The notes under the pieces were generated by a model. That model did not search any database. It saw only the letters and a program-made list of their open reading frames with translations, and was not told the origin of the DNA. From IMG/VR virus record IMGVR_UViG_3300042521_003411, positions 1 to 50,410 of that record: 50,410 nucleotides of DNA, one strand, 5' to 3'. This DNA comes from a virus. The position numbers and the translations under genes are program-made. This document shows positions 1 through 50,410 of this stretch, piece after piece (positions within the stretch are counted from its first letter, which is position 1; the number at the start of each line of letters is the position of its first letter).

Positions 1-1124
1 GTAAGCATAATGCTGGGATACAGACCTGAGAAATCACACTTCATCAAAGATCTATGTATTCCACTCATGTAGAATGTTAAAGCACCTTGGTAAGAACACG
101 TCTGCGTTTTCTTGGGTTTCATTTTAGTGCGATCGATCATGAACGAATTCCACCATGATCCTGTACCTGTAGTGGTTATCCTCTGTAACGTCCATGACAT
201 GTAAGCTTTCATAAAATAATTTTGTGGCGTTAGAAAATTCCATAGAAGCTCTGTGTCTTCTAAGTCATAATCTAGATAAGTTTTAATAGTGTCTACATCT
301 CCTTTACTCCAATATTCATGAATTTTATCGCCTATTTCTATACGACGATCTTTTCTCAAACCAAATCCAATAACACTATCTTTGAGACGATAGTTTTCTA
401 ATTTACGAACTAAAGAATCGTATAAAACAATCTGCGGATAAATATCGATAAGTTCATAAAGATCGCAATCCCACGCTGGTACTTCTAAGGGTTTTCCAAA
501 GACGATCGCATTTTGCCATCGATAGGTATTATATTTACTCTCTGATGGCTTCCAAGGACATTCTAGGCCATGTAACAAGCAACGATGATATATCATGGCT
601 AGATCAACCATGACCTCTTCAGAGTTCTTATAGAACCCATAGATCGCATAACCAGCGATCGTATGAACTTGTGGAAAACTTTCTATTCTAGCAAAAAACC
701 ATTGTAGTAATTCTTTTTCTGTTTTGTCTTTATTACAGGCTAGATAAGACTTACCTCTGTATCGGACACCGATCGCTACGATAATATCATCTTTTGTACC
801 TGTAGCAGATCCTCCATCTGGACCAACCCATTCCAGATCTAGAAGAACTACGCCTCTGGTGTAATCTGAGAACGGTTGTACATCAAAAAGTTTAACCTCA
901 GATTCCCTGATAAACGTAGTATCAGGAACATCAAAAATATTAAATTCCGTATCATCCGATACTATGCGAGGTTTACTATCAGGATCCTTTTTCTTAGCTC
1001 CCTCACGAGCTTCTACATATCGTAAACCAGGGAAGCGATCATCCCTTGGTGGAATAGGTAATGGATCATTAGAAGAATTCTGATACGGATCGTTAATTCC
1101 GTAGTTAGGTATTGGTTTTAACAT
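1..1124 (-). CDS. Family B DNA polymerase, N-terminal part (cut by window edge)
   Basis: Reading the minus strand from the ATG at 1124 gives about 374 residues that run off the left edge. An exonuclease I-type motif (LLDLEWVG, DxE) lies in the first third, an exonuclease III-like YDLEDTELLWNF further on, and the last residues (DFSGLYPSIM) are polymerase motif A of family B enzymes. This is therefore the 3'-5' exonuclease half and the start of the palm of a replicative polymerase. Only 5 bp separate it from the primase-helicase gene upstream in the same operon, so it is the likely replicase for that helicase. The C-terminal palm and thumb are not in view. The family call is firm; the subfamily (protein-primed or not) cannot be judged. 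Confidence 0.9.
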   Translation of the reverse strand, partial: MLKPIPNYGINDPYQNSSNDPLPIPPRDDRFPGLRYVEAREGAKKKDPDSKPRIVSDDTEFNIFDVPDTTFIRESEVKLFDVQPFSDYTRGVVLLDLEWVGPDGGSATGTKDDIIVAIGVRYRGKSYLACNKDKTEKELLQWFFARIESFPQVHTIAGYAIYGFYKNSEEVMVDLAMIYHRCLLHGLECPWKPSESKYNTYRWQNAIVFGKPLEVPAWDCDLYELIDIYPQIVLYDSLVRKLENYRLKDSVIGFGLRKDRRIEIGDKIHEYWSKGDVDTIKTYLDYDLEDTELLWNFLTPQNYFMKAYMSWTLQRITTTGTGSWWNSFMIDRTKMKPKKTQTCSYQGALTFYMSGIHRSLMKCDFSGLYPSIML

Positions 1125-1129
1125 GGTTA

Positions 1130-3397
1130 TTAAAAGTTTATTTCTTGTATTTTGTCGTCTTCAGTTTTTTGAGATTCTGATTTGGTTTTAGGTTTAACAA
1201 CAAAAGATCCAGGGAGATTTTCAAATAAAGATGTTTCTGGTGTAAACATCAGTTCAAACATACCTGTAGGACCATTACGATGTTTAGTGATCAAAACTTC
1301 CGTCTTTCCTTTATCAGGAGTGGAAGAATTATAATAATCTTCCCTATATAACATTATGATCATGTCGCAATCCTCTTCAATACGTCCTGACTGACGTAAA
1401 TCACTATTCGATGGTCGTTTGTTAGTACGACTTTCTACGCCACGATTTAACTGAGATAAAATAAATATAGGGACGTTTAGTTCTCGGGCGAGTCCTTTTA
1501 GTTGTGTTGTTATTTTACCAATTTCTCGCGTAGGATCGTCACCTTGTATCATTAATTGTAGATAATCTATGACGATCGCACCTAACCCGCCAACTTCTCT
1601 ATTAAGTTTACGTGATTTGGCCAATACCTCAGCTATGGTTATGTAAGGAGTGTCATCTATATAAAATTTCATTTCTGAAACTTTAATAATACCCTCATGC
1701 AATCTTTCCCATTGATCAGATTCTAACCTTCCCGATCTAAGGGATGAAAAGTTGATCTGCGTCTCATTAGACAATAATTTGTAAGCTAACTGGGTTCTAG
1801 ACATCTCTAAACTGAAGAAAGCTAGAGGAACATTATTTCTAACGCATATATTTTTCGCAATATTAAGAACGAAGGTCGTTTTACCTAAACCGGGTCTACC
1901 TGCTACCGCGATAAGATCAGTACGTTGAAAACCTTGCGTATTATTATCGATTTCATGGTATCCAGTTATCAATCCATGAAAATTGTCTTCTTTAGCTCTG
2001 CGATCGATCTCATCATATACATCAGCGAGAAATTCACTGGTATGTAATAGATCGTTAGCTTTAACCCGTTGTAAGTGTTTTGCTAAAACTTCCAGTTCAT
2101 CTAAAGACAGACGGGTTCCTGTTATTTCCCCGTCCATCAGCTTACGACGATAAGGGATGAACTTAAAAGTATTACCAGAATCCCGTAGAGTTATATAGTT
2201 GGCTATACCTAAAATAAGTTTCTGTTCATCAGTAGCATTCTCCGGTATATCTTCTAAATTTACAGAAACCTGGTTTTCTGCAAAACTCCTTACTATTCCA
2301 CCGATGTTCAATACATCCTTATTAGGAACGTTCTCCCACACCCACGTTTTAATACGATTAATAATATTCTTTGGTTCTAATGTAGTATTGCGATCTTTCT
2401 TCTCAGCAGATCGCCACACAGTATCCCATTCAGAAGACCCCCAACCGCCACCGTCAGAACACTTCTCACAGTATTCCACAAATAAATCATAAGGATCGCC
2501 ACTATACCGTTGGTTTTCAGATTCTAAAAAATATGATGCTGCTATAAGATCGCAAGCTAGCGAAAACGCGCCATTGTTTCTATAGTCATCGCTACCCTCT
2601 TTAATCTTAGTCTGATTTTCTATAGACAGACAAATGATTAACGGTACACTATCGTTTATCGGAAACTTAAAAGATTTACAAAATTCTCCATAAGAAATAC
2701 CTTTGCGAACCTCACTGACAGGAATTAGCGATCGCAAGTCATTGTAATCATGAGGTTTTCCAGTACCTCCTACAATTCGAGCGTGTTCACCAGTTGTTAC
2801 ATTCAACATGCCAGCTAAGGCCATAATCCTAGATGGATTCTTATTAACTGGATCCGCACTTGATAACGCGATCAAATCCTCCTGTAAAGCCCTCCATTGG
2901 GATTCTTCTAAGGGTTCTGATAGAGTCCAATAGTTGTGAATAGATTTGGAACCCGTGTCTACTTGAACGGTAGGTTCAGGTAGTCCTAACGCTAACCAGA
3001 AGGATTTCTGAGCGTCTTTAGGGAATATCCACTTCTGTTTTTTCTCCTTTTCCTCCATTGGTTTAATGGGAAATTCTACCTCAGGGAGAAGCATTTTCAT
3101 CTTCTCAAGAGTAGACTCATCTATATAGTCATGTTCGTAGAAGATCGTTCTACAAGCAGTAATGTCCTTATCTCCATCTCCACCAGGGTGAACAACCACA
3201 TAGATTTTACGACCTTCATCTATCCACTTGGTTAAAGTCATAACCGGATATTGAGGCATCGTAAAGATCAGGTTGCGTGGTTTTGTATCATCGTAGGTCT
3301 TCGGTAAGAACGATCGCAACCTCACTTCTTCACCGTCTGTATATCCAATAGCAGTCAAAAATTTGCTGAGATGGTCAAACAAGAAGGGCTTCTGCAC
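1130..3397 (-). CDS. AEP primase - DnaB helicase fusion
   Basis: 755 residues, two modules. Residues about 1-200 resemble archaeo-eukaryotic primase (AEP) domains of cyanobacterial mobile elements: CRTIFYEHD (acidic residues E88/D90), TVQVDTGSKSIHNYW (invariant His154) and SRIMALAGM (189-197). A PriCT-like linker follows (about 245-360). Residues about 385-735 are a DnaB-type helicase: Walker A GRPGLGKTT (500-508), VIDYLQLM (Walker B), QLNRGVE and the SDLRQSGRIEEDCD stretch. One chain could thus unwind DNA and lay primers at the phage fork. The start is GTG, overlapping the previous stop (TAGTG) and preceded by AAGGAAA. It lies between the initiator and PolB genes in one operon. The helicase assignment is very safe; the AEP assignment rests on motifs only. 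Confidence 0.9.
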   Translation of the reverse strand: MQKPFLFDHLSKFLTAIGYTDGEEVRLRSFLPKTYDDTKPRNLIFTMPQYPVMTLTKWIDEGRKIYVVVHPGGDGDKDITACRTIFYEHDYIDESTLEKMKMLLPEVEFPIKPMEEKEKKQKWIFPKDAQKSFWLALGLPEPTVQVDTGSKSIHNYWTLSEPLEESQWRALQEDLIALSSADPVNKNPSRIMALAGMLNVTTGEHARIVGGTGKPHDYNDLRSLIPVSEVRKGISYGEFCKSFKFPINDSVPLIICLSIENQTKIKEGSDDYRNNGAFSLACDLIAASYFLESENQRYSGDPYDLFVEYCEKCSDGGGWGSSEWDTVWRSAEKKDRNTTLEPKNIINRIKTWVWENVPNKDVLNIGGIVRSFAENQVSVNLEDIPENATDEQKLILGIANYITLRDSGNTFKFIPYRRKLMDGEITGTRLSLDELEVLAKHLQRVKANDLLHTSEFLADVYDEIDRRAKEDNFHGLITGYHEIDNNTQGFQRTDLIAVAGRPGLGKTTFVLNIAKNICVRNNVPLAFFSLEMSRTQLAYKLLSNETQINFSSLRSGRLESDQWERLHEGIIKVSEMKFYIDDTPYITIAEVLAKSRKLNREVGGLGAIVIDYLQLMIQGDDPTREIGKITTQLKGLARELNVPIFILSQLNRGVESRTNKRPSNSDLRQSGRIEEDCDMIIMLYREDYYNSSTPDKGKTEVLITKHRNGPTGMFELMFTPETSLFENLPGSFVVKPKTKSESQKTEDDKIQEINF

Positions 3398-4674
3398 TAG
3401 ACAATTTCCTTTTTGAACAATAGTTTGATCAAGAATTTAGCGTAACGAGGTCTATCGTTACTACTTAACTCCTGATATAGCGTAACACCAGTTTTGTCCT
3501 GAACAAAGGGATGTAATTCATGTTGATCCAATTGCTTAAACGTATTACAGCTTTCTTCGTTGCTATTCGTATGGAAATTTCTAACATATTTGTTAACCAA
3601 AGAGATCATCTTGTAACCAAAATCGTTTGGATCGTTTGGATCCATCAAATCGATATCGTCCAGCATCCTCACCAGACGCGGATCCATCTTCTCACCACCT
3701 TCAGAAGAGTCGCCAGTACAGGAGTTACTAGCTAAGTATTTATCATTGAACTCAATCAGATGGGATTTTGTAAAAAGGGTTTCAAATGCGTGTTTCTTGG
3801 GAGTGTTAGTTCTAGGGTCTACTGGACTACTCCACCATGGATCTATCTTAATGAAGGAGATCGCATTTGTCCATATCTTGATCGCGTCATCACCATGTTT
3901 CTTTATAAACGATCGCAATTTCTTCTTACGATCGTCGTCAAGGATCCTTACATTGCTCCAACAAGGGGGAGTTTCATTATAAAGATCCACCATCTGTTTC
4001 ATCAGAAGATCCACTGATGTGATCTCAGTAGACGAAGATCGTTCAACATTCGTGGATAAAGAAGGATCGCTATCAGATGTGGATAATGCCCCGTCAGGGG
4101 CGTCTTCAGTATATATATTCTCTTTAGTCTTTTTAGAATATAGAAGATCGGACCAAACTGGTCCTTCCGAAGGTTTCAGACTGACCTCTTCGATTGGGTC
4201 AATTTGACCTGATCGATGATCTCTATCTGAACCAATCGATTGGGTCAAATTGGATTCACCGAAGCAAAAATTTTTTACGGCTTCTATGATCTCTGTTCTA
4301 GTCTTAGTTACACATGAGATATCCAGTAGAGATAGTCTCTCAACGGCGGTGTAGTTGATTGTGTAAGCTTTCGTATGGTCGTATGGATTCTTGTTGAATC
4401 TCCCACTGATCACAAGACCCATATTTTCTAGACTCGATAGGATCCGTTTAACAGTGGATACCGACCACCATGTAAACTGTTTAGCTTGCCATTCCTCAAT
4501 CGTGTTAAGTATCCACCAATGCCCGTCTTTGAACGTGTCAGTACGTTCTGCTTCTTGGTTGAGTCGTAACCAGTAGTTGATCTGCTGTAGTACGATCGCC
4601 GCTTCTAATCCAATCTTGTTGGATAGAGAAGGTAATACCATCATTGGATATTCGTCAATTAGTAATTTATTCAT
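3397..4674 (-). CDS. Replication initiator / replisome organiser (DnaD-like)
   Basis: 425 residues from the ATG at 4674, which has AGAGGA just upstream; an upstream in-frame start at 4731 would add 19 residues with no ribosome site. The N-terminal third is a winged-helix of the phage replisome-organiser type: IVLQQINYWL, GHWWILNTIEEWQ, STVKRILSSLENMGLV. The middle is low-complexity linker. The C-terminal part (DDDRKKKLRSFIKKHG through FETLFTKSHLIEFNDKYL) resembles DnaD C-terminal helicase-loading regions. It is first in the operon with the primase-helicase and PolB. Its own linker-coding DNA (4191-4253) carries iteron-like repeats also found at 26.65-26.78 kb, as lambda O carries ori inside its gene. 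Initiator role is inferred from fold and context. Confidence 0.7.
   Translation of the reverse strand: MNKLLIDEYPMMVLPSLSNKIGLEAAIVLQQINYWLRLNQEAERTDTFKDGHWWILNTIEEWQAKQFTWWSVSTVKRILSSLENMGLVISGRFNKNPYDHTKAYTINYTAVERLSLLDISCVTKTRTEIIEAVKNFCFGESNLTQSIGSDRDHRSGQIDPIEEVSLKPSEGPVWSDLLYSKKTKENIYTEDAPDGALSTSDSDPSLSTNVERSSSTEITSVDLLMKQMVDLYNETPPCWSNVRILDDDRKKKLRSFIKKHGDDAIKIWTNAISFIKIDPWWSSPVDPRTNTPKKHAFETLFTKSHLIEFNDKYLASNSCTGDSSEGGEKMDPRLVRMLDDIDLMDPNDPNDFGYKMISLVNKYVRNFHTNSNEESCNTFKQLDQHELHPFVQDKTGVTLYQELSSNDRPRYAKFLIKLLFKKEIV
4191..4253. repeat. Iteron-like repeats inside the initiator gene
   Basis: Two copies of the GATTGGGTCAATTTG-type element lie here. The 29 bp at 4191-4219 match 26746-26774 at 27 of 29 positions, and the 23 bp at 4231-4253 match 26654-26676 at 21 of 23. 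Codons here encode a variable linker, so conservation is probably for DNA, not protein. A candidate intragenic origin or initiator-binding site. Confidence 0.7.
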
Positions 4675-4778
4675 GGAATCCTCTTTCAATAGGTACAGAA
4701 ACAAAACGCTCCTAACGGAACGCTTGATCAAAACTATAGCTTAAATCGATAGAGAAGGAGGGACGATCGCTACCTTAA

Positions 4779-5249
4779 TCAGCGATCTTTAACAAAGTGT
4801 TCGTAAAAGTCCCCAAACTCTGTAGATAGAGCTGCGGCCTGTGCTACAGCAAGCTCTACTCCTTTACCTTTACGTCTGGGTTCGATCTCTTTATTAGTGT
4901 AGGTACCAATGTACTCTACATAGGCTGTCCATGCCTCTATTAGCTCAAATACGGGCAACTGTACTAATAGAGTACATCGAATATAAGTCTCTCCGTTGTA
5001 TTCAAAATCCTTGGTGTATTTTTCTGTAGGGTCGATCGCTTCGTATAGTTCCTGTGCTGTACAGTTAAGGATCTCTATGATCTTCTGTCCAGCCTTAAAA
5101 CCAGGATCCTTAAAGTGCGATCGCTCCCAGTTATACCAGGTACTTGGATGCACTCCCACAACACGAGCTATCTCTGCTATAGGTAGTTTCTTAGGAGCCA
5201 AACGATCCTGTTCCCTCTTTCTCAACATTCTAAGGGTTAGTCTAGTCAT
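4779..5249 (-). CDS. Helix-turn-helix regulator (XRE-like)
   Basis: 156 residues. LPIAEIARVVGVHPSTWYNWERSH at about 22-46 is a clear helix-turn-helix. The rest has no recognised domain but contains AQAAALSTEFGDFYEHF, possibly a dimerisation helix. The gene is divergent from the SSB/RecD2 operon and lies upstream of the replication operon, the usual place for a phage switch or early repressor. No peptidase (LexA-like Ser/Lys) motif is visible. The DNA-binding call is good; targets are unknown. Confidence 0.75.
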   Translation of the reverse strand: MTRLTLRMLRKREQDRLAPKKLPIAEIARVVGVHPSTWYNWERSHFKDPGFKAGQKIIEILNCTAQELYEAIDPTEKYTKDFEYNGETYIRCTLLVQLPVFELIEAWTAYVEYIGTYTNKEIEPRRKGKGVELAVAQAAALSTEFGDFYEHFVKDR

Positions 5250-5278
5250 AAGATACTACACAATATTGGATATCTGTA

Positions 5279-5284
5279 TTATAC
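5279..5284 (-). promoter_or_regulatory. Possible -10 box of the HTH gene
   Basis: On the minus strand TATAAT lies about 30 bp before the ATG at 5249. No good -35 is seen. CCAAT-containing half sites (around 5263-5270 and 5286-5293 on the minus strand) flank it and could be operator halves for the HTH protein. Weak evidence. Confidence 0.35.
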
Positions 5285-5376
5285 TGATTGGTGTGGTTCT
5301 TAAAGCCCAAGCTGAAGGAATACACGCTAGTCTAAAAATCATCCAAAAAACTCCCTCAATGGGAAAGGAACAAAAT

Positions 5377-6564
5377 ATGAACTTTGATCTATCCACGTTT
5401 CGTTTTGTATCGGACATGGAAGTTGACCATCATCAGAACGGATGGAACAACATTACCTTGGCCGATCTAAAAAATCATGTAAAGTGCTTAAAGGATCAAT
5501 ACGGCATTACCGAAAAGGATATGCCAGATGTGTTTAATTCTGTAGAAAATGTAGAAGTTTTTCTAAATGCTATTGAAGGCGATCGTCTTGGTGATTCTGA
5601 CGAAAGCGATCCCGAAGTGCTTTCCTATCACATGGAAAACGGGATTATTGATCGTTTGTATGGACCGTGTTTTTATAAGACTGATGAAGACCAATTTGTT
5701 TTACGTGTAGGACGAACACTTTATAAAGCTTCTCTAAGCGAAAGTAGACTTGTCGTTGGCAGCCTTCGTGGCCCAGTAGATGTTACTCCGCGAACCAATT
5801 CTGAAGGGAAGGTTCTTAAAGATGATAATGATAATGTGATTCTTAGCGTTACAGCTAAGCTTCGTGATCCAAAGGTAAAAGGAAATCAAGAACTGCTCTA
5901 TATCCCTCTCATTTTAGATAGAGAGGTGAAAGTCTCCGAAGCTCTACTTGCAGCAGCTTTAGAAGATGGTAACATTTGTGACTACATGTCCACCGTCCCT
6001 AAAGGGGGTGGTAAATTCTATGATATGAGAATGTTACCGGTTGGTGATTATTTGGTAACTGACATCGGTGATCCTAAAAAGCTTCCTTATGATGGTAAAG
6101 AATTCGTTTCATGGAATATTACCATCGCAGATTTGGGAATCGTTTCTAGTCGAACTAAAGCTCTACAATCCCGTTTAGAGAAAAATCTGATATTCTATCG
6201 CATGAAGGCTCAGAACGGTTCTCTTTGTTTAAGAATGTCAAAACATCATGTCAAATATGTTGATATGAATGGTAATAGTGTGACCACGACATTCCCTGAA
6301 TTTATTGTGAATCTACAGAATAATAACGTAGCCAACTTACAACCTGGGAAGATCGGTAGTAAAGAAGTTCAGCATCTCATGGACGTAGATTTTATCGTTA
6401 ATGGTGTACCAGAAAACGTCAGTCCTATTCTTGTACAAACTGTACAAAAGATTGGTGCCATGATCTCTGGTTCTCAAGATACGGTGAGTCTAATTGAACC
6501 CACTAAGTCTGCTGCTCCTAAAGCAGATGAAGAACCCAAAAGTTACGACGACATCCCATTCTAA
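5377..6564 (+). CDS. SSB-like single-stranded DNA-binding protein
   Basis: 395 residues from the ATG at 5377, which has GGAAAGGA 8 bp upstream. The protein ends in acidic YDDIPF, the hallmark C-terminal tip by which bacterial SSBs recruit partners. It is followed by recD2-type helicase and lies beside the replication operon. The body is long for an SSB (bacterial SSB is about 170 residues) and shows no familiar OB-fold motif by eye; segments such as SVTAKLRDPKVKG, SWNITIADLGIV and PEFIVNLQNNNV look beta-rich. A Pro/Ala-rich linker precedes the tip. Function as an ssDNA-binding protein is inferred from the tip and neighbours. The open frame extends upstream to 4996, but that part is antisense to the HTH gene. 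Confidence 0.6.
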   Translation: MNFDLSTFRFVSDMEVDHHQNGWNNITLADLKNHVKCLKDQYGITEKDMPDVFNSVENVEVFLNAIEGDRLGDSDESDPEVLSYHMENGIIDRLYGPCFYKTDEDQFVLRVGRTLYKASLSESRLVVGSLRGPVDVTPRTNSEGKVLKDDNDNVILSVTAKLRDPKVKGNQELLYIPLILDREVKVSEALLAAALEDGNICDYMSTVPKGGGKFYDMRMLPVGDYLVTDIGDPKKLPYDGKEFVSWNITIADLGIVSSRTKALQSRLEKNLIFYRMKAQNGSLCLRMSKHHVKYVDMNGNSVTTTFPEFIVNLQNNNVANLQPGKIGSKEVQHLMDVDFIVNGVPENVSPILVQTVQKIGAMISGSQDTVSLIEPTKSAAPKADEEPKSYDDIPF

Positions 6565-6583
6565 ATAACGGGATAGATCGCGC

Positions 6584-6617
6584 AAGCGAGGATCGCTAAA
6601 TATAGTGATCCTCGCTT
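6584..6617 (+). terminator. Hairpin after the SSB-like gene
   Basis: A 14-bp stem (AAGCGAGGATCGCT at 6584-6597 pairing with 6604-6617, one G-U) with a 6-nt loop lies 20 bp after the SSB stop. Only a weak T-run follows, so it may reduce rather than stop transcription into the helicase gene, or protect the mRNA end. Confidence 0.65.
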
Positions 6618-6654
6618 TAAAAACTTAAATAACACTTTGGAAAAGGAAAGCATA

Positions 6655-8817
6655 GTGAACACCTTTGACGTAGTTATATACTCCGTAATATTTTATAACG
6701 ATGAAAATGGATACGCGATCTTGAAGGTCGGAGATCCAAATAATTTTGAGGATTTCATCGCTGTAGGTACGATGCCAGACCCTATAGTAGATAGCCCTGT
6801 TCGTCTAATAGGGGATTGGATAGAACATAAAAAATATGGTAGACAGTTTAAGTTTTCTAGTTATACACTACCTGAACCCACTTCTAGAGAAGCTGCGATC
6901 GCATACTTACAAAGTGTTAAAGGTCTAGGTGGTAGTAAAGGTATTGCTTTATACGATCATTTTGGTGAAGACGTATTTGATATTCTAGACAACGAACCAG
7001 ATCGCCTTATAGAGGTTAAGGGAATTGGACCAAAGAGTTTGAAAAAAATTCTTGAAGATCATGGTAAGAAAAAAGGAATGCGAATTCTTATCCAATTCCT
7101 ACATAGTATTGGAGTGTCTGCTGGATACGCGAAAAACATCTATAACCAGTATGGAGATAATTCTATCCATGAAATAAAATCTAATCCTTATATCCTTTCT
7201 TCTTCTGTAAGAGGTTTTGGTTTCAAACGATCTGATGAGTTAGCCAGAGGACTTGGAATAGAAAACGATTCTTTTATTCGTTTAAGTGCCGGTATACACG
7301 AAGAGTTAAGACAAGCTTCTCAAAGGGGAGGACATTGTTTTTTAATGATGGATGAGCTTTGTAGTAAAGTATGCGATCTTATCCGTCTACCTGGTTATAG
7401 TCCAAAACCAGAGGATATACAGAAAGTTATAAAAGATCTTAATAAAGCTAGCGTTCGTCATAGTCAACAGTTACATGTTGAAGATGATGCTGTTTATCGT
7501 TGGCCTATGTATTTAGCCGAAGCGGAAACAGCCGATTTTATAAGACAAATGGTAGGTGAATTCAGAGATCCTCCCGTAGATATCGATCTTTGGATCGATA
7601 GATTTGAAGACCCTAATAGACCTCTTGCTAAAGCTCAACGACAAGCAATTAGAACGGCAGCATCTTGTAATTTTATGATCCTTACAGGTGGTCCTGGATC
7701 AGGTAAGACGCACACCTCTAACGCGATCATTCAATACTTCCACAGTCGCGGACTACGAATTAAAGCTTGTGCCTTGGCCGCTAAAGCAGCGATGCGAATT
7801 AAGGAAGTAACAGGTATTGATGCTACTACAATTCATAGACTTTTAGGATGGAACGGTAGTAATTTTGTTCATAATAGAGACAATCCTTTAGAACTTGATG
7901 TCTTGCTGTTAGACGAAGCTTCTATGGTGGATATTAAATTGTTTCATTCGTTAATGGAATCTGTACCACGATACGCCAATGTCGTTCTTATTGGTGATGT
8001 TGATCAATTACCTTCTGTTGGTGCTGGTAACGTTCTTCGGGATCTTATAAACTCTAAAGCGGTTCCTGTTATCAGATTGACTGAGGTGTTTAGACAATCC
8101 GCTGATAGTAAGATAATTGATGGTGCGCTAAGTATCAACGCTGGTAAAGTCCCTGAGTTAGAATCAATAGGACGAAGTACCACCGTTCCATATAGTGATT
8201 CGTTGTTTATCAAGTGTCCTAAAGAGACAATACCTGTCGCAATCCAATGGTTATTGGATGTAAAGTTACCTGAATTGAATTGGAAAAAAGATGATATACA
8301 GGTTTTGTCTCCTATGCACAAAGGAGAATATGGTACACAAGAATTAAACAAACGTATCCAAGATCTTTGGAATCCTAATGGGAAAGAACTTAAAGGTTTT
8401 AGATCAGGCGATCGCATTATTCAGCGATCTAATAATTACGATAAATCAATTTTCAATGGTGAGATCGGTACTATCGAATATATAGATACTACCGAAAACG
8501 AGATGACTTGTAAATTTCCTGACATTTCCAATCCTGAAGAAGGACGATTGGTTGTTATTGATGATAACGAACGTGGTGATATGCAGTTAGCTTATGCGAT
8601 ATCTATTCACAGTTCACAAGGATCTGAGTTTCCTGTCGTGGTCATACCTGTAACCACATCTCATCACATTATGTTGATACGCAATTTGTTGTATACTGGA
8701 TGGACTAGGGCGAAGAAACTCATCGTTCTAGTGGGCGAGGAAGAGGCTATTAAAAAAGCCGTTAGAAACAATTATGTTAATAAACGTAATACGAGGTTGA
8801 AAGAACGCTTGTGTTAA
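6655..8817 (+). CDS. RecD2-type DNA helicase
   Basis: About 720 residues. The GTG at 6655 follows AAAAGGAAAG and is preferred to the TTG at 6637. Order of parts: an N-terminal OB-like region (IYSVIFYNDENGYAILKV), helix-hairpin-helix repeats (VKGLGGSKGIALYDHFG, VKGIGPKSLKKILEDHG, VRGFGFKRSDELARGLG), then an SF1B helicase core with Walker A LTGGPGSGKT, Walker B LLLDEASMVD, GDVDQLPSVGAGNVLRDL and a C-terminal AISIHSSQGSEFPVVVIPV / YTGWTRAK motif. RecD2 helicases move 5'-3' and are common in phages, where they likely remodel forks or recombination intermediates. It overlaps the next gene by 7 bp. Confidence 0.92.
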   Translation: MNTFDVVIYSVIFYNDENGYAILKVGDPNNFEDFIAVGTMPDPIVDSPVRLIGDWIEHKKYGRQFKFSSYTLPEPTSREAAIAYLQSVKGLGGSKGIALYDHFGEDVFDILDNEPDRLIEVKGIGPKSLKKILEDHGKKKGMRILIQFLHSIGVSAGYAKNIYNQYGDNSIHEIKSNPYILSSSVRGFGFKRSDELARGLGIENDSFIRLSAGIHEELRQASQRGGHCFLMMDELCSKVCDLIRLPGYSPKPEDIQKVIKDLNKASVRHSQQLHVEDDAVYRWPMYLAEAETADFIRQMVGEFRDPPVDIDLWIDRFEDPNRPLAKAQRQAIRTAASCNFMILTGGPGSGKTHTSNAIIQYFHSRGLRIKACALAAKAAMRIKEVTGIDATTIHRLLGWNGSNFVHNRDNPLELDVLLLDEASMVDIKLFHSLMESVPRYANVVLIGDVDQLPSVGAGNVLRDLINSKAVPVIRLTEVFRQSADSKIIDGALSINAGKVPELESIGRSTTVPYSDSLFIKCPKETIPVAIQWLLDVKLPELNWKKDDIQVLSPMHKGEYGTQELNKRIQDLWNPNGKELKGFRSGDRIIQRSNNYDKSIFNGEIGTIEYIDTTENEMTCKFPDISNPEEGRLVVIDDNERGDMQLAYAISIHSSQGSEFPVVVIPVTTSHHIMLIRNLLYTGWTRAKKLIVLVGEEEAIKKAVRNNYVNKRNTRLKERLC

Positions 8818-9452
8818 ACAAAAAAAATAAAGGTGGTCGTAAACCAGGAGAGAATTACAACACTGGTTTGAACCAAAAGATTGATAATATACTTGATTCA
8901 AGAGCACGTCGTCTAAGTATACATTTAGACGAAGATCTTTACCAATTTTATAGAAGACGATCTTTTGATCCTACAGGATTGTTGTCTCCTATGTACTGGG
9001 GATTACAAGCTCTTTGTGTTTATTATCCTCTCTATCTATCTTTAACCGGTCAGGAGTATTGGATATCATATCAAGAATCTTTAGTTATAAAGACTCCTAG
9101 AGAGGATAATAAACCTTGGAATATGAAGGTTCCCAAAGTTTTAATGGACTGGTATGATACTTTACCAGAAATTCGCTCTGTTATACCTTTCAGTATCGTT
9201 GACAGCTACGGGATAGGTAAACGTTTAGGAACTTACAGAACCACTTCTAGAGTCTTCCATGTTAGAAGATCGCTTGTCTTCTATAGGAAAATTATTGAGA
9301 TTGTGGATCCTGTGTTGATCGCTAGAGGACACTTACCTAGTGTCAAAATGAATTTCTTGACATTCACCCCTACTGAGATATATGATTTCTATATGTCAGC
9401 AGGGATTGATTTTTCAAGAGATCCTAAGAACATATATGGAAAAGGAAACTAA
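8811..9452 (+). CDS. Hypothetical protein in the RecD2 operon
   Basis: 213 residues with a GTG start overlapping the helicase stop. Basic N-terminus (NKKNKGGRKPG), then RRLSIHLDEDLYQFYRRRSF, which resembles the strand-helix start of a ribbon-helix-helix DNA-binding fold, and an aromatic-rich middle (SPMYWGLQALCVYYPLYLSL). No family recognised. Translational coupling suggests a role in replication or recombination with RecD2. Confidence 0.75.
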   Translation: MLNKKNKGGRKPGENYNTGLNQKIDNILDSRARRLSIHLDEDLYQFYRRRSFDPTGLLSPMYWGLQALCVYYPLYLSLTGQEYWISYQESLVIKTPREDNKPWNMKVPKVLMDWYDTLPEIRSVIPFSIVDSYGIGKRLGTYRTTSRVFHVRRSLVFYRKIIEIVDPVLIARGHLPSVKMNFLTFTPTEIYDFYMSAGIDFSRDPKNIYGKGN

Positions 9453-9738
9453 GGTCACCGACGATAGTGCAAACTGGTTGTTAAGAGGGATTATAGGGGC
9501 AGTCATCATTCTCTGTTCTGCTATAATTCTTGGCGTAGAAGGTAAAGGGTCTTCACAGAATTTTGCTGGTAGATCGCGTTGGTTAGCGACTTTTATTCTT
9601 AAGACGTTAGCTAGAGTGTTTCCCCAGTCTGTTCAAAAAGTGTTTGATGCTAGACGTTTTGTAAAATTAGCTTTTGATTTTATGAACGAACTTTTTGAAA
9701 CAATATACGAAAATAATAAACCAATGGACGCTGATTGA
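9436..9738 (+). CDS. Small membrane protein
   Basis: 100 residues from the ATG at 9436, which overlaps the end of the previous gene by 17 bp. One clear membrane segment (LLRGIIGAVIILCSAIILGV, about 15-34) followed by a basic helix-rich part. No family recognised. An alternative start at 9382 would lengthen the overlap and add no recognisable sequence. Confidence 0.65.
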   Translation: MEKETKVTDDSANWLLRGIIGAVIILCSAIILGVEGKGSSQNFAGRSRWLATFILKTLARVFPQSVQKVFDARRFVKLAFDFMNELFETIYENNKPMDAD

Positions 9739-9739
9739 A

Positions 9740-9916
9740 ATGGATAACAATATTTTATTAGCGATAGCATTTTATCTGATAGCTTGCATGGCACTGGCCA
9801 CTGCTATTGTAGCGATAACTATGGCGATCTTCAAAGTGTCTAGTTACCTTGTTTATACGGTGTTCGCTGTGTTGTATGAATTCGACCCGCTTGTAAAGGA
9901 GCATATTAATCGATGA
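9740..9916 (+). CDS. Small membrane protein
   Basis: 58 residues from the ATG at 9740, two bases after the previous stop. Two closely spaced hydrophobic stretches (LLAIAFYLIACMALATAIVAI and VSSYLVYTVFAVL) suggest one long or two short membrane helices. Function unknown; coupled to its neighbours on both sides. Confidence 0.65.
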   Translation: MDNNILLAIAFYLIACMALATAIVAITMAIFKVSSYLVYTVFAVLYEFDPLVKEHINR

Positions 9917-10281
9917 TTTCAGAATTAGACTCAGCTTTTGAATCTTTTCGTATCGCTGGGTTTGAATTAAATCCACAGTATCGTAGAACAATTAATAACG
10001 CACTTTTTCCTGACACAAAGGTTTATGAGGTTCGCAAGCCTGTTCCAGAAAGAGAGTGTGATATTTGTGTATTGATTTACGATAATTCTTCAGTTGATGA
10101 TTTGCCTTATATTCTCCCGTTGGTATATTTTGAATTGGTGGCATATTTTTCTATTTTTCATGATGATATCGAGAAAGTAGTGAACGTAACAACGATTGTG
10201 GAATCACCAGAAGAAGCGATCGCTACTTGGCATCATTTAGTAAAAGCGATCGATTTTGCCAATCAGATTGTGGTTGAATAG
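9913..10281 (+). CDS. Hypothetical acidic protein
   Basis: 122 residues; the ATG overlaps the previous TGA (ATGA). Contains RECDICVLIYDNSSVDDLPYILPLVYFELVAYFS; no domain recognised. Last gene of the SSB-RecD2 operon before the tail genes; a long inverted repeat follows 15 bp after the stop. Confidence 0.7.
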   Translation: MISELDSAFESFRIAGFELNPQYRRTINNALFPDTKVYEVRKPVPERECDICVLIYDNSSVDDLPYILPLVYFELVAYFSIFHDDIEKVVNVTTIVESPEEAIATWHHLVKAIDFANQIVVE

Positions 10282-10296
10282 CAATTAGCTTGATAC

Positions 10297-10354
10297 ACTT
10301 GAGGCAGAGTTAGTTAAGTTAGAATTATGTAGCTTAACTAATTATGCCTCAAGT
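10297..10354 (+). promoter_or_regulatory. Long inverted repeat covering a start codon
   Basis: The arm at 10297-10318 (ACTTGAGGCA, gag, TTAGTTAAG) is complementary to 10333-10354 except for the central 3 bases; the loop is 14 nt. The ATG of the tail gene at 10344 sits in the 3' arm and no Shine-Dalgarno sequence is seen before it. It could end the preceding operon, block translation of the tail gene on read-through RNA, or be a recombination site. Confidence 0.6.
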
Positions 10355-11906
10355 ATTTCCAGAAATACAATTAGTATTATGGTATGAAAATTCTGTTAAA
10401 GTAGAGACCAAAAACTCTTTAATAGAATACGGTACTAATGGTGTCATTGGTAGATCTAGAACTAACTTAGTAAATGATGTAAGAAAAACATTTAGTTTAC
10501 AAGGTGTTTTAAGAGATAGAAATGAAATAAACGATTTTTTATTATCTAATAGAGGTAAACCGTTTGTATTTCGTCCGTATAATGACGATTACTGCGGTCT
10601 TTTTGTATGTAGCAATTGGAGTTGGAGATGGACTGCATTAAATGTATGGGAATTTTCAGCTACTTTTAGTGAGGTATTCCGTCCTGGATGGATACCTACG
10701 GCCATTCCATATAGAATGGAGGCAGGTTCAGAATCTTCTGCTGACTTAATTTTAGAAGTACCGTCTATTTATTTATTATACAATGGATCTCAATCTGGTG
10801 CCTTTTTAGGATTAGTAGATCCATATTCACTAAACACTGGTGTAGAAAGTTCAGGTAATTTAAGATTAGAGAACGGTATACTTGAACCTTATACACTCTT
10901 TACTGGTAACGAAAACGGAGCTTCTTTAATAACCGGTGAAGTAGTTGTACAGACGTATGTCCTCATTGCTGGTGACGAAAGTGGTGCTGTAGTTGTTACT
11001 CCAGGCTATTTCTTATTATTCTCTGGATCTGAATCTGGTAGTGTACTGTCATTGGGAGAAGGTACCACATCACCCTATGAATTGAATACAGGTGTAGAAT
11101 CGAGCGTTAATATCGTACTGGGTGAACCTTCAGGTGTTGTATATTATCTGAATGGCGGTAACGAATCTAGTGCTGTTGTTTCTGTTCTAACAGACCTTGT
11201 GTTTGATCTAAATACCGGTAACGAATCTAGCGTCAATCTAGAATTGGGAGAAGGTTTTGTTCCAGATCCTTTCTATAGTAATGTTTCCTTGTTATTGTTT
11301 GGTAATGGTACTGATGGTAGTACGACCTTTGTAGACTCTGGACCGGCTAATAGAACCGTAACAATCTCTAGTGGTACTCCTATAATCACTACCTCTCAAT
11401 TTAAGTATGGTAATGGATCTATAACTGGAGGTAGAATTGAAACGCCTTATGATGCCGCTTTCGATTGGGGTACAGGAGATTTCACCATAGAATTTTGGTT
11501 TAGGTATAGCGGAACTCTTGCGTCTGAATTTAGATTTTGTACTGGTAAAACGGGCAACTTTTTTGCCTTTGGTAGTAGACTCTTCTCTGGTCGAAGAATT
11601 GGTGTTGTTCTAGAGAACGTTTCTTGGGATGTTGAACTCAGTTGGACGCCTGTTGGTGCTAACACTTGGGCACATATAGCTTTGACTAGGCAAGGCACCA
11701 CAATGAGAATATTCCAAAATGGTGTCAGTTTAGGATCTGCCTCGAATAGTAGAAATTGGAATATCAATAATAGTCCATTTTTAGTAATGCCTGATACTAA
11801 CATTGCATCTGGAGGCGCATGGTTTGATGATTTCAGAGTTACTAAAGGTATTGCTAGATACACTGCGAACTTCACTCCACCAACAGAACAATTGCCCACT
11901 CAATAG
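10344..11906 (+). CDS. Minor tail protein (gpM-like head) with repeats and LamG domain
   Basis: 520 residues. The first 115 resemble phage minor tail proteins of the lambda gpM type (FVFRPYNDDYCGLFVCSNW followed by WEFSATFSEVF). Then nine repeats of about 19-22 residues with a core like YxLNTGxESSxNLxLGEG (about 125-310). Residues about 320-520 form a LamG/concanavalin-like domain (GNGSITGGRIETPYDAAFDW, DFTIEFWFRY, WAHIALTRQGTTMRIFQNG, FDDFRVTKGIARYT). Likely a tail-tip protein carrying a glycan-binding adhesin outside the tail. The same gpM-like head occurs in the 810-residue protein at 19.1-21.5 kb. The start codon lies in an inverted repeat. Confidence 0.75.
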   Translation: MPQVFPEIQLVLWYENSVKVETKNSLIEYGTNGVIGRSRTNLVNDVRKTFSLQGVLRDRNEINDFLLSNRGKPFVFRPYNDDYCGLFVCSNWSWRWTALNVWEFSATFSEVFRPGWIPTAIPYRMEAGSESSADLILEVPSIYLLYNGSQSGAFLGLVDPYSLNTGVESSGNLRLENGILEPYTLFTGNENGASLITGEVVVQTYVLIAGDESGAVVVTPGYFLLFSGSESGSVLSLGEGTTSPYELNTGVESSVNIVLGEPSGVVYYLNGGNESSAVVSVLTDLVFDLNTGNESSVNLELGEGFVPDPFYSNVSLLLFGNGTDGSTTFVDSGPANRTVTISSGTPIITTSQFKYGNGSITGGRIETPYDAAFDWGTGDFTIEFWFRYSGTLASEFRFCTGKTGNFFAFGSRLFSGRRIGVVLENVSWDVELSWTPVGANTWAHIALTRQGTTMRIFQNGVSLGSASNSRNWNINNSPFLVMPDTNIASGGAWFDDFRVTKGIARYTANFTPPTEQLPTQ

Positions 11907-11983
11907 CTATTTCACTATAAATATTAGCTTTTACAAAATTCTAAACATATAGTAGTATAGGATTAGTCGAAAAATAAATAAAA

Positions 11984-12406
11984 ATGGCTCAACCAACTGG
12001 ATTTACACATTTTCAAGCAGGTCTTGCTAGACAGGCTAATCTATTATTTAATGGCGCTACCGCCGCCAGTGCTGGCGGTAAGATAAGACTGTGTACAAGT
12101 GCCGCCAACTATACAGCCACAAGCACGGCGATCGCAAACGAGTTGTCTGGTAGTGGTTATCCTGCTGGAGGACTATCGTTGGTCGTTTCGGCATCAGCTT
12201 GGAACTCAGGATCTAATCATCATCGCGTTACTTTCAATGATGTTACCTTGACGCCTACAGGCAATTTAACATTCAGATTTGCTGTTCTAACGGACGCTAG
12301 TAACAATTTGATCGGGTTCTGGTCTTGGGCGGCAGATGAAACATTAACCGCCAATATTCAATATCCATTTCAATCGTTGTATTATTTTACTAGAAACGCG
12401 GTTTAG
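11984..12406 (+). CDS. Putative virion/tail-fibre protein
   Basis: 140 residues, rich in small residues. LARQANLLFNG, GGKIRLCTSAANYTATSTAIANELSGSGYP and a C-terminal FRFAVLTDASNNLIGFW resemble a small structural family seen next to tail-fibre genes in many phages. It lies between an adhesin-type tail protein and gpK. No ribosome site is seen (AAATAAATAAAA before the ATG), common in cyanobacteria. Confidence 0.6.
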   Translation: MAQPTGFTHFQAGLARQANLLFNGATAASAGGKIRLCTSAANYTATSTAIANELSGSGYPAGGLSLVVSASAWNSGSNHHRVTFNDVTLTPTGNLTFRFAVLTDASNNLIGFWSWAADETLTANIQYPFQSLYYFTRNAV

Positions 12407-12476
12407 AAATTAGAAAATTTAGAAACTCACAATTCAAAACAAAACTAATAAAATCGTGGAATAGGAGATCCTCTAG

Positions 12477-12503
12477 ATGGGTTTATATACTCGTACAAAC
12501 TAA
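12477..12503 (+). CDS. Eight-codon upstream ORF of gpK
   Basis: ATG at 12477 with AGGAG 9-13 bp upstream encodes MGLYTRTN and stops in TAATG, which contains the gpK start. The good ribosome site belongs to this mini-ORF, so gpK is probably translated by re-initiation. It may also be the remnant of a lost gene. Confidence 0.5.
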   Translation: MGLYTRTN

Positions 12504-13312
12504 TGAAACCTAGCGATATATTGAATGATCGCGTAAAAGAAGCGATCGTTCGGGATTGTATGATCGACGTTGATAACGAACGTTGCGGTTTCGTATTGAA
12601 AGATCTATCAGTTATTCCTGTTACTAATATATCTGAAAAACCAAACGATTCTTTTATACCAGAACAAGAATCATTTGATAGCTATGAAGACGATATTATA
12701 GCCATCTATCACTCTCACAATACAGAATACACACCTGGGTATTTGTCATTAAGAGACATCGAACAATCTAGATCTCATCAGATACCCTATATTATGTATC
12801 ACACTACATTTGATGTATGGGATATGTTTGATGCTGACTATATTCACCCTTATCCACTAAGAGAACCTGATAATTATGGCACTTTAGACTACTTATTAAA
12901 TGTACCATTTTCTTGGGCTAGAGCTGATTGTGCTTGGCTCATAAGAGCGTATTATAAAATGTTTTTTAATTTTGATATAACTGATTATCCAAGACCGTTG
13001 GGCGATGATTGGTATAAAGAAGCTAGTAAAAGTAGTAAGGATGGAATGTATTACAATCTATTACTAAATCATCCAGGGATAACACAAGTTAATACTGAAA
13101 CCCCTAAAAAAGGGGATATCGTACTAATGCGATCGTTCGGTAGTCGTGTAGCCAATCATAGTGGTGTAATTGTAGAATCTGCTACAAGCGATCGTTATGC
13201 TACTATATTACACACGTTAGAATCGGGTACTTTTAGTCGTGTTGACCTATGGAGCGGTCCTAGATGGCATACAGGACGTTTACATTCCGTATGGAGATTA
13301 TCTCCTAGATAG
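12503..13312 (+). CDS. Tail assembly protein gpK-like (JAMM peptidase + NlpC/P60)
   Basis: 269 residues. The N-terminal half has the JAMM metal-site pattern YHSHNTEYTPGYLSLRDIEQS (HxH...D). The C-terminal half is NlpC/P60-like: ARADCAWLIRAYY with the catalytic Cys, then VANHSGVIVE with the His, and a later ILHTL. Lambda gpK has the same two-domain order and acts in tail-tip assembly; the NlpC/P60 part may cut peptidoglycan. Unlike in lambda, this gene is on the opposite strand from its usual partners L, I and J and runs into gpL end-to-end, overlapping by 15 bp. Confidence 0.85.
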   Translation: MKPSDILNDRVKEAIVRDCMIDVDNERCGFVLKDLSVIPVTNISEKPNDSFIPEQESFDSYEDDIIAIYHSHNTEYTPGYLSLRDIEQSRSHQIPYIMYHTTFDVWDMFDADYIHPYPLREPDNYGTLDYLLNVPFSWARADCAWLIRAYYKMFFNFDITDYPRPLGDDWYKEASKSSKDGMYYNLLLNHPGITQVNTETPKKGDIVLMRSFGSRVANHSGVIVESATSDRYATILHTLESGTFSRVDLWSGPRWHTGRLHSVWRLSPR

Positions 13313-13957
13313 TGTAGGAAAGGCACTTGTTGGCAATAAAAGATTGTTACCAAAACGTAGTTTACAAGATCTTATTGATTTACCACATTCATCTTTTGTG
13401 GGATCTGTTGTAGTTTGATCCGCTAACGTGAACATATTTGTTCCTGTATATCCACACTCAGGGCCTCTATATTCCCACACACAAGATCGCAGTGCATATC
13501 TACTAGGTAAAGTAGCTTGACCGAATTCTAATGGCGATGAGCCCTCAAATGTTATTTGCATCCAAGGTTCATAAGATATTACTCTACTTATTATGTAATC
13601 TATTTCTTGTAACTTTGCAGTAGAATCTGGTGTAGATCCACCATCTGTGAATCTAAATTTTGTTCTTATTATTTTTAGAGAAGAACCTTCTAGTCCATCT
13701 ACAGAGTCAATTAAATTTGATATAACACCATTAGGATCGCCAACATTGATTTCTAATCTTGGTACAGGGCCAGTAGATGTAATTTCTATTGTTTTATGTG
13801 TAACAGGGATTAGACTTATGCTACCACCCCAAGAAACTTGTTGATTAGAGAAGCGAAATACATCGAATGGATTATCAGGATTAAAATCCCTCAATATGTA
13901 TATATAAACGTCACTAGATTGATCTAAGCTTATTAAAGACTGTTTGAATTGTGTCAT
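13298..13957 (-). CDS. Minor tail protein gpL-like
   Basis: 219 residues. The C-terminal pattern of four cysteines, CVWEYRGPECGYTG then DECGKSIRSCKLRFG, is that of the lambda gpL family, whose cysteines hold an iron-sulfur cluster. The ending SAFPTLSRR corresponds to the GGFP-type end of relatives. The start overlaps the gpJ stop (ATGA). It probably links tail tube and tip. Confidence 0.88.
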   Translation of the reverse strand: MTQFKQSLISLDQSSDVYIYILRDFNPDNPFDVFRFSNQQVSWGGSISLIPVTHKTIEITSTGPVPRLEINVGDPNGVISNLIDSVDGLEGSSLKIIRTKFRFTDGGSTPDSTAKLQEIDYIISRVISYEPWMQITFEGSSPLEFGQATLPSRYALRSCVWEYRGPECGYTGTNMFTLADQTTTDPTKDECGKSIRSCKLRFGNNLLLPTSAFPTLSRR

Positions 13958-16593
13958 GCTGCGATTATACCTAAACGTCTGTTAAAAGATAGATATAAAT
14001 TTTGTGTAGCACCTGCGATCGCGGGGGATGATTCGACATATTGACTTATACCACCATTCAGTAGAACACTTGCTACACGTATATAGTATGTACCTGATGA
14101 TAAATTTTCTACTATTAGTTCATTAGTGGATACTGATAATATGGGTGACCAGGAACCAGTAGCACCTCGTTTCCATTGAACTTGATAAGAACTTATAAAT
14201 GATCCGCCTGTTGAAGGTCTACTCCATCGTGCTATTAGTTTGAATACATTAGCGCTTTGTTCTACAAAACCGACACCCAGATTAACAGGTGGTGGGGGTA
14301 TGACAGGGATTTCTTCTTCTTTTTCTGTGGATTCTAATTCCCATCCATTTTCGATTATATTGAATTTGTCTTCTCGATATTCAGTGGCTAAGATCTCTAT
14401 TAGTCCAGTATCTTCTACATCGACTTTTATTATTTGTACTCTATATTTTTTAGTAGTTATAACGTCTACGAACCAATTAGATTCTTGTAGGGGAGCTGTA
14501 GTAAAAGGAGTTGATACTTGTATTGTATCTGTAGAACCTGCCCCGTTACTGATCGTTCTAGTTTCTATTGTTAAGTCAGGCATGGTACAGGTTATAGAAT
14601 AGCCTGATGCATTTGGTAATATTATTTCTTGATCTAACTCTACTGTAGTGGTTGTAGCTGATGTTATTAGACCACCATGACGTTTTTTAGATCGCTTCCA
14701 ATCTACAATATTTATAATATCACCAGGTCTTATAAATACCGCGATCAATCTACACTTAAAGGACACTGTTTCTGTTTCTAAAAAATTAGAATAAACTTGA
14801 TAACGTCCTTGTCTATAAGCTTGACCTCTAGAAGTACATCCATAAGCAGCAAAATCAGTTTCTCTGTAACCAAATTTTTTAAGTGCATCTTGTACTTCTA
14901 CTGATTCTACTGTTTGTCTATAGTAATCATCTGGATCATTCCATGTTACATAAGCAACAGAGTATCTTGTTTGTATATCAGTTGATGAGTAACTGAACAT
15001 ACCGTTTTCTACATCAGCATTAGTAAACTGTTGAATAACATCACTAGGTTTATCCTGCCAGAATTTTAAGCATGTGCCATCCCAATAATAATGAGAATTA
15101 CAAGCACTTAGAAATCCTTCTAATACTTTATGTGCAGCTTCCCCTTGTTGTAGTACTGTATTACATCTAAATCTACGTTCTGTTCCACCAAAACCATTAG
15201 TTACAAACTCATTATTATATCTAGATATGTCATATAAATCATACGAAGATACTTGACAAGAATCTATTTGTTTACCTAAACCATAACGACTATTAGTTAG
15301 AATGTCATATAACTGCCACACCGGATCAGATGTTGCTATGGGCGGTTCATAAAGAGTACCATCCCATATCCCACTGAAGTCCAAGCCGCGATCTGTGTCG
15401 TTTACTACGGCATTACTAGGAATGGCTACAGTTCTACCACCAATCTTATACCCTCTTTGTGGTTCACTAGAGAACTGCTCTGCGTCAAATTCAGCACTCA
15501 CTACAGCCGTATGAGCATAATTTATCTTGGTATCATTTACGACAGTGGTGTAACTTACAAATTGAATAGTATTCTGTAAGTTACTATTAGGTGTTGGTTC
15601 TTCTACCAACTTTTCAACTCTTATAGTGATAGGACGGGCAGAATTGGTATAAGCGATCGGTATATTATACTCAAATTCTGTTGGACTAGAGAATTTTACT
15701 AAGCGATCTTCAGAATGAACTGTTGCAACACCACCAATATCGGTTAATTGTATTCTGAAGGCCATCCGGCTAGAAACTACATCTCCATCTTCTTCATATT
15801 GTTGTACTTGAAATGCTAGTCTAACTCTTACGAAACTTACATCAGTAACGGTGAAAGTTCTTGAAACAGGTACGTTAAATTTTACTTCTGTGTTAACACC
15901 AGTTTCAGATGTAAGCCCCTCTTTGATCGTAGCATCTAATAGTCGTTGTGAACCTGTACCGTTTCTACTATCCCATTTGAATCCTGTAACGTTCTTAGTA
16001 CCGTCAGCATTACCTACAGGGGTTCTATCCAAGTAGATGGAACGATCGCCTTCTAATAGTCCTTCTATTGGACCTTCTGATAGGGCTTCTACAACTACAG
16101 CTCTTGCAGAACTGATCGCTGTGTCAGGATCAATAGTACGATTTTTGGATTTACCACCGCCACCGTTACTAGAAAAAATACCATGTTCACCTACAAGATA
16201 CGTGTGATAATCGTCTACAACAAAATTGTATACAGTAGTATTTTCTAATTCTTCGATTTTTAATAACGGTCTGTATTCTAAATATTTGTCAATAAAAAAT
16301 TCGTCTATATTCCATCTACCAATTTCTTTGAAAGAATTACGTTCTGTATAGAACGCATGATTTGGAGTTGCTATTACATAACCACCCCAATAGGTATATC
16401 TAAATACTTGTTGGTTATTATGAACACTTGTGGATAATACTTTTTTGATCGAGATTCTATTTTCTGGAGAGAAACAAAATACTTCATCACCTGTTTTTAT
16501 ATCTTGTATGGGTATTAATCCTAATGGTGTCTGTATAAGAGTATCACCACTAAGACATCCTCCTTCACCCCAGAACTCATCAAATTTCATCAC
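13954..16593 (-). CDS. Tail tip protein gpJ-like with inserted Hint domain
   Basis: 879 residues. Residues 144-260 carry the gpJ start: GGGGKSKNRTIDP, then VVVEALSEGPIEGLLEGDRSIYLDRTPV, as in lambda J. The central part (about 430-640: GEAAHKVLEGFLSACN, VAYVTWNDPDDYYRQ, IRPGDIINIVDW) follows the baseplate-hub fold, and about 764-860 is a fibronectin type III domain (YQVQWKRGATGSW, GTYYIRVASV). Residues 13-143 are a Hint/intein-like insertion, described separately. The protein forms the tail tip and commonly decides host specificity; at 879 residues it is shorter than lambda J. It is coupled to gpI upstream and gpL downstream by 4-bp overlaps. Confidence 0.9.
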   Translation of the reverse strand: MMKFDEFWGEGGCLSGDTLIQTPLGLIPIQDIKTGDEVFCFSPENRISIKKVLSTSVHNNQQVFRYTYWGGYVIATPNHAFYTERNSFKEIGRWNIDEFFIDKYLEYRPLLKIEELENTTVYNFVVDDYHTYLVGEHGIFSSNGGGGKSKNRTIDPDTAISSARAVVVEALSEGPIEGLLEGDRSIYLDRTPVGNADGTKNVTGFKWDSRNGTGSQRLLDATIKEGLTSETGVNTEVKFNVPVSRTFTVTDVSFVRVRLAFQVQQYEEDGDVVSSRMAFRIQLTDIGGVATVHSEDRLVKFSSPTEFEYNIPIAYTNSARPITIRVEKLVEEPTPNSNLQNTIQFVSYTTVVNDTKINYAHTAVVSAEFDAEQFSSEPQRGYKIGGRTVAIPSNAVVNDTDRGLDFSGIWDGTLYEPPIATSDPVWQLYDILTNSRYGLGKQIDSCQVSSYDLYDISRYNNEFVTNGFGGTERRFRCNTVLQQGEAAHKVLEGFLSACNSHYYWDGTCLKFWQDKPSDVIQQFTNADVENGMFSYSSTDIQTRYSVAYVTWNDPDDYYRQTVESVEVQDALKKFGYRETDFAAYGCTSRGQAYRQGRYQVYSNFLETETVSFKCRLIAVFIRPGDIINIVDWKRSKKRHGGLITSATTTTVELDQEIILPNASGYSITCTMPDLTIETRTISNGAGSTDTIQVSTPFTTAPLQESNWFVDVITTKKYRVQIIKVDVEDTGLIEILATEYREDKFNIIENGWELESTEKEEEIPVIPPPPVNLGVGFVEQSANVFKLIARWSRPSTGGSFISSYQVQWKRGATGSWSPILSVSTNELIVENLSSGTYYIRVASVLLNGGISQYVESSPAIAGATQNLYLSFNRRLGIIAA
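16165..16557 (-). other. Hint (intein-like) domain in gpJ
   Basis: Residues 13-143 of gpJ. Block A is CLSGDTLIQTPLG with GDEVFCF, block B is ATPNHAFYT (conserved T and H), block F is VYNFVVDDYHTYLV and the end is GIFSSN followed by GGGG. There is no room for a homing endonuclease. The usual penultimate His of block G is Ser, and the following residue is Gly rather than Cys/Ser/Thr, so ordinary splicing is unlikely; cleavage or a bacterial-intein-like (BIL) activity is more probable. Confidence 0.88.
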
Positions 16594-17171
16594 GATCCGC
16601 CTACATTGGTAGCTGTGATGTACGATCGCACTGTGGCAGATAGTACCATAGATGGTGCTAGCATAACGCCATATACTACATATATACGCTGTCCTATTTC
16701 TGCTGTATTAGAAACACCGGAAAATATAAAAGATTTTTGATTCTCGGCACTTGCGTCGTTTTTTGGTTTTTGTCCCATTAAGCCGGATACAAGTAATAAA
16801 GAACCTGTAACGATTAATTGAACAGCGCTCAGACCTAATAAACCCCCAGAGAATATCAATCCTCCAGCAATAAGAGCTGTACCAAGAATTATTTTTCCTA
16901 CTTTACCAGCACCACTAGGCAAAGCTGTAATATGAACACTTTTATCTTTTACTATAGGATCTGATAGTTCATCTTCTCCTATTTCATAATTTCCGTGTCT
17001 GACTTTGAAGAATGTACCTTTTCCTGTTTCATCTAGGATAAATTGTCTGAAATCTTTGAAATTAACTTCTAGAAATCTAACACAATCTTTGGTGCTATGC
17101 GCTACACATCTAAATTCTTTACCATATTTCTTTCGTAGAGAACCATGTAAATAAATAGTAGTGTACATCAC
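16590..17171 (-). CDS. Tail assembly protein gpI-like
   Basis: 193 residues. The first 85 have the beta-grasp start of lambda gpI relatives (TTIYLHGSLRKKYG, VRFLEVNFKDFRQFI). A Gly-rich hydrophobic stretch follows (KVGKIILGTALIAGGLIFSGGLLGLSAVQLIVTG, about 89-125), and the C-terminus (FSGVSNTAEIGQRIYVVYG) is the conserved gpI ending that contacts gpJ. It overlaps gpJ by 4 bp. The order I-J here matches lambda. Confidence 0.88.
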   Translation of the reverse strand: MMYTTIYLHGSLRKKYGKEFRCVAHSTKDCVRFLEVNFKDFRQFILDETGKGTFFKVRHGNYEIGEDELSDPIVKDKSVHITALPSGAGKVGKIILGTALIAGGLIFSGGLLGLSAVQLIVTGSLLLVSGLMGQKPKNDASAENQKSFIFSGVSNTAEIGQRIYVVYGVMLAPSMVLSATVRSYITATNVGGS

Positions 17172-17641
17172 ACCGTCCTTGTTACATATGTTATGTTGTA
17201 ACCAATTGTATTTGCACCATTGAGATTAATAACAAGAGCTGTATTCGCTGCAAGATCTAAAGAAGCATGTGGATGATACTCAACGCGATCTCTAAAACCA
17301 ACTGTACCTTTTGCTGACAATAATACTCGTCTAACATTTGTGGATGTACCACTTCGGACGATCGCTAATGTTTCTACAGCGCTTTCATTTTGGAGTTCTA
17401 AGTTTAATACTTTTATATAGTTACCACTACCAGGCGCGTTTATTATCGTATTATTACCACTGATAGATATAGTGCCTGTTAGGTAGAGTTTCGTTACACC
17501 ATGGTTACCCATGTCTGCAAGAACTTCATCATAAGAATGAGGTGTGTATATAGGCACCGAACCAGATAACCCTTTATCTTCTGAAAGGAGTATAGCCGGA
17601 TTGGTATTACCGTCTAAAACTGATATGTTCCTGGTAGGCAT
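17168..17641 (-). CDS. Putative virion protein
   Basis: 157 residues, beta-rich and low in charge (LYLTGTISISGNNTIINAPG, LDLAANTALVINLNGANTIGYNITYVT). No family recognised. It starts the gpI-J-L group with a 4-bp overlap and so is probably structural. About 60 bp without a gene precede it. Confidence 0.65.
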   Translation of the reverse strand: MPTRNISVLDGNTNPAILLSEDKGLSGSVPIYTPHSYDEVLADMGNHGVTKLYLTGTISISGNNTIINAPGSGNYIKVLNLELQNESAVETLAIVRSGTSTNVRRVLLSAKGTVGFRDRVEYHPHASLDLAANTALVINLNGANTIGYNITYVTRTV

Positions 17642-17703
17642 TTTTTTAGTTTATATAGCTAAGGTAACTATATCATAACAACGTTTTTGTTTCTGAAAGG
17701 TAG

Positions 17704-18420
17704 TCAAAATATGTACCTTACAGGGTGTGTTACAGCATACTTTAGATCATCGGGATTTTGTAGTTGTTCTCCATGTTGTGTACAATATACTTCATCCCAT
17801 TGAACAGGTGTTACGCCTAGTCTATTAGCCACATCATCTAATACTAGATTTTCTCTGTATATAAGTTCATTAGTGATAGGATCTCCGTATTTTCTGTTCA
17901 TCCTATATCTGTCGTAGAAACTTTCCTCTGTACGATATTCGTCACCTAATAACAAGTTGCTATTGTATATTTCTTTTATAACATTTCTACGCATACCAAA
18001 ACAACCACCAGAAATGAAATTAAATTGTCTTGATAGGTAAGGTGCAGGCAGAAATCTCACATCTCCTATCCAATCACCCTCTGGAATATAATTAAACGAT
18101 CTCCATATATAAGAATCTGGATCTAATTTGATAATAAGATCGCTAGTTGTATTATTAAGTACGCACTTGAAATTGCGTTGAGTAAATTCTGGTCCTACAT
18201 TCTTTAGGCGATCGCCTTTTATCAATGTAAATGGAGGAGAGTCAGGGAACATGCGATCGTGATAATCACGGATCTGATTCATAGAGAATAAATTAGCTTG
18301 ACCATCAGATATAATTAAAATCTCTGAGGTTGGATAAAAATTTCGTATTTGAAAAACTAGTCTGCTGGCATAAATCTCGTTTTTGTATATATTAAAATAG
18401 AAACTAATAGGTTCCGTCAT
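17704..18420 (-). CDS. Glycosyltransferase-like protein
   Basis: 238 residues. It starts ISFYFNIYKNEIYASRLVFQIRNFYP, has IIKLDPDSYIW with a DxD motif at about 97-105 (metal/nucleotide-sugar site of GT-A enzymes) and FISGGCFGMRRNVI, a pattern typical of GT-A acceptor loops. No membrane segment. It sits among tail genes and overlaps the upstream gene by 17 bp, so it may add sugar to a tail protein or change the host surface. The GT fold is likely; donor and target are unknown. Confidence 0.65.
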   Translation of the reverse strand: MTEPISFYFNIYKNEIYASRLVFQIRNFYPTSEILIISDGQANLFSMNQIRDYHDRMFPDSPPFTLIKGDRLKNVGPEFTQRNFKCVLNNTTSDLIIKLDPDSYIWRSFNYIPEGDWIGDVRFLPAPYLSRQFNFISGGCFGMRRNVIKEIYNSNLLLGDEYRTEESFYDRYRMNRKYGDPITNELIYRENLVLDDVANRLGVTPVQWDEVYCTQHGEQLQNPDDLKYAVTHPVRYIF

Positions 18421-19102
18421 TTTTCAAAGGTATCCAAACTCTACCGAAAAAGCTTCCGCCACCCAATACTTTTGTTCGTTGATCGGACATTAATAGATAG
18501 TAGTCACCGTTAGGCATATAAGATACATGTAACTGTAATACTCTTGATTCGGTATCAGTAGACGTATCATCAAGGCCACGTATATCCATTGGATCATAAT
18601 CAGGAAAACCTTCGCTCCCTGATACATAAACAGATGTTTTTACTGCGGGAGTTTTAGATCTTGTATCTTTGTCGTATATGTTCTCCCCTTTATAACTGGA
18701 AATGTTGACATTAGCCGGTAATTTATAAAACCATTTTGGAGATCCTGTACGTCTTACTCCTATATACAGTCTTGGCGCGTTTGCGGTAGTGTATCCATGA
18801 TACAGAAAAGGTTGTTCTAATATACCACTGAAAAGACCTGTTCCAGTGTGGAAACCTCTAGATCCTAATTGATGATGTATAGATATACCTCTTTTTTCTC
18901 TAGGATCAAATAAAGGGACATGTGACGGAGGATCAAAAGATCTCGTTATCTGTATATTTCCTTCATAAATGTCAACATTGTTTTTTGGGTCGTCTGCTGT
19001 GTAAATAGTATAAGCATCAAGGTATGTTTCTTCATGTAACATACTCTTCACTCTATAATATACACGAAAACCTACGTCAAAATAGTTGGTGCTAAGACCC
19101 AT
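18404..19102 (-). CDS. Hypothetical virion-associated protein
   Basis: 232 residues, beta-rich and aromatic, without a known motif (ISIHHQLGSRGFHTGTG, QPFLYHGYTTANAPRLYIGV, LQLHVSYMPNGDYYLLMSD). Lies between the 810-residue tail protein and the glycosyltransferase with tight spacing on both sides, so likely structural. Confidence 0.6.
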   Translation of the reverse strand: MGLSTNYFDVGFRVYYRVKSMLHEETYLDAYTIYTADDPKNNVDIYEGNIQITRSFDPPSHVPLFDPREKRGISIHHQLGSRGFHTGTGLFSGILEQPFLYHGYTTANAPRLYIGVRRTGSPKWFYKLPANVNISSYKGENIYDKDTRSKTPAVKTSVYVSGSEGFPDYDPMDIRGLDDTSTDTESRVLQLHVSYMPNGDYYLLMSDQRTKVLGGGSFFGRVWIPLKNDGTY

Positions 19103-19110
19103 GAGAAACC

Positions 19111-21543
19111 CTAATAATAGCTAGATACAGTTAATCGTACCATCATAGCACAATTGTTGAATACACTTTCACCAGTTGGTTTAACTTCGCCAGTTAGAGT
19201 GTATATACCACAAGGTATAGTAGGACTACCACAGCAAGATTCCATCGTTTGTTGTAACAAAGGTGTTCTTATTGACTCGGTGCAACTAGGATATACCAAT
19301 TGATCTTTATATATTGCCAATAATGTCAAAAAGTTGATTACACAACTATGAGTTCTAGAATCATAATTTTTTAACATCTCTCCAATGTAAATTTGTTTGT
19401 CTTTAGACCAACTTCCATACATAATACGGGTCAGATCGCCTTCAAATTGTTTTTGTAGATATTCATAACTTCTCAGAATCAATCTAAAAGTAGTGCCAGC
19501 ATCTTCTCCATTAAGGTTAGCCCACAAAGCCGACTCTCCTATTAATGCTTGTGTAGCTGGATCACTATCTGGATAAGGTGTGTTCTTTTCTGAGAATCGT
19601 GTAGGAGGAAAATCCGGTTCTATAGAACACCATTTACCATCTACCCAATTTAGCCAATCCATCAAAAGTTTCTGTAAACTATCGAATTTAGTATTTGAAT
19701 AATAAAGAGCTTTAGCCAACCATAGACCAAATTGAGCCTGTGAGAAACCTGAATCTGACCCTTGTTCCATAGGGTTGGCTTGATTTCTATAAAGGATAAG
19801 AGTAGCAAGATTCCCTGTAACAGTATTTAACTGCCATAGGGAATTAATAGGCGATATTCTAAAAGCAAAAGGCCCAAAATCATCATTGACCTCTGCATAT
19901 TTTATTTGAGCTTTAGCTAAATTGTCGATCGTTGCTAAAAGTTGATTAGTATTCGTACCAACCAATCCCCATAAATTCTGAGAGATCAAATAGCGATCGC
20001 CGTAACGATTAGTTACAACGTTATTTTGTCGTACTATAGAGGATGTAAATAACTCACTGTTAACGGTATTAGGCGAGTAATTTATAATAGATTGAAAACC
20101 AGTTTTTATTTTATTGGATCTTGTTTGCCATATACTGTTTTGAGTTATCAAATACAATTCATCGTAAAGCTCCCACAACATAGGCAACCAAGAAGCTTTG
20201 ATATTAACTTGATTCGTTGATAAAGCCGTTACGGAAGCAGGAAATGCTGTGTAACCGTTGTTACTGGGTGAGTATACTTCAAACAGTTGATTGGTCTGTA
20301 TAGACCCAATTGGAGATCTTACATTTATTAACCAATGTGGTAGTGTACTATTACCATTGTAATAATAAGTTTCTATAGCTTCTGCAAGTGTTAATGATCT
20401 GTCTAACCAAGTCTGATTGTTTAATAACTTATATCCATTAAGAAACGCCATCGACATGTTTATTTGATCATATAATGTACCAGCTTGCCAAGGTATGTCT
20501 ATACCAGCTTCCTGATGCCATTGTTTAGTAACCAAATTGTTGTTTGATATTAGTAATGGAGCTTGGAGAGATATTTCTGGAAACACCTCAAATTCAAATT
20601 CTAAAGAAGCTGTAGCGTTTCTATCATTACTTGTTAATGCTGATTTAATAGCGTTACTGCCAGAATAAACTGGATTTTGTGTAATCTGCCACCAGTTGTT
20701 TACCCACCCTGAAGGTATAACACCATTCTCAAAACCTTGATTTAGATACGTGGTTGTTATACCAGCTCTAGTACTGGCATTTCCAATAACTACACTATCG
20801 ATCGCAATTACTTCGTTATCTACACTGAAATTACCATCTTTTTCGTGTATGAACTTTATTTTGTATTTACCTTTTTTTTGAAAGGCATAGGAAAAATTAG
20901 TCCATGAGTTCGGAGATCCAGTTCCATAGTAACCACCAATATTTTGACCACCACCACTTTGAGTTAATACAGTTTCCTTGATGCCATCAGGCTTGGTTAC
21001 TTCAATCTTAAAAAAATCAAAATACACTTCTGTAGCAAATGTATAAAATACATGTAACCAAGTGTTGCCTTCTTTTGGTGTAGCGTTATTAGTTATAAGA
21101 CTATTTACATCTATAGTCGATATATTATCTATAAATACTTTCGATGCCGTAATATCAGATTTTATTTTAGTTATATCTATAAGATCAGAAAGATCGCTAC
21201 AAGGTGATTCGATATCTTTTATAAACGTGGCTGAGAAACTAAAAGTATCAAATCCTATTGGTGTTATAGACCATTCTGTACAAAAGTATAGTTGTAATGG
21301 TAATACTTCTACATTAGGACTCCAATAAAACGATTCTACGCCACTCCTATTGGATAAAAAATCAGATATGTTTTCTATCTTATCCTTAGTGTCGATCGCC
21401 TGAATAGTCCACGTCACTCTAGGTTCTACGGAAGAAGACGTGCTTATATAACCATCGCCAAGTTGCGACTCAAAATTAGATCCTACATCGTAGGATTCTT
21501 CTGCGCCCCAAGACGGCGGTAATGTAAGTGTAAGATAATTCAT
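19111..21543 (-). CDS. gpM-headed tail protein with carbohydrate-active barrel
   Basis: 810 residues. Residues 1-110 are a gpM-like minor tail head (RVTWTIQAIDTKDKI, LPLQLYFCTEWSITPIGFDTFSFSATF). About 140-300 looks like a beta-sandwich (FSYAFQKKGKYKIKFIHE). About 310-770 is helix-rich with repeated aromatic pairs (LPHWLINVRS, WLPMLWELYDELYLIT, SQAQFGLWLAKALYYS, DWLNWVDGKWCSIEP, NFLTLLAIYKDQ), which is like an alpha/alpha-barrel glycosidase or lyase. The C-terminus is Cys-rich. It may be a depolymerase for a host polysaccharide. First of the tail genes in this minus-strand run. The barrel call is by pattern only. Confidence 0.6.
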   Translation of the reverse strand: MNYLTLTLPPSWGAEESYDVGSNFESQLGDGYISTSSSVEPRVTWTIQAIDTKDKIENISDFLSNRSGVESFYWSPNVEVLPLQLYFCTEWSITPIGFDTFSFSATFIKDIESPCSDLSDLIDITKIKSDITASKVFIDNISTIDVNSLITNNATPKEGNTWLHVFYTFATEVYFDFFKIEVTKPDGIKETVLTQSGGGQNIGGYYGTGSPNSWTNFSYAFQKKGKYKIKFIHEKDGNFSVDNEVIAIDSVVIGNASTRAGITTTYLNQGFENGVIPSGWVNNWWQITQNPVYSGSNAIKSALTSNDRNATASLEFEFEVFPEISLQAPLLISNNNLVTKQWHQEAGIDIPWQAGTLYDQINMSMAFLNGYKLLNNQTWLDRSLTLAEAIETYYYNGNSTLPHWLINVRSPIGSIQTNQLFEVYSPSNNGYTAFPASVTALSTNQVNIKASWLPMLWELYDELYLITQNSIWQTRSNKIKTGFQSIINYSPNTVNSELFTSSIVRQNNVVTNRYGDRYLISQNLWGLVGTNTNQLLATIDNLAKAQIKYAEVNDDFGPFAFRISPINSLWQLNTVTGNLATLILYRNQANPMEQGSDSGFSQAQFGLWLAKALYYSNTKFDSLQKLLMDWLNWVDGKWCSIEPDFPPTRFSEKNTPYPDSDPATQALIGESALWANLNGEDAGTTFRLILRSYEYLQKQFEGDLTRIMYGSWSKDKQIYIGEMLKNYDSRTHSCVINFLTLLAIYKDQLVYPSCTESIRTPLLQQTMESCCGSPTIPCGIYTLTGEVKPTGESVFNNCAMMVRLTVSSYY

Positions 21544-21590
21544 AAAAAGATTGTCCTAACTAGAACCATAAATAAAACTTTCGGTAGCGA

Positions 21591-23117
21591 TCAAGCGGCA
21601 TTAAGACTACCAAATTCTAATTCTAATTGTTTTAATGCCCAATCCTCACTTTTGTTTTCTTTGTTAGCACAATCTAATAAATATTGTATATAAGCCTTTT
21701 TGAGCATCTCCGATCTATTAACCGTAGATCCAAGAAACCATTCATCTAATGGAGAAATACCATATTCCTTGGCAAATCTCTTTTCAACGTGCTCTGGTGA
21801 AACACCAGTGGTAAAACCTTCAAATCTATAAATTCTAAATCTATCCCTCAAGGTTTCCACATGAATAGTTTTATTGATCGGTAATTCAATCATACCACTA
21901 TCATCTATATCGAATTTAGTTATCCAATGATGGCCACAAGCACAGTCCACAGTGAATCTAGGCACAATGCGATCGCACTGAGGACACACTTTAGTGGGCA
22001 TAACACCAACGGTTTTTTCTTTGGATGTTGGTAATGTATAGTTTTGAATATCCTCTGGTATGCCTAGTCTTGTAGTGTTGCCAGCTTGATCTAGTATCAC
22101 ACCAAATCTTTTACCTTCAGCTATACGCATCAATCTCCCTATTTGCTGGAGATGTAACGCTTCTGATGCTGTAGGTCTCAAAAGTAACCCTACTTCAGCC
22201 ATGGGTTCGTCAAAACCGATGCTGATAACGTTTACAGAAGATATACCTATCAAGGTTCCTTCTCTAAAATCGTTATATATCTTAGCTCTCTCTTTCAAAG
22301 GTGTTTCACTTGTTAGACAAGCGAAAGGTACTCCTAATCTATTGAAATGATAAGCAATACATTCGGCGTGTTCTATATCCACACAGAATGCTAGTGTCCG
22401 TTTTCCTCTACAGAGAAAACTTCCATCAGTATCTTTTAGTAGAAACCATTCCTTTATGATCGCACTGATTAGTTCAGGCGTAAAGCATCGGTTCTTTATT
22501 TCAGATACTTCGTAGTCGTCACCCTTAACTTGAAGATCTGACACATTAACAGAAGCAGACGGAACATAATATCGCATTTGCGATAAAAAACCCATCCTTT
22601 GTAAATCCAGAGGCGTAGGAGTGGCTACGAAGCCTTCTAAATGATCTCCTATCTGTTCTACACCAAGACGTTTTGGAGTAGCTGTTAAAGCCACTACACG
22701 GGCATCTGGATAGATATTGTAGATAATATCCTTACCAACTTGAGATGTTAATGTTATATGAGCCTCGTCAAATATAATAAAGTCTACTGTATAGTTCTTC
22801 CAGGTTTCTCTATTATTTAAGGTCTGAATACTAGCGATCTGCACTAGCGTATCAGGATTCTCTTCGTATCCAGCTTTTACAAAACCTACTTCGAGTCCGT
22901 ATCGAGTAAACTTTTCTGCTGTTTGTTCTACTAACTTATCTAAGTGAACAATAAATAAAGATCGCTTCCCTGCTGTAGAAGCATCCAGGCATAATTTAGT
23001 GGATATTACGGTCTTACCTGCCGCTGTAGCTGCGATCAACGCCATTCGCTTATTACCTTGGGCGTAAGCGTTATAGAGATCGTTTATTACTCTGGCTTGA
23101 TAATCTCGTAAGTCCAT
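21591..23117 (-). CDS. SF2 DNA helicase (ResIII/DEAH type)
   Basis: 508 residues. Q-like motif DLRDYQARVINDLYNAY, Walker A ATAAGKT (30-36), DEAH box (117-120), TATPKR, then the second RecA domain with QQIGRLMRIAEGKR (motif VI). A zinc ribbon (CPQC and CACG pairs, about 390-410) and a short helical tail follow. Such helicases in phages help recombination or fork opening. It directly follows the AEP/helicase gene (12-bp gap), so the two probably act together. Confidence 0.88.
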   Translation of the reverse strand: MDLRDYQARVINDLYNAYAQGNKRMALIAATAAGKTVISTKLCLDASTAGKRSLFIVHLDKLVEQTAEKFTRYGLEVGFVKAGYEENPDTLVQIASIQTLNNRETWKNYTVDFIIFDEAHITLTSQVGKDIIYNIYPDARVVALTATPKRLGVEQIGDHLEGFVATPTPLDLQRMGFLSQMRYYVPSASVNVSDLQVKGDDYEVSEIKNRCFTPELISAIIKEWFLLKDTDGSFLCRGKRTLAFCVDIEHAECIAYHFNRLGVPFACLTSETPLKERAKIYNDFREGTLIGISSVNVISIGFDEPMAEVGLLLRPTASEALHLQQIGRLMRIAEGKRFGVILDQAGNTTRLGIPEDIQNYTLPTSKEKTVGVMPTKVCPQCDRIVPRFTVDCACGHHWITKFDIDDSGMIELPINKTIHVETLRDRFRIYRFEGFTTGVSPEHVEKRFAKEYGISPLDEWFLGSTVNRSEMLKKAYIQYLLDCANKENKSEDWALKQLELEFGSLNAA

Positions 23118-23129
23118 AGCGAAGAGTCT

Positions 23130-25679
23130 CTAAACTTCTACAGTTTCGTTGATATTGATAATTTTTACGTCGCTATAGTCGGGGAGAGGATAGTTAGAAA
23201 ATAACCAAACTGTAGCGTTCGTTCTTAAAATTCTAGCTCGACCAACAGCCTGAATCAGTTCTTGTTCAATTAGCGCAAGATGAATATTTTGCAAGTTCAG
23301 ATTCTCATAGGTACGAAAAATAAATCGGAATCCGTTACGAAAAATTTCCTGTTGTACCACGGAAACATAGGGCGGGGTTTCCATACCGAGGACAGCCGCT
23401 ATAAGTTCAACTAAAGACTGAGGAGGATGGGGAGTACCGACGACCGCTATATTTTTACCTTTAAGATCATCGTATCCAGAACAATTACCAAAATGGATAT
23501 TTTTGCAAACGTTAAGGAAACGATCTTTGAAAGCCTTAAACGTGATCACTTCAGGATCTCCAGCTTCTTCCAATTTAATCCTAACATAGTTTTCTGTTTC
23601 AGGATTGCTCAAAGATCGTCTGGAACAGGATTTAGTTGTGTCCTGGATCAATTTACCTTTGGGAACCACGTTGGATATATCCACGAAGTTTAGTCTATCC
23701 TCGTCAATAAGATATCTGTAAATATTTTCATCAGCGGTAGCTGAAAGAATTATATATTGGCGATCGCTAGGTAATTCTTTTTTACCAACGAAGTTAAGTT
23801 TACCAAGATCGTTCGTGTCTAAGCAAAACTTTCCACGTAAACGAAAAACGTCTAAAATATTACCGTCAAAACGATTAGAATTATCTGCCACTATAGTTGT
23901 TAGTAATAAATTAGCTTTGTCAGAAATAACAAAGTGTGGCATATCCTGTATTATATAGGCTTCCTTCTCAATAATTTCTAAATAGTACGAAATAACAGGT
24001 TCGACTGATCTAGTCAGGTTATCGTTCTGTTCTCTTCTAACTAACGAACGAAGAACGTTAAGATCTTCACGAGTGATATAATAAGTAGGTAACAATTCGG
24101 AAATGATATCCTCGTCGAAAATAAAAAGTTTACAATGACCAAACGGATATCGATTCGTACGAGCGTTCTTCGTTAGAGCTTTACGAGTAGTTCCAATAAT
24201 AGATCGTGTTTGGGTACCGTACGCCTCAGCATTTCTTCTTTCGTAGGACAGTAGTTGCTCTTTAAGATCAGTATCCTTAGTTTTTCTTTTTAGAGCCTTT
24301 ATAGCGGCTTGAGCTTTGATATACGCGCCTACGTTATAAAGTTCGTCAATATTACCAGGTATATTAGGAGGTTGTTCAGGAGTAACTACCGCAGAGAGCG
24401 TTTCTGTCTCACCTAAGTATTTATTAATAAATTCGTCTTTTAACTTGTGTGTGGTAAAACCACAGAATAAAGCTACACCTTGGCGTTCGTACTGTTTATA
24501 AATTTCAGCTTGCATACGAGTCTTGCCTTGTCCTGTAGCGAATTTAAGAACTGTCACGCTGTTATCTTTACGATCAACAGCATCGTAGAACGCCGCCGTC
24601 ATGATTTTGTCGGCCTCTTCTACTGTGTAGGCGGAAAGTTTAACATTTGGAATCTTCACAGCTTTACCCTCGTTTTTATAAGCCGTAGCGGCGTTAGAAT
24701 ACCGGTGATCCTTTATAAAAGGACTATAACATAAATTAGCGGGAAAATAGTCAGGGTGCTTACGCAGTGAGTTGAAGATCCTGTAATGTTTCGATTCGTA
24801 ACGCCCGTCAGCGACCATCCAACGCTCAGCCTGTTTAAGACCACCCTCAAAAGGCAAGAGATTGGTGATAGCAGTGAAAAGATCGGGATAAGATAGACGA
24901 TCTCCTATTTCGTATTGTTCTGTAGACTCAGGTACACCATCTCGTAAAGCTTTAATTAAGACAACGCGATCGCACAACCGATTAAAGTCAGGTTTGGAAA
25001 TTATATCGTAAGTGGCTTTCCCACCATCAACAAAAGACAATGATTCGTTTTCGGATATTTTGAGATTAGTGGCACGACTTATAATGGTTCTAGCCGATCT
25101 ATCACTACAATTTTTAGCTGCTTCACTATCGGCAGCACTTTTTAACAGATCGTAGTTTAAAGGCGTCGAATCAAAATTTTCAAGTAATAATTCACGACCT
25201 CCGAAATAGAACTGAACGAGACGATTTGAAGTTAAATCTGCTTCAGGAAACAAAACATGTAATCTATTCAGATAGTTTAGAGTTTCTGTTTTATCTAGAT
25301 GTCTACCAGAATCGAAAACAACACGAAATTTTCTTGTTTCGGGAGTATCGCTAAAAGAAGTATGAAAAAATTTCCAGTCAATACCATACTCTTCTAAACG
25401 AGTTTTAACTTGCTCTGGAGTAATAACTGATCTTTTATTATCAAAGTCCATAGCTAATAAACGAGAGAACACAAAGTATTCAACCGTCTTTTTTTGAGAA
25501 CACACCGAAGGGGACCAACTATAGCCGTCAATAATATAGGAAGCTAATTCCGCGATCTTTACTTCAGTAGGTGTTAATCTGTTTACGATCGCTCCAATCA
25601 GATCTTGACCTTCTTTAGTATTTCTATCGGGTTTGTTAGAAAGCTTTGTTTTCAGATCTAGAGAAACTTTAACGATCAT
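23130..25679 (-). CDS. Second AEP-like primase - helicase fusion
   Basis: 849 residues. The N-terminus has LLAMDFDNKRSVIT (DxD at 78-80), TSFSDTPETRKFRVVF (107-122) and RLVQFYFGGRELL, the pattern of AEP-like primase domains in mobile-element replication proteins. From about 370 there is an SF2-like ATPase: KFATGQGKT (Walker A, 381-387), LFIFDEDIISE, IILSATADENIY and QAVGRARILRTN near the end. It differs entirely from the AEP-DnaB protein at 1.1-3.4 kb, so the element has two primase-helicases. It lies between the RHH regulator and the SF2 helicase in one operon. AAGGAA precedes the ATG. The domain calls are by motif. Confidence 0.65.
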   Translation of the reverse strand: MIVKVSLDLKTKLSNKPDRNTKEGQDLIGAIVNRLTPTEVKIAELASYIIDGYSWSPSVCSQKKTVEYFVFSRLLAMDFDNKRSVITPEQVKTRLEEYGIDWKFFHTSFSDTPETRKFRVVFDSGRHLDKTETLNYLNRLHVLFPEADLTSNRLVQFYFGGRELLLENFDSTPLNYDLLKSAADSEAAKNCSDRSARTIISRATNLKISENESLSFVDGGKATYDIISKPDFNRLCDRVVLIKALRDGVPESTEQYEIGDRLSYPDLFTAITNLLPFEGGLKQAERWMVADGRYESKHYRIFNSLRKHPDYFPANLCYSPFIKDHRYSNAATAYKNEGKAVKIPNVKLSAYTVEEADKIMTAAFYDAVDRKDNSVTVLKFATGQGKTRMQAEIYKQYERQGVALFCGFTTHKLKDEFINKYLGETETLSAVVTPEQPPNIPGNIDELYNVGAYIKAQAAIKALKRKTKDTDLKEQLLSYERRNAEAYGTQTRSIIGTTRKALTKNARTNRYPFGHCKLFIFDEDIISELLPTYYITREDLNVLRSLVRREQNDNLTRSVEPVISYYLEIIEKEAYIIQDMPHFVISDKANLLLTTIVADNSNRFDGNILDVFRLRGKFCLDTNDLGKLNFVGKKELPSDRQYIILSATADENIYRYLIDEDRLNFVDISNVVPKGKLIQDTTKSCSRRSLSNPETENYVRIKLEEAGDPEVITFKAFKDRFLNVCKNIHFGNCSGYDDLKGKNIAVVGTPHPPQSLVELIAAVLGMETPPYVSVVQQEIFRNGFRFIFRTYENLNLQNIHLALIEQELIQAVGRARILRTNATVWLFSNYPLPDYSDVKIININETVEV

Positions 25680-25705
25680 TATCTTCGATTCCTTACTACA
25701 TTAAA

Positions 25706-25906
25706 CTAATTAGTCTTCCGCTCCTTCTTAACCAACTCAATACCAATACGAAGTACAGCAGCCATAGTAATACCCATCTCGCAAGAAATATCGTAAAGTT
25801 CCTTTTTTTCGTCTTCGGTCATACAGAATTGGTAAAACGACTTAGGAGAATCGTTATCAAGCCGTCTGTAAGCACCCCTCTTCATTTCTTTTACAACTTT
25901 TTTCAT
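25706..25906 (-). CDS. Small ribbon-helix-helix-like DNA-binding protein
   Basis: 66 residues: basic start (MKKVVKEMKRGAYRRL), then SFYQFCMTEDEKKELYDISCEMGITMAAVLRIGIELVKK, a strand-helix-helix pattern typical of CopG/Arc proteins. First gene after a strong promoter and next to the repeat-rich control region. It may be an autoregulator, copy-control or centromere-binding (ParR/Omega-like) protein. No ParA/ParM ATPase is seen in the window. Confidence 0.7.
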   Translation of the reverse strand: MKKVVKEMKRGAYRRLDNDSPKSFYQFCMTEDEKKELYDISCEMGITMAAVLRIGIELVKKERKTN

Positions 25907-25938
25907 TTGATAAACCTAAAGTATTGATTATTACTAAT

Positions 25939-25966
25939 TTTATATCTTTATTCGATATATTGTCAA
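25939..25966 (-). promoter_or_regulatory. Near-consensus sigma70-type promoter
   Basis: On the minus strand, -35 TTGACA (25966-25961) and -10 TATAAA (25944-25939; TATAAAAT in full) are 16 bp apart. It points into the RHH - AEP/helicase - SF2 operon, 33 bp before the RHH start codon. Confidence 0.8.
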
Positions 25967-26095
25967 GTAGTAATAGAGTAATTTCTAATATCCGTTTCTA
26001 GATAGATCGCGATCGTCATTTATAATTACTTTTCCTTTATTTTTATATATATAATTTTTTATAGAATTAGCTGTAATCCTTATATAGCAATAGGT

Positions 26096-26350
26096 TGACC
26101 CCCTTTACATAGATGCTGTGTGTGTTCCCTCTTATCACCTATTTTCGTGCTATTTTTCATTATTCTATTTGCTATAACCTTTATATATCAATGCTTTCGA
26201 GGTTTGTTTCGTTTTCCCGGAGGCTTAGATTATATACAAGGCTCCGGGTTTTCGCAACAAAGAGGGAAAGATCATAAAAGGACTTAGAAAAAAGAGAAAT
26301 ATAGAGAGATCTACAGCAGCACACACACAGCATCTATGTGAATGGGGTCG
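26096..26350. repeat. 30-bp inverted repeat pair enclosing a GC hairpin
   Basis: 26096-26125 and 26321-26350 are inverted copies with 27 of 30 positions matching and the inner 19 perfect (core ACACAGCATCTATGT). Between them lies a hairpin, CCCGGAG (26217-26223) and CTCCGGG (26242-26248). The arms are 195 bp apart. Possible origin structure, recombination site or element ends. Confidence 0.75.
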
Positions 26351-26653
26351 ATATATATAAACACTGAAAATTATATAAAAAAAACGATCGCGATCGTCCT
26401 TATTTCATTCCTATTTCATTCGATCGCGATCGATCTACAAAAAAAAGAGGGTAGAAACAGAAAATATCGCCTCTAAACCCTCTGTAAGCCTGATTAACAA
26501 ATTAACGATAAGAATTACCTCGACTGCCTTTAGCGCCTCTTAAAAACGATTCTGAGAGGACTAACAGTGGTTATCACAGGAACCACATACTAAGGAACTA
26601 ATCGACAAACGAAATGGAAGAACGATCGCGATCAATCATCTAAATTCATTTTG

Positions 26654-26781
26654 ACCAATCGAATGGGTCAATTTGGTCTAATCGAATGGGTCAATTTGGT
26701 CTAATCGATAATTCAGAAGTGATCGGTTAAATTGTTTTGACTAATCGATTGGTTCAATTTGACCTGATCGATTAGTCAAAA
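26654..26781. repeat. 23-bp iterons and a 15-bp inverted repeat
   Basis: Two exact-phase tandem 23-bp units (26655-26677 and 26678-26700) differ by one base; core AATCGAATGGGTCAATTTGG. A partial unit follows at 26701, and another at 26741-26763. TTTTGACTAATCGAT (26735-26749) is repeated inverted and perfect at 26767-26781, flanking a third core. A degenerate copy lies near 26794-26818. The same elements occur in the initiator gene. Confidence 0.85.
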
Positions 26782-26876
26782 TGAAAAAAGGGATTAGATC
26801 AATCTGACCTGATCGAACGATTTAACCGATGATCGCTCTAAAAATGCGATCGTCCTGAGAGATGAACATCGATTAG

Positions 26877-27294
26877 TGGCACCTTAGAGAGGTACCATCA
26901 ATTGTACGCACTTATACTCACTAAAAATATCGTCATATTAATATCGCCATTTTAAGGTGCAACTAATTATCGATAAGTAAAAATACGGGCGATCAATGGC
27001 ACCTAAAAGAGGTACCACTAATCATACGCACTTATACTCATCGTAGATAATCAAGAACCATTGTATTGATGGCACCTTAGGGAGGTGCCATTGATCGCTA
27101 TGCAGCTATCGATAAGTAAAAATACTGAAGAACGATGGCACCTAAAAGAGGTACCACTAATCATACGCACTTATACTCACTATTTTTCAATGTAAAGAAA
27201 TGTAAAGAAATGTAAATTGATGGCACCTCTTACTTAGATGGATGATACAATTCTTATAATGCTTACATAGTGAGCGTTTCAATTGATGGCACCT
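26877..27294. repeat. TGGCACCT palindrome array (operator/centromere-like)
   Basis: Four 21-bp elements of form TGGCACCT-n5-AGGTRCCA start at 26877, 26997, 27070 (perfect palindrome) and 27136. Half sites TGGCACCT lie at 27221 and 27287, and an inverted half near 26954. Copies at 26997-27040 and 27136-27179 are identical over 44 bp. TACGCACTTATACTCA follows three copies; ATCGATAAGTAAAAATAC occurs twice. The last half site sits about 25-32 bp before a -10 box, as an operator would. Confidence 0.85.
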
Positions 27295-27318
27295 CTCGAA
27301 AACACATATTGAGTGGTG

Positions 27319-27324
27319 TATAAT
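27319..27324 (+). promoter_or_regulatory. -10 box (TATAAT) of the MerR-like operon
   Basis: TATAAT lies 8 bp before the ATG at 27332, so the transcript would be nearly leaderless. No clear -35 is seen; the TGGCACCT half site at 27287 takes its place, suggesting repression or activation by a protein that binds the repeat array. Confidence 0.55.
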
Positions 27325-27331
27325 ATCTAAC

Positions 27332-27631
27332 ATGACCTACAGTGAGCTAATACTTTCTCTAGGAGAGGTAAAACAGTTTGTAGAACGAGAAACAAAGAAA
27401 CGGGTAAGTAAAACCACCTTATTTAGGTGGATGAGGGAAATCCTTGACTTACCTGTTTATGACCCTAGCAAGGTCAGAGTTTACACAATTGAAGATGCCG
27501 TATGTCTTTCTTTTTGGGCTATTTCTTCTGAAAAAGCGAAGAAAGGATCTAGACACGGTAGACGAAACAGACGGATTCAATTTTATGAGGAATTATTCTT
27601 GTCATGGCAGCGAAACCAATCAATAAGCTAA
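27332..27631 (+). CDS. MerR-like helix-turn-helix protein
   Basis: 99 residues. LGEVKQFVERETKKRVSKTTLFRWMREI with a following VRVYTIEDAVCLSFWA resembles the DNA-binding half of MerR-type proteins. The C-terminus is basic (KKGSRHGRRNRRIQF). It is the first gene after the palindromic array with a -10 box just before it. A reasonable guess is that it binds the array and controls its own operon. It overlaps the next gene by 28 bp. Confidence 0.65.
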   Translation: MTYSELILSLGEVKQFVERETKKRVSKTTLFRWMREILDLPVYDPSKVRVYTIEDAVCLSFWAISSEKAKKGSRHGRRNRRIQFYEELFLSWQRNQSIS

Positions 27632-28014
27632 AAGAAGAGCAGGAAACGCCCGTTACACCCCCTAAAACAGGCGAAACCACTTATGACACCAGTACGGACA
27701 TTACTCTGGTGAAGGCTACTCTAGCCCTCTCAGATCAGCACTACGAGAAGCTTTACACAGCGATCATTTCACACGAACAAGATAACGCTAAAAAGTTTTC
27801 TAAGTTCTACGAAAAGCAAGTATTAACAGGCAATGTACGATCGCATTACTTGGCTGAGGAATTAGCTAAGCTACAGGCACCTGAGATTCAAACGATCGCG
27901 ATCGACCGTCCCACTGTATATAACGACATTGATTTCAGTAGCAAAGTTGATGCTCGATTAGCTCTAAATGGCCTGTTTCCGAGACTAGCACTAGGAGAAG
28001 GTAGCAATGAATAG
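27604..28014 (+). CDS. Hypothetical protein
   Basis: 136 residues. A Thr/Pro-rich start (EEQETPVTPPKTGETTYD) then a helical section (LSDQHYEKLYTAIISHEQDNAKKFSKFYEKQV). No family recognised. GAGGAA lies upstream of the ATG. Overlaps both neighbours, hence part of the MerR-like operon. Confidence 0.65.
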   Translation: MAAKPINKLKEEQETPVTPPKTGETTYDTSTDITLVKATLALSDQHYEKLYTAIISHEQDNAKKFSKFYEKQVLTGNVRSHYLAEELAKLQAPEIQTIAIDRPTVYNDIDFSSKVDARLALNGLFPRLALGEGSNE

Positions 28015-29041
28015 AAGTCAAGACATGTCCCCTGCGGGGCATCCTAGTATCGAATACACACCCAAATGTACCCAAGTGTACCCAGTTGGGTCCGATACTG
28101 GGGACAATGGATGGTATATTCGTTTGGAGGATGGTTCTTCCTATTTGATAACGCACCTACCGTCTTCCTATGACGTTCCTGGTTATGGGCAATACGACGC
28201 CTATAGAGAGATGGAAGCGGCGGGTCAATGTTCTCAGAACGGTGTCGTTATGCCTATGCGTAAACGTTCACCACAGCAAGAGATTGCGATTGAGACTGTC
28301 TCTGCAGCTTCTCAATCTTCCTACATCGTCAATGAATATCCTCAACTAGGTCAGGACAGTTTTACAACTACAACGTTGGTTTGTGTTGCTGCCCTTGGCT
28401 TAGGGTATGGTGCTGTTAAATATTTTTCTCGCGCACAAGTAGAATATTGGTTAGGTCAATATGAAGAAGATCGAATTTCTCAAAACACGATTGTTGATCC
28501 TCTACCTGTCCCTCCTGGCGGAAGCGTACCGTCCCCGTGGGCAGGAACCCCCATTTCCCAACCGCTTCCGCGATTTTCGATGAGCGGAAATGGCCCGGAA
28601 GCAGAGTGGAAATGCCCCGGAAATGGCCCGGAAGCGACCGGAAGCAGAGCGGAAACGGGCGGAAATGAAGTGGAAATAGCCGGAAATAAGTGGAAGCAAA
28701 GCGGAAACAACCCGGAAATAAACGGAAGCAACTGGAAGCGAAGTGGAAGCAGAGCGGAAATAAGTGGAAGCGAAGCGGAAATGGATCCGAAACCAGTTGC
28801 TACTATCACTGTTGACGATATAGATTACATCAGAACTCAGTTGAGTTCAATTCGAGAACGATCGCAACAAAATAACTTTTACGATCTTGACGTTAACAAC
28901 AAGGAGGCTTTTCTAAGATATTGTCAATTAAAAGATCATCACAATCGTAGAACGATCGCTAGCATAATGTTCAACATCGAAGGAGGGAGGAAATGGGAAC
29001 AAGTTAGAGGCGTTTTTGATGAATGGGATAGAAGCGTTTAG
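28007..29041 (+). CDS. Hypothetical membrane protein with DNA-level GGAA repeat tract
   Basis: 344 residues; ATG preceded by AGGAGAAGG. A hydrophobic stretch TTLVCVAALGLGYGAVKYF (about 125-143) may cross the membrane. Residues about 193-258 are low-complexity (Gly, Asn, Glu, Trp, Lys, Ser) and encoded by the GGAA array. The C-terminal 80 residues look folded (VDDIDYIRTQLSSIRERSQ, REAFLRYCQL-type helix, KWEQVRGVFDEWDRS). No family recognised. The repeat is read in all three frames of GGAA (GN/GS, PE, WK), so the protein sequence is a by-product of the DNA. Confidence 0.7.
   Translation: MNRSQDMSPAGHPSIEYTPKCTQVYPVGSDTGDNGWYIRLEDGSSYLITHLPSSYDVPGYGQYDAYREMEAAGQCSQNGVVMPMRKRSPQQEIAIETVSAASQSSYIVNEYPQLGQDSFTTTTLVCVAALGLGYGAVKYFSRAQVEYWLGQYEEDRISQNTIVDPLPVPPGGSVPSPWAGTPISQPLPRFSMSGNGPEAEWKCPGNGPEATGSRAETGGNEVEIAGNKWKQSGNNPEINGSNWKRSGSRAEISGSEAEMDPKPVATITVDDIDYIRTQLSSIRERSQQNNFYDLDVNNKEAFLRYCQLKDHHNRRTIASIMFNIEGGRKWEQVRGVFDEWDRSV
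28586..28780. repeat. Helically phased GGAA array
   Basis: GGAA starts at 28586, 28597, 28608, 28619, 28630, 28640, 28651, 28661, 28672, 28682, 28692, 28703, 28714, 28724, 28734, 28745, 28756, 28766 and 28777. All 18 intervals are 10 or 11 bp, mean 10.6, close to one turn of B-DNA. The neighbouring bases vary around a loose (C/T)GGAA(G/A)(C/T) unit. Confidence 0.92.
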
Positions 29042-29065
29042 TAGTTGAAAAAAAGGAGTCTTACT

Positions 29066-30049
29066 ATGTCGCAACCATTTAATCTACCGTCTGACTTACC
29101 AAACGATTTTTTCGATTGGCCAGAACATAAACAAGAACAGTGGATAATTGAACATAGCCGTAATACACAACCACCGGAGGAAAATAGACGACCATCACAG
29201 ATGCAAGGATCACGATTAGGCAATCAGCGATCGCATTTACCAGGATCACAACATCCACAAGAACGTATACCTAGCGTATACAACACTAAATTGAGTGATC
29301 CTATAGAACAGAGACAAGTAGAACAAGTTCATGTACAAGCGGAGCAGAGTAGAATGCGAAGAGAATCGACATACTTACACGATCTAAACACCTTGGCTGC
29401 ATTAGGTCTTACATTTTCCACGGTTAAGTTTATCGGAGTACCACTGCTGTCATTTTTTGATGCTGTATTTTCTTTTTGGGGATTGTCAGCGACACTAACG
29501 GCGGATGGTAGGAATAGTGCGATTAGCATTGTTCTAAGTGCAGCGATCGGCTTCATCATTTTTGGTTTAGGTGTTAGCACCAATATCAAAGTAAACGGAG
29601 AAGTCGTCCTAAGTCGATTTCTTCGTGTTGATACCAATGAAGACGGTCAAGTATCAACTCTTGAACGTTTAGTGTTTTTTGGCAAAGTCTTTTGTATTAT
29701 TACAATTGTGTTAGCAAACGTATCGACTAATTACTTAGGAATGGATCAAACGGGAGCAGCTAAACTGTTTCCTTTCATCCCTGGTTGGATAAACTGTTTA
29801 TTCCTAGCGATCGTTCTTATGGTTTCCCCTCACGTATTACTTCCAATATGTGATGCTATCTTACAAGCGATCGCTGAATTGATTCCTGATGCTATGATTG
29901 ATGCTAGGAGCAATCAAGCGCGTACAACCTACGCGGTAGACTTTGGTAAACATCTACTTGGTAGCATCACAGGAAACGCTTCTACTGACGCTCAAAAAGC
30001 TGTCACTAGGATTACGCCTAAGGGTAAGAATTACAAAATTCAGAAGTAG
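29066..30049 (+). CDS. Polytopic membrane protein with an EF-hand-like loop
   Basis: 327 residues from the ATG at 29066, preceded by AAGGAG at 7 bp; a TTG at 29045 is not preferred. The first 100 residues are hydrophilic and Gln/Pro-rich. Four hydrophobic segments follow (about 112-140, 151-172, 207-225, 236-262). Between the second and third lies DTNEDGQVSTLE (about 189-200), a full EF-hand calcium loop pattern. No family recognised. The operon then continues with another membrane protein and two peptidoglycan hydrolases, so a holin-like or envelope role is possible. Confidence 0.7.
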   Translation: MSQPFNLPSDLPNDFFDWPEHKQEQWIIEHSRNTQPPEENRRPSQMQGSRLGNQRSHLPGSQHPQERIPSVYNTKLSDPIEQRQVEQVHVQAEQSRMRRESTYLHDLNTLAALGLTFSTVKFIGVPLLSFFDAVFSFWGLSATLTADGRNSAISIVLSAAIGFIIFGLGVSTNIKVNGEVVLSRFLRVDTNEDGQVSTLERLVFFGKVFCIITIVLANVSTNYLGMDQTGAAKLFPFIPGWINCLFLAIVLMVSPHVLLPICDAILQAIAELIPDAMIDARSNQARTTYAVDFGKHLLGSITGNASTDAQKAVTRITPKGKNYKIQK

Positions 30050-30055
30050 AAGACA

Positions 30056-30358
30056 GTGGACAACATCGAACGTCTTATAGAAGTAGCTGTTCAGGAGGGT
30101 AATACACGCCTTGCTGAACAGCTAACTACCTTAGCTACTATAAAGGCTCAACAAACCACGATTTATGAACAACAAGAGGAAGAAGATGAGTATGTGATAG
30201 TTATTAAAGATCGCACTATAGATCGTAAATATTGGTTAATAACGGGAGCTGCCGTAGCGATCGCGATCAGTCAAGTTATGGCCCCTGGTTATAGTAAATT
30301 TGCGTTACCCATAGTAGATCATATTGATGTTCCTTTTATGAGGTCAAATGATAAATAA
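30056..30358 (+). CDS. Small single-pass membrane protein
   Basis: 100 residues, GTG start 6 bp after the previous stop. A helical, Gln-rich N-terminus (LIEVAVQEGNTRLAEQLTTL) and one membrane segment (WLITGAAVAIAISQVMAP). It overlaps the M23 peptidase gene by 11 bp. Could be a holin/spanin-type partner, but no signature is seen. Confidence 0.6.
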   Translation: MDNIERLIEVAVQEGNTRLAEQLTTLATIKAQQTTIYEQQEEEDEYVIVIKDRTIDRKYWLITGAAVAIAISQVMAPGYSKFALPIVDHIDVPFMRSNDK

Positions 30359-30962
30359 TCACTTTGTAACTTGGGGTGTATGTGGTGCGATCGTTCTAGT
30401 GCCATCAGTGAACCGACAAGTAGAATCATTGGTTCATCATGGATATGCCAAATTCGGTGATGTGGAGATACTTATCCCTTTAGATTATGAAACCGCGACA
30501 GAACAGATTGTAGTAGAAAAAAAGAATCCTTCGTTTGATCTTACAGATCCATTTATAGGCCAAGTTATTGGCACTCATAAAGTAACAAGTTTACAGGGGC
30601 CTAGAAAGTCACCCTGTCCAGGTTGTTCTAAATATCACAATGGTGTAGATGTAGGTACTCCCATAGGAATACCTCTTTATGCACCAGATAATATAGAAGT
30701 TGTCTGTAAATTCGATGGTAATGGTGGCGGCTATTACGCAGAGTTTTGGTACGCTGACATGTTATGGCAGCTTTTACATTTGAAGAAAGACACCTGTAAA
30801 AGTGGTGGTTATGAAAAAGGGTGGAAGATCGCTGAAACAGGTGATACTGGTAACGGCACTGGTCCTCATTTACATCTTCAACTACGTGCTAAAGATGCAA
30901 ACGGACGATTCATGTTTGTAAAAGTTAAAACAGGTCATCTTACAGCGGTATTGTTTCAATGA
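30348..30962 (+). CDS. M23 (LytM-type) peptidase
   Basis: 204 residues. A hydrophobic N-terminal stretch (FVTWGVCGAIVLVPSV) may anchor or export it. The catalytic pattern is complete: YHNGVDVGTPIG (HxxxD zinc ligands) and GPHLHLQLR (HxH), with GDTGNGTG between. Insertions around CPGCSKYH and the Cys at 'DTCKSGGY' give extra cysteines. It would cut peptide cross-bridges in peptidoglycan. Coupled to the GH19 gene by a 4-bp overlap; together they look like a lysis pair. Confidence 0.88.
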   Translation: MINNHFVTWGVCGAIVLVPSVNRQVESLVHHGYAKFGDVEILIPLDYETATEQIVVEKKNPSFDLTDPFIGQVIGTHKVTSLQGPRKSPCPGCSKYHNGVDVGTPIGIPLYAPDNIEVVCKFDGNGGGYYAEFWYADMLWQLLHLKKDTCKSGGYEKGWKIAETGDTGNGTGPHLHLQLRAKDANGRFMFVKVKTGHLTAVLFQ

Positions 30963-31753
30963 TTAGATTTTTGTTGAAGTGGTCCTTTCCAGCGATTCTT
31001 TTAACAGTTAGTTTCCATCAACCGCTCAATAAAACAATTGAGAGTTATTATTACTACGGGTTCGATATAACAACTCCTAGTGTCTCTATACCTTTGGTAA
31101 ATATAAAAACACCAGAGGTTGTTATACGACATATACCATCACTCCAAAATATTACTCAAGAAGCACTGGATAACACTATTAACAAAAGCTTACCTGTAAA
31201 TTTCCAAATAGGACGAAAAGCTGAAGTTGTTACCGCTATCATCCACGGTGCGATCAATTTGAATATTACAGATGTTGGACAAGTATCTTATATATTAGCC
31301 ACAGCTCAACATGAAAGTGCGAACTTTACCACATTGGTAGAAATAGGAAACTGTGATTATTTCGCCAATAGAGCTGGTGGTAATGGTTATGTTAATCGCA
31401 TGGGTAATCTGAGTAAAGAAGACGCTTGTAAATATATTGGTAGAGGTTTAGTACAGTTAACTGGAAAGAATAATTATAAAAAAATATCTAGTATCTATAA
31501 TGTAAATGCGGTTCAAAATCCTGATATTATAGTTAGTCCTGACGTTAGTGTTACTTTGTTAATTGAAGGTATGATGGGTGGTTGGTTTACTGGTAAATCT
31601 TTACCTCAGTATGTATCTGGAGATCAACGAGATTATGTTTCCGCTAGGAGAGTCGTTAATGGGAAAGATCGCGCCCATCATATAGCGACTATTGCTAGAA
31701 ACTACGAAGCGTTAGTCGAAAAAGCGTTTATTGAATATGGAGTTCTAAAGTGA
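30959..31753 (+). CDS. GH19-type endolysin (chitinase/lysozyme fold)
   Basis: 264 residues. An N-terminal hydrophobic segment (FLLKWSFPAILLTVSF) suggests export or membrane anchoring. The GH19 catalytic region is clear: ILATAQHESANFTTLVEIG (catalytic Glu) and YIGRGLVQLTGKNNYKKI, followed by VSVTLLIEGMMGGWFTGKSL. It would break the glycan strand of peptidoglycan. ATGA overlap with the M23 gene before and GTGA with the gene after. Confidence 0.88.
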   Translation: MIRFLLKWSFPAILLTVSFHQPLNKTIESYYYYGFDITTPSVSIPLVNIKTPEVVIRHIPSLQNITQEALDNTINKSLPVNFQIGRKAEVVTAIIHGAINLNITDVGQVSYILATAQHESANFTTLVEIGNCDYFANRAGGNGYVNRMGNLSKEDACKYIGRGLVQLTGKNNYKKISSIYNVNAVQNPDIIVSPDVSVTLLIEGMMGGWFTGKSLPQYVSGDQRDYVSARRVVNGKDRAHHIATIARNYEALVEKAFIEYGVLK

Positions 31754-32289
31754 AAACTGGACGTAGAGAACATCTTCGTTTTAATAATATAGTGTCAAGA
31801 GGATTGTCACTAGGTCTAGTAGTTATACTTATATCACTGATACACATATTTTATGAAAATAACAGATTAGACCTTATTAAACCTTGGTGGATAACAGCTC
31901 TTCTCCTTTCTCCTATACAGTTCAGCATACATGAGCGTTGGGCTGGTCCTGACATGGACATTCCTACACGTAAAGGTCTATTAGGTATATACTGGCGTAT
32001 CTATGCGAAAAATGTCAGACATCGTGGTATGTTCAGCCACACGTTAGTATTTGGTACTCTTGTTAGGTTCCTTATTGGTTATTGGTTTGTTGTATTGGGT
32101 TTGTTAGCGATCTTTAATTTAGATGTCCTATTAGTACAACCTGTAATTTTGGGAGATCTCCGGTTGCCTAATGAGGTTGGATATATGATCCTATGTTGGT
32201 ATGGTTCTTGTGTTTTAAGCGATCTGGCACATATTATATGCGATCGCATTTTGAATCCTATAAAAATTTTATTTTTAGGAGATGCTTAA
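31750..32289 (+). CDS. DUF2227-like metal-binding membrane protein
   Basis: 179 residues, GTG start overlapping the previous stop (GTGA). SIHERWAGPDMDIPTRK and RHRGMFSHTLVFGTLVR resemble DUF2227 proteins (conserved His and Asp, an HRG..H motif). Three or four hydrophobic segments. Last gene of the lysis-type operon; it could serve as holin, but the family is usually assigned to metal-dependent membrane hydrolases. Confidence 0.65.
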   Translation: MKTGRREHLRFNNIVSRGLSLGLVVILISLIHIFYENNRLDLIKPWWITALLLSPIQFSIHERWAGPDMDIPTRKGLLGIYWRIYAKNVRHRGMFSHTLVFGTLVRFLIGYWFVVLGLLAIFNLDVLLVQPVILGDLRLPNEVGYMILCWYGSCVLSDLAHIICDRILNPIKILFLGDA

Positions 32290-32290
32290 A

Positions 32291-32989
32291 TTATTTTTGT
32301 TGGAACAACCATTTTAGTAAAGGTTCTATTTCATCAGAGATTAAAATAGAAACTCCTAGTCCTATAAGGAATAATTTTGTGATTTGTTCCAACCAAGATG
32401 CGCTAGGCGTTTTTAACCATGTGAATACATCACTTAAAATAGTCCATGGTGAAGCGTTTTCTTTAGCATGTTTCATTAAAGGAGAACCGTCTTCTATAGG
32501 TGAACAAGGTTCTTCTTTGTAAGGACCACATCGCCACTGTTCATCATTCCATATATCTTCATTGGATGTATCGTAAGGCGATTGCTTTACGATTATTTTT
32601 TTATCATTACCAAAATGAATTCTATCGTTATAGTTTATCGTTGCCCAATCTTTTGGTAACAGTCTTTCCCCATTTAACCATACACCGTTGGATGAAGGTC
32701 TTACAGCTTTAGCAGAACTGTCTTTCTCATCTATGTATATACCTCCATCCAATATCATATACAAGCCGGTTTTGTATTCGTGTTTAATTGTGCATTGTAT
32801 TCTTGATATTGCTCGATAGTGAAGTAATTCCTTTTTGTTATCTGTAGGTTTAAGTTGAATATCACAATAAGGTAAAGTTCCCATCAACCAATAAGTATCA
32901 TCTTTACCAGGCTTTGTGGTTAACTCTATTAACTCACCTGCTAAATCGGCGGGAAATTCTGGCGATAAATATAGATACAATGTTGCCAC
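32291..32989 (-). CDS. Membrane-anchored FHA-domain protein
   Basis: 232 residues. Residues about 1-120 match the FHA pattern: a central AISRIQCTIKHE (in place of SxxH) and SSNGVWLNGERL with the conserved Asn pair. FHA domains bind phosphothreonine. The C-terminus has one membrane segment (ITKLFLIGLGVSILI, about 206-220). It is convergent with the lysis operon with a 1-bp gap. Cyanobacteria have many FHA and Ser/Thr kinase proteins, so it may bind a host kinase target. The usual His of the SxxH motif is replaced (SRIQ), so phosphopeptide binding is not certain. Confidence 0.75.
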   Translation of the reverse strand: MATLYLYLSPEFPADLAGELIELTTKPGKDDTYWLMGTLPYCDIQLKPTDNKKELLHYRAISRIQCTIKHEYKTGLYMILDGGIYIDEKDSSAKAVRPSSNGVWLNGERLLPKDWATINYNDRIHFGNDKKIIVKQSPYDTSNEDIWNDEQWRCGPYKEEPCSPIEDGSPLMKHAKENASPWTILSDVFTWLKTPSASWLEQITKLFLIGLGVSILISDEIEPLLKWLFQQK

Positions 32990-33245
32990 TTTTCTATTTT
33001 GTCTAATTTTATCATGCGATCAAATGATAATTTTTTTAGGTCGTGAACGGTGTCAAAGTAGATAAACAATTAGATATGTTGATGGATCTACATTGCAACT
33101 CTTTTATATATAGATCGGTCTCTATGTTATTGATTATCTGCTCTCCCCGCAACTATTCAACGCCTGAAACCCTTGACTATAGCGGGGTTGCGGTGGGGCT
33201 GTGCCGTGGCTGGACTAACTTTGGACTAAATGGAGGGCTGGAGTA
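32990..33245. other. Left junction of the GC-rich fibre island
   Basis: No convincing gene; a 67-codon open frame (33043-33246) spans the change in composition and has no known motif. TTATCAT and ATGATAA (33009-33015, 33024-33030) form an AT-rich hairpin followed by T7. The DNA turns GC-rich at about 33145, where CCGCAAC (33147-33153) and GTTGCGG (33187-33193) are inverted repeats, followed by direct GGACTAA repeats (33212, 33223). Confidence 0.6.
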
Positions 33246-34325
33246 GTGCCAACAGCGTATCTGTCCCCCTCGCAGCTACAAGATTTAACTAACGTATCAA
33301 GCACCGCTCCGGTATCTGGTGACAATGGGAAGGCCTTGGTGTGGAATCAGGCGGCTGGGCGATGGCAGGCTGAGCAAGTTGCCTACTCTAACCTAAGTGG
33401 TGCCCCGGCTTTGCCTATTCCGGTAGCTAGTGGCGGTACTGGCACCCAGACCGGCTCAATCACGGGAACTGAGGCATTGACATTTGCCTCGGGTGCAAAT
33501 GGCAATATCTCTTTAACTCCAAATGGCACGGGCAAGGCGGTGATCGGCAATGAACTAGATATTAATCTGAGAAGCCAAAATTTTGTAGAAACCGGATTAA
33601 ATATTAATCTGCCTAATAATCAATCAAATTACAGTAATGGATTATATTTCAGAAAAGGGGCGGGATATTTTAATGTTAGCAATGGCACAGCTGTATCCGA
33701 TTCTTTCGTGCCATTTTTCACCGCTAAAAACAACCCAAATCAAATTAACCAAGCGTCATGCCTGGGGTTTATTGGATTATATCCTCCTACTGCTACAGCT
33801 GACCTTGGTGTAGTAAATTTTAACGCGAGAGACACAAATGAGACCGCTACATTGCTACGCGATGATTTGCTTTGTTTTGCATTTTGGAATAGTTATCAAG
33901 AACTCGGTTCTTTAACTTCACCAAGCTTGTTATTTTCCATTCTGGGAAGTGGGAATGCTGGCTTAAAAGGTGAGTTAAACATTAGAAGCACAAGCGCAAG
34001 CACTAGCACCACTACAGGCGCGTTGCGTGTTGCCGGCGGGTTAGGTGCTCAGGGCGCAGTCAATGTAGGGGGGCAGATTAACGGCACTGCCACAACGGCA
34101 AGTACCAGCACTACGACAGGGGCGCTAGTTACCGCAGGTGGTGCTGGTATTGCAGGTGCTCTGCATGTAGGAGGCCAGATCAACGGTCTCGGAGCTGTGC
34201 AATCTGGCACTCCTGCTAGTGCTGCGGCAACGGGAACAGCGGGGCAAATCCGCTGGGACACTGACTATATCTACGTTTGCACGGCTACAAATGCTTGGAA
34301 ACGAGTCGCTATTTCTACTTGGTAA
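33246..34325 (+). CDS. Tail-fibre-like protein with repeats
   Basis: 359 residues, GTG start overlapping an upstream TAG, GGAG just before. The N-terminus has GDNGKALVWNQAAGRWQAEQ, VASGGTGTQTGSITGTEALTF (cut short here) and GNISLTPNGTGKAVIG, all typical of phage fibre stalks. The C-terminus has two copies of an ASTSTTTGAL(R/V).AGG.G unit with VGGQING. It ends GQIRWDTDYIYVCTATNAWKRV, a common fibre ending. First gene of the island. Confidence 0.75.
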   Translation: MPTAYLSPSQLQDLTNVSSTAPVSGDNGKALVWNQAAGRWQAEQVAYSNLSGAPALPIPVASGGTGTQTGSITGTEALTFASGANGNISLTPNGTGKAVIGNELDINLRSQNFVETGLNINLPNNQSNYSNGLYFRKGAGYFNVSNGTAVSDSFVPFFTAKNNPNQINQASCLGFIGLYPPTATADLGVVNFNARDTNETATLLRDDLLCFAFWNSYQELGSLTSPSLLFSILGSGNAGLKGELNIRSTSASTSTTTGALRVAGGLGAQGAVNVGGQINGTATTASTSTTTGALVTAGGAGIAGALHVGGQINGLGAVQSGTPASAAATGTAGQIRWDTDYIYVCTATNAWKRVAISTW

Positions 34326-34330
34326 TTTCT

Positions 34331-34651
34331 ATGGAACAATTATCCCGATTTCAATGCGATATTTCCCCAACTGAGGGGAAGGTAACCCTTCAGGCGTATT
34401 GGTCCGATGTTGTTGCTGACCCGGTTTCAGGCGCAATAGTAGCAGGGCCTTTAGTTCCAGGTATCGACAAATTCTATCCATCCGTGGAAGCCGCGAATGC
34501 CGCTGCAATTGCTAACCCTGGTTGGGCGATTATTGCAGAGCAATTTCAAACTGAGCCCTTCTCGGCTATTGCAGCACTCCTGCAAGCGGTAAAAGATGCC
34601 GAGGCGCAGGCAGCGCAATCTCAGACCCTTAAAAGCCTAGGGTTAAGATAA
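34331..34651 (+). CDS. Small virion-associated protein
   Basis: 106 residues from the ATG at 34331. FQCDISPTEGKVTLQAYWSDVVADPVSG then a helical end with alanine-rich AAIAALLQAVKDAEAQAAQ. No family recognised. Coupled to its neighbours (TAATG overlap with the next gene). Confidence 0.6.
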   Translation: MEQLSRFQCDISPTEGKVTLQAYWSDVVADPVSGAIVAGPLVPGIDKFYPSVEAANAAAIANPGWAIIAEQFQTEPFSAIAALLQAVKDAEAQAAQSQTLKSLGLR

Positions 34652-35412
34652 TGACCCAAACTCTCCCCGCCGCCCTTGTTGCCCCCACCCGAGCTAGCCA
34701 AAGCGTTGGTTACCAAATCCGTGCGGTTGATGGCACGACCATTGCCACAGCCTTTACCACCACAGGGGTAACGGAGGTTTCTGCTACTGGCTATTACCGA
34801 GTGAATGGTGGCATCACCGCCCCTGACGATGGAGGGACGCTGGAGTGGTACTTGAACAATGCCGGTTCGTCGGGGACTTTCCTGAGTGCCGTAGCGATTG
34901 AGCCTGCGCCCAACCAAGCAGACCAAGCGGCAGGCATCCGCGCTGCCCTGGGGCTGGCTAGCGCCAATCTGGATACGCAGCTATCTGCCATCAGCAGCAA
35001 GACCACGAACCTGCCAACAGCCCCCGCAGCCGTTGGTGATATTCCCACGACTACGCAAATCTGGACCCATGCTACCAGGGCACTCACGGATAAGGACAGT
35101 TTCAACCTTGCCAGCTCCCAGACTTTTAGTACTACCGGATCAGTCGGTAGCGTAACTGGTGCTGTGGGCAGTGTCACCGGTGCCGTAGGTAGTGTCACCG
35201 GGGCGATAACCGTAGGCACCATTAACAACAATGTGATCACGGCAAATGCTATTGCTACTGACGCATTTGACGCCGACGCTATTGCCGCTAGTGCAGTGAC
35301 CGAGATCCAGGCAGGCTTAGCGACTCAGGCCAGCCTGGATGCCAAGGCTAGTCAGGCGAGTGTGGATACACTCAACGCCAAGGCTGACGACATTACGGCA
35401 TTGGTGCTATAG
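34651..35412 (+). CDS. Fibre/neck-appendage-type protein with GSVTGAV repeats
   Basis: 253 residues. The first 90 form a beta domain (VGYQIRAVDGTTIATAF, APDDGGTLEWYLNNAG) shared with the protein at 40153. About 165-185 are tandem GSVTGAV heptads, a known trimeric stalk motif in phage fibres, followed by alanine-rich coiled-coil-like DAIAASAVTEIQAGLATQAS. Probably a trimer. TAATG overlap with the gene before. Confidence 0.75.
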   Translation: MTQTLPAALVAPTRASQSVGYQIRAVDGTTIATAFTTTGVTEVSATGYYRVNGGITAPDDGGTLEWYLNNAGSSGTFLSAVAIEPAPNQADQAAGIRAALGLASANLDTQLSAISSKTTNLPTAPAAVGDIPTTTQIWTHATRALTDKDSFNLASSQTFSTTGSVGSVTGAVGSVTGAVGSVTGAITVGTINNNVITANAIATDAFDADAIAASAVTEIQAGLATQASLDAKASQASVDTLNAKADDITALVL

Positions 35413-35420
35413 GAGGAGCT

Positions 35421-35819
35421 ATGGGCGTTATTTACAAGGCAATCTCATTACTCCCTGACCTCGGCGATGCGGTTACCACCGCCACCGCCAGCATCAACCT
35501 ATCGGCCCTCAGGGCGGTCATCCTCGACAATGCAGGCCAGTTTGCCTATGCAGACAGTGGCAACCCCGACCATGCCTACCGAGTCGCTGGCATCTTGCCC
35601 TATGCGATCAGCCAAGGCACCGAAGGGGTTGCCTACAGGCTAGGGGAAATCACCGATGCGGTGTGGAACTGGGCCAGGGGTAGCCCTATCTACCTGGGCG
35701 CTAACGGCCAGCTTACCCAGACGCCACCGACAACGGGTTTTCTGCTAGTGCTAGCCCAGCCTATTTCCCCGACCGTGATCAACCTCGTTCAACCTGTTCC
35801 CATTCTTTTAGGAGGTTAA
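35421..35819 (+). CDS. Structural protein of the fibre island
   Basis: 132 residues with GGAGGAG before the ATG. ALRAVILDNAGQFAYADSGNPDHAYRVAG and a Pro-rich end. No family recognised; likely a short virion component. Confidence 0.6.
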   Translation: MGVIYKAISLLPDLGDAVTTATASINLSALRAVILDNAGQFAYADSGNPDHAYRVAGILPYAISQGTEGVAYRLGEITDAVWNWARGSPIYLGANGQLTQTPPTTGFLLVLAQPISPTVINLVQPVPILLGG

Positions 35820-35822
35820 GCC

Positions 35823-36344
35823 ATGAGCACAAATAAGTTTCTGACCGTCGTAAACGGCAACACCATCCTTACTCAAGCAGTCACTACCAGTGCTGGAGTA
35901 GCCGACGCCAATAAAATACCTTCACTTGATACAAACGGGACACTTAGCCCTACCTTTCTGCCTAGCGGTATTGACCTGCAAACAGTAGTCTTGCCGACTA
36001 GCGAAAACCTAGCCACTGGCGATTTCATCAATATCTTTGATGATAGTGGCACTGTTAAGGCACGTAAAGCGGACGCCAGCAATGGGCGAGAAGCACGGGG
36101 CTATGTCCTGACAGCGGTTACATCGCCTGCTAACGCCACGATTTACTTGACTGGCCGCAATACTGGTGTCATTAGCGCATCAGTAGGGCCAGTGTACCTA
36201 AGCGCCACGACTCCCGGAGGCTTTTCATCTACTCAACCCGCCACCGCTGGCCCGGATGTGCTCCTCCAGCCCCTAGGCCACGCCCTCTCGCCTACGTCGA
36301 TTCTTTTTGAATATGATAGACCGATCAAATTGACAGTGGTGTAG
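35823..36344 (+). CDS. Structural protein of the fibre island
   Basis: 173 residues with AGGAGG before the ATG. LDTNGTLSPTFLPSGID followed by NLATGDFINIFDDSGTVKARKADASNGREARGYVL is a pattern seen in tail-fibre and head-decoration-like proteins. Probably a knob or surface domain. Confidence 0.65.
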   Translation: MSTNKFLTVVNGNTILTQAVTTSAGVADANKIPSLDTNGTLSPTFLPSGIDLQTVVLPTSENLATGDFINIFDDSGTVKARKADASNGREARGYVLTAVTSPANATIYLTGRNTGVISASVGPVYLSATTPGGFSSTQPATAGPDVLLQPLGHALSPTSILFEYDRPIKLTVV

Positions 36345-36348
36345 CGCC

Positions 36349-36711
36349 ATGGCAAAGGCAATTCAGCTAGTTAACGCAGCTTTGGCCACTGCTGACTTTA
36401 TATCAGCGGCGGCCAAGCGCCGTGATCCGTGTATCCGTGACATTACCAGGGATGGCAATGGCCGGATCACCCAGATTAGCTGGTTCAGCGACAGCGGTAG
36501 AGGCCAGGAGCTATACCGCAAGGAGATCACCTGGGGCTCTGGCCTGCCTACCCTGGCTAAGCACACCGATTACGTGTACAACGTCACTCGCTGTAGAACG
36601 CTAGCCAAAGTAGGCGGCGCATTTCAGATAGAGGTAGGGATATGTACTGACGTACCAGTACTTTGGGGCACTTTGCCTATTCTATGGGATACCGAGGAGG
36701 TGACCTGGTGA
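36349..36711 (+). CDS. Fibre-island protein with ELYR module
   Basis: 120 residues. The part ITQISWFSDSGRGQELYRKEITW..., ending in YVYNVTRCRTL, resembles the protein at 39860 (ISYYTNSAKTTELYRITLT, TQSLTRTTSYT), so the two appear to be divergent copies of one module. The stop overlaps the next GTG start. Confidence 0.6.
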   Translation: MAKAIQLVNAALATADFISAAAKRRDPCIRDITRDGNGRITQISWFSDSGRGQELYRKEITWGSGLPTLAKHTDYVYNVTRCRTLAKVGGAFQIEVGICTDVPVLWGTLPILWDTEEVTW

Positions 36712-36956
36712 CAAAACAACTACGGCAAGCAGTTGCCACCCCCACCCATGCCCTTGTCAGCAATGGCACCAGCGCGGACAGTAGTCTAGGTTATGCCACT
36801 CTAGCGCAGCTTAAAACAGCCCTAGGGCTACCAGCGAACTTGGCAATTACCACCACCAATCCTGTTAACGGTTCCATCGCTGTTTGGCAGTCTGGACAAT
36901 TGACTATCACCGATCAGAACACCACCGAAACTCTTACCGATGGAGGTAACTTCTAA
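36708..36956 (+). CDS. Small fibre-island protein
   Basis: 82 residues from the GTG at 36708, preceded by GAGGAGG at 7 bp (the frame is open to 36663). THALVSNGTSADSSLGYATLAQLKTAL is a fibre-stalk-like sequence. TAATG overlap with the next gene. Confidence 0.6.
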   Translation: MTKQLRQAVATPTHALVSNGTSADSSLGYATLAQLKTALGLPANLAITTTNPVNGSIAVWQSGQLTITDQNTTETLTDGGNF

Positions 36957-38362
36957 TGCCTAACACTTTGAGGATCAAACGACGCGCTTCTACTGGTGCG
37001 GCTGGAGCGCCTTCCAGCCTAGCCAATGCTGAACTAGCCTTCAACGAGGCTGATAATACTTTGTACTATGGTAAAGGCACTGGCGGAGCAGGTGGAACCG
37101 CTACCACTATCGAGGCCATTGCTGGCTCTGGTGCCTATGTCACCCTGGGAACAACTCAGACTGTCTCTGGCATAAAAACTTTTAATAGCCCCTGCGTATT
37201 CTCTGGCACCGGCACTAACAGCGCTACAGGCGTCACCCAGTCCTCCAGCGATGATTCTACCCGGTTAGCCACTACAGCCTACGTGAAATCAGTCGTTAGT
37301 GCTGTTGGGGGTGGCACCGTCACCAGCGTGGCACTATCGCTACCTGACCTGTTCACCGTCTCTGGATCGCCAGTGACCGGCAGCGGCACCCTGACAGCCA
37401 CTCTAGCCAGCCAGACAGCCGCCCAAGTGTTTGCCGCCCCTGCGGCCACGGCTGGAGCGCCCACTTTTAGGGCCTTGGTGGCGGGGGATATTCCTGCATT
37501 GACGGCGGCTAAGATCAGCGACTTCGACACCCAGGTGCGGACCAGTCGATTAGACCAGATGGCAGCTCCCACTGTGTCAGTAGCTTTCAATAGCCAACGA
37601 ATAACAGGTTTAGCCGATCCCTCTGGCGCTCAAGACGCGGCGACGAAAGCCTATGTGGATGCAATTTCCCAAGGGTTAGACGTAAAACAATCTGTCCGCG
37701 CAGCTACCACAGCCAACATTACTTTAAGTGCTCCTCAGACGATTGACGGAGTTTCTGTCATTGCTGGAGACAGAGTACTGGTTAAAAACCAGTCTACTGG
37801 CTCCCAAAACGGCATTTACGTGGTAGCTGCTAGTGCGTGGACTCGCGCCGCCGATGCCAACAGTGCCACCAACCTTACCGCAGGTGCTTTTACCTTTGTT
37901 GAGGAAGGTACTGTCAACGCGGATTCAGGCTGGGTGCTGACTACTAATAGTCCGATTACCATAGACACCACTGGCTTAACTTTTGCCCAATTCTCAGGGG
38001 CAGGGCAGGTAGTAGCCGGAGCTGGCCTAACCAAGACAGGCAACACCCTAGATGTTGGTGGCACAGCCAGTCGAATTGTGGTGAATGCAGACACCATTGA
38101 CATTGCTGGCGATTATGTTGGGCAAAACACAATCACGACCGTTGGCAGCATTACCACTGGCACCTGGAGCGCTACTGCCATTACTGCTACCCGTGGCGGT
38201 ACGGGCCTAACCACCGTCCCCAAGGGCTCTGTCCTAATTGCCAATACCTTGGACACCATTAGCGCTCTAGATGGCGGTGGCAGTGTTGATGGCATTCTGG
38301 CCTATGATGCGGCCAGCGACACGATTTCCTGGGCGATAACCATTGATGGAGGCACATTCTAA
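36956..38362 (+). CDS. Main tail-fibre protein
   Basis: 468 residues. The N-terminal ~45 residues (LRIKRRASTGAAGAP, LANAELAFNEADNTLYYGKG) are the fibre-type start also found at 38362. Then typical stalk elements: TQTVSGIKTF, STRLATTAYVKSVV, ALVAGDIPALTAAKISDFDTQV, ITGLADPSGAQDAATKAYVDA, VIAGDRVLVKNQSTGSQNGIYVV and ATRGGTGLTT. These repeats recur in long fibres and host-range proteins of many phages. Likely the adhesion fibre backbone of this element. Confidence 0.85.
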   Translation: MPNTLRIKRRASTGAAGAPSSLANAELAFNEADNTLYYGKGTGGAGGTATTIEAIAGSGAYVTLGTTQTVSGIKTFNSPCVFSGTGTNSATGVTQSSSDDSTRLATTAYVKSVVSAVGGGTVTSVALSLPDLFTVSGSPVTGSGTLTATLASQTAAQVFAAPAATAGAPTFRALVAGDIPALTAAKISDFDTQVRTSRLDQMAAPTVSVAFNSQRITGLADPSGAQDAATKAYVDAISQGLDVKQSVRAATTANITLSAPQTIDGVSVIAGDRVLVKNQSTGSQNGIYVVAASAWTRAADANSATNLTAGAFTFVEEGTVNADSGWVLTTNSPITIDTTGLTFAQFSGAGQVVAGAGLTKTGNTLDVGGTASRIVVNADTIDIAGDYVGQNTITTVGSITTGTWSATAITATRGGTGLTTVPKGSVLIANTLDTISALDGGGSVDGILAYDAASDTISWAITIDGGTF

Positions 38363-39165
38363 TGCCGCGCAAGTACAAAATCTTGCTACGCCAGGGCAGC
38401 GGGGTGCCGACCGCTGCTAATTGGGATGCGGCTGAACCCGCTTTTGACCCGACAGCCGGACGGCTCTATGTCAAGGGCACTTCGGCTATGGTGGAATTTT
38501 CTTCCGCCAGTTTTATTAATGGCCAGAGCACGGGCGGCGGGTCAATAACGCTGGCGTTAAGCGACGTGGATCGCTTAATTACAGGCGATGCCGGTGTGGT
38601 TACCGTACCCTTGGATAGTTCAGTCAATTTTCCGATTGGATCTCGTATTTGGATATACAACAGTAACGCTAGCGCGCCAATCAATTTTGGCGGCACTGTT
38701 ACTTATCGGGGCTCTGTCTTGGGCGGAATTCCCCCGCGAGGCTTGGGACTTATTTTCAAGATTGCTACCAACGAATGGCAAATTAGTAAATTTCTAGCTG
38801 ACGGGATGACAGCCACAGTCGGGAATCTTTTTGCTACAAGTGCAGTCACCTCTCCGCTTCATTTAATTTCTGCAATCACCTCTATTTCGTCTGCGACCCA
38901 TACTCTCGCCTCTGCCAACAATGGTGCAATTCTTGCCTTTACCTCAGATACAGCTGTTACGCTAACAATTCCAACTAGCTTGAGTAGCACTTTTTCCTGC
39001 TCAATAATTCAGCAGGGGACAGGCCAGATTACTTTCACCCCAGCGACCGGGGTAACCCGCAACGCTTTCGGTGGAGCCACCAAGACCGCTGGCCAGTATG
39101 CCGTAGCAACCTTGATCGCCACCGCTTCAAACACTTTTATTCTCGGTGGGCAGGTGGTGGTCTAA
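38362..39165 (+). CDS. Fibre-tip-like protein
   Basis: 267 residues. It begins YKILLRQGSGVPTAANWDAAEPAFD...LYVKG, homologous in pattern to the start of the preceding fibre. The C-terminal half is a beta-rich domain (HTLASANNGAILAFTSDTAV, FSCSIIQQGTGQITFTPATG), a pattern often seen in fibre distal domains. Same TAATG coupling. Confidence 0.7.
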   Translation: MPRKYKILLRQGSGVPTAANWDAAEPAFDPTAGRLYVKGTSAMVEFSSASFINGQSTGGGSITLALSDVDRLITGDAGVVTVPLDSSVNFPIGSRIWIYNSNASAPINFGGTVTYRGSVLGGIPPRGLGLIFKIATNEWQISKFLADGMTATVGNLFATSAVTSPLHLISAITSISSATHTLASANNGAILAFTSDTAVTLTIPTSLSSTFSCSIIQQGTGQITFTPATGVTRNAFGGATKTAGQYAVATLIATASNTFILGGQVVV

Positions 39166-39860
39166 TGTTCTTTATCCCCTCACTGCAAGGCTTAGCTGCA
39201 CCCGTCGCTACGGCTAGCGGCCCGACGCCATTGGTCTGGTATCAGTTCAACGAAGGCTCTGGTACCAGCTTAACGAATGCTGGCAGTGGTGGGACCGCGT
39301 TAAATGCCACAATCTCCGGCCCTGGCTACAGCTGGGTAACTGGCTACAACGGCACTGGCAACGCCCTGAGGCTTACTAATAGCAGCGACAAGGCAACTGT
39401 AGCGGCTAATGCAGCATTGAACCTGACCACCGGTGGAACCGTTATGGTGCGCATAAAAAGCCTCAGTGGTGCCTCTCCTCCAGTTTGGGGAAGTCCTGGA
39501 TTTGTCGGACTGCAAAGAACAACACCAGATGCAGACTATACGTTTAATTTATGGTTTAATTCTTCTGTTGCCAGAGGGTTCGTTGTTGTTGCCAGTGGTC
39601 GAGGTGATGTCGGGCACAATAATTCAAGCTTTACCATTACAAATTGGAACCATCTTGCCTTTACATATAATGGTTCCTCGCCTCAACTTTACTTAAATGG
39701 CACGGCAGTAGGTAGCAACCGAGCAGACCTGACGGGGAATTTTTCCTACACAGGAAATAACTTTCTCAGCATTGAAAATGCTAACGCTGACATTGACGAC
39801 TTCCGCCTCTATTCCACCGTTCTTGCCCAGTCTGAGATCGCCGCCATTGCGAGTAGCTAA
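39165..39860 (+). CDS. LamG-domain adhesin
   Basis: 231 residues. A complete LamG/concanavalin-like domain: WYQFNEGSGTSLTNAGSGG, GGTVMVRIKSLSG, YTFNLWFNSS, WNHLAFTYNGSSPQLYLNGTAVG and IDDFRLYSTVLAQSEIAAI at the end. It would bind a surface glycan. A different LamG domain is fused to the tail protein at 10.3-11.9 kb; this one stands alone. Confidence 0.85.
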   Translation: MFFIPSLQGLAAPVATASGPTPLVWYQFNEGSGTSLTNAGSGGTALNATISGPGYSWVTGYNGTGNALRLTNSSDKATVAANAALNLTTGGTVMVRIKSLSGASPPVWGSPGFVGLQRTTPDADYTFNLWFNSSVARGFVVVASGRGDVGHNNSSFTITNWNHLAFTYNGSSPQLYLNGTAVGSNRADLTGNFSYTGNNFLSIENANADIDDFRLYSTVLAQSEIAAIASS

Positions 39861-40153
39861 TGTCTAAATCCCTTGTCCTGTCCAACGGCCAACTCCAAAC
39901 TACGGCAATTGTCCCCGCCGTAGCCTTTCGGCCTGAGCTGCACTACAAGGAAGTCACCTACCCTACCGCTACCACCATGCGAATTAGCTATTACACCAAT
40001 AGCGCCAAGACCACCGAGCTATATCGGATCACCCTCACCCGCACAAACGGGATCGTCACCGGCAGGGTGGACAACGACTATACCCAGTCGTTGACGCGAA
40101 CGACCAGCTACACCCGTACCAACGGGATTATTTCTTCTGTGGAGGTGAGCTAA
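39860..40153 (+). CDS. Fibre-island protein with ELYR module
   Basis: 97 residues. ATTMRISYYTNSAKTTELYRITLTR then YTQSLTRTTSYT; related in pattern to the protein at 36349. Virion accessory role likely. Confidence 0.6.
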   Translation: MSKSLVLSNGQLQTTAIVPAVAFRPELHYKEVTYPTATTMRISYYTNSAKTTELYRITLTRTNGIVTGRVDNDYTQSLTRTTSYTRTNGIISSVEVS

Positions 40154-40569
40154 TGCAAACTATCACCAGTGCAGCGATCCTGGGCTCCCGCTATACCAGC
40201 GGGGTGCAGTATCGCCTATTCGACGGCACCACCCTGGGTGCTTTGCAAAATCCTACCCACCTGGGCGGAGGCATCTGGCGGGCGGTAGTGGAGCTGCCCG
40301 ATGCAGGCGGCGAAGTGCGCTGGTTTGCCAATGCTGGAGCGGCGCTGCTTGGGGTCGATGTGGTGGGTGCTGTGAACCCAGACATTGCCAGCACCCTGGC
40401 CCTGGCCCAAGCCTTCACCCTGGGGCGCTTCAAGATCGACTACCCCAATAGCACCGCCACCCAATACAACCCGGATGGCACCGTGCGGAAAGTATTTGCC
40501 CTACAAGACGATCAGGGCAACCCTGCCATTGATGCCCAGTCTGCCGTTGATCGGGTGCCGTTGCCATGA
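40153..40569 (+). CDS. Beta-domain virion protein
   Basis: 138 residues. SGVQYRLFDGTTLGALQNPT and LPDAGGEVRWFANAG match the beta domain of the 34651 protein. The C-terminal DNPDGTVRKVFALQDDQGNPA-like segment (KIDYPNSTATQYNPDGTVRK) resembles connector/neck-type structural proteins. Its stop overlaps the next start by 4 bp. Confidence 0.65.
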   Translation: MQTITSAAILGSRYTSGVQYRLFDGTTLGALQNPTHLGGGIWRAVVELPDAGGEVRWFANAGAALLGVDVVGAVNPDIASTLALAQAFTLGRFKIDYPNSTATQYNPDGTVRKVFALQDDQGNPAIDAQSAVDRVPLP

Positions 40570-40784
40570 CAAACCTTCGTGAACAATGCCAAGAAATTTT
40601 AACTCGTTTGCCCGAAGCTGCCTTGACTGAAGCGCTATCTGATTTAGCGGACCTAGAGCGATTCTGGGATCCGTCCTCTCCTGTCAACCATGTGGGTGCT
40701 CTGCAAGATCCCATTCATAAGGATATTGGGGAATCGAGACCAGCTTACACTGCTAGGCAACTTGCCAAGCGTAGGAGTAGCTAG
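40566..40784 (+). CDS. Small hypothetical protein
   Basis: 72 residues, ATGA overlap with the gene before. Helical start (CQEILTRLPEAALTEALSDLADLERFW). No family recognised. Confidence 0.6.
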   Translation: MTNLREQCQEILTRLPEAALTEALSDLADLERFWDPSSPVNHVGALQDPIHKDIGESRPAYTARQLAKRRSS

Positions 40785-40786
40785 CC

Positions 40787-41074
40787 ATGCTCTACCCCCT
40801 CGGCCTAACCGGCACCCTCTATCCCCTTGGCCTGCACCCTGGCCTGATCCTGGGGCTACGCCTGCTCAAGTGCATCCCCTGCATCCACCTGGATAGCCTT
40901 GCCCCTGTCCTGGACCTGCTAGCCCAGCATCCTAGCCTGGAACTGGCTAGCACTATCCCTAGCCTGGATCTGACCACCCTGGCCCCAGCCCTAGCGGTAG
41001 CGGCGATCATCGCAGGGCTGAATATTGGATCCATTGCGCCCACACTTAGCCTGGAGGACTGCGACTGTGACTGA
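40787..41074 (+). CDS. Hydrophobic Leu/Pro-rich protein, last gene of the island
   Basis: 95 residues. Leu/Pro/Gly-rich and hydrophobic, with degenerate repeats (LTGTLYPLGLHPGLILGL, PSLELASTIPSLDLTTLAP) and an acidic Cys tail EDCDCD. It may be a membrane-associated or assembly protein; not recognised. Its 3' end lies on the right boundary of the GC-rich island and overlaps the next gene by 8 bp. Confidence 0.6.
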   Translation: MLYPLGLTGTLYPLGLHPGLILGLRLLKCIPCIHLDSLAPVLDLLAQHPSLELASTIPSLDLTTLAPALAVAAIIAGLNIGSIAPTLSLEDCDCD

Positions 41075-41507
41075 TGCTTTGAACGGAAAAATTTTTCTAT
41101 CTGGAGCCAGTATATCTGGATATACCTGGGAGTTTTCTCGTCCAATTAATGATACTATTACTAGCTATGTTAATGCTGATGTAACAACTAGGATCTTTTC
41201 TTTGAGTGTTGATTGTATTCCTAGTTCGGCTCCTGTTTTGACGTTATCTATAAATAATGGTTTAACTAGGAGAAATAACACAGCTAGTTTTCAGTCAGGA
41301 CTATATCAAATAACATCCACTCAAACCGCAACTCTTTTAGGATCTTCAAAAGCTAAACGATTCTCTTATGCTTGGTGGATACAACCGTTGGGCTATGAAC
41401 CTGTTAGAGCACCTATAGGAGAAGGATACGATGGTACATTTGTTATTGTGAAAGAAGGTTACGCGGGATCTACGTTAAAGGATATCGAACTTCTATTATT
41501 GGAATAA
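41067..41507 (+). CDS. Virion-like protein before TerL
   Basis: 146 residues from the GTG at 41067, preceded by GGAGG at 10 bp (the open frame reaches 41025). FLSGASISGYTWEFSRPINDTITSYVN and a beta-rich body ending GYDGTFVIVKEGYAGSTLKDIELLLLE. Its DNA is AT-rich again. It resembles no named family. Confidence 0.6.
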   Translation: MTDALNGKIFLSGASISGYTWEFSRPINDTITSYVNADVTTRIFSLSVDCIPSSAPVLTLSINNGLTRRNNTASFQSGLYQITSTQTATLLGSSKAKRFSYAWWIQPLGYEPVRAPIGEGYDGTFVIVKEGYAGSTLKDIELLLLE

Positions 41508-41515
41508 CGATCGCT

Positions 41516-43528
41516 ATGGGTAGCAAAGAAGACTTTGAACACATTAAGGGAATTAGTAACAATTTTCTTATAGCTGCGTTAAGTAACGAATACAAAGCCA
41601 ATAAAGTTGGTGTTAATGATGCTAACCGTAGAGAACAGTATATAAATAACATATGGCAGAATGGTGGTAAAGACTTTGTAGAACGGGTCAAATTATATGG
41701 TAGAACTGAAAGAGGTACTGAAATTGTTTTATCCCCTTGGTATTCAGAACTACTCGAAGGATTAGGTGATTTTAGAATATCTCGGGTTTTTTGTACAGGT
41801 GCAGCCCAGATAGGTAAAACCTTAGCGGCTAACTTATTATTGGCTGATACGTTAGTGTACGGTCGCTGTAATACAGGTATATTTTGGCAGAGTCTTTCAA
41901 GTCTCACTAATAATGCTCCCGTACAATATCAACCGATAGTGGAATCGTATGTGGAAGCTATGGAGCGAAATGGTTATCGCTTTAGCAGATTCAAAGATCG
42001 CATGACGAGCCAACGTTATATGGTTCAGGGTGTGACATCTTCTCTTTCCTATGTATCCACCTCTAGAACAAGTGATGAAAGCGGACTGGCCGCAGTGGGA
42101 GGAGCAGCAGCATCATTTACGGCTGATTTTTTGTCATGTGATGAGGTGTCACAGTATGCTCCAGGAGCTATTGATCCTTTGCCTAGACGGGTTGATGCTT
42201 CTTTGATCGCAACTAAACCTATACGTTTCTATGGTACTCCTGGTTCTGGTGGGGGTATAGAAGCTCTTATAGAGAAGGAAGCGGCTCACGATTTTTATCC
42301 GGCTTGTAATTGTCCTAGTTGTAAAGAAGATTTCTTTTTAGATCCGTTTGGTTGTTTATTAAAAAAGATAACACGTTTGGATTCCGCTGGTAATACGATA
42401 GAATCCTATGTGACTGATACCAATAGACCAAAAGAATGGTGGCATACAGACGAGAAGGATCCCGTTTCTTCTGCTTATATAGCGTGTGCTCATTGTGGAT
42501 CTCGACTAGAAAATTACGTTTTAGAAAGCGCTAGATATAAATGTCGTATAACTGGTATATGGTTTAGAGAGTTTATCAATTCTATACCACCTGGTATTCC
42601 GAATGACCAAAAGGCGATCTCTTTTAATATTTCACCATTAACTAGAAAAAGTAAAATAAATTTAGCTGCTGATATTATTAGAAGTGGTCTAGAAGCCACG
42701 GATAGTAGAGACTTTATTCAACAACGTTTAGGACACCCTTCTAGGGCTAATGCAACGTGTATAACGATGGAAATCCTTAAAAGATCTATTGAAGCACCAT
42801 CGCCTCTAAGATCCCCCGAAGTGAGATTAGCTGGTGTAGACGTTGGTAGAGGTCAATATTGGTTGAGCATAGCTAACTTTACGCCGCCAGAAGATTGGAA
42901 TACGTTAGCAACAGAAGAGATCATTGAACGTACTATAGTAGAATATGTCTTTCTTAATGAGATATCTGTAAACGAATTAGCTTACAAACTCAAAGAATAC
43001 AATGTCGAATACGGTTTGATCGACAACGAACCAGAACGTTATAGAGCGGCTGAGTTCAAAAGGTCTACAGTTTTAGAAATAGCTGATCAAATAAATAACC
43101 TTAAAGATAATGTTAAAGAGGTATATGTAGAAGAAGGGGGTAACAAGATACCTTGTTATCAAATAAGGAACGAACGTTTTGTTAACCAAGTGTTGATGTC
43201 ATTTATATCGCGATCTGATGATGGATATCCGATCGCACGATTACCAAAGAATATGGAACGATGGGTTGCTAATCCTTCTGAAAATAATCCATTGCGTCAT
43301 TTATGTAGTCCTAGATATGATCCCTATCTAGGTAAATTCGTTCGCACAGATCATATTGACGATTTATATTTCGCTTCTGTGTTTATGCAGGCGGCGTATT
43401 ATATATGGCTAACTAGAAAGACTAAAAATACATTCAAGTCAGGTAATCTGGTTACTTTAACTAATTCTTCTGATGTGAAAATAGGTGGCCACAGAAAATC
43501 ATTTATCCCTTCTGTTAGAAGATTTTAG
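41516..43528 (+). CDS. Terminase large subunit (GpA-type)
   Basis: 670 residues. ATPase part: Walker A GAAQIGKT (95-102), Walker B FLSCDEVSQY (209-210 DE) and GTPGSGG. Zinc-type cysteines CNCPSCKEDF and CAHCGSRLENY follow, as in many GpA-family terminases. The nuclease part begins VRLAGVDVGRGQYWLSIA (first acidic residue), with VEYGLIDNEPERYRAAEF and a late HIDDLYFASVFMQA. It cuts and packages phage DNA with the small subunit and portal. No portal or capsid genes follow in the window, and the next gene is convergent. Confidence 0.93.
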   Translation: MGSKEDFEHIKGISNNFLIAALSNEYKANKVGVNDANRREQYINNIWQNGGKDFVERVKLYGRTERGTEIVLSPWYSELLEGLGDFRISRVFCTGAAQIGKTLAANLLLADTLVYGRCNTGIFWQSLSSLTNNAPVQYQPIVESYVEAMERNGYRFSRFKDRMTSQRYMVQGVTSSLSYVSTSRTSDESGLAAVGGAAASFTADFLSCDEVSQYAPGAIDPLPRRVDASLIATKPIRFYGTPGSGGGIEALIEKEAAHDFYPACNCPSCKEDFFLDPFGCLLKKITRLDSAGNTIESYVTDTNRPKEWWHTDEKDPVSSAYIACAHCGSRLENYVLESARYKCRITGIWFREFINSIPPGIPNDQKAISFNISPLTRKSKINLAADIIRSGLEATDSRDFIQQRLGHPSRANATCITMEILKRSIEAPSPLRSPEVRLAGVDVGRGQYWLSIANFTPPEDWNTLATEEIIERTIVEYVFLNEISVNELAYKLKEYNVEYGLIDNEPERYRAAEFKRSTVLEIADQINNLKDNVKEVYVEEGGNKIPCYQIRNERFVNQVLMSFISRSDDGYPIARLPKNMERWVANPSENNPLRHLCSPRYDPYLGKFVRTDHIDDLYFASVFMQAAYYIWLTRKTKNTFKSGNLVTLTNSSDVKIGGHRKSFIPSVRRF

Positions 43529-43544
43529 GATTAAACTGATTTAT

Positions 43545-43718
43545 TTAGAAACTATTTTTGTCGGAGATAGATTCATGGATCTCTTTAGCGATCGCTAATA
43601 TTTTATTGATCGCTAATGTTGGATTAGAATACTCTCTAAAAAGGTTAGGGTTCGCCAATAATCCAGAGCATATCAGATAATAACAAAGTTTTTCAATATC
43701 TTTCTTGTCAATGTACAT
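43545..43718 (-). CDS. Small hypothetical protein after the candidate TerS
   Basis: 57 residues. GGAGATTAGAG precedes the ATG at 43718, which lies 11 bp inside the upstream gene. LCYYLICSGLLANPNLFREYSNPTLAI then a helical end. No family recognised. Its 3' end faces the TerL stop 17 bp away. Confidence 0.6.
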   Translation of the reverse strand: MYIDKKDIEKLCYYLICSGLLANPNLFREYSNPTLAINKILAIAKEIHESISDKNSF

Positions 43719-44337
43719 CTCTAATCTCCTCTACGGTAGCTTCTATTATAGGTCTTTCAGATTCTTGTGTGTAACTAGCATAATATTCTTCTTTAGTTTC
43801 TCTAATAGCTTGAATAACCTGTATGAAAACATCATCTGGTAATTTCCGACGTAGTATTTCCGTTAATTGTTTAGTTTCTTCTTCTATTTTTTTCACTACT
43901 TGTACTCTTATAGGAGCATTGGCTCCTGTAAGAACGGATAAATCTTGTAACAACTTTCGACAAAATTCTGCGGCTTTAGGATCGGTTTCAGCTCTAGTTT
44001 TCCATTTTTTATATAACTCTTCTAACCTCATTAGTTGAAGTTGGTTATATTCAGTTGCTCCTTCTAGATTTTGTTCATGAAGTTTATCCATCGCCTCTCT
44101 TACAAGACGTGATATATAACTCGGTTTATATGGACGAATAGGGGTTCCAGTTTTGTCCTTTACACCTATTTTATAATTATCAAAAAGTATATCGCAAATT
44201 TCTTTGTCGTTATGACCATCTGTTCTTAGTTTTATACAGAGGTCTAAAACAATTTCCTCGGGTATATTCCTCGCTATACGTTTGTACGATCGAGGTATTT
44301 TAATTGATGTGTTGTGAGGGTTTTTGTAGATAGCCAT
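43708..44337 (-). CDS. Candidate terminase small subunit
   Basis: 209 residues. The N-terminal part looks like a DNA-binding helix-turn-helix (LRTDGHNDKEICDILFDNY ... SYISRLVREAMDKLHEQN); a helical middle with ELYKKWKTRAETDPKAAEFCRKLL follows, and a charged end. This arrangement is typical of phage small terminases, and it lies beside TerL, although on the other strand and convergent. Coupled to the upstream gene by TAATG. Confidence 0.55.
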   Translation of the reverse strand: MAIYKNPHNTSIKIPRSYKRIARNIPEEIVLDLCIKLRTDGHNDKEICDILFDNYKIGVKDKTGTPIRPYKPSYISRLVREAMDKLHEQNLEGATEYNQLQLMRLEELYKKWKTRAETDPKAAEFCRKLLQDLSVLTGANAPIRVQVVKKIEEETKQLTEILRRKLPDDVFIQVIQAIRETKEEYYASYTQESERPIIEATVEEIRDVH

Positions 44338-44507
44338 TATTCAATTTTAAGATCTCTTAGCCGAAGAGAATCAGTTTTATCGCTACATTCTCTTAATTCC
44401 TCTAAAAGAATACGAGCTTCTTCAAATTGAAGATCTTCCATTGCTTGTTCATATGCTTCTAAAACAATAGAACAACTTAGAATGTCAATGGTTGATTCGG
44501 TTGGCAT
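44337..44507 (-). CDS. Small hypothetical protein
   Basis: 56 residues with AGGAGA 9 bp before the ATG at 44507. Mostly helical and acidic (YEQAMEDLQFEEARILLEELREC). Not recognised. Overlaps the next start as TAATG and is itself overlapped 31 bp by the small gene upstream. Confidence 0.6.
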   Translation of the reverse strand: MPTESTIDILSCSIVLEAYEQAMEDLQFEEARILLEELRECSDKTDSLRLRDLKIE

Positions 44508-44626
44508 ATTTGAGTGTCTCCTATCTTAATCGGTTCTTGACCTTTAGGACATTGAATATTGAGAACCATCGATAGAATAGCAGATATTGTGGACGAGATC
44601 GCGATCGATCTGATAATGTAGTTCAT
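44477..44626 (-). CDS. Small exported or membrane peptide
   Basis: 49 residues. GGAGA lies before the ATG at 44626, which overlaps the upstream stop as ATGA. A hydrophobic start (IIRSIAISSTISAILSMVLNI) then two cysteines in a Pro-rich end (CPKGQEPIKIGDTQICQPNQ), which is like a signal peptide plus small periplasmic loop. It overlaps the next gene by 31 bp in another frame. Confidence 0.5.
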   Translation of the reverse strand: MNYIIRSIAISSTISAILSMVLNIQCPKGQEPIKIGDTQICQPNQPLTF

Positions 44627-44910
44627 GAGTTTTTCTCCATAGTATAGTTAGTTACGGATGAATTGTTTCGCAGGCTCATTTTCCCAAAATGGTTTACAAG
44701 AGCACCTACAGTAGCCAAGGCTTCCATGTCGATGTCAGCCACTTTGATAAACTCCACCCCCTCAAGGGCGTCAAATGCCTCATCGGGCATGAGTGTCCCC
44801 GCCCGCTTGCAGTGAAGGAAGCCTTGGTCATCGACCTTAAAAATGTTGCCGATTCCCAGGGTGCCGTCATCAGACGGCTTTGTTACCAGACACCAAACGT
44901 TTTTATCCAT
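44623..44910 (-). CDS. Hypothetical protein
   Basis: 95 residues from the ATG at 44910. DKNVWCLVTKPSDDG, GNIFKVDDQGFLHCKRAG and DALEGVEFIKVADIDMEAL. GC-richer than its neighbours. The end (VGALVNHFGKM) is encoded by a copy of the 30-bp repeat that also forms the leader before this gene. No family recognised. Confidence 0.6.
   Translation of the reverse strand: MDKNVWCLVTKPSDDGTLGIGNIFKVDDQGFLHCKRAGTLMPDEAFDALEGVEFIKVADIDMEALATVGALVNHFGKMSLRNNSSVTNYTMEKNS
44679..44708. repeat. 30-bp repeat, copy 1 (inside the 3' end of a gene)
   Basis: TTTTCCCAAAATGGTTTAC and following bases; near-identical copies at 44915-44944 and 47061-47090, and similarity to the second copy goes on about 20 bp past 44708. 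Confidence 0.7.
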
Positions 44911-44914
44911 CGTC

Positions 44915-44944
44915 TTTTCCCAAGGTAATTTACAAAAGCACCCC
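44915..44944. repeat. 30-bp repeat, copy 2 (leader before a start codon)
   Basis: Lies 5 bp before the ATG at 44910 (minus strand); contains the only purine-rich stretch near that start (TGGGAAAAG). Confidence 0.7.
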
Positions 44945-44975
44945 AGCAGCCACGGGCTGGCGGGTTGATGCCTAA

Positions 44976-45060
44976 AAGTCTTCAGGCTTGAAAACAATCT
45001 GTCCCAGTGAGTCTCGCAAATATTCAGGATGGGCTAGATTGTTTTCAAGCCTGAAGACTT
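44976..45060. repeat. Perfect 25-bp inverted repeat, 35-bp loop
   Basis: 44976-45000 and 45036-45060 are exact inverted copies (start AAGTCTTCAGGCTTG). The stop of the 91-residue gene lies in one arm. No T-run follows on either strand, so it may be more than a terminator: a small mobile element, a retroelement-associated structure, or an RNA-stability hairpin. Confidence 0.85.
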
Positions 45061-45320
45061 AGGGCATAGTCATAGGCATATTTGTGATTTTGACCATAAG
45101 GTGACTTGGCGGCATACGTGGCTTTGCGTTCAAGGGTATGGACAACGGAAAGAAACTCCTGTTCATTAAGGTTTTCAGAGACGTATTTTAACATAGCTTC
45201 TATAGAACTAGGATCTGCACGCAACACAGAAGAACAAATCGCTAGATCTATATGAACGAGACAAGTTGCAATTCGAGATTCTGGTGTTTCGCTAGACAGT
45301 TCAGAAAGAAATGACAACAT
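45045..45320 (-). CDS. Small helical protein after the FGE-type gene
   Basis: 91 residues. Helical, without known motif: SRIATCLVHIDLAICSSV, IEAMLKYVSENLNEQEFLSVVHTLERKATYAAKS. TGGAGGAC precedes the ATG. Its position directly after a DGR-like target gene makes an accessory role possible, but it does not look like the Avd protein. Confidence 0.65.
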   Translation of the reverse strand: MLSFLSELSSETPESRIATCLVHIDLAICSSVLRADPSSIEAMLKYVSENLNEQEFLSVVHTLERKATYAAKSPYGQNHKYAYDYALSLQA

Positions 45321-45357
45321 TTGTCCTCCAGTAGTTTAAGTCTAGTTAACAAACAAC

Positions 45358-46119
45358 TTAAAGAACACTTACAACTCGAAAGCCGTAGGAGTCGTAACGG
45401 CTGACAGGGTCGCTGAAGTTCCGATAGGCGCAGCAACAGTACCAAGGAACGCTGAACCAAGAACCGCCGCGAAGTATGCGAAGGTCACTATCCCCTCCGG
45501 TCATCCAGGCACTGCCATCAACCGGAGCCCCTTCGTAACTATCGTGAAACTGATCTAGGCACCATTCCCATACGTTACCGTGCATATCGTAGAGTCCAAA
45601 GCCATTGGGGGGAAACCTGCCTACCTCGGTGGTTGCTTTCCGATAAATTCCCTTGGGTCCAGCCCCATAGGTGTCGTTGCCATCGTAGTTAGCTAGATCG
45701 GTAGTGATGGTTTCGCCAAAGTAAAATGCTGTAACGGTGTTAGCCCGACAGGCGTATTCCCATTGAGCTTCGCTGGGGAGAGTATAAATTCGACCAGTGT
45801 GAGCCGACAAACGGGCACAAAACTCTATAGCTTCATACCAATTCACTTGTTCTACTGGTCGGTTATCTCCATCGAAGCATGATGGATCGGGGTTCAGATC
45901 AAATTTAACTTCGGGCAAACTGGCCACTGCCCGCCATTGAGCCTGGGTAACCGGGTAACGCCCCATCAAGAAAGGGGATACCGTTACCTCGTGTTGAGGC
46001 CCTTCGTGGGTAATCTCAGATGATCCCATTAAGAAGGTTCCACCAGGGATAAGGATCATTTCTGACTGTGTCTTTAACAGTTTTAGCTCAATTTCTTGAA
46101 GCACTTTAACGGTATCCAT
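45358..46119 (-). CDS. FGE-sulfatase-fold protein, candidate DGR target
   Basis: 253 residues. FGE/C-type-lectin pattern throughout: MILIPGGTFLMGSSE, YPVTQAQWRAVA, RPVEQVNWYEAIEFC, YTLPSEAQWEYACRA, YDMHGNVWEWCLDQF, LRILRGGSWFSVPW and the end YGFRVVSVL. Such proteins are common targets of diversity-generating retroelements in cyanobacteria. In the last 33 codons the residues normally Asn in non-diversified relatives are Phe, Ser, Val, Tyr or Asp. The gene is GC-richer than neighbouring phage DNA. No signal peptide is seen. It may be a surface or signalling ligand-binding protein. Confidence 0.88.
   Translation of the reverse strand: MDTVKVLQEIELKLLKTQSEMILIPGGTFLMGSSEITHEGPQHEVTVSPFLMGRYPVTQAQWRAVASLPEVKFDLNPDPSCFDGDNRPVEQVNWYEAIEFCARLSAHTGRIYTLPSEAQWEYACRANTVTAFYFGETITTDLANYDGNDTYGAGPKGIYRKATTEVGRFPPNGFGLYDMHGNVWEWCLDQFHDSYEGAPVDGSAWMTGGDSDLRILRGGSWFSVPWYCCCAYRNFSDPVSRYDSYGFRVVSVL
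45370..45463 (-). other. Putative DGR variable region
   Basis: The codons at the positions expected to vary are TTC AGC GTT, TAC, then TTC AGC GAC, GTC AGC, TAC GAC TCC TAC: nearly all keep C or T in the third place while bases 1 and 2 differ, which is what adenine-targeted mutation of AAC/AAT template codons gives. The constant 3' part (TACGGCTTTCGAGTTGT) could be the initiation site of mutagenic homology. No template repeat or reverse transcriptase is seen in the window. Confidence 0.65.
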
Positions 46120-46229
46120 TTTTAATGTTTTTCTCCCTTTTAATTAAGTTTGGCGCAATCCCCAAAAATTACGAAGATCGCGCCTTAGTACTTTGCTGAT
46201 TGGACTCGTACAGGTTAAAGATTTTTCTG

Positions 46230-46418
46230 CTATTGACCTACACCATCCCCATCAAGATCGCATGATTCACTTGCCAGTATTTCATTGCTCTCCACTGTAA
46301 TGACACAACCAGATGGTATCGAAGTAGATGGTTCTATGGTACTAGAACCAGAAGGTGCAGAATCACAAGCGGTGAACAGCATAAGAGCGATCGCTGAAAA
46401 GATCAGTGTTAGTTTCAT
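46230..46418 (-). CDS. Small lipoprotein
   Basis: 62 residues from the ATG at 46418 (GGAGA at 8-12 bp). Signal peptide with lipobox: KLTLIFSAIALMLFTAC, Cys at 18. The mature part is Ser/Pro-rich and ends CDLDGDGVGQ, a short calcium-loop-like motif. Candidate superinfection-exclusion or envelope lipoprotein, by analogy with other phages. Confidence 0.8.
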   Translation of the reverse strand: MKLTLIFSAIALMLFTACDSAPSGSSTIEPSTSIPSGCVITVESNEILASESCDLDGDGVGQ

Positions 46419-46576
46419 AGGAATGTTCTCCAATATTTTATCCAAGCATCGGTGATCGTTAGACTACTGTCTTCTTTCATTATCTCATAGATCGCTTTCC
46501 AGATGTGCGATCGTCCTGGATCTTTTACAATCTGTTCTTGTGCGAGAGTCTTATCCTTTGCTCTATTAACAGTCAT
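46415..46576 (-). CDS. Small hypothetical protein
   Basis: 53 residues; ATGA overlap with the lipoprotein start. KDKTLAQEQIVKDPGRSHIWKAIYEIMKED, helical and charged. No good ribosome site; it starts 5 bp after the upstream stop, so probably coupled. Confidence 0.5.
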   Translation of the reverse strand: MTVNRAKDKTLAQEQIVKDPGRSHIWKAIYEIMKEDSSLTITDAWIKYWRTFL

Positions 46577-46580
46577 GGTA

Positions 46581-46805
46581 TCAAAGTGCCGCTATATATG
46601 GCATATCCAATTCTAAATGCCCTCCACCGTATACACTAACAGTTTTTTGACCCAAATGGATTTCCTCGATGACTCCTATTTGAATGATCGACGTGTACCA
46701 AACCTGTTGCGTATCGTAGACTAAAAACGGTTTAGACAGTTGTTCAGGTGATAACGTTTTTAGATAATCTAGAACATTTTGTCCCGTAAGTTGTTCAGCT
46801 TCCAT
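46581..46805 (-). CDS. Small hypothetical protein
   Basis: 74 residues with AAGGAGAA before the ATG. LTGQNVLDYLKTLSPEQLSKPFLVYD, then GVIEEIHLGQKTVSVYGGGHLELDMPY. Not recognised; resembles small cyanobacterial accessory proteins that begin with NVLDYLKTLSPEQL-type helices. Confidence 0.6.
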   Translation of the reverse strand: MEAEQLTGQNVLDYLKTLSPEQLSKPFLVYDTQQVWYTSIIQIGVIEEIHLGQKTVSVYGGGHLELDMPYIAAL

Positions 46806-46837
46806 TATAAATTCTCCTTTTTAATATCACAACCTGT

Positions 46838-47056
46838 TTACTCTTCAGTTCCATCGTCAAGGAGAAACACTTTAACCTTATTCAGTGGAGCATACAATAT
46901 ATTCCCGGAGGAAATTTTTTCAAATGTATCCCATTCAACGTCCCCTTTATCAGCGTCGGTATTAAATGCCTTAGTGATAGCATTACTTTCAGAATCCGCT
47001 TCGATTTCAAAAGTGATGCTACCTGCAATAGGAATCTTCACTTCATATAACGCCAT
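46838..47056 (-). CDS. Small hypothetical protein
   Basis: 72 residues. YEVKIPIAGSITFEIEADSESNAITKAFN is a beta-beta-alpha start; the end is acidic. Preceded by copy 3 of the 30-bp repeat, which supplies its ribosome site. Not recognised. Confidence 0.65.
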   Translation of the reverse strand: MALYEVKIPIAGSITFEIEADSESNAITKAFNTDADKGDVEWDTFEKISSGNILYAPLNKVKVFLLDDGTEE

Positions 47057-47060
47057 GGTA

Positions 47061-47090
47061 TTTTCTCCAAAATGGTTTACAAAAGTACCA
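47061..47090. repeat. 30-bp repeat, copy 3 (leader before a start codon)
   Basis: Lies 5 bp before the ATG at 47056 (minus strand) and supplies the ribosome site TGGAGAAAA. Confidence 0.7.
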
Positions 47091-47129
47091 AGAGTCTTCT
47101 AAAAGTTTATCAACATATTAATAAAATGA

Positions 47130-47354
47130 TCATAAAGATCCTCCATTACGAACAAACATGGTTACTAACGCTATTCTATTATCTACACCCAATTTATCTT
47201 TTATATTCTGTACATGCGTATCAACTGTTCGTTTAGATACACCTAATCGTTCAGCGATCTTATTATTGGTCAAACCATAATCTCTATCACCATCGGTCGT
47301 TACAGTTGCGATCATTTGGAATATCTCAGCTTCTCTTTGTGTCAATTCTTCCAT
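47130..47354 (-). CDS. LuxR/GerE-type helix-turn-helix protein
   Basis: 74 residues, only the GerE domain: LTQREAEIFQMIATV, LTNNKIAERLGVSKRTVDTHVQNIKDKLGV. No receiver or ligand domain. It overlaps the upstream gene by 13 bp, and GAGGAGA precedes its ATG. A stand-alone GerE domain in a phage may work as a transcription switch or as an inhibitor of a host LuxR-type factor. Confidence 0.88.
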   Translation of the reverse strand: MEELTQREAEIFQMIATVTTDGDRDYGLTNNKIAERLGVSKRTVDTHVQNIKDKLGVDNRIALVTMFVRNGGSL

Positions 47355-47593
47355 GGATTCTCCTCAAATTCTTGTGTTTTAGATTCTTCAGATCGCTCTT
47401 GCCAAGTTTTTACTGGTATATTAGCTTCCCTTAATAGGTCATACAGATATTCTATTTCCTCCCACAACAAAGCTATTCCTTTTTCGCGATCGTATTGGTA
47501 TTCCTCCTTCTCTTCTTCTTCGTCTATGTCCTCATAGTATTTCTTCAGATTCGGTGGTAGCTTTGCGTACCATGTAGAACCACTCCAATCCAT
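47342..47593 (-). CDS. Hypothetical acidic protein
   Basis: 83 residues from the ATG at 47593 (GAGGAAAAA upstream; the frame is open to 47638). WYAKLPPNLKKYYEDIDEEEEKEEYQYD then a helix LLWEEIEYLYDLLREANIPV. Strongly acidic; could mimic DNA or bind a host protein. A 22-codon frame (47595-47663) ends one base before its start and may be a leader. Confidence 0.6.
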   Translation of the reverse strand: MDWSGSTWYAKLPPNLKKYYEDIDEEEEKEEYQYDREKGIALLWEEIEYLYDLLREANIPVKTWQERSEESKTQEFEENPWKN

Positions 47594-47669
47594 ATCAATG
47601 TTTTTCCTCGTTTGTATATCCAGTGTCCTTTGGAGCATGAACTATTTCGTCTTCGACAATCATACGTAG

Positions 47670-47903
47670 CTATTGATAGTTTACCGAAATGGTACTAAAT
47701 CCGCTATATATAACCAATGTGGGTTTAGCAAAGAAATAACAATCGGGCATATAGAATATCCAATCGTTCCGTTTTAGTACCTCTTCCCGCCATGCGTCAA
47801 TGAATTCAGTACTATAGCGATCGTCCTCAATATCAATGAGAAAAAGTTCGGTATCGGTCAAATGCTTAAGTGGTGTATTCATCAGGCTTTTAGGTGCGAT
47901 CAT
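47670..47903 (-). CDS. Small hypothetical protein
   Basis: 77 residues; GGAGAACC before the ATG, which overlaps the upstream stop. LKHLTDTELFLIDIEDDRYSTEFIDAWREEVLKR. Not recognised. Confidence 0.6.
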   Translation of the reverse strand: MIAPKSLMNTPLKHLTDTELFLIDIEDDRYSTEFIDAWREEVLKRNDWIFYMPDCYFFAKPTLVIYSGFSTISVNYQ

Positions 47904-48418
47904 TTTGGTTCTCCTTCTTTTAACTGGTTAACTAATCCCTCTAACCACTGTGTATAATTTGGATGATCGGACTCCAAGAATTTTTGATATAACTCTTGAG
48001 CGCGATCTTCCAACAGTCCGATCTCGTAAATGTCACCCATATTTACATAGATAGTGTTTCTTACGATTGTATAACCATTATATACCTTTTTAGGATATCT
48101 TTTGGTTTCACACCATTTCAAGTCTAAATGTTTGTGATCACGATCTGTCTCTACGTGATTTGGAAGATCAAACCTCCTGTTATAAGATTCGTAATTAAGA
48201 AAATCCAAAACGACTTCTAAGATGTCAGCATCAGGAGGTTCAAATGGCCTAACGTCTACCACTTCAGCTCTCATACCTGGACTAAGATCTGTGTGATAAC
48301 ATAAACCATTATGATGCAAATCGTCATCGACTTGAATTTTCTCAGGGCTCACCTCGACAACAATAGGAACTCCTTTCCTAAAAAGTGTCATTAATTCGTT
48401 TCCGGTGACATATCTCAT
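47900..48418 (-). CDS. Hypothetical protein
   Basis: 172 residues with AAGGAAAA before the ATG. VTGNELMTLFRKGVPIVVEVSPEKIQ, then DLSPGMRAEVVDVRPF. The start looks like a small beta-barrel; no family recognised. Confidence 0.65.
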   Translation of the reverse strand: MRYVTGNELMTLFRKGVPIVVEVSPEKIQVDDDLHHNGLCYHTDLSPGMRAEVVDVRPFEPPDADILEVVLDFLNYESYNRRFDLPNHVETDRDHKHLDLKWCETKRYPKKVYNGYTIVRNTIYVNMGDIYEIGLLEDRAQELYQKFLESDHPNYTQWLEGLVNQLKEGEPK

Positions 48419-48454
48419 TATTTTTTCCTTATTCTAAAAACGATCGCGATCTAC

Positions 48455-48676
48455 TTAAACGAGAGGGTTACTAGCTTCGTTCCAACCATGAATGTATCCA
48501 CTCTCCCACACCTGTTTTAGCATTCTCAATGAATATGACACATCTTCTTCACTCCAACCAGTGGGGAATGTACAAACAACATGATCAAGTTCGTTTAGAA
48601 CGACTGGCACTGTTATCGGTATATTGACTTCACTTCCATCAACTACTCTTAGTTGACCATTAAAAGGGTTTTTCAT
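48455..48676 (-). CDS. Small hypothetical protein (MKNP type)
   Basis: 73 residues: MKNPFNGQLRVVDGSEVNIPITV ... SLRMLKQVWESGYIHGWNEA. Similar in length, start and C-terminal helix to the protein at 49083-49307, so probably a paralogue. Not recognised. Confidence 0.6.
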   Translation of the reverse strand: MKNPFNGQLRVVDGSEVNIPITVPVVLNELDHVVCTFPTGWSEEDVSYSLRMLKQVWESGYIHGWNEASNPLV

Positions 48677-48688
48677 GGGTAGTATCTC

Positions 48689-49039
48689 TTAGATGTATCC
48701 TAATTTGTAAAGAGCTCTTTCTTTCCCTTCTTTCAACTTCTTCGATCGCTCATCAAATTCTTCTTTTAATAATAATTGCAGAAAAGCCGTTTTTTCTACA
48801 ATAGCATTTTTGGCCCTGATCACACCTTGATCGTTGGCGAAAAACACGTCTTTTTCATACCAGCGATTATAGTACTCGGAGTACGCTTTCCCACAGAATA
48901 CACCTTGCTCGTACTCAGAGTCCGTAGGAGTGTATTCCACAAAAGGATTAGAGCCTTCTGCACGGTATAGACAACAATCATCAAATGTAAGATAAGGAAG
49001 ACTGTTCTCAACCACTATGATAATGACGTTTTGACGCAT
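48689..49039 (-). CDS. Hypothetical protein
   Basis: 116 residues with AAGGAGAA before the ATG. LPYLTFDDCCLYRAEGSN, VEKTAFLQLLLKEEFDERSKKLKEGKE (helix). Not recognised. Confidence 0.6.
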   Translation of the reverse strand: MRQNVIIIVVENSLPYLTFDDCCLYRAEGSNPFVEYTPTDSEYEQGVFCGKAYSEYYNRWYEKDVFFANDQGVIRAKNAIVEKTAFLQLLLKEEFDERSKKLKEGKERALYKLGYI

Positions 49040-49082
49040 TTGTTATTCTCCTTATTTACTATGGTACACCCCAAACAGTTTC

Positions 49083-49307
49083 TCACCGCTCTTGCTTGTA
49101 ACGAGCATCAAAACCTTGATTCCAAGCTTCTCTAAGAGCTGGGATCACAAAGTCGATCGCAATCTCATCGCTTATCACACCTAACACAGCGACAGTCGAG
49201 CCAGATTCACTGTCGATTAAGATCTTAGTGCCTACGGGATGTCCACCATTAAAATAATGAGTAACGGTGGCGATCTGTAAATCCAAGGTGTTGTAAGGAT
49301 TTTTCAT
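49083..49307 (-). CDS. Small hypothetical protein (MKNP type)
   Basis: 74 residues with AAAGGAGAAAG before the ATG. MKNPYNTLDLQIATVTHYF ... IPALREAWNQGFDARYKQE. Paralogue-like to 48455-48676. Not recognised. Confidence 0.6.
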   Translation of the reverse strand: MKNPYNTLDLQIATVTHYFNGGHPVGTKILIDSESGSTVAVLGVISDEIAIDFVIPALREAWNQGFDARYKQER

Positions 49308-49364
49308 GGTTTCTCTTTCTCCTTTTTCTAATATGTTAACAACGGGTTACACTTGTGTCAAGTC

Positions 49365-49763
49365 TTATCTTACTGTTCCGTCTTTAATACAGACGAACCT
49401 CGTATCGTTCATACAAGCGCCTGACAAATCGGCATCTGTAAGATCGCAACAAGAAAAATCGGCACCTGTAAGATTGGCTTCTGATAGATTAACACCTATC
49501 ATACTAGCACCTACAAGACTAGCATCGGTAAGATTAGCACCTGACAAATCGGCACTATCTAGGATAGATGCACGAAGATCAGTGTTCTCCAAGTTGGCAT
49601 CTCGTAAGATCGTATTTCTAAAATCTACACCTACCAGACGTGTATCCGATAGATCGCATTCAGAAAGGTCTAACACATAATCAGGATCGCTAACCCGCCA
49701 TCGATTGAAAAGTTCGACGGATTCTTTGAGAGCTACCAAAAAGTTTGTAGTTACGTTATTCAT
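49365..49763 (-). CDS. Pentapeptide-repeat protein
   Basis: 132 residues. From about 32 to 120 there are some 17 A(D/N)LxG-type pentapeptides (DANLENTDLRASILDSADLS..., ANLTGADFSCCDLTDADLSG), forming a right-handed quadrilateral helix. The N-terminal 30 residues are helical. Relatives that mimic DNA can inhibit gyrase, but the family is very common in cyanobacteria and mostly of unknown role. Confidence 0.88.
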   Translation of the reverse strand: MNNVTTNFLVALKESVELFNRWRVSDPDYVLDLSECDLSDTRLVGVDFRNTILRDANLENTDLRASILDSADLSGANLTDASLVGASMIGVNLSEANLTGADFSCCDLTDADLSGACMNDTRFVCIKDGTVR

Positions 49764-49766
49764 TAT

Positions 49767-49973
49767 TTACATCCTTTCAGCTAATTGAGCATTGCGATCG
49801 CATATCCAAGTGATTAATTCACTATCTACTACATCTGGATATTCTCCTTGGTTGAGATGTTTAGCAATTTCTCTATATAGAGTCGATTTGTCACTGCGAT
49901 CGTATTTAATCATAATACCATGTTTAGCGGCGTGTCTAAAGTCATTATTATAATTATTCTGTATGGTTAACAT
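49767..49973 (-). CDS. Small hypothetical protein
   Basis: 68 residues from the ATG at 49973 (AAGGAGAC upstream; the frame is open to 50036). NDFRHAAKHGIMIKYDRSDKSTLYREIAKHLNQG. Not recognised. Divergent from the GGDEF gene, with about 100 bp between. Confidence 0.6.
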   Translation of the reverse strand: MLTIQNNYNNDFRHAAKHGIMIKYDRSDKSTLYREIAKHLNQGEYPDVVDSELITWICDRNAQLAERM

Positions 49974-50076
49974 CGTTGTAAGTCTCCTTTGTTTATCGAA
50001 TATAGTCTTACTATACAAAATAGTGATTGCCAACAAACGTATCTGTAAACTTTCTTATTGTCCTACGTTTGGGGTA

Positions 50077-50410
50077 ATGGTACGTTCTCAGTTCGAGAAC
50101 AGTTGGAAATATGATCCGAGTAAAGCTATTATTTTTTTCGATATTGACAATATGAAAATTCTGAATAGTACGTTAGGTTATTCAGAAGTGGATGATCGCA
50201 TTCAAAAAGTTTTTTCTAACGTTCGTAAGGATGAACTTATAGCTCGTTGGTATAGTGGTGATGAGTTCGTTATAATTGCTCCTCTTAAAGATGCTATGTT
50301 ATGCGCCCAAAGGATAAGATCGCTATTTAATAACCAAAATATATCAGTTACAGGAGCGATCGTTCCGGTATTTGATATACCACTTAAAGATAACGTAAAA
50401 AAGGCTAGTG
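50077..50410 (+). CDS. GGDEF-domain protein, N-terminal part (cut by window edge)
   Basis: 111 residues, open at the right edge, ATG at 50077. IIFFDIDNMKILNSTLGYSEVDDRI corresponds to the DxD/FKxxND.xGHxxGD part of GGDEF enzymes, and ARWYSGDEFVIIAPL to the signature loop (SGDEF for GGDEF). The domain starts at about residue 17, so there is no N-terminal sensor. It may make a cyclic dinucleotide or another nucleotide signal; with the rest unseen, activity and length are open. Only GGGG, 3 bp away, resembles a ribosome site. Confidence 0.82.
   Translation, partial: MVRSQFENSWKYDPSKAIIFFDIDNMKILNSTLGYSEVDDRIQKVFSNVRKDELIARWYSGDEFVIIAPLKDAMLCAQRIRSLFNNQNISVTGAIVPVFDIPLKDNVKKAS

Follow-up and report, generated by a model that had tools for sequence, protein, structure and literature searches.

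Phage DNA sites embedded in genes are a known type, and several of those described are replication origins. In phage SPP1, the gp38 protein binds direct repeats in its own gene, and oriL is located within gene 38 (PMC6316719). For lambda O and 80alpha ORF20, the origin is described as located in the gene (PMC5499656). In P1, whose oriL is located in repL, synonymous changes in repL impair RepL-mediated amplification (PMC9948254), an example of how silent substitutions within a coding sequence can disturb a function of the DNA. The iterons of plasmids generally keep phase with the helix (PMC5043065). Repeats of similar spacing also occur at R1-type centromeres, which have 10-11-bp direct repeats, R1 parC being located upstream of parM (PMC9426499), and BldC binds 9-bp direct repeats head to tail to form filaments with one DNA turn per molecule (PMC5859096, PMC11963761). 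The in-frame repeats of Borg elements are often found in extracellular or membrane proteins, with units divisible by three and perfect amino-acid repeats (PMC9879509). The statements on these systems, here and below, refer to excerpts of the cited papers.

Like SPP1 oriL, P1 oriL, lambda O and 80alpha ORF20, the array of GGAA motifs described here would place a site for a protein inside coding sequence, binding to the array being predicted. In contrast to the SPP1 oriL type, the gene that carries it is no recognised initiator, and the core of 4-6 bp is present in 19 copies, each one helical turn from the next. The array is best read as acting at the DNA level and as a variant of the phage DNA sites embedded in genes.

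The window, which is the whole stretch of 50,410 nt that was analysed, is contained with one mismatch in the IMG/VR record G001 (139,448 bp), and a 102-base terminal overlap of this record gives a circle of 139,346 bp. The palindrome GCGATCGC, which we take to be HIP1 of cyanobacteria, occurs 62 times in comparison with 0.74 expected from base composition, and because of this excess the virus is taken for a phage of cyanobacteria. In addition to the genes listed in Table 1, the genome encodes exonuclease-V-like and other helicases and a lambda-J-type tail protein. The tail protein J homologue (13954-16593) has an N-terminus that resembles, by eye, an intein or Hint domain. On the 3' side of the array gene are proteins with hydrophobic segments (judged by eye), an M23 peptidase and a GH19 enzyme, and this region looks like a lysis or envelope region.

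Table 1. Features of the window discussed in the text (positions in the window; E values from profile matches)
Feature	Position	Strand	Remark
DnaB-like replicative helicase	1130..3397	-	phrog_19, E 3e-81
Replication initiator (DnaD/O-like), beside the DnaB-like helicase	3397..4731	-	phrog_6493, E 7.3e-33; phrog_345 (O-like), 6.6e-10
Three 23-bp iteron-like repeats inside the initiator gene	4188..4256	.	candidate in-gene origin
66-aa RHH-like protein	25706..25906	-	weak matches only
Cluster of 23-bp iteron-like partial palindromes (TCGATTGGGTCAATTTGACC type), between genes	26657..26816	.	
99-aa MerR-like HTH protein, first gene of the array gene's run	27332..27631	+	candidate binder
136-aa protein between the HTH gene and the array gene	27604..28014	+	no family match
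Host gene of the array, 344 aa	28007..29041	+	no Pfam, PHROG or NCBIfam match
Array of 19 YGGAAR motifs, 10/11-bp spacing	28586..28780	+	starts 28586 to 28777
Eight strict 21-bp (seven-codon) units inside the array	28619..28786	+	unit list and translation
Protein with several hydrophobic segments (by eye), downstream of the array gene	29045..30049	+	no family

The sequence-only reading had reported 19 GGAA motifs with all 18 intervals of 10 or 11 bp, and a recount gave the same result, so that the array is confirmed as a real feature. The spacings, in order, are 11, 11, 11, 11, 10, 11, 10, 11, 10, 10, 11, 11, 10, 10, 11, 11, 10 and 11 bp (eleven of 11 bp and seven of 10 bp). Their mean is 10.61 bp, and the best-fit period of 10.55 bp leaves a largest residual of 1.02 bp. 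The order of the spacings is no more regular than shuffles of the array's own steps, 33% of which are equally good, and thus there is no extra phase-keeping beyond the 10/11 limit. GGAA is preceded by C in 13 and by T in 6 of the 19 copies, and followed by A or G in 18 of the 18 units counted. The array is GC-richer than the genome. In each of 30 simulated genomes (first-order Markov, 139 kb, one strand) the longest chain of GGAA at 10/11 bp was 2, and across the 139,346-bp genome no other 4-mer forms such a chain of six or more. The predicted roll-phase curvature of the array, computed with a roll/twist parameter table, is 76 against a genome mean of 15.8; among 13,916 windows scanned, a single one, at 28601 and overlapping the array, reaches 76, and the best non-overlapping window reaches 54. 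The proposal that the array is a bent-DNA scaffold is compatible with these values, which are no independent evidence because the high predicted curvature results from the phasing itself.

The array is located wholly within an ORF that remains open while GGAA is read in all three frames, as had been claimed: the codon phase is 0 in nine copies, 2 in seven and 1 in three. The product of this gene consists of an N-terminal part, a hydrophobic segment at about residues 121-140 (judged by eye), a Pro-rich linker, the array and a helical C-terminal part, and the array, which codes for part of the linker, corresponds to residues 194-258. The protein gave no match in PHROGs, Pfam or NCBIfam, initiator families included, and an Rfam search over 24000-33000 returned 0 matches. 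A single-sequence AlphaFold2 model of the protein was poor (pLDDT 36) and was not used. The units in strict register read Gly-Asn/Ser-x-(Pro/Ala/Val)-Glu-x-x with GGAA at +11, or contain Trp-Lys with GGAA at +10. Tandem Repeats Finder detected 21- and 42-bp periods in the array, the 42-bp period with a 77% match and no indels. In this 21-bp register only the half-unit switches frames and the net frame is preserved, and duplications that keep the frame probably account for the growth of part of the array.

The same register raises the possibility that the array is a minisatellite without a DNA function, in which a 10.5-bp seed would have expanded by slippage in frame-preserving steps of 21 and 42 bp within a tolerant linker, GGAA being kept because the copies are young or because the peptide of the disordered linker (Gly-Asn/Ser, x-Glu, Trp-Lys) is useful. 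The strict register of eight units is what slippage would leave, as is consistent with the indel-free 42-bp period; intergenic and low-complexity 10/11-bp repeats are present among the genome hits of the scan described below, and Borg elements build in-frame tandem repeats into proteins (PMC9879509). The array resembles the Borg repeats in being located in a gene, often one for a membrane protein, and in its disordered product. In contrast to them, its 10/11-bp half-units are not divisible by three, although the 21-bp double unit is, and its heptapeptides differ from one another. What makes the minisatellite rather unlikely is the behaviour of the core. A parsimony tree of the units, a count that allows for their common descent, requires 24 changes in the seven flanking columns and 0 in the four GGAA columns (P 2e-5 under equal rates, before a penalty for choosing the tetramer), and the one core, being read in all three frames, encodes different residues. 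Furthermore, an array on an 8.3-kb viral contig (L052, IMGVR_UViG_3300016675_000597), with 21 TTGGAA-like sites, 19 of them exact, and 20 of 20 spacings of 10 or 11 bp, retains TTGGAA while the interiors of its units vary widely.

Codon usage points in the same direction. Twenty-seven synonymous choices preserve GGAA in the array. With the protein and the phage codon usage fixed, the probability that all GGAA survive has a log10 of -13.96, and 20,000 synonymous redraws gave a mean of 6.05 GGAA and a maximum of 12 in comparison with the 19 observed; both values ignore shared descent of the units. The codon redraws and the invariant core on the unit tree support the earlier claim that selection acts on the DNA. 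The invariant core fits a constraint on DNA, though the 21/42-bp duplications explain part of it.

As the likeliest of the readings considered, though a tentative one, a mechanism is proposed in which the array is a DNA docking track on which a small DNA-binding protein assembles side by side, serving as a scaffold for phage DNA handling; the binding, the binder and the scaffold role are what we infer. The 19 YGGAAR motifs would offer contacts on a single face of the helix, one in each turn. A small phage DNA-binding protein could then assemble side by side on the array and bend or wrap approximately 195 bp. The likeliest binder would be the 99-aa MerR-like HTH protein at the head of the gene run, acting in the manner of BldC, and the next-likeliest would be the helical C-terminal part of the array gene's own product. 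The resulting nucleoprotein complex may serve as a scaffold that attaches the DNA to the membrane, or as an accessory site of replication or loading. The position in a linker explains how a gene can carry such a DNA site, and the 10/11-bp steps in a frame-neutral 21-bp unit explain how the array grew. The invariant core, the synonymous choices, the fit to a 10.55-bp line within about 1 bp, the curvature, the L052 array, the recurrence of such arrays in other viruses, with their preferred strand and repeated initiator hosts, and the precedent of BldC count in favour of this tentative docking track.

Should docking tracks of this kind exist, protein-binding sites phased at one helical turn would have been placed in the linker-coding parts of phage genes again and again, the 10/11-bp steps letting a DNA word pass through all three frames with the gene open. 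They would provide a simple signature by which origins and DNA-handling sites could be located in the sequences of uncultured phages, as well as a clear test case of one DNA stretch selected for two jobs. For this phage, they would point to a module for DNA handling, one protein of which is possibly located in the membrane.

The 99-aa candidate binder has a sequence pattern that we regard as MerR-like. Its predicted structure (pLDDT 61) contains helices at residues 10-21, 27-38, 53-69 and 77-96, and the five best Foldseek matches were MerR, RacA, GlnR and CarH chains, which we take to be MerR-type, at weak E values of 0.29-0.76. A sequence search of solved structures with this protein gave as its best match a collagen adhesin (E 0.0016), not MerR, and PHROGs, Pfam and NCBIfam gave no family match. 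BldC is a small MerR-like protein, as the proposed binder may be, and it binds head to tail with one turn per molecule. It differs in that its consensus, AATTXXXX(C), occurs as 9-bp repeats in promoters, whereas the GGAA array is located in a coding region and its binder is a candidate.

Of the sequences recovered in the search for relatives proposed in the sequence-only reading, only G001, which is 100% identical over the array and is the same phage, covers it. Two contigs encoding proteins 97% identical to the 99-aa protein (IMGVR_UViG_3300033980_000619 and IMGVR_UViG_3300042547_001090) end before the array. One is 96% identical in the region and ends after residue 147 of the array protein; the other ends approximately 100 bases past the gene of the 99-aa protein. 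Scans with the whole array protein, its C-terminal part and its neighbours returned only the same phage and the contigs that end before the array, and the array protein had no match among 50,697 phage records. A weak cyanobacterial match to the C-terminal part (E 0.009) was not accepted as a relative. A habit of host genomes was also considered and dropped: as far as tested, 1 of 386 cyanobacterial-phylum genomes matched, with a low-complexity run, which is how the centre genome had been found. Against the docking track, which stays a tentative reading, stand the absence of an array-covering relative other than the same phage, the non-initiator host gene without a family, the slippage-like register, the spacing order that is like that of shuffles, the weak MerR fold match and the single genome among 386.

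The recurrence of such arrays was examined by scanning IMG/VR for five copies of GGAA at 10/11 bp, with the same pattern for control tetramers. The stretches found, not de-duplicated, numbered 51 for GGAA (this phage included), 85 for GGTT/AACC, 19 for AAGG and 8 for CATC; the distinct arrays among the loci numbered 47, 67 (of 80 loci kept), 15 and 6, respectively. GGAA and GGTT/AACC thus stand out from AAGG and CATC. GGAA was rejected as a special word, the GGTT/AACC control exceeding it, and this outnumbering is a further point against the docking track. Among the 51 viral GGAA loci, the arrays in ORFs of at least 100 aa lie on the coding strand in 26 cases and on the opposite strand in 3; for the 80 GGTT/AACC loci, the coding strand carries AACC in 38 and GGTT in 2. 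The 57 GGAA loci of bacterial and archaeal genomes are without strand bias (17 and 20). The array of this phage shows the recurrent build, since its core, spaced by 10/11 bp, is on the preferred strand of a long ORF. Three-frame reading in the other arrays was dropped as evidence because the search pattern itself mixes 10- and 11-bp steps, and some GGAA hits are simply purine runs or minisatellites. Since the build is found again in arrays of other phages, the earlier description of the site, its bent-DNA version included, as of a new kind proved too strong.

The hosts for family testing were chosen by eye, so that the following fractions are not estimates. In PHROGs, eight of nine viral GGAA hosts match replication-initiation families and one (L025) matches none; a tenth protein scanned, from the genome locus L103, matches a replication-initiation family as well. 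Pfam gave nothing for 8 of 10 GGAA hosts, and L028 matches Phage_rep_org_N. Viral GGAA loci with initiator hosts amount so far to 9 of 51, several of these arrays being purine runs and not diverse. Other GGAA hosts are an Exonuclease VII small subunit gene, AlbA_2/RecG-C-like genes, a RepB-primase/AAA protein and a rhamnosidase. For 10 AACC hosts, Pfam gave DUF6291 in six (one below the cut-off) and DUF1376, Phg_2220_C, AAA_25 and nothing in one each, and PHROGs gave replication-initiation, helicase-loader or primosome families in five, families of unknown function only in four and nothing in one. In DUF6291, DUF1376 and O-like phage genes the AACC arrays are located after the N-terminal domain (e.g., L168, L171, L199 and L229) and are possibly in-gene origins. 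They share the 10/11-bp spacing with the array of this phage but have AACC as their core, and most of their tested hosts are replication-type proteins. At least one of the control AAGG loci, L077, has an initiator-like host (by eye). The tested hosts of arrays of this build are repeatedly phage replication initiators. No description of phased arrays in the linkers of initiator genes was noticed in the literature covered, which included few subscription journals, and this wider pattern may outweigh the single array described here.

The hosts of these arrays suggest that the array itself could be an in-gene replication origin, that is, a set of iterons for an initiator, as SPP1 oriL is in gene 38. 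The same-build arrays in initiator genes of other phages and the general helix phasing of plasmid iterons (PMC5043065) argue for such an origin, as does an iteron-like cluster 1.8 kb from the array. However, the array gene has no initiator match, and the phage's initiator and iteron-like repeats are located elsewhere and have a different sequence. Because this initiator has its own, different 23-bp repeats, the GGAA array is probably not the iterons of this phage. With respect to SPP1 oriL, direct repeats in coding sequence are present, but an initiator host and an adjacent AT-rich region are not: the array is GC-richer than the genome, and 60-bp windows taken every 60 bp over 27600-29700 showed no AT-rich unwinding stretch beside it, their AT content being 0.33-0.68 in comparison with a genome 95th percentile of 0.72. 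An in-gene origin at the array is therefore unlikely. GC skew as an origin marker seemed to track gene direction and was set aside.

The 23-bp repeats of the TCGATTGGGTCAATTTGACC type also form clusters at circle positions 57799-57943 and approximately 85501-85538 (window orientation), and the three clusters outside the initiator gene fall between ORFs of at least 100 aa. A search with up to 7 mismatches on both strands, in which palindromic copies count twice, gave 27 hits, as compared with 3.2 on average and at most 9 for 20 shuffled cores. This repeat is absent from the GGAA array. These clusters resemble the two origins of SPP1, one of which is inside gene 38, and by analogy with oriL and oriR they are candidate origins or operators.

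A distinctly unlikely variant would make the array a means of self-tethering. The array gene's product would span the membrane, and either the soluble part of this product or its MerR-like partner would polymerise on the in-gene array, tying the genome to the membrane. The L052 array, if this were true, would be an independent second case. It resembles the present array in having 10/11-bp sites in a gene with hydrophobic segments, at the end of which it is located. The two arrays differ in that BLASTP found no relation between the N-terminal parts of the two host proteins, and in that an HTH directly precedes the array of L052, whose gene is followed by terminase-like genes (by eye) and by a ParB-like gene that scored below curated cut-offs.

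The sequence-only reading compared the array to a plasmid centromere, as R1 parC, bound side by side by an RHH protein such as ParR. The shared feature is direct repeats of 10-11 bp, and in R388 9-bp repeats, separated by 2 bp, form two sets of five (PMC3098194). In contrast to R1 parC, which is located upstream of parM, the array belongs to a phage in which profiles for ParA-type, ParB_N and tubulin proteins gave 0 matches over the 139-kb genome, the same profiles having matched in 14, 11 and 13 of 14 controls, respectively; the ParM profile PF06406 matched nowhere, its positive controls being equally silent. A plasmid-type centromere is thus unlikely. A partition centromere bound by the RHH-like protein is very unlikely, given also that the array is located within a gene 2.7 kb away from that of the RHH-like protein. 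The RHH-like gene itself was recovered, with weak matches (phrog_876 repressor, E 7.8e-4; RelB below the cut-off), and it adjoins a 1.4-kb region with palindromic repeats of its own, which are, in our view, a likelier RHH target than the array. A repeated block at 26848-27300, upstream of the gene of the 99-aa protein, has GGCACCT...AGGTRCC palindromes in at least four copies, which are possibly operators of a regulator.

A packaging site for the small terminase is highly improbable, as the large terminase gene of this phage starts 12.7 kb away and the protein at 43708-44337, a small terminase by eye, matches phrog_645, which is named RNase E and is not a terminase family, although the L052 array gene is located upstream of terminase-like genes (by eye) on the same strand.

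Several further GGAA arrays were noted among the loci of the scan. Those of L126 and L139 are located in a linker before a winged HTH, in proteins with RecG-C-like (HATPase_c_4) domains, one of which also has AlbA_2. The arrays of L050, L093 and L110, in a Methanosarcina protein and a related protein of a viral record, are translated as GS/RK-x-QE heptads, and L050 has a C-terminal cysteine motif (by eye). On the other hand, L125, L145, L107 and L127 are intergenic or antisense 10/11-bp GGAA minisatellites of Bacteroidales genomes.
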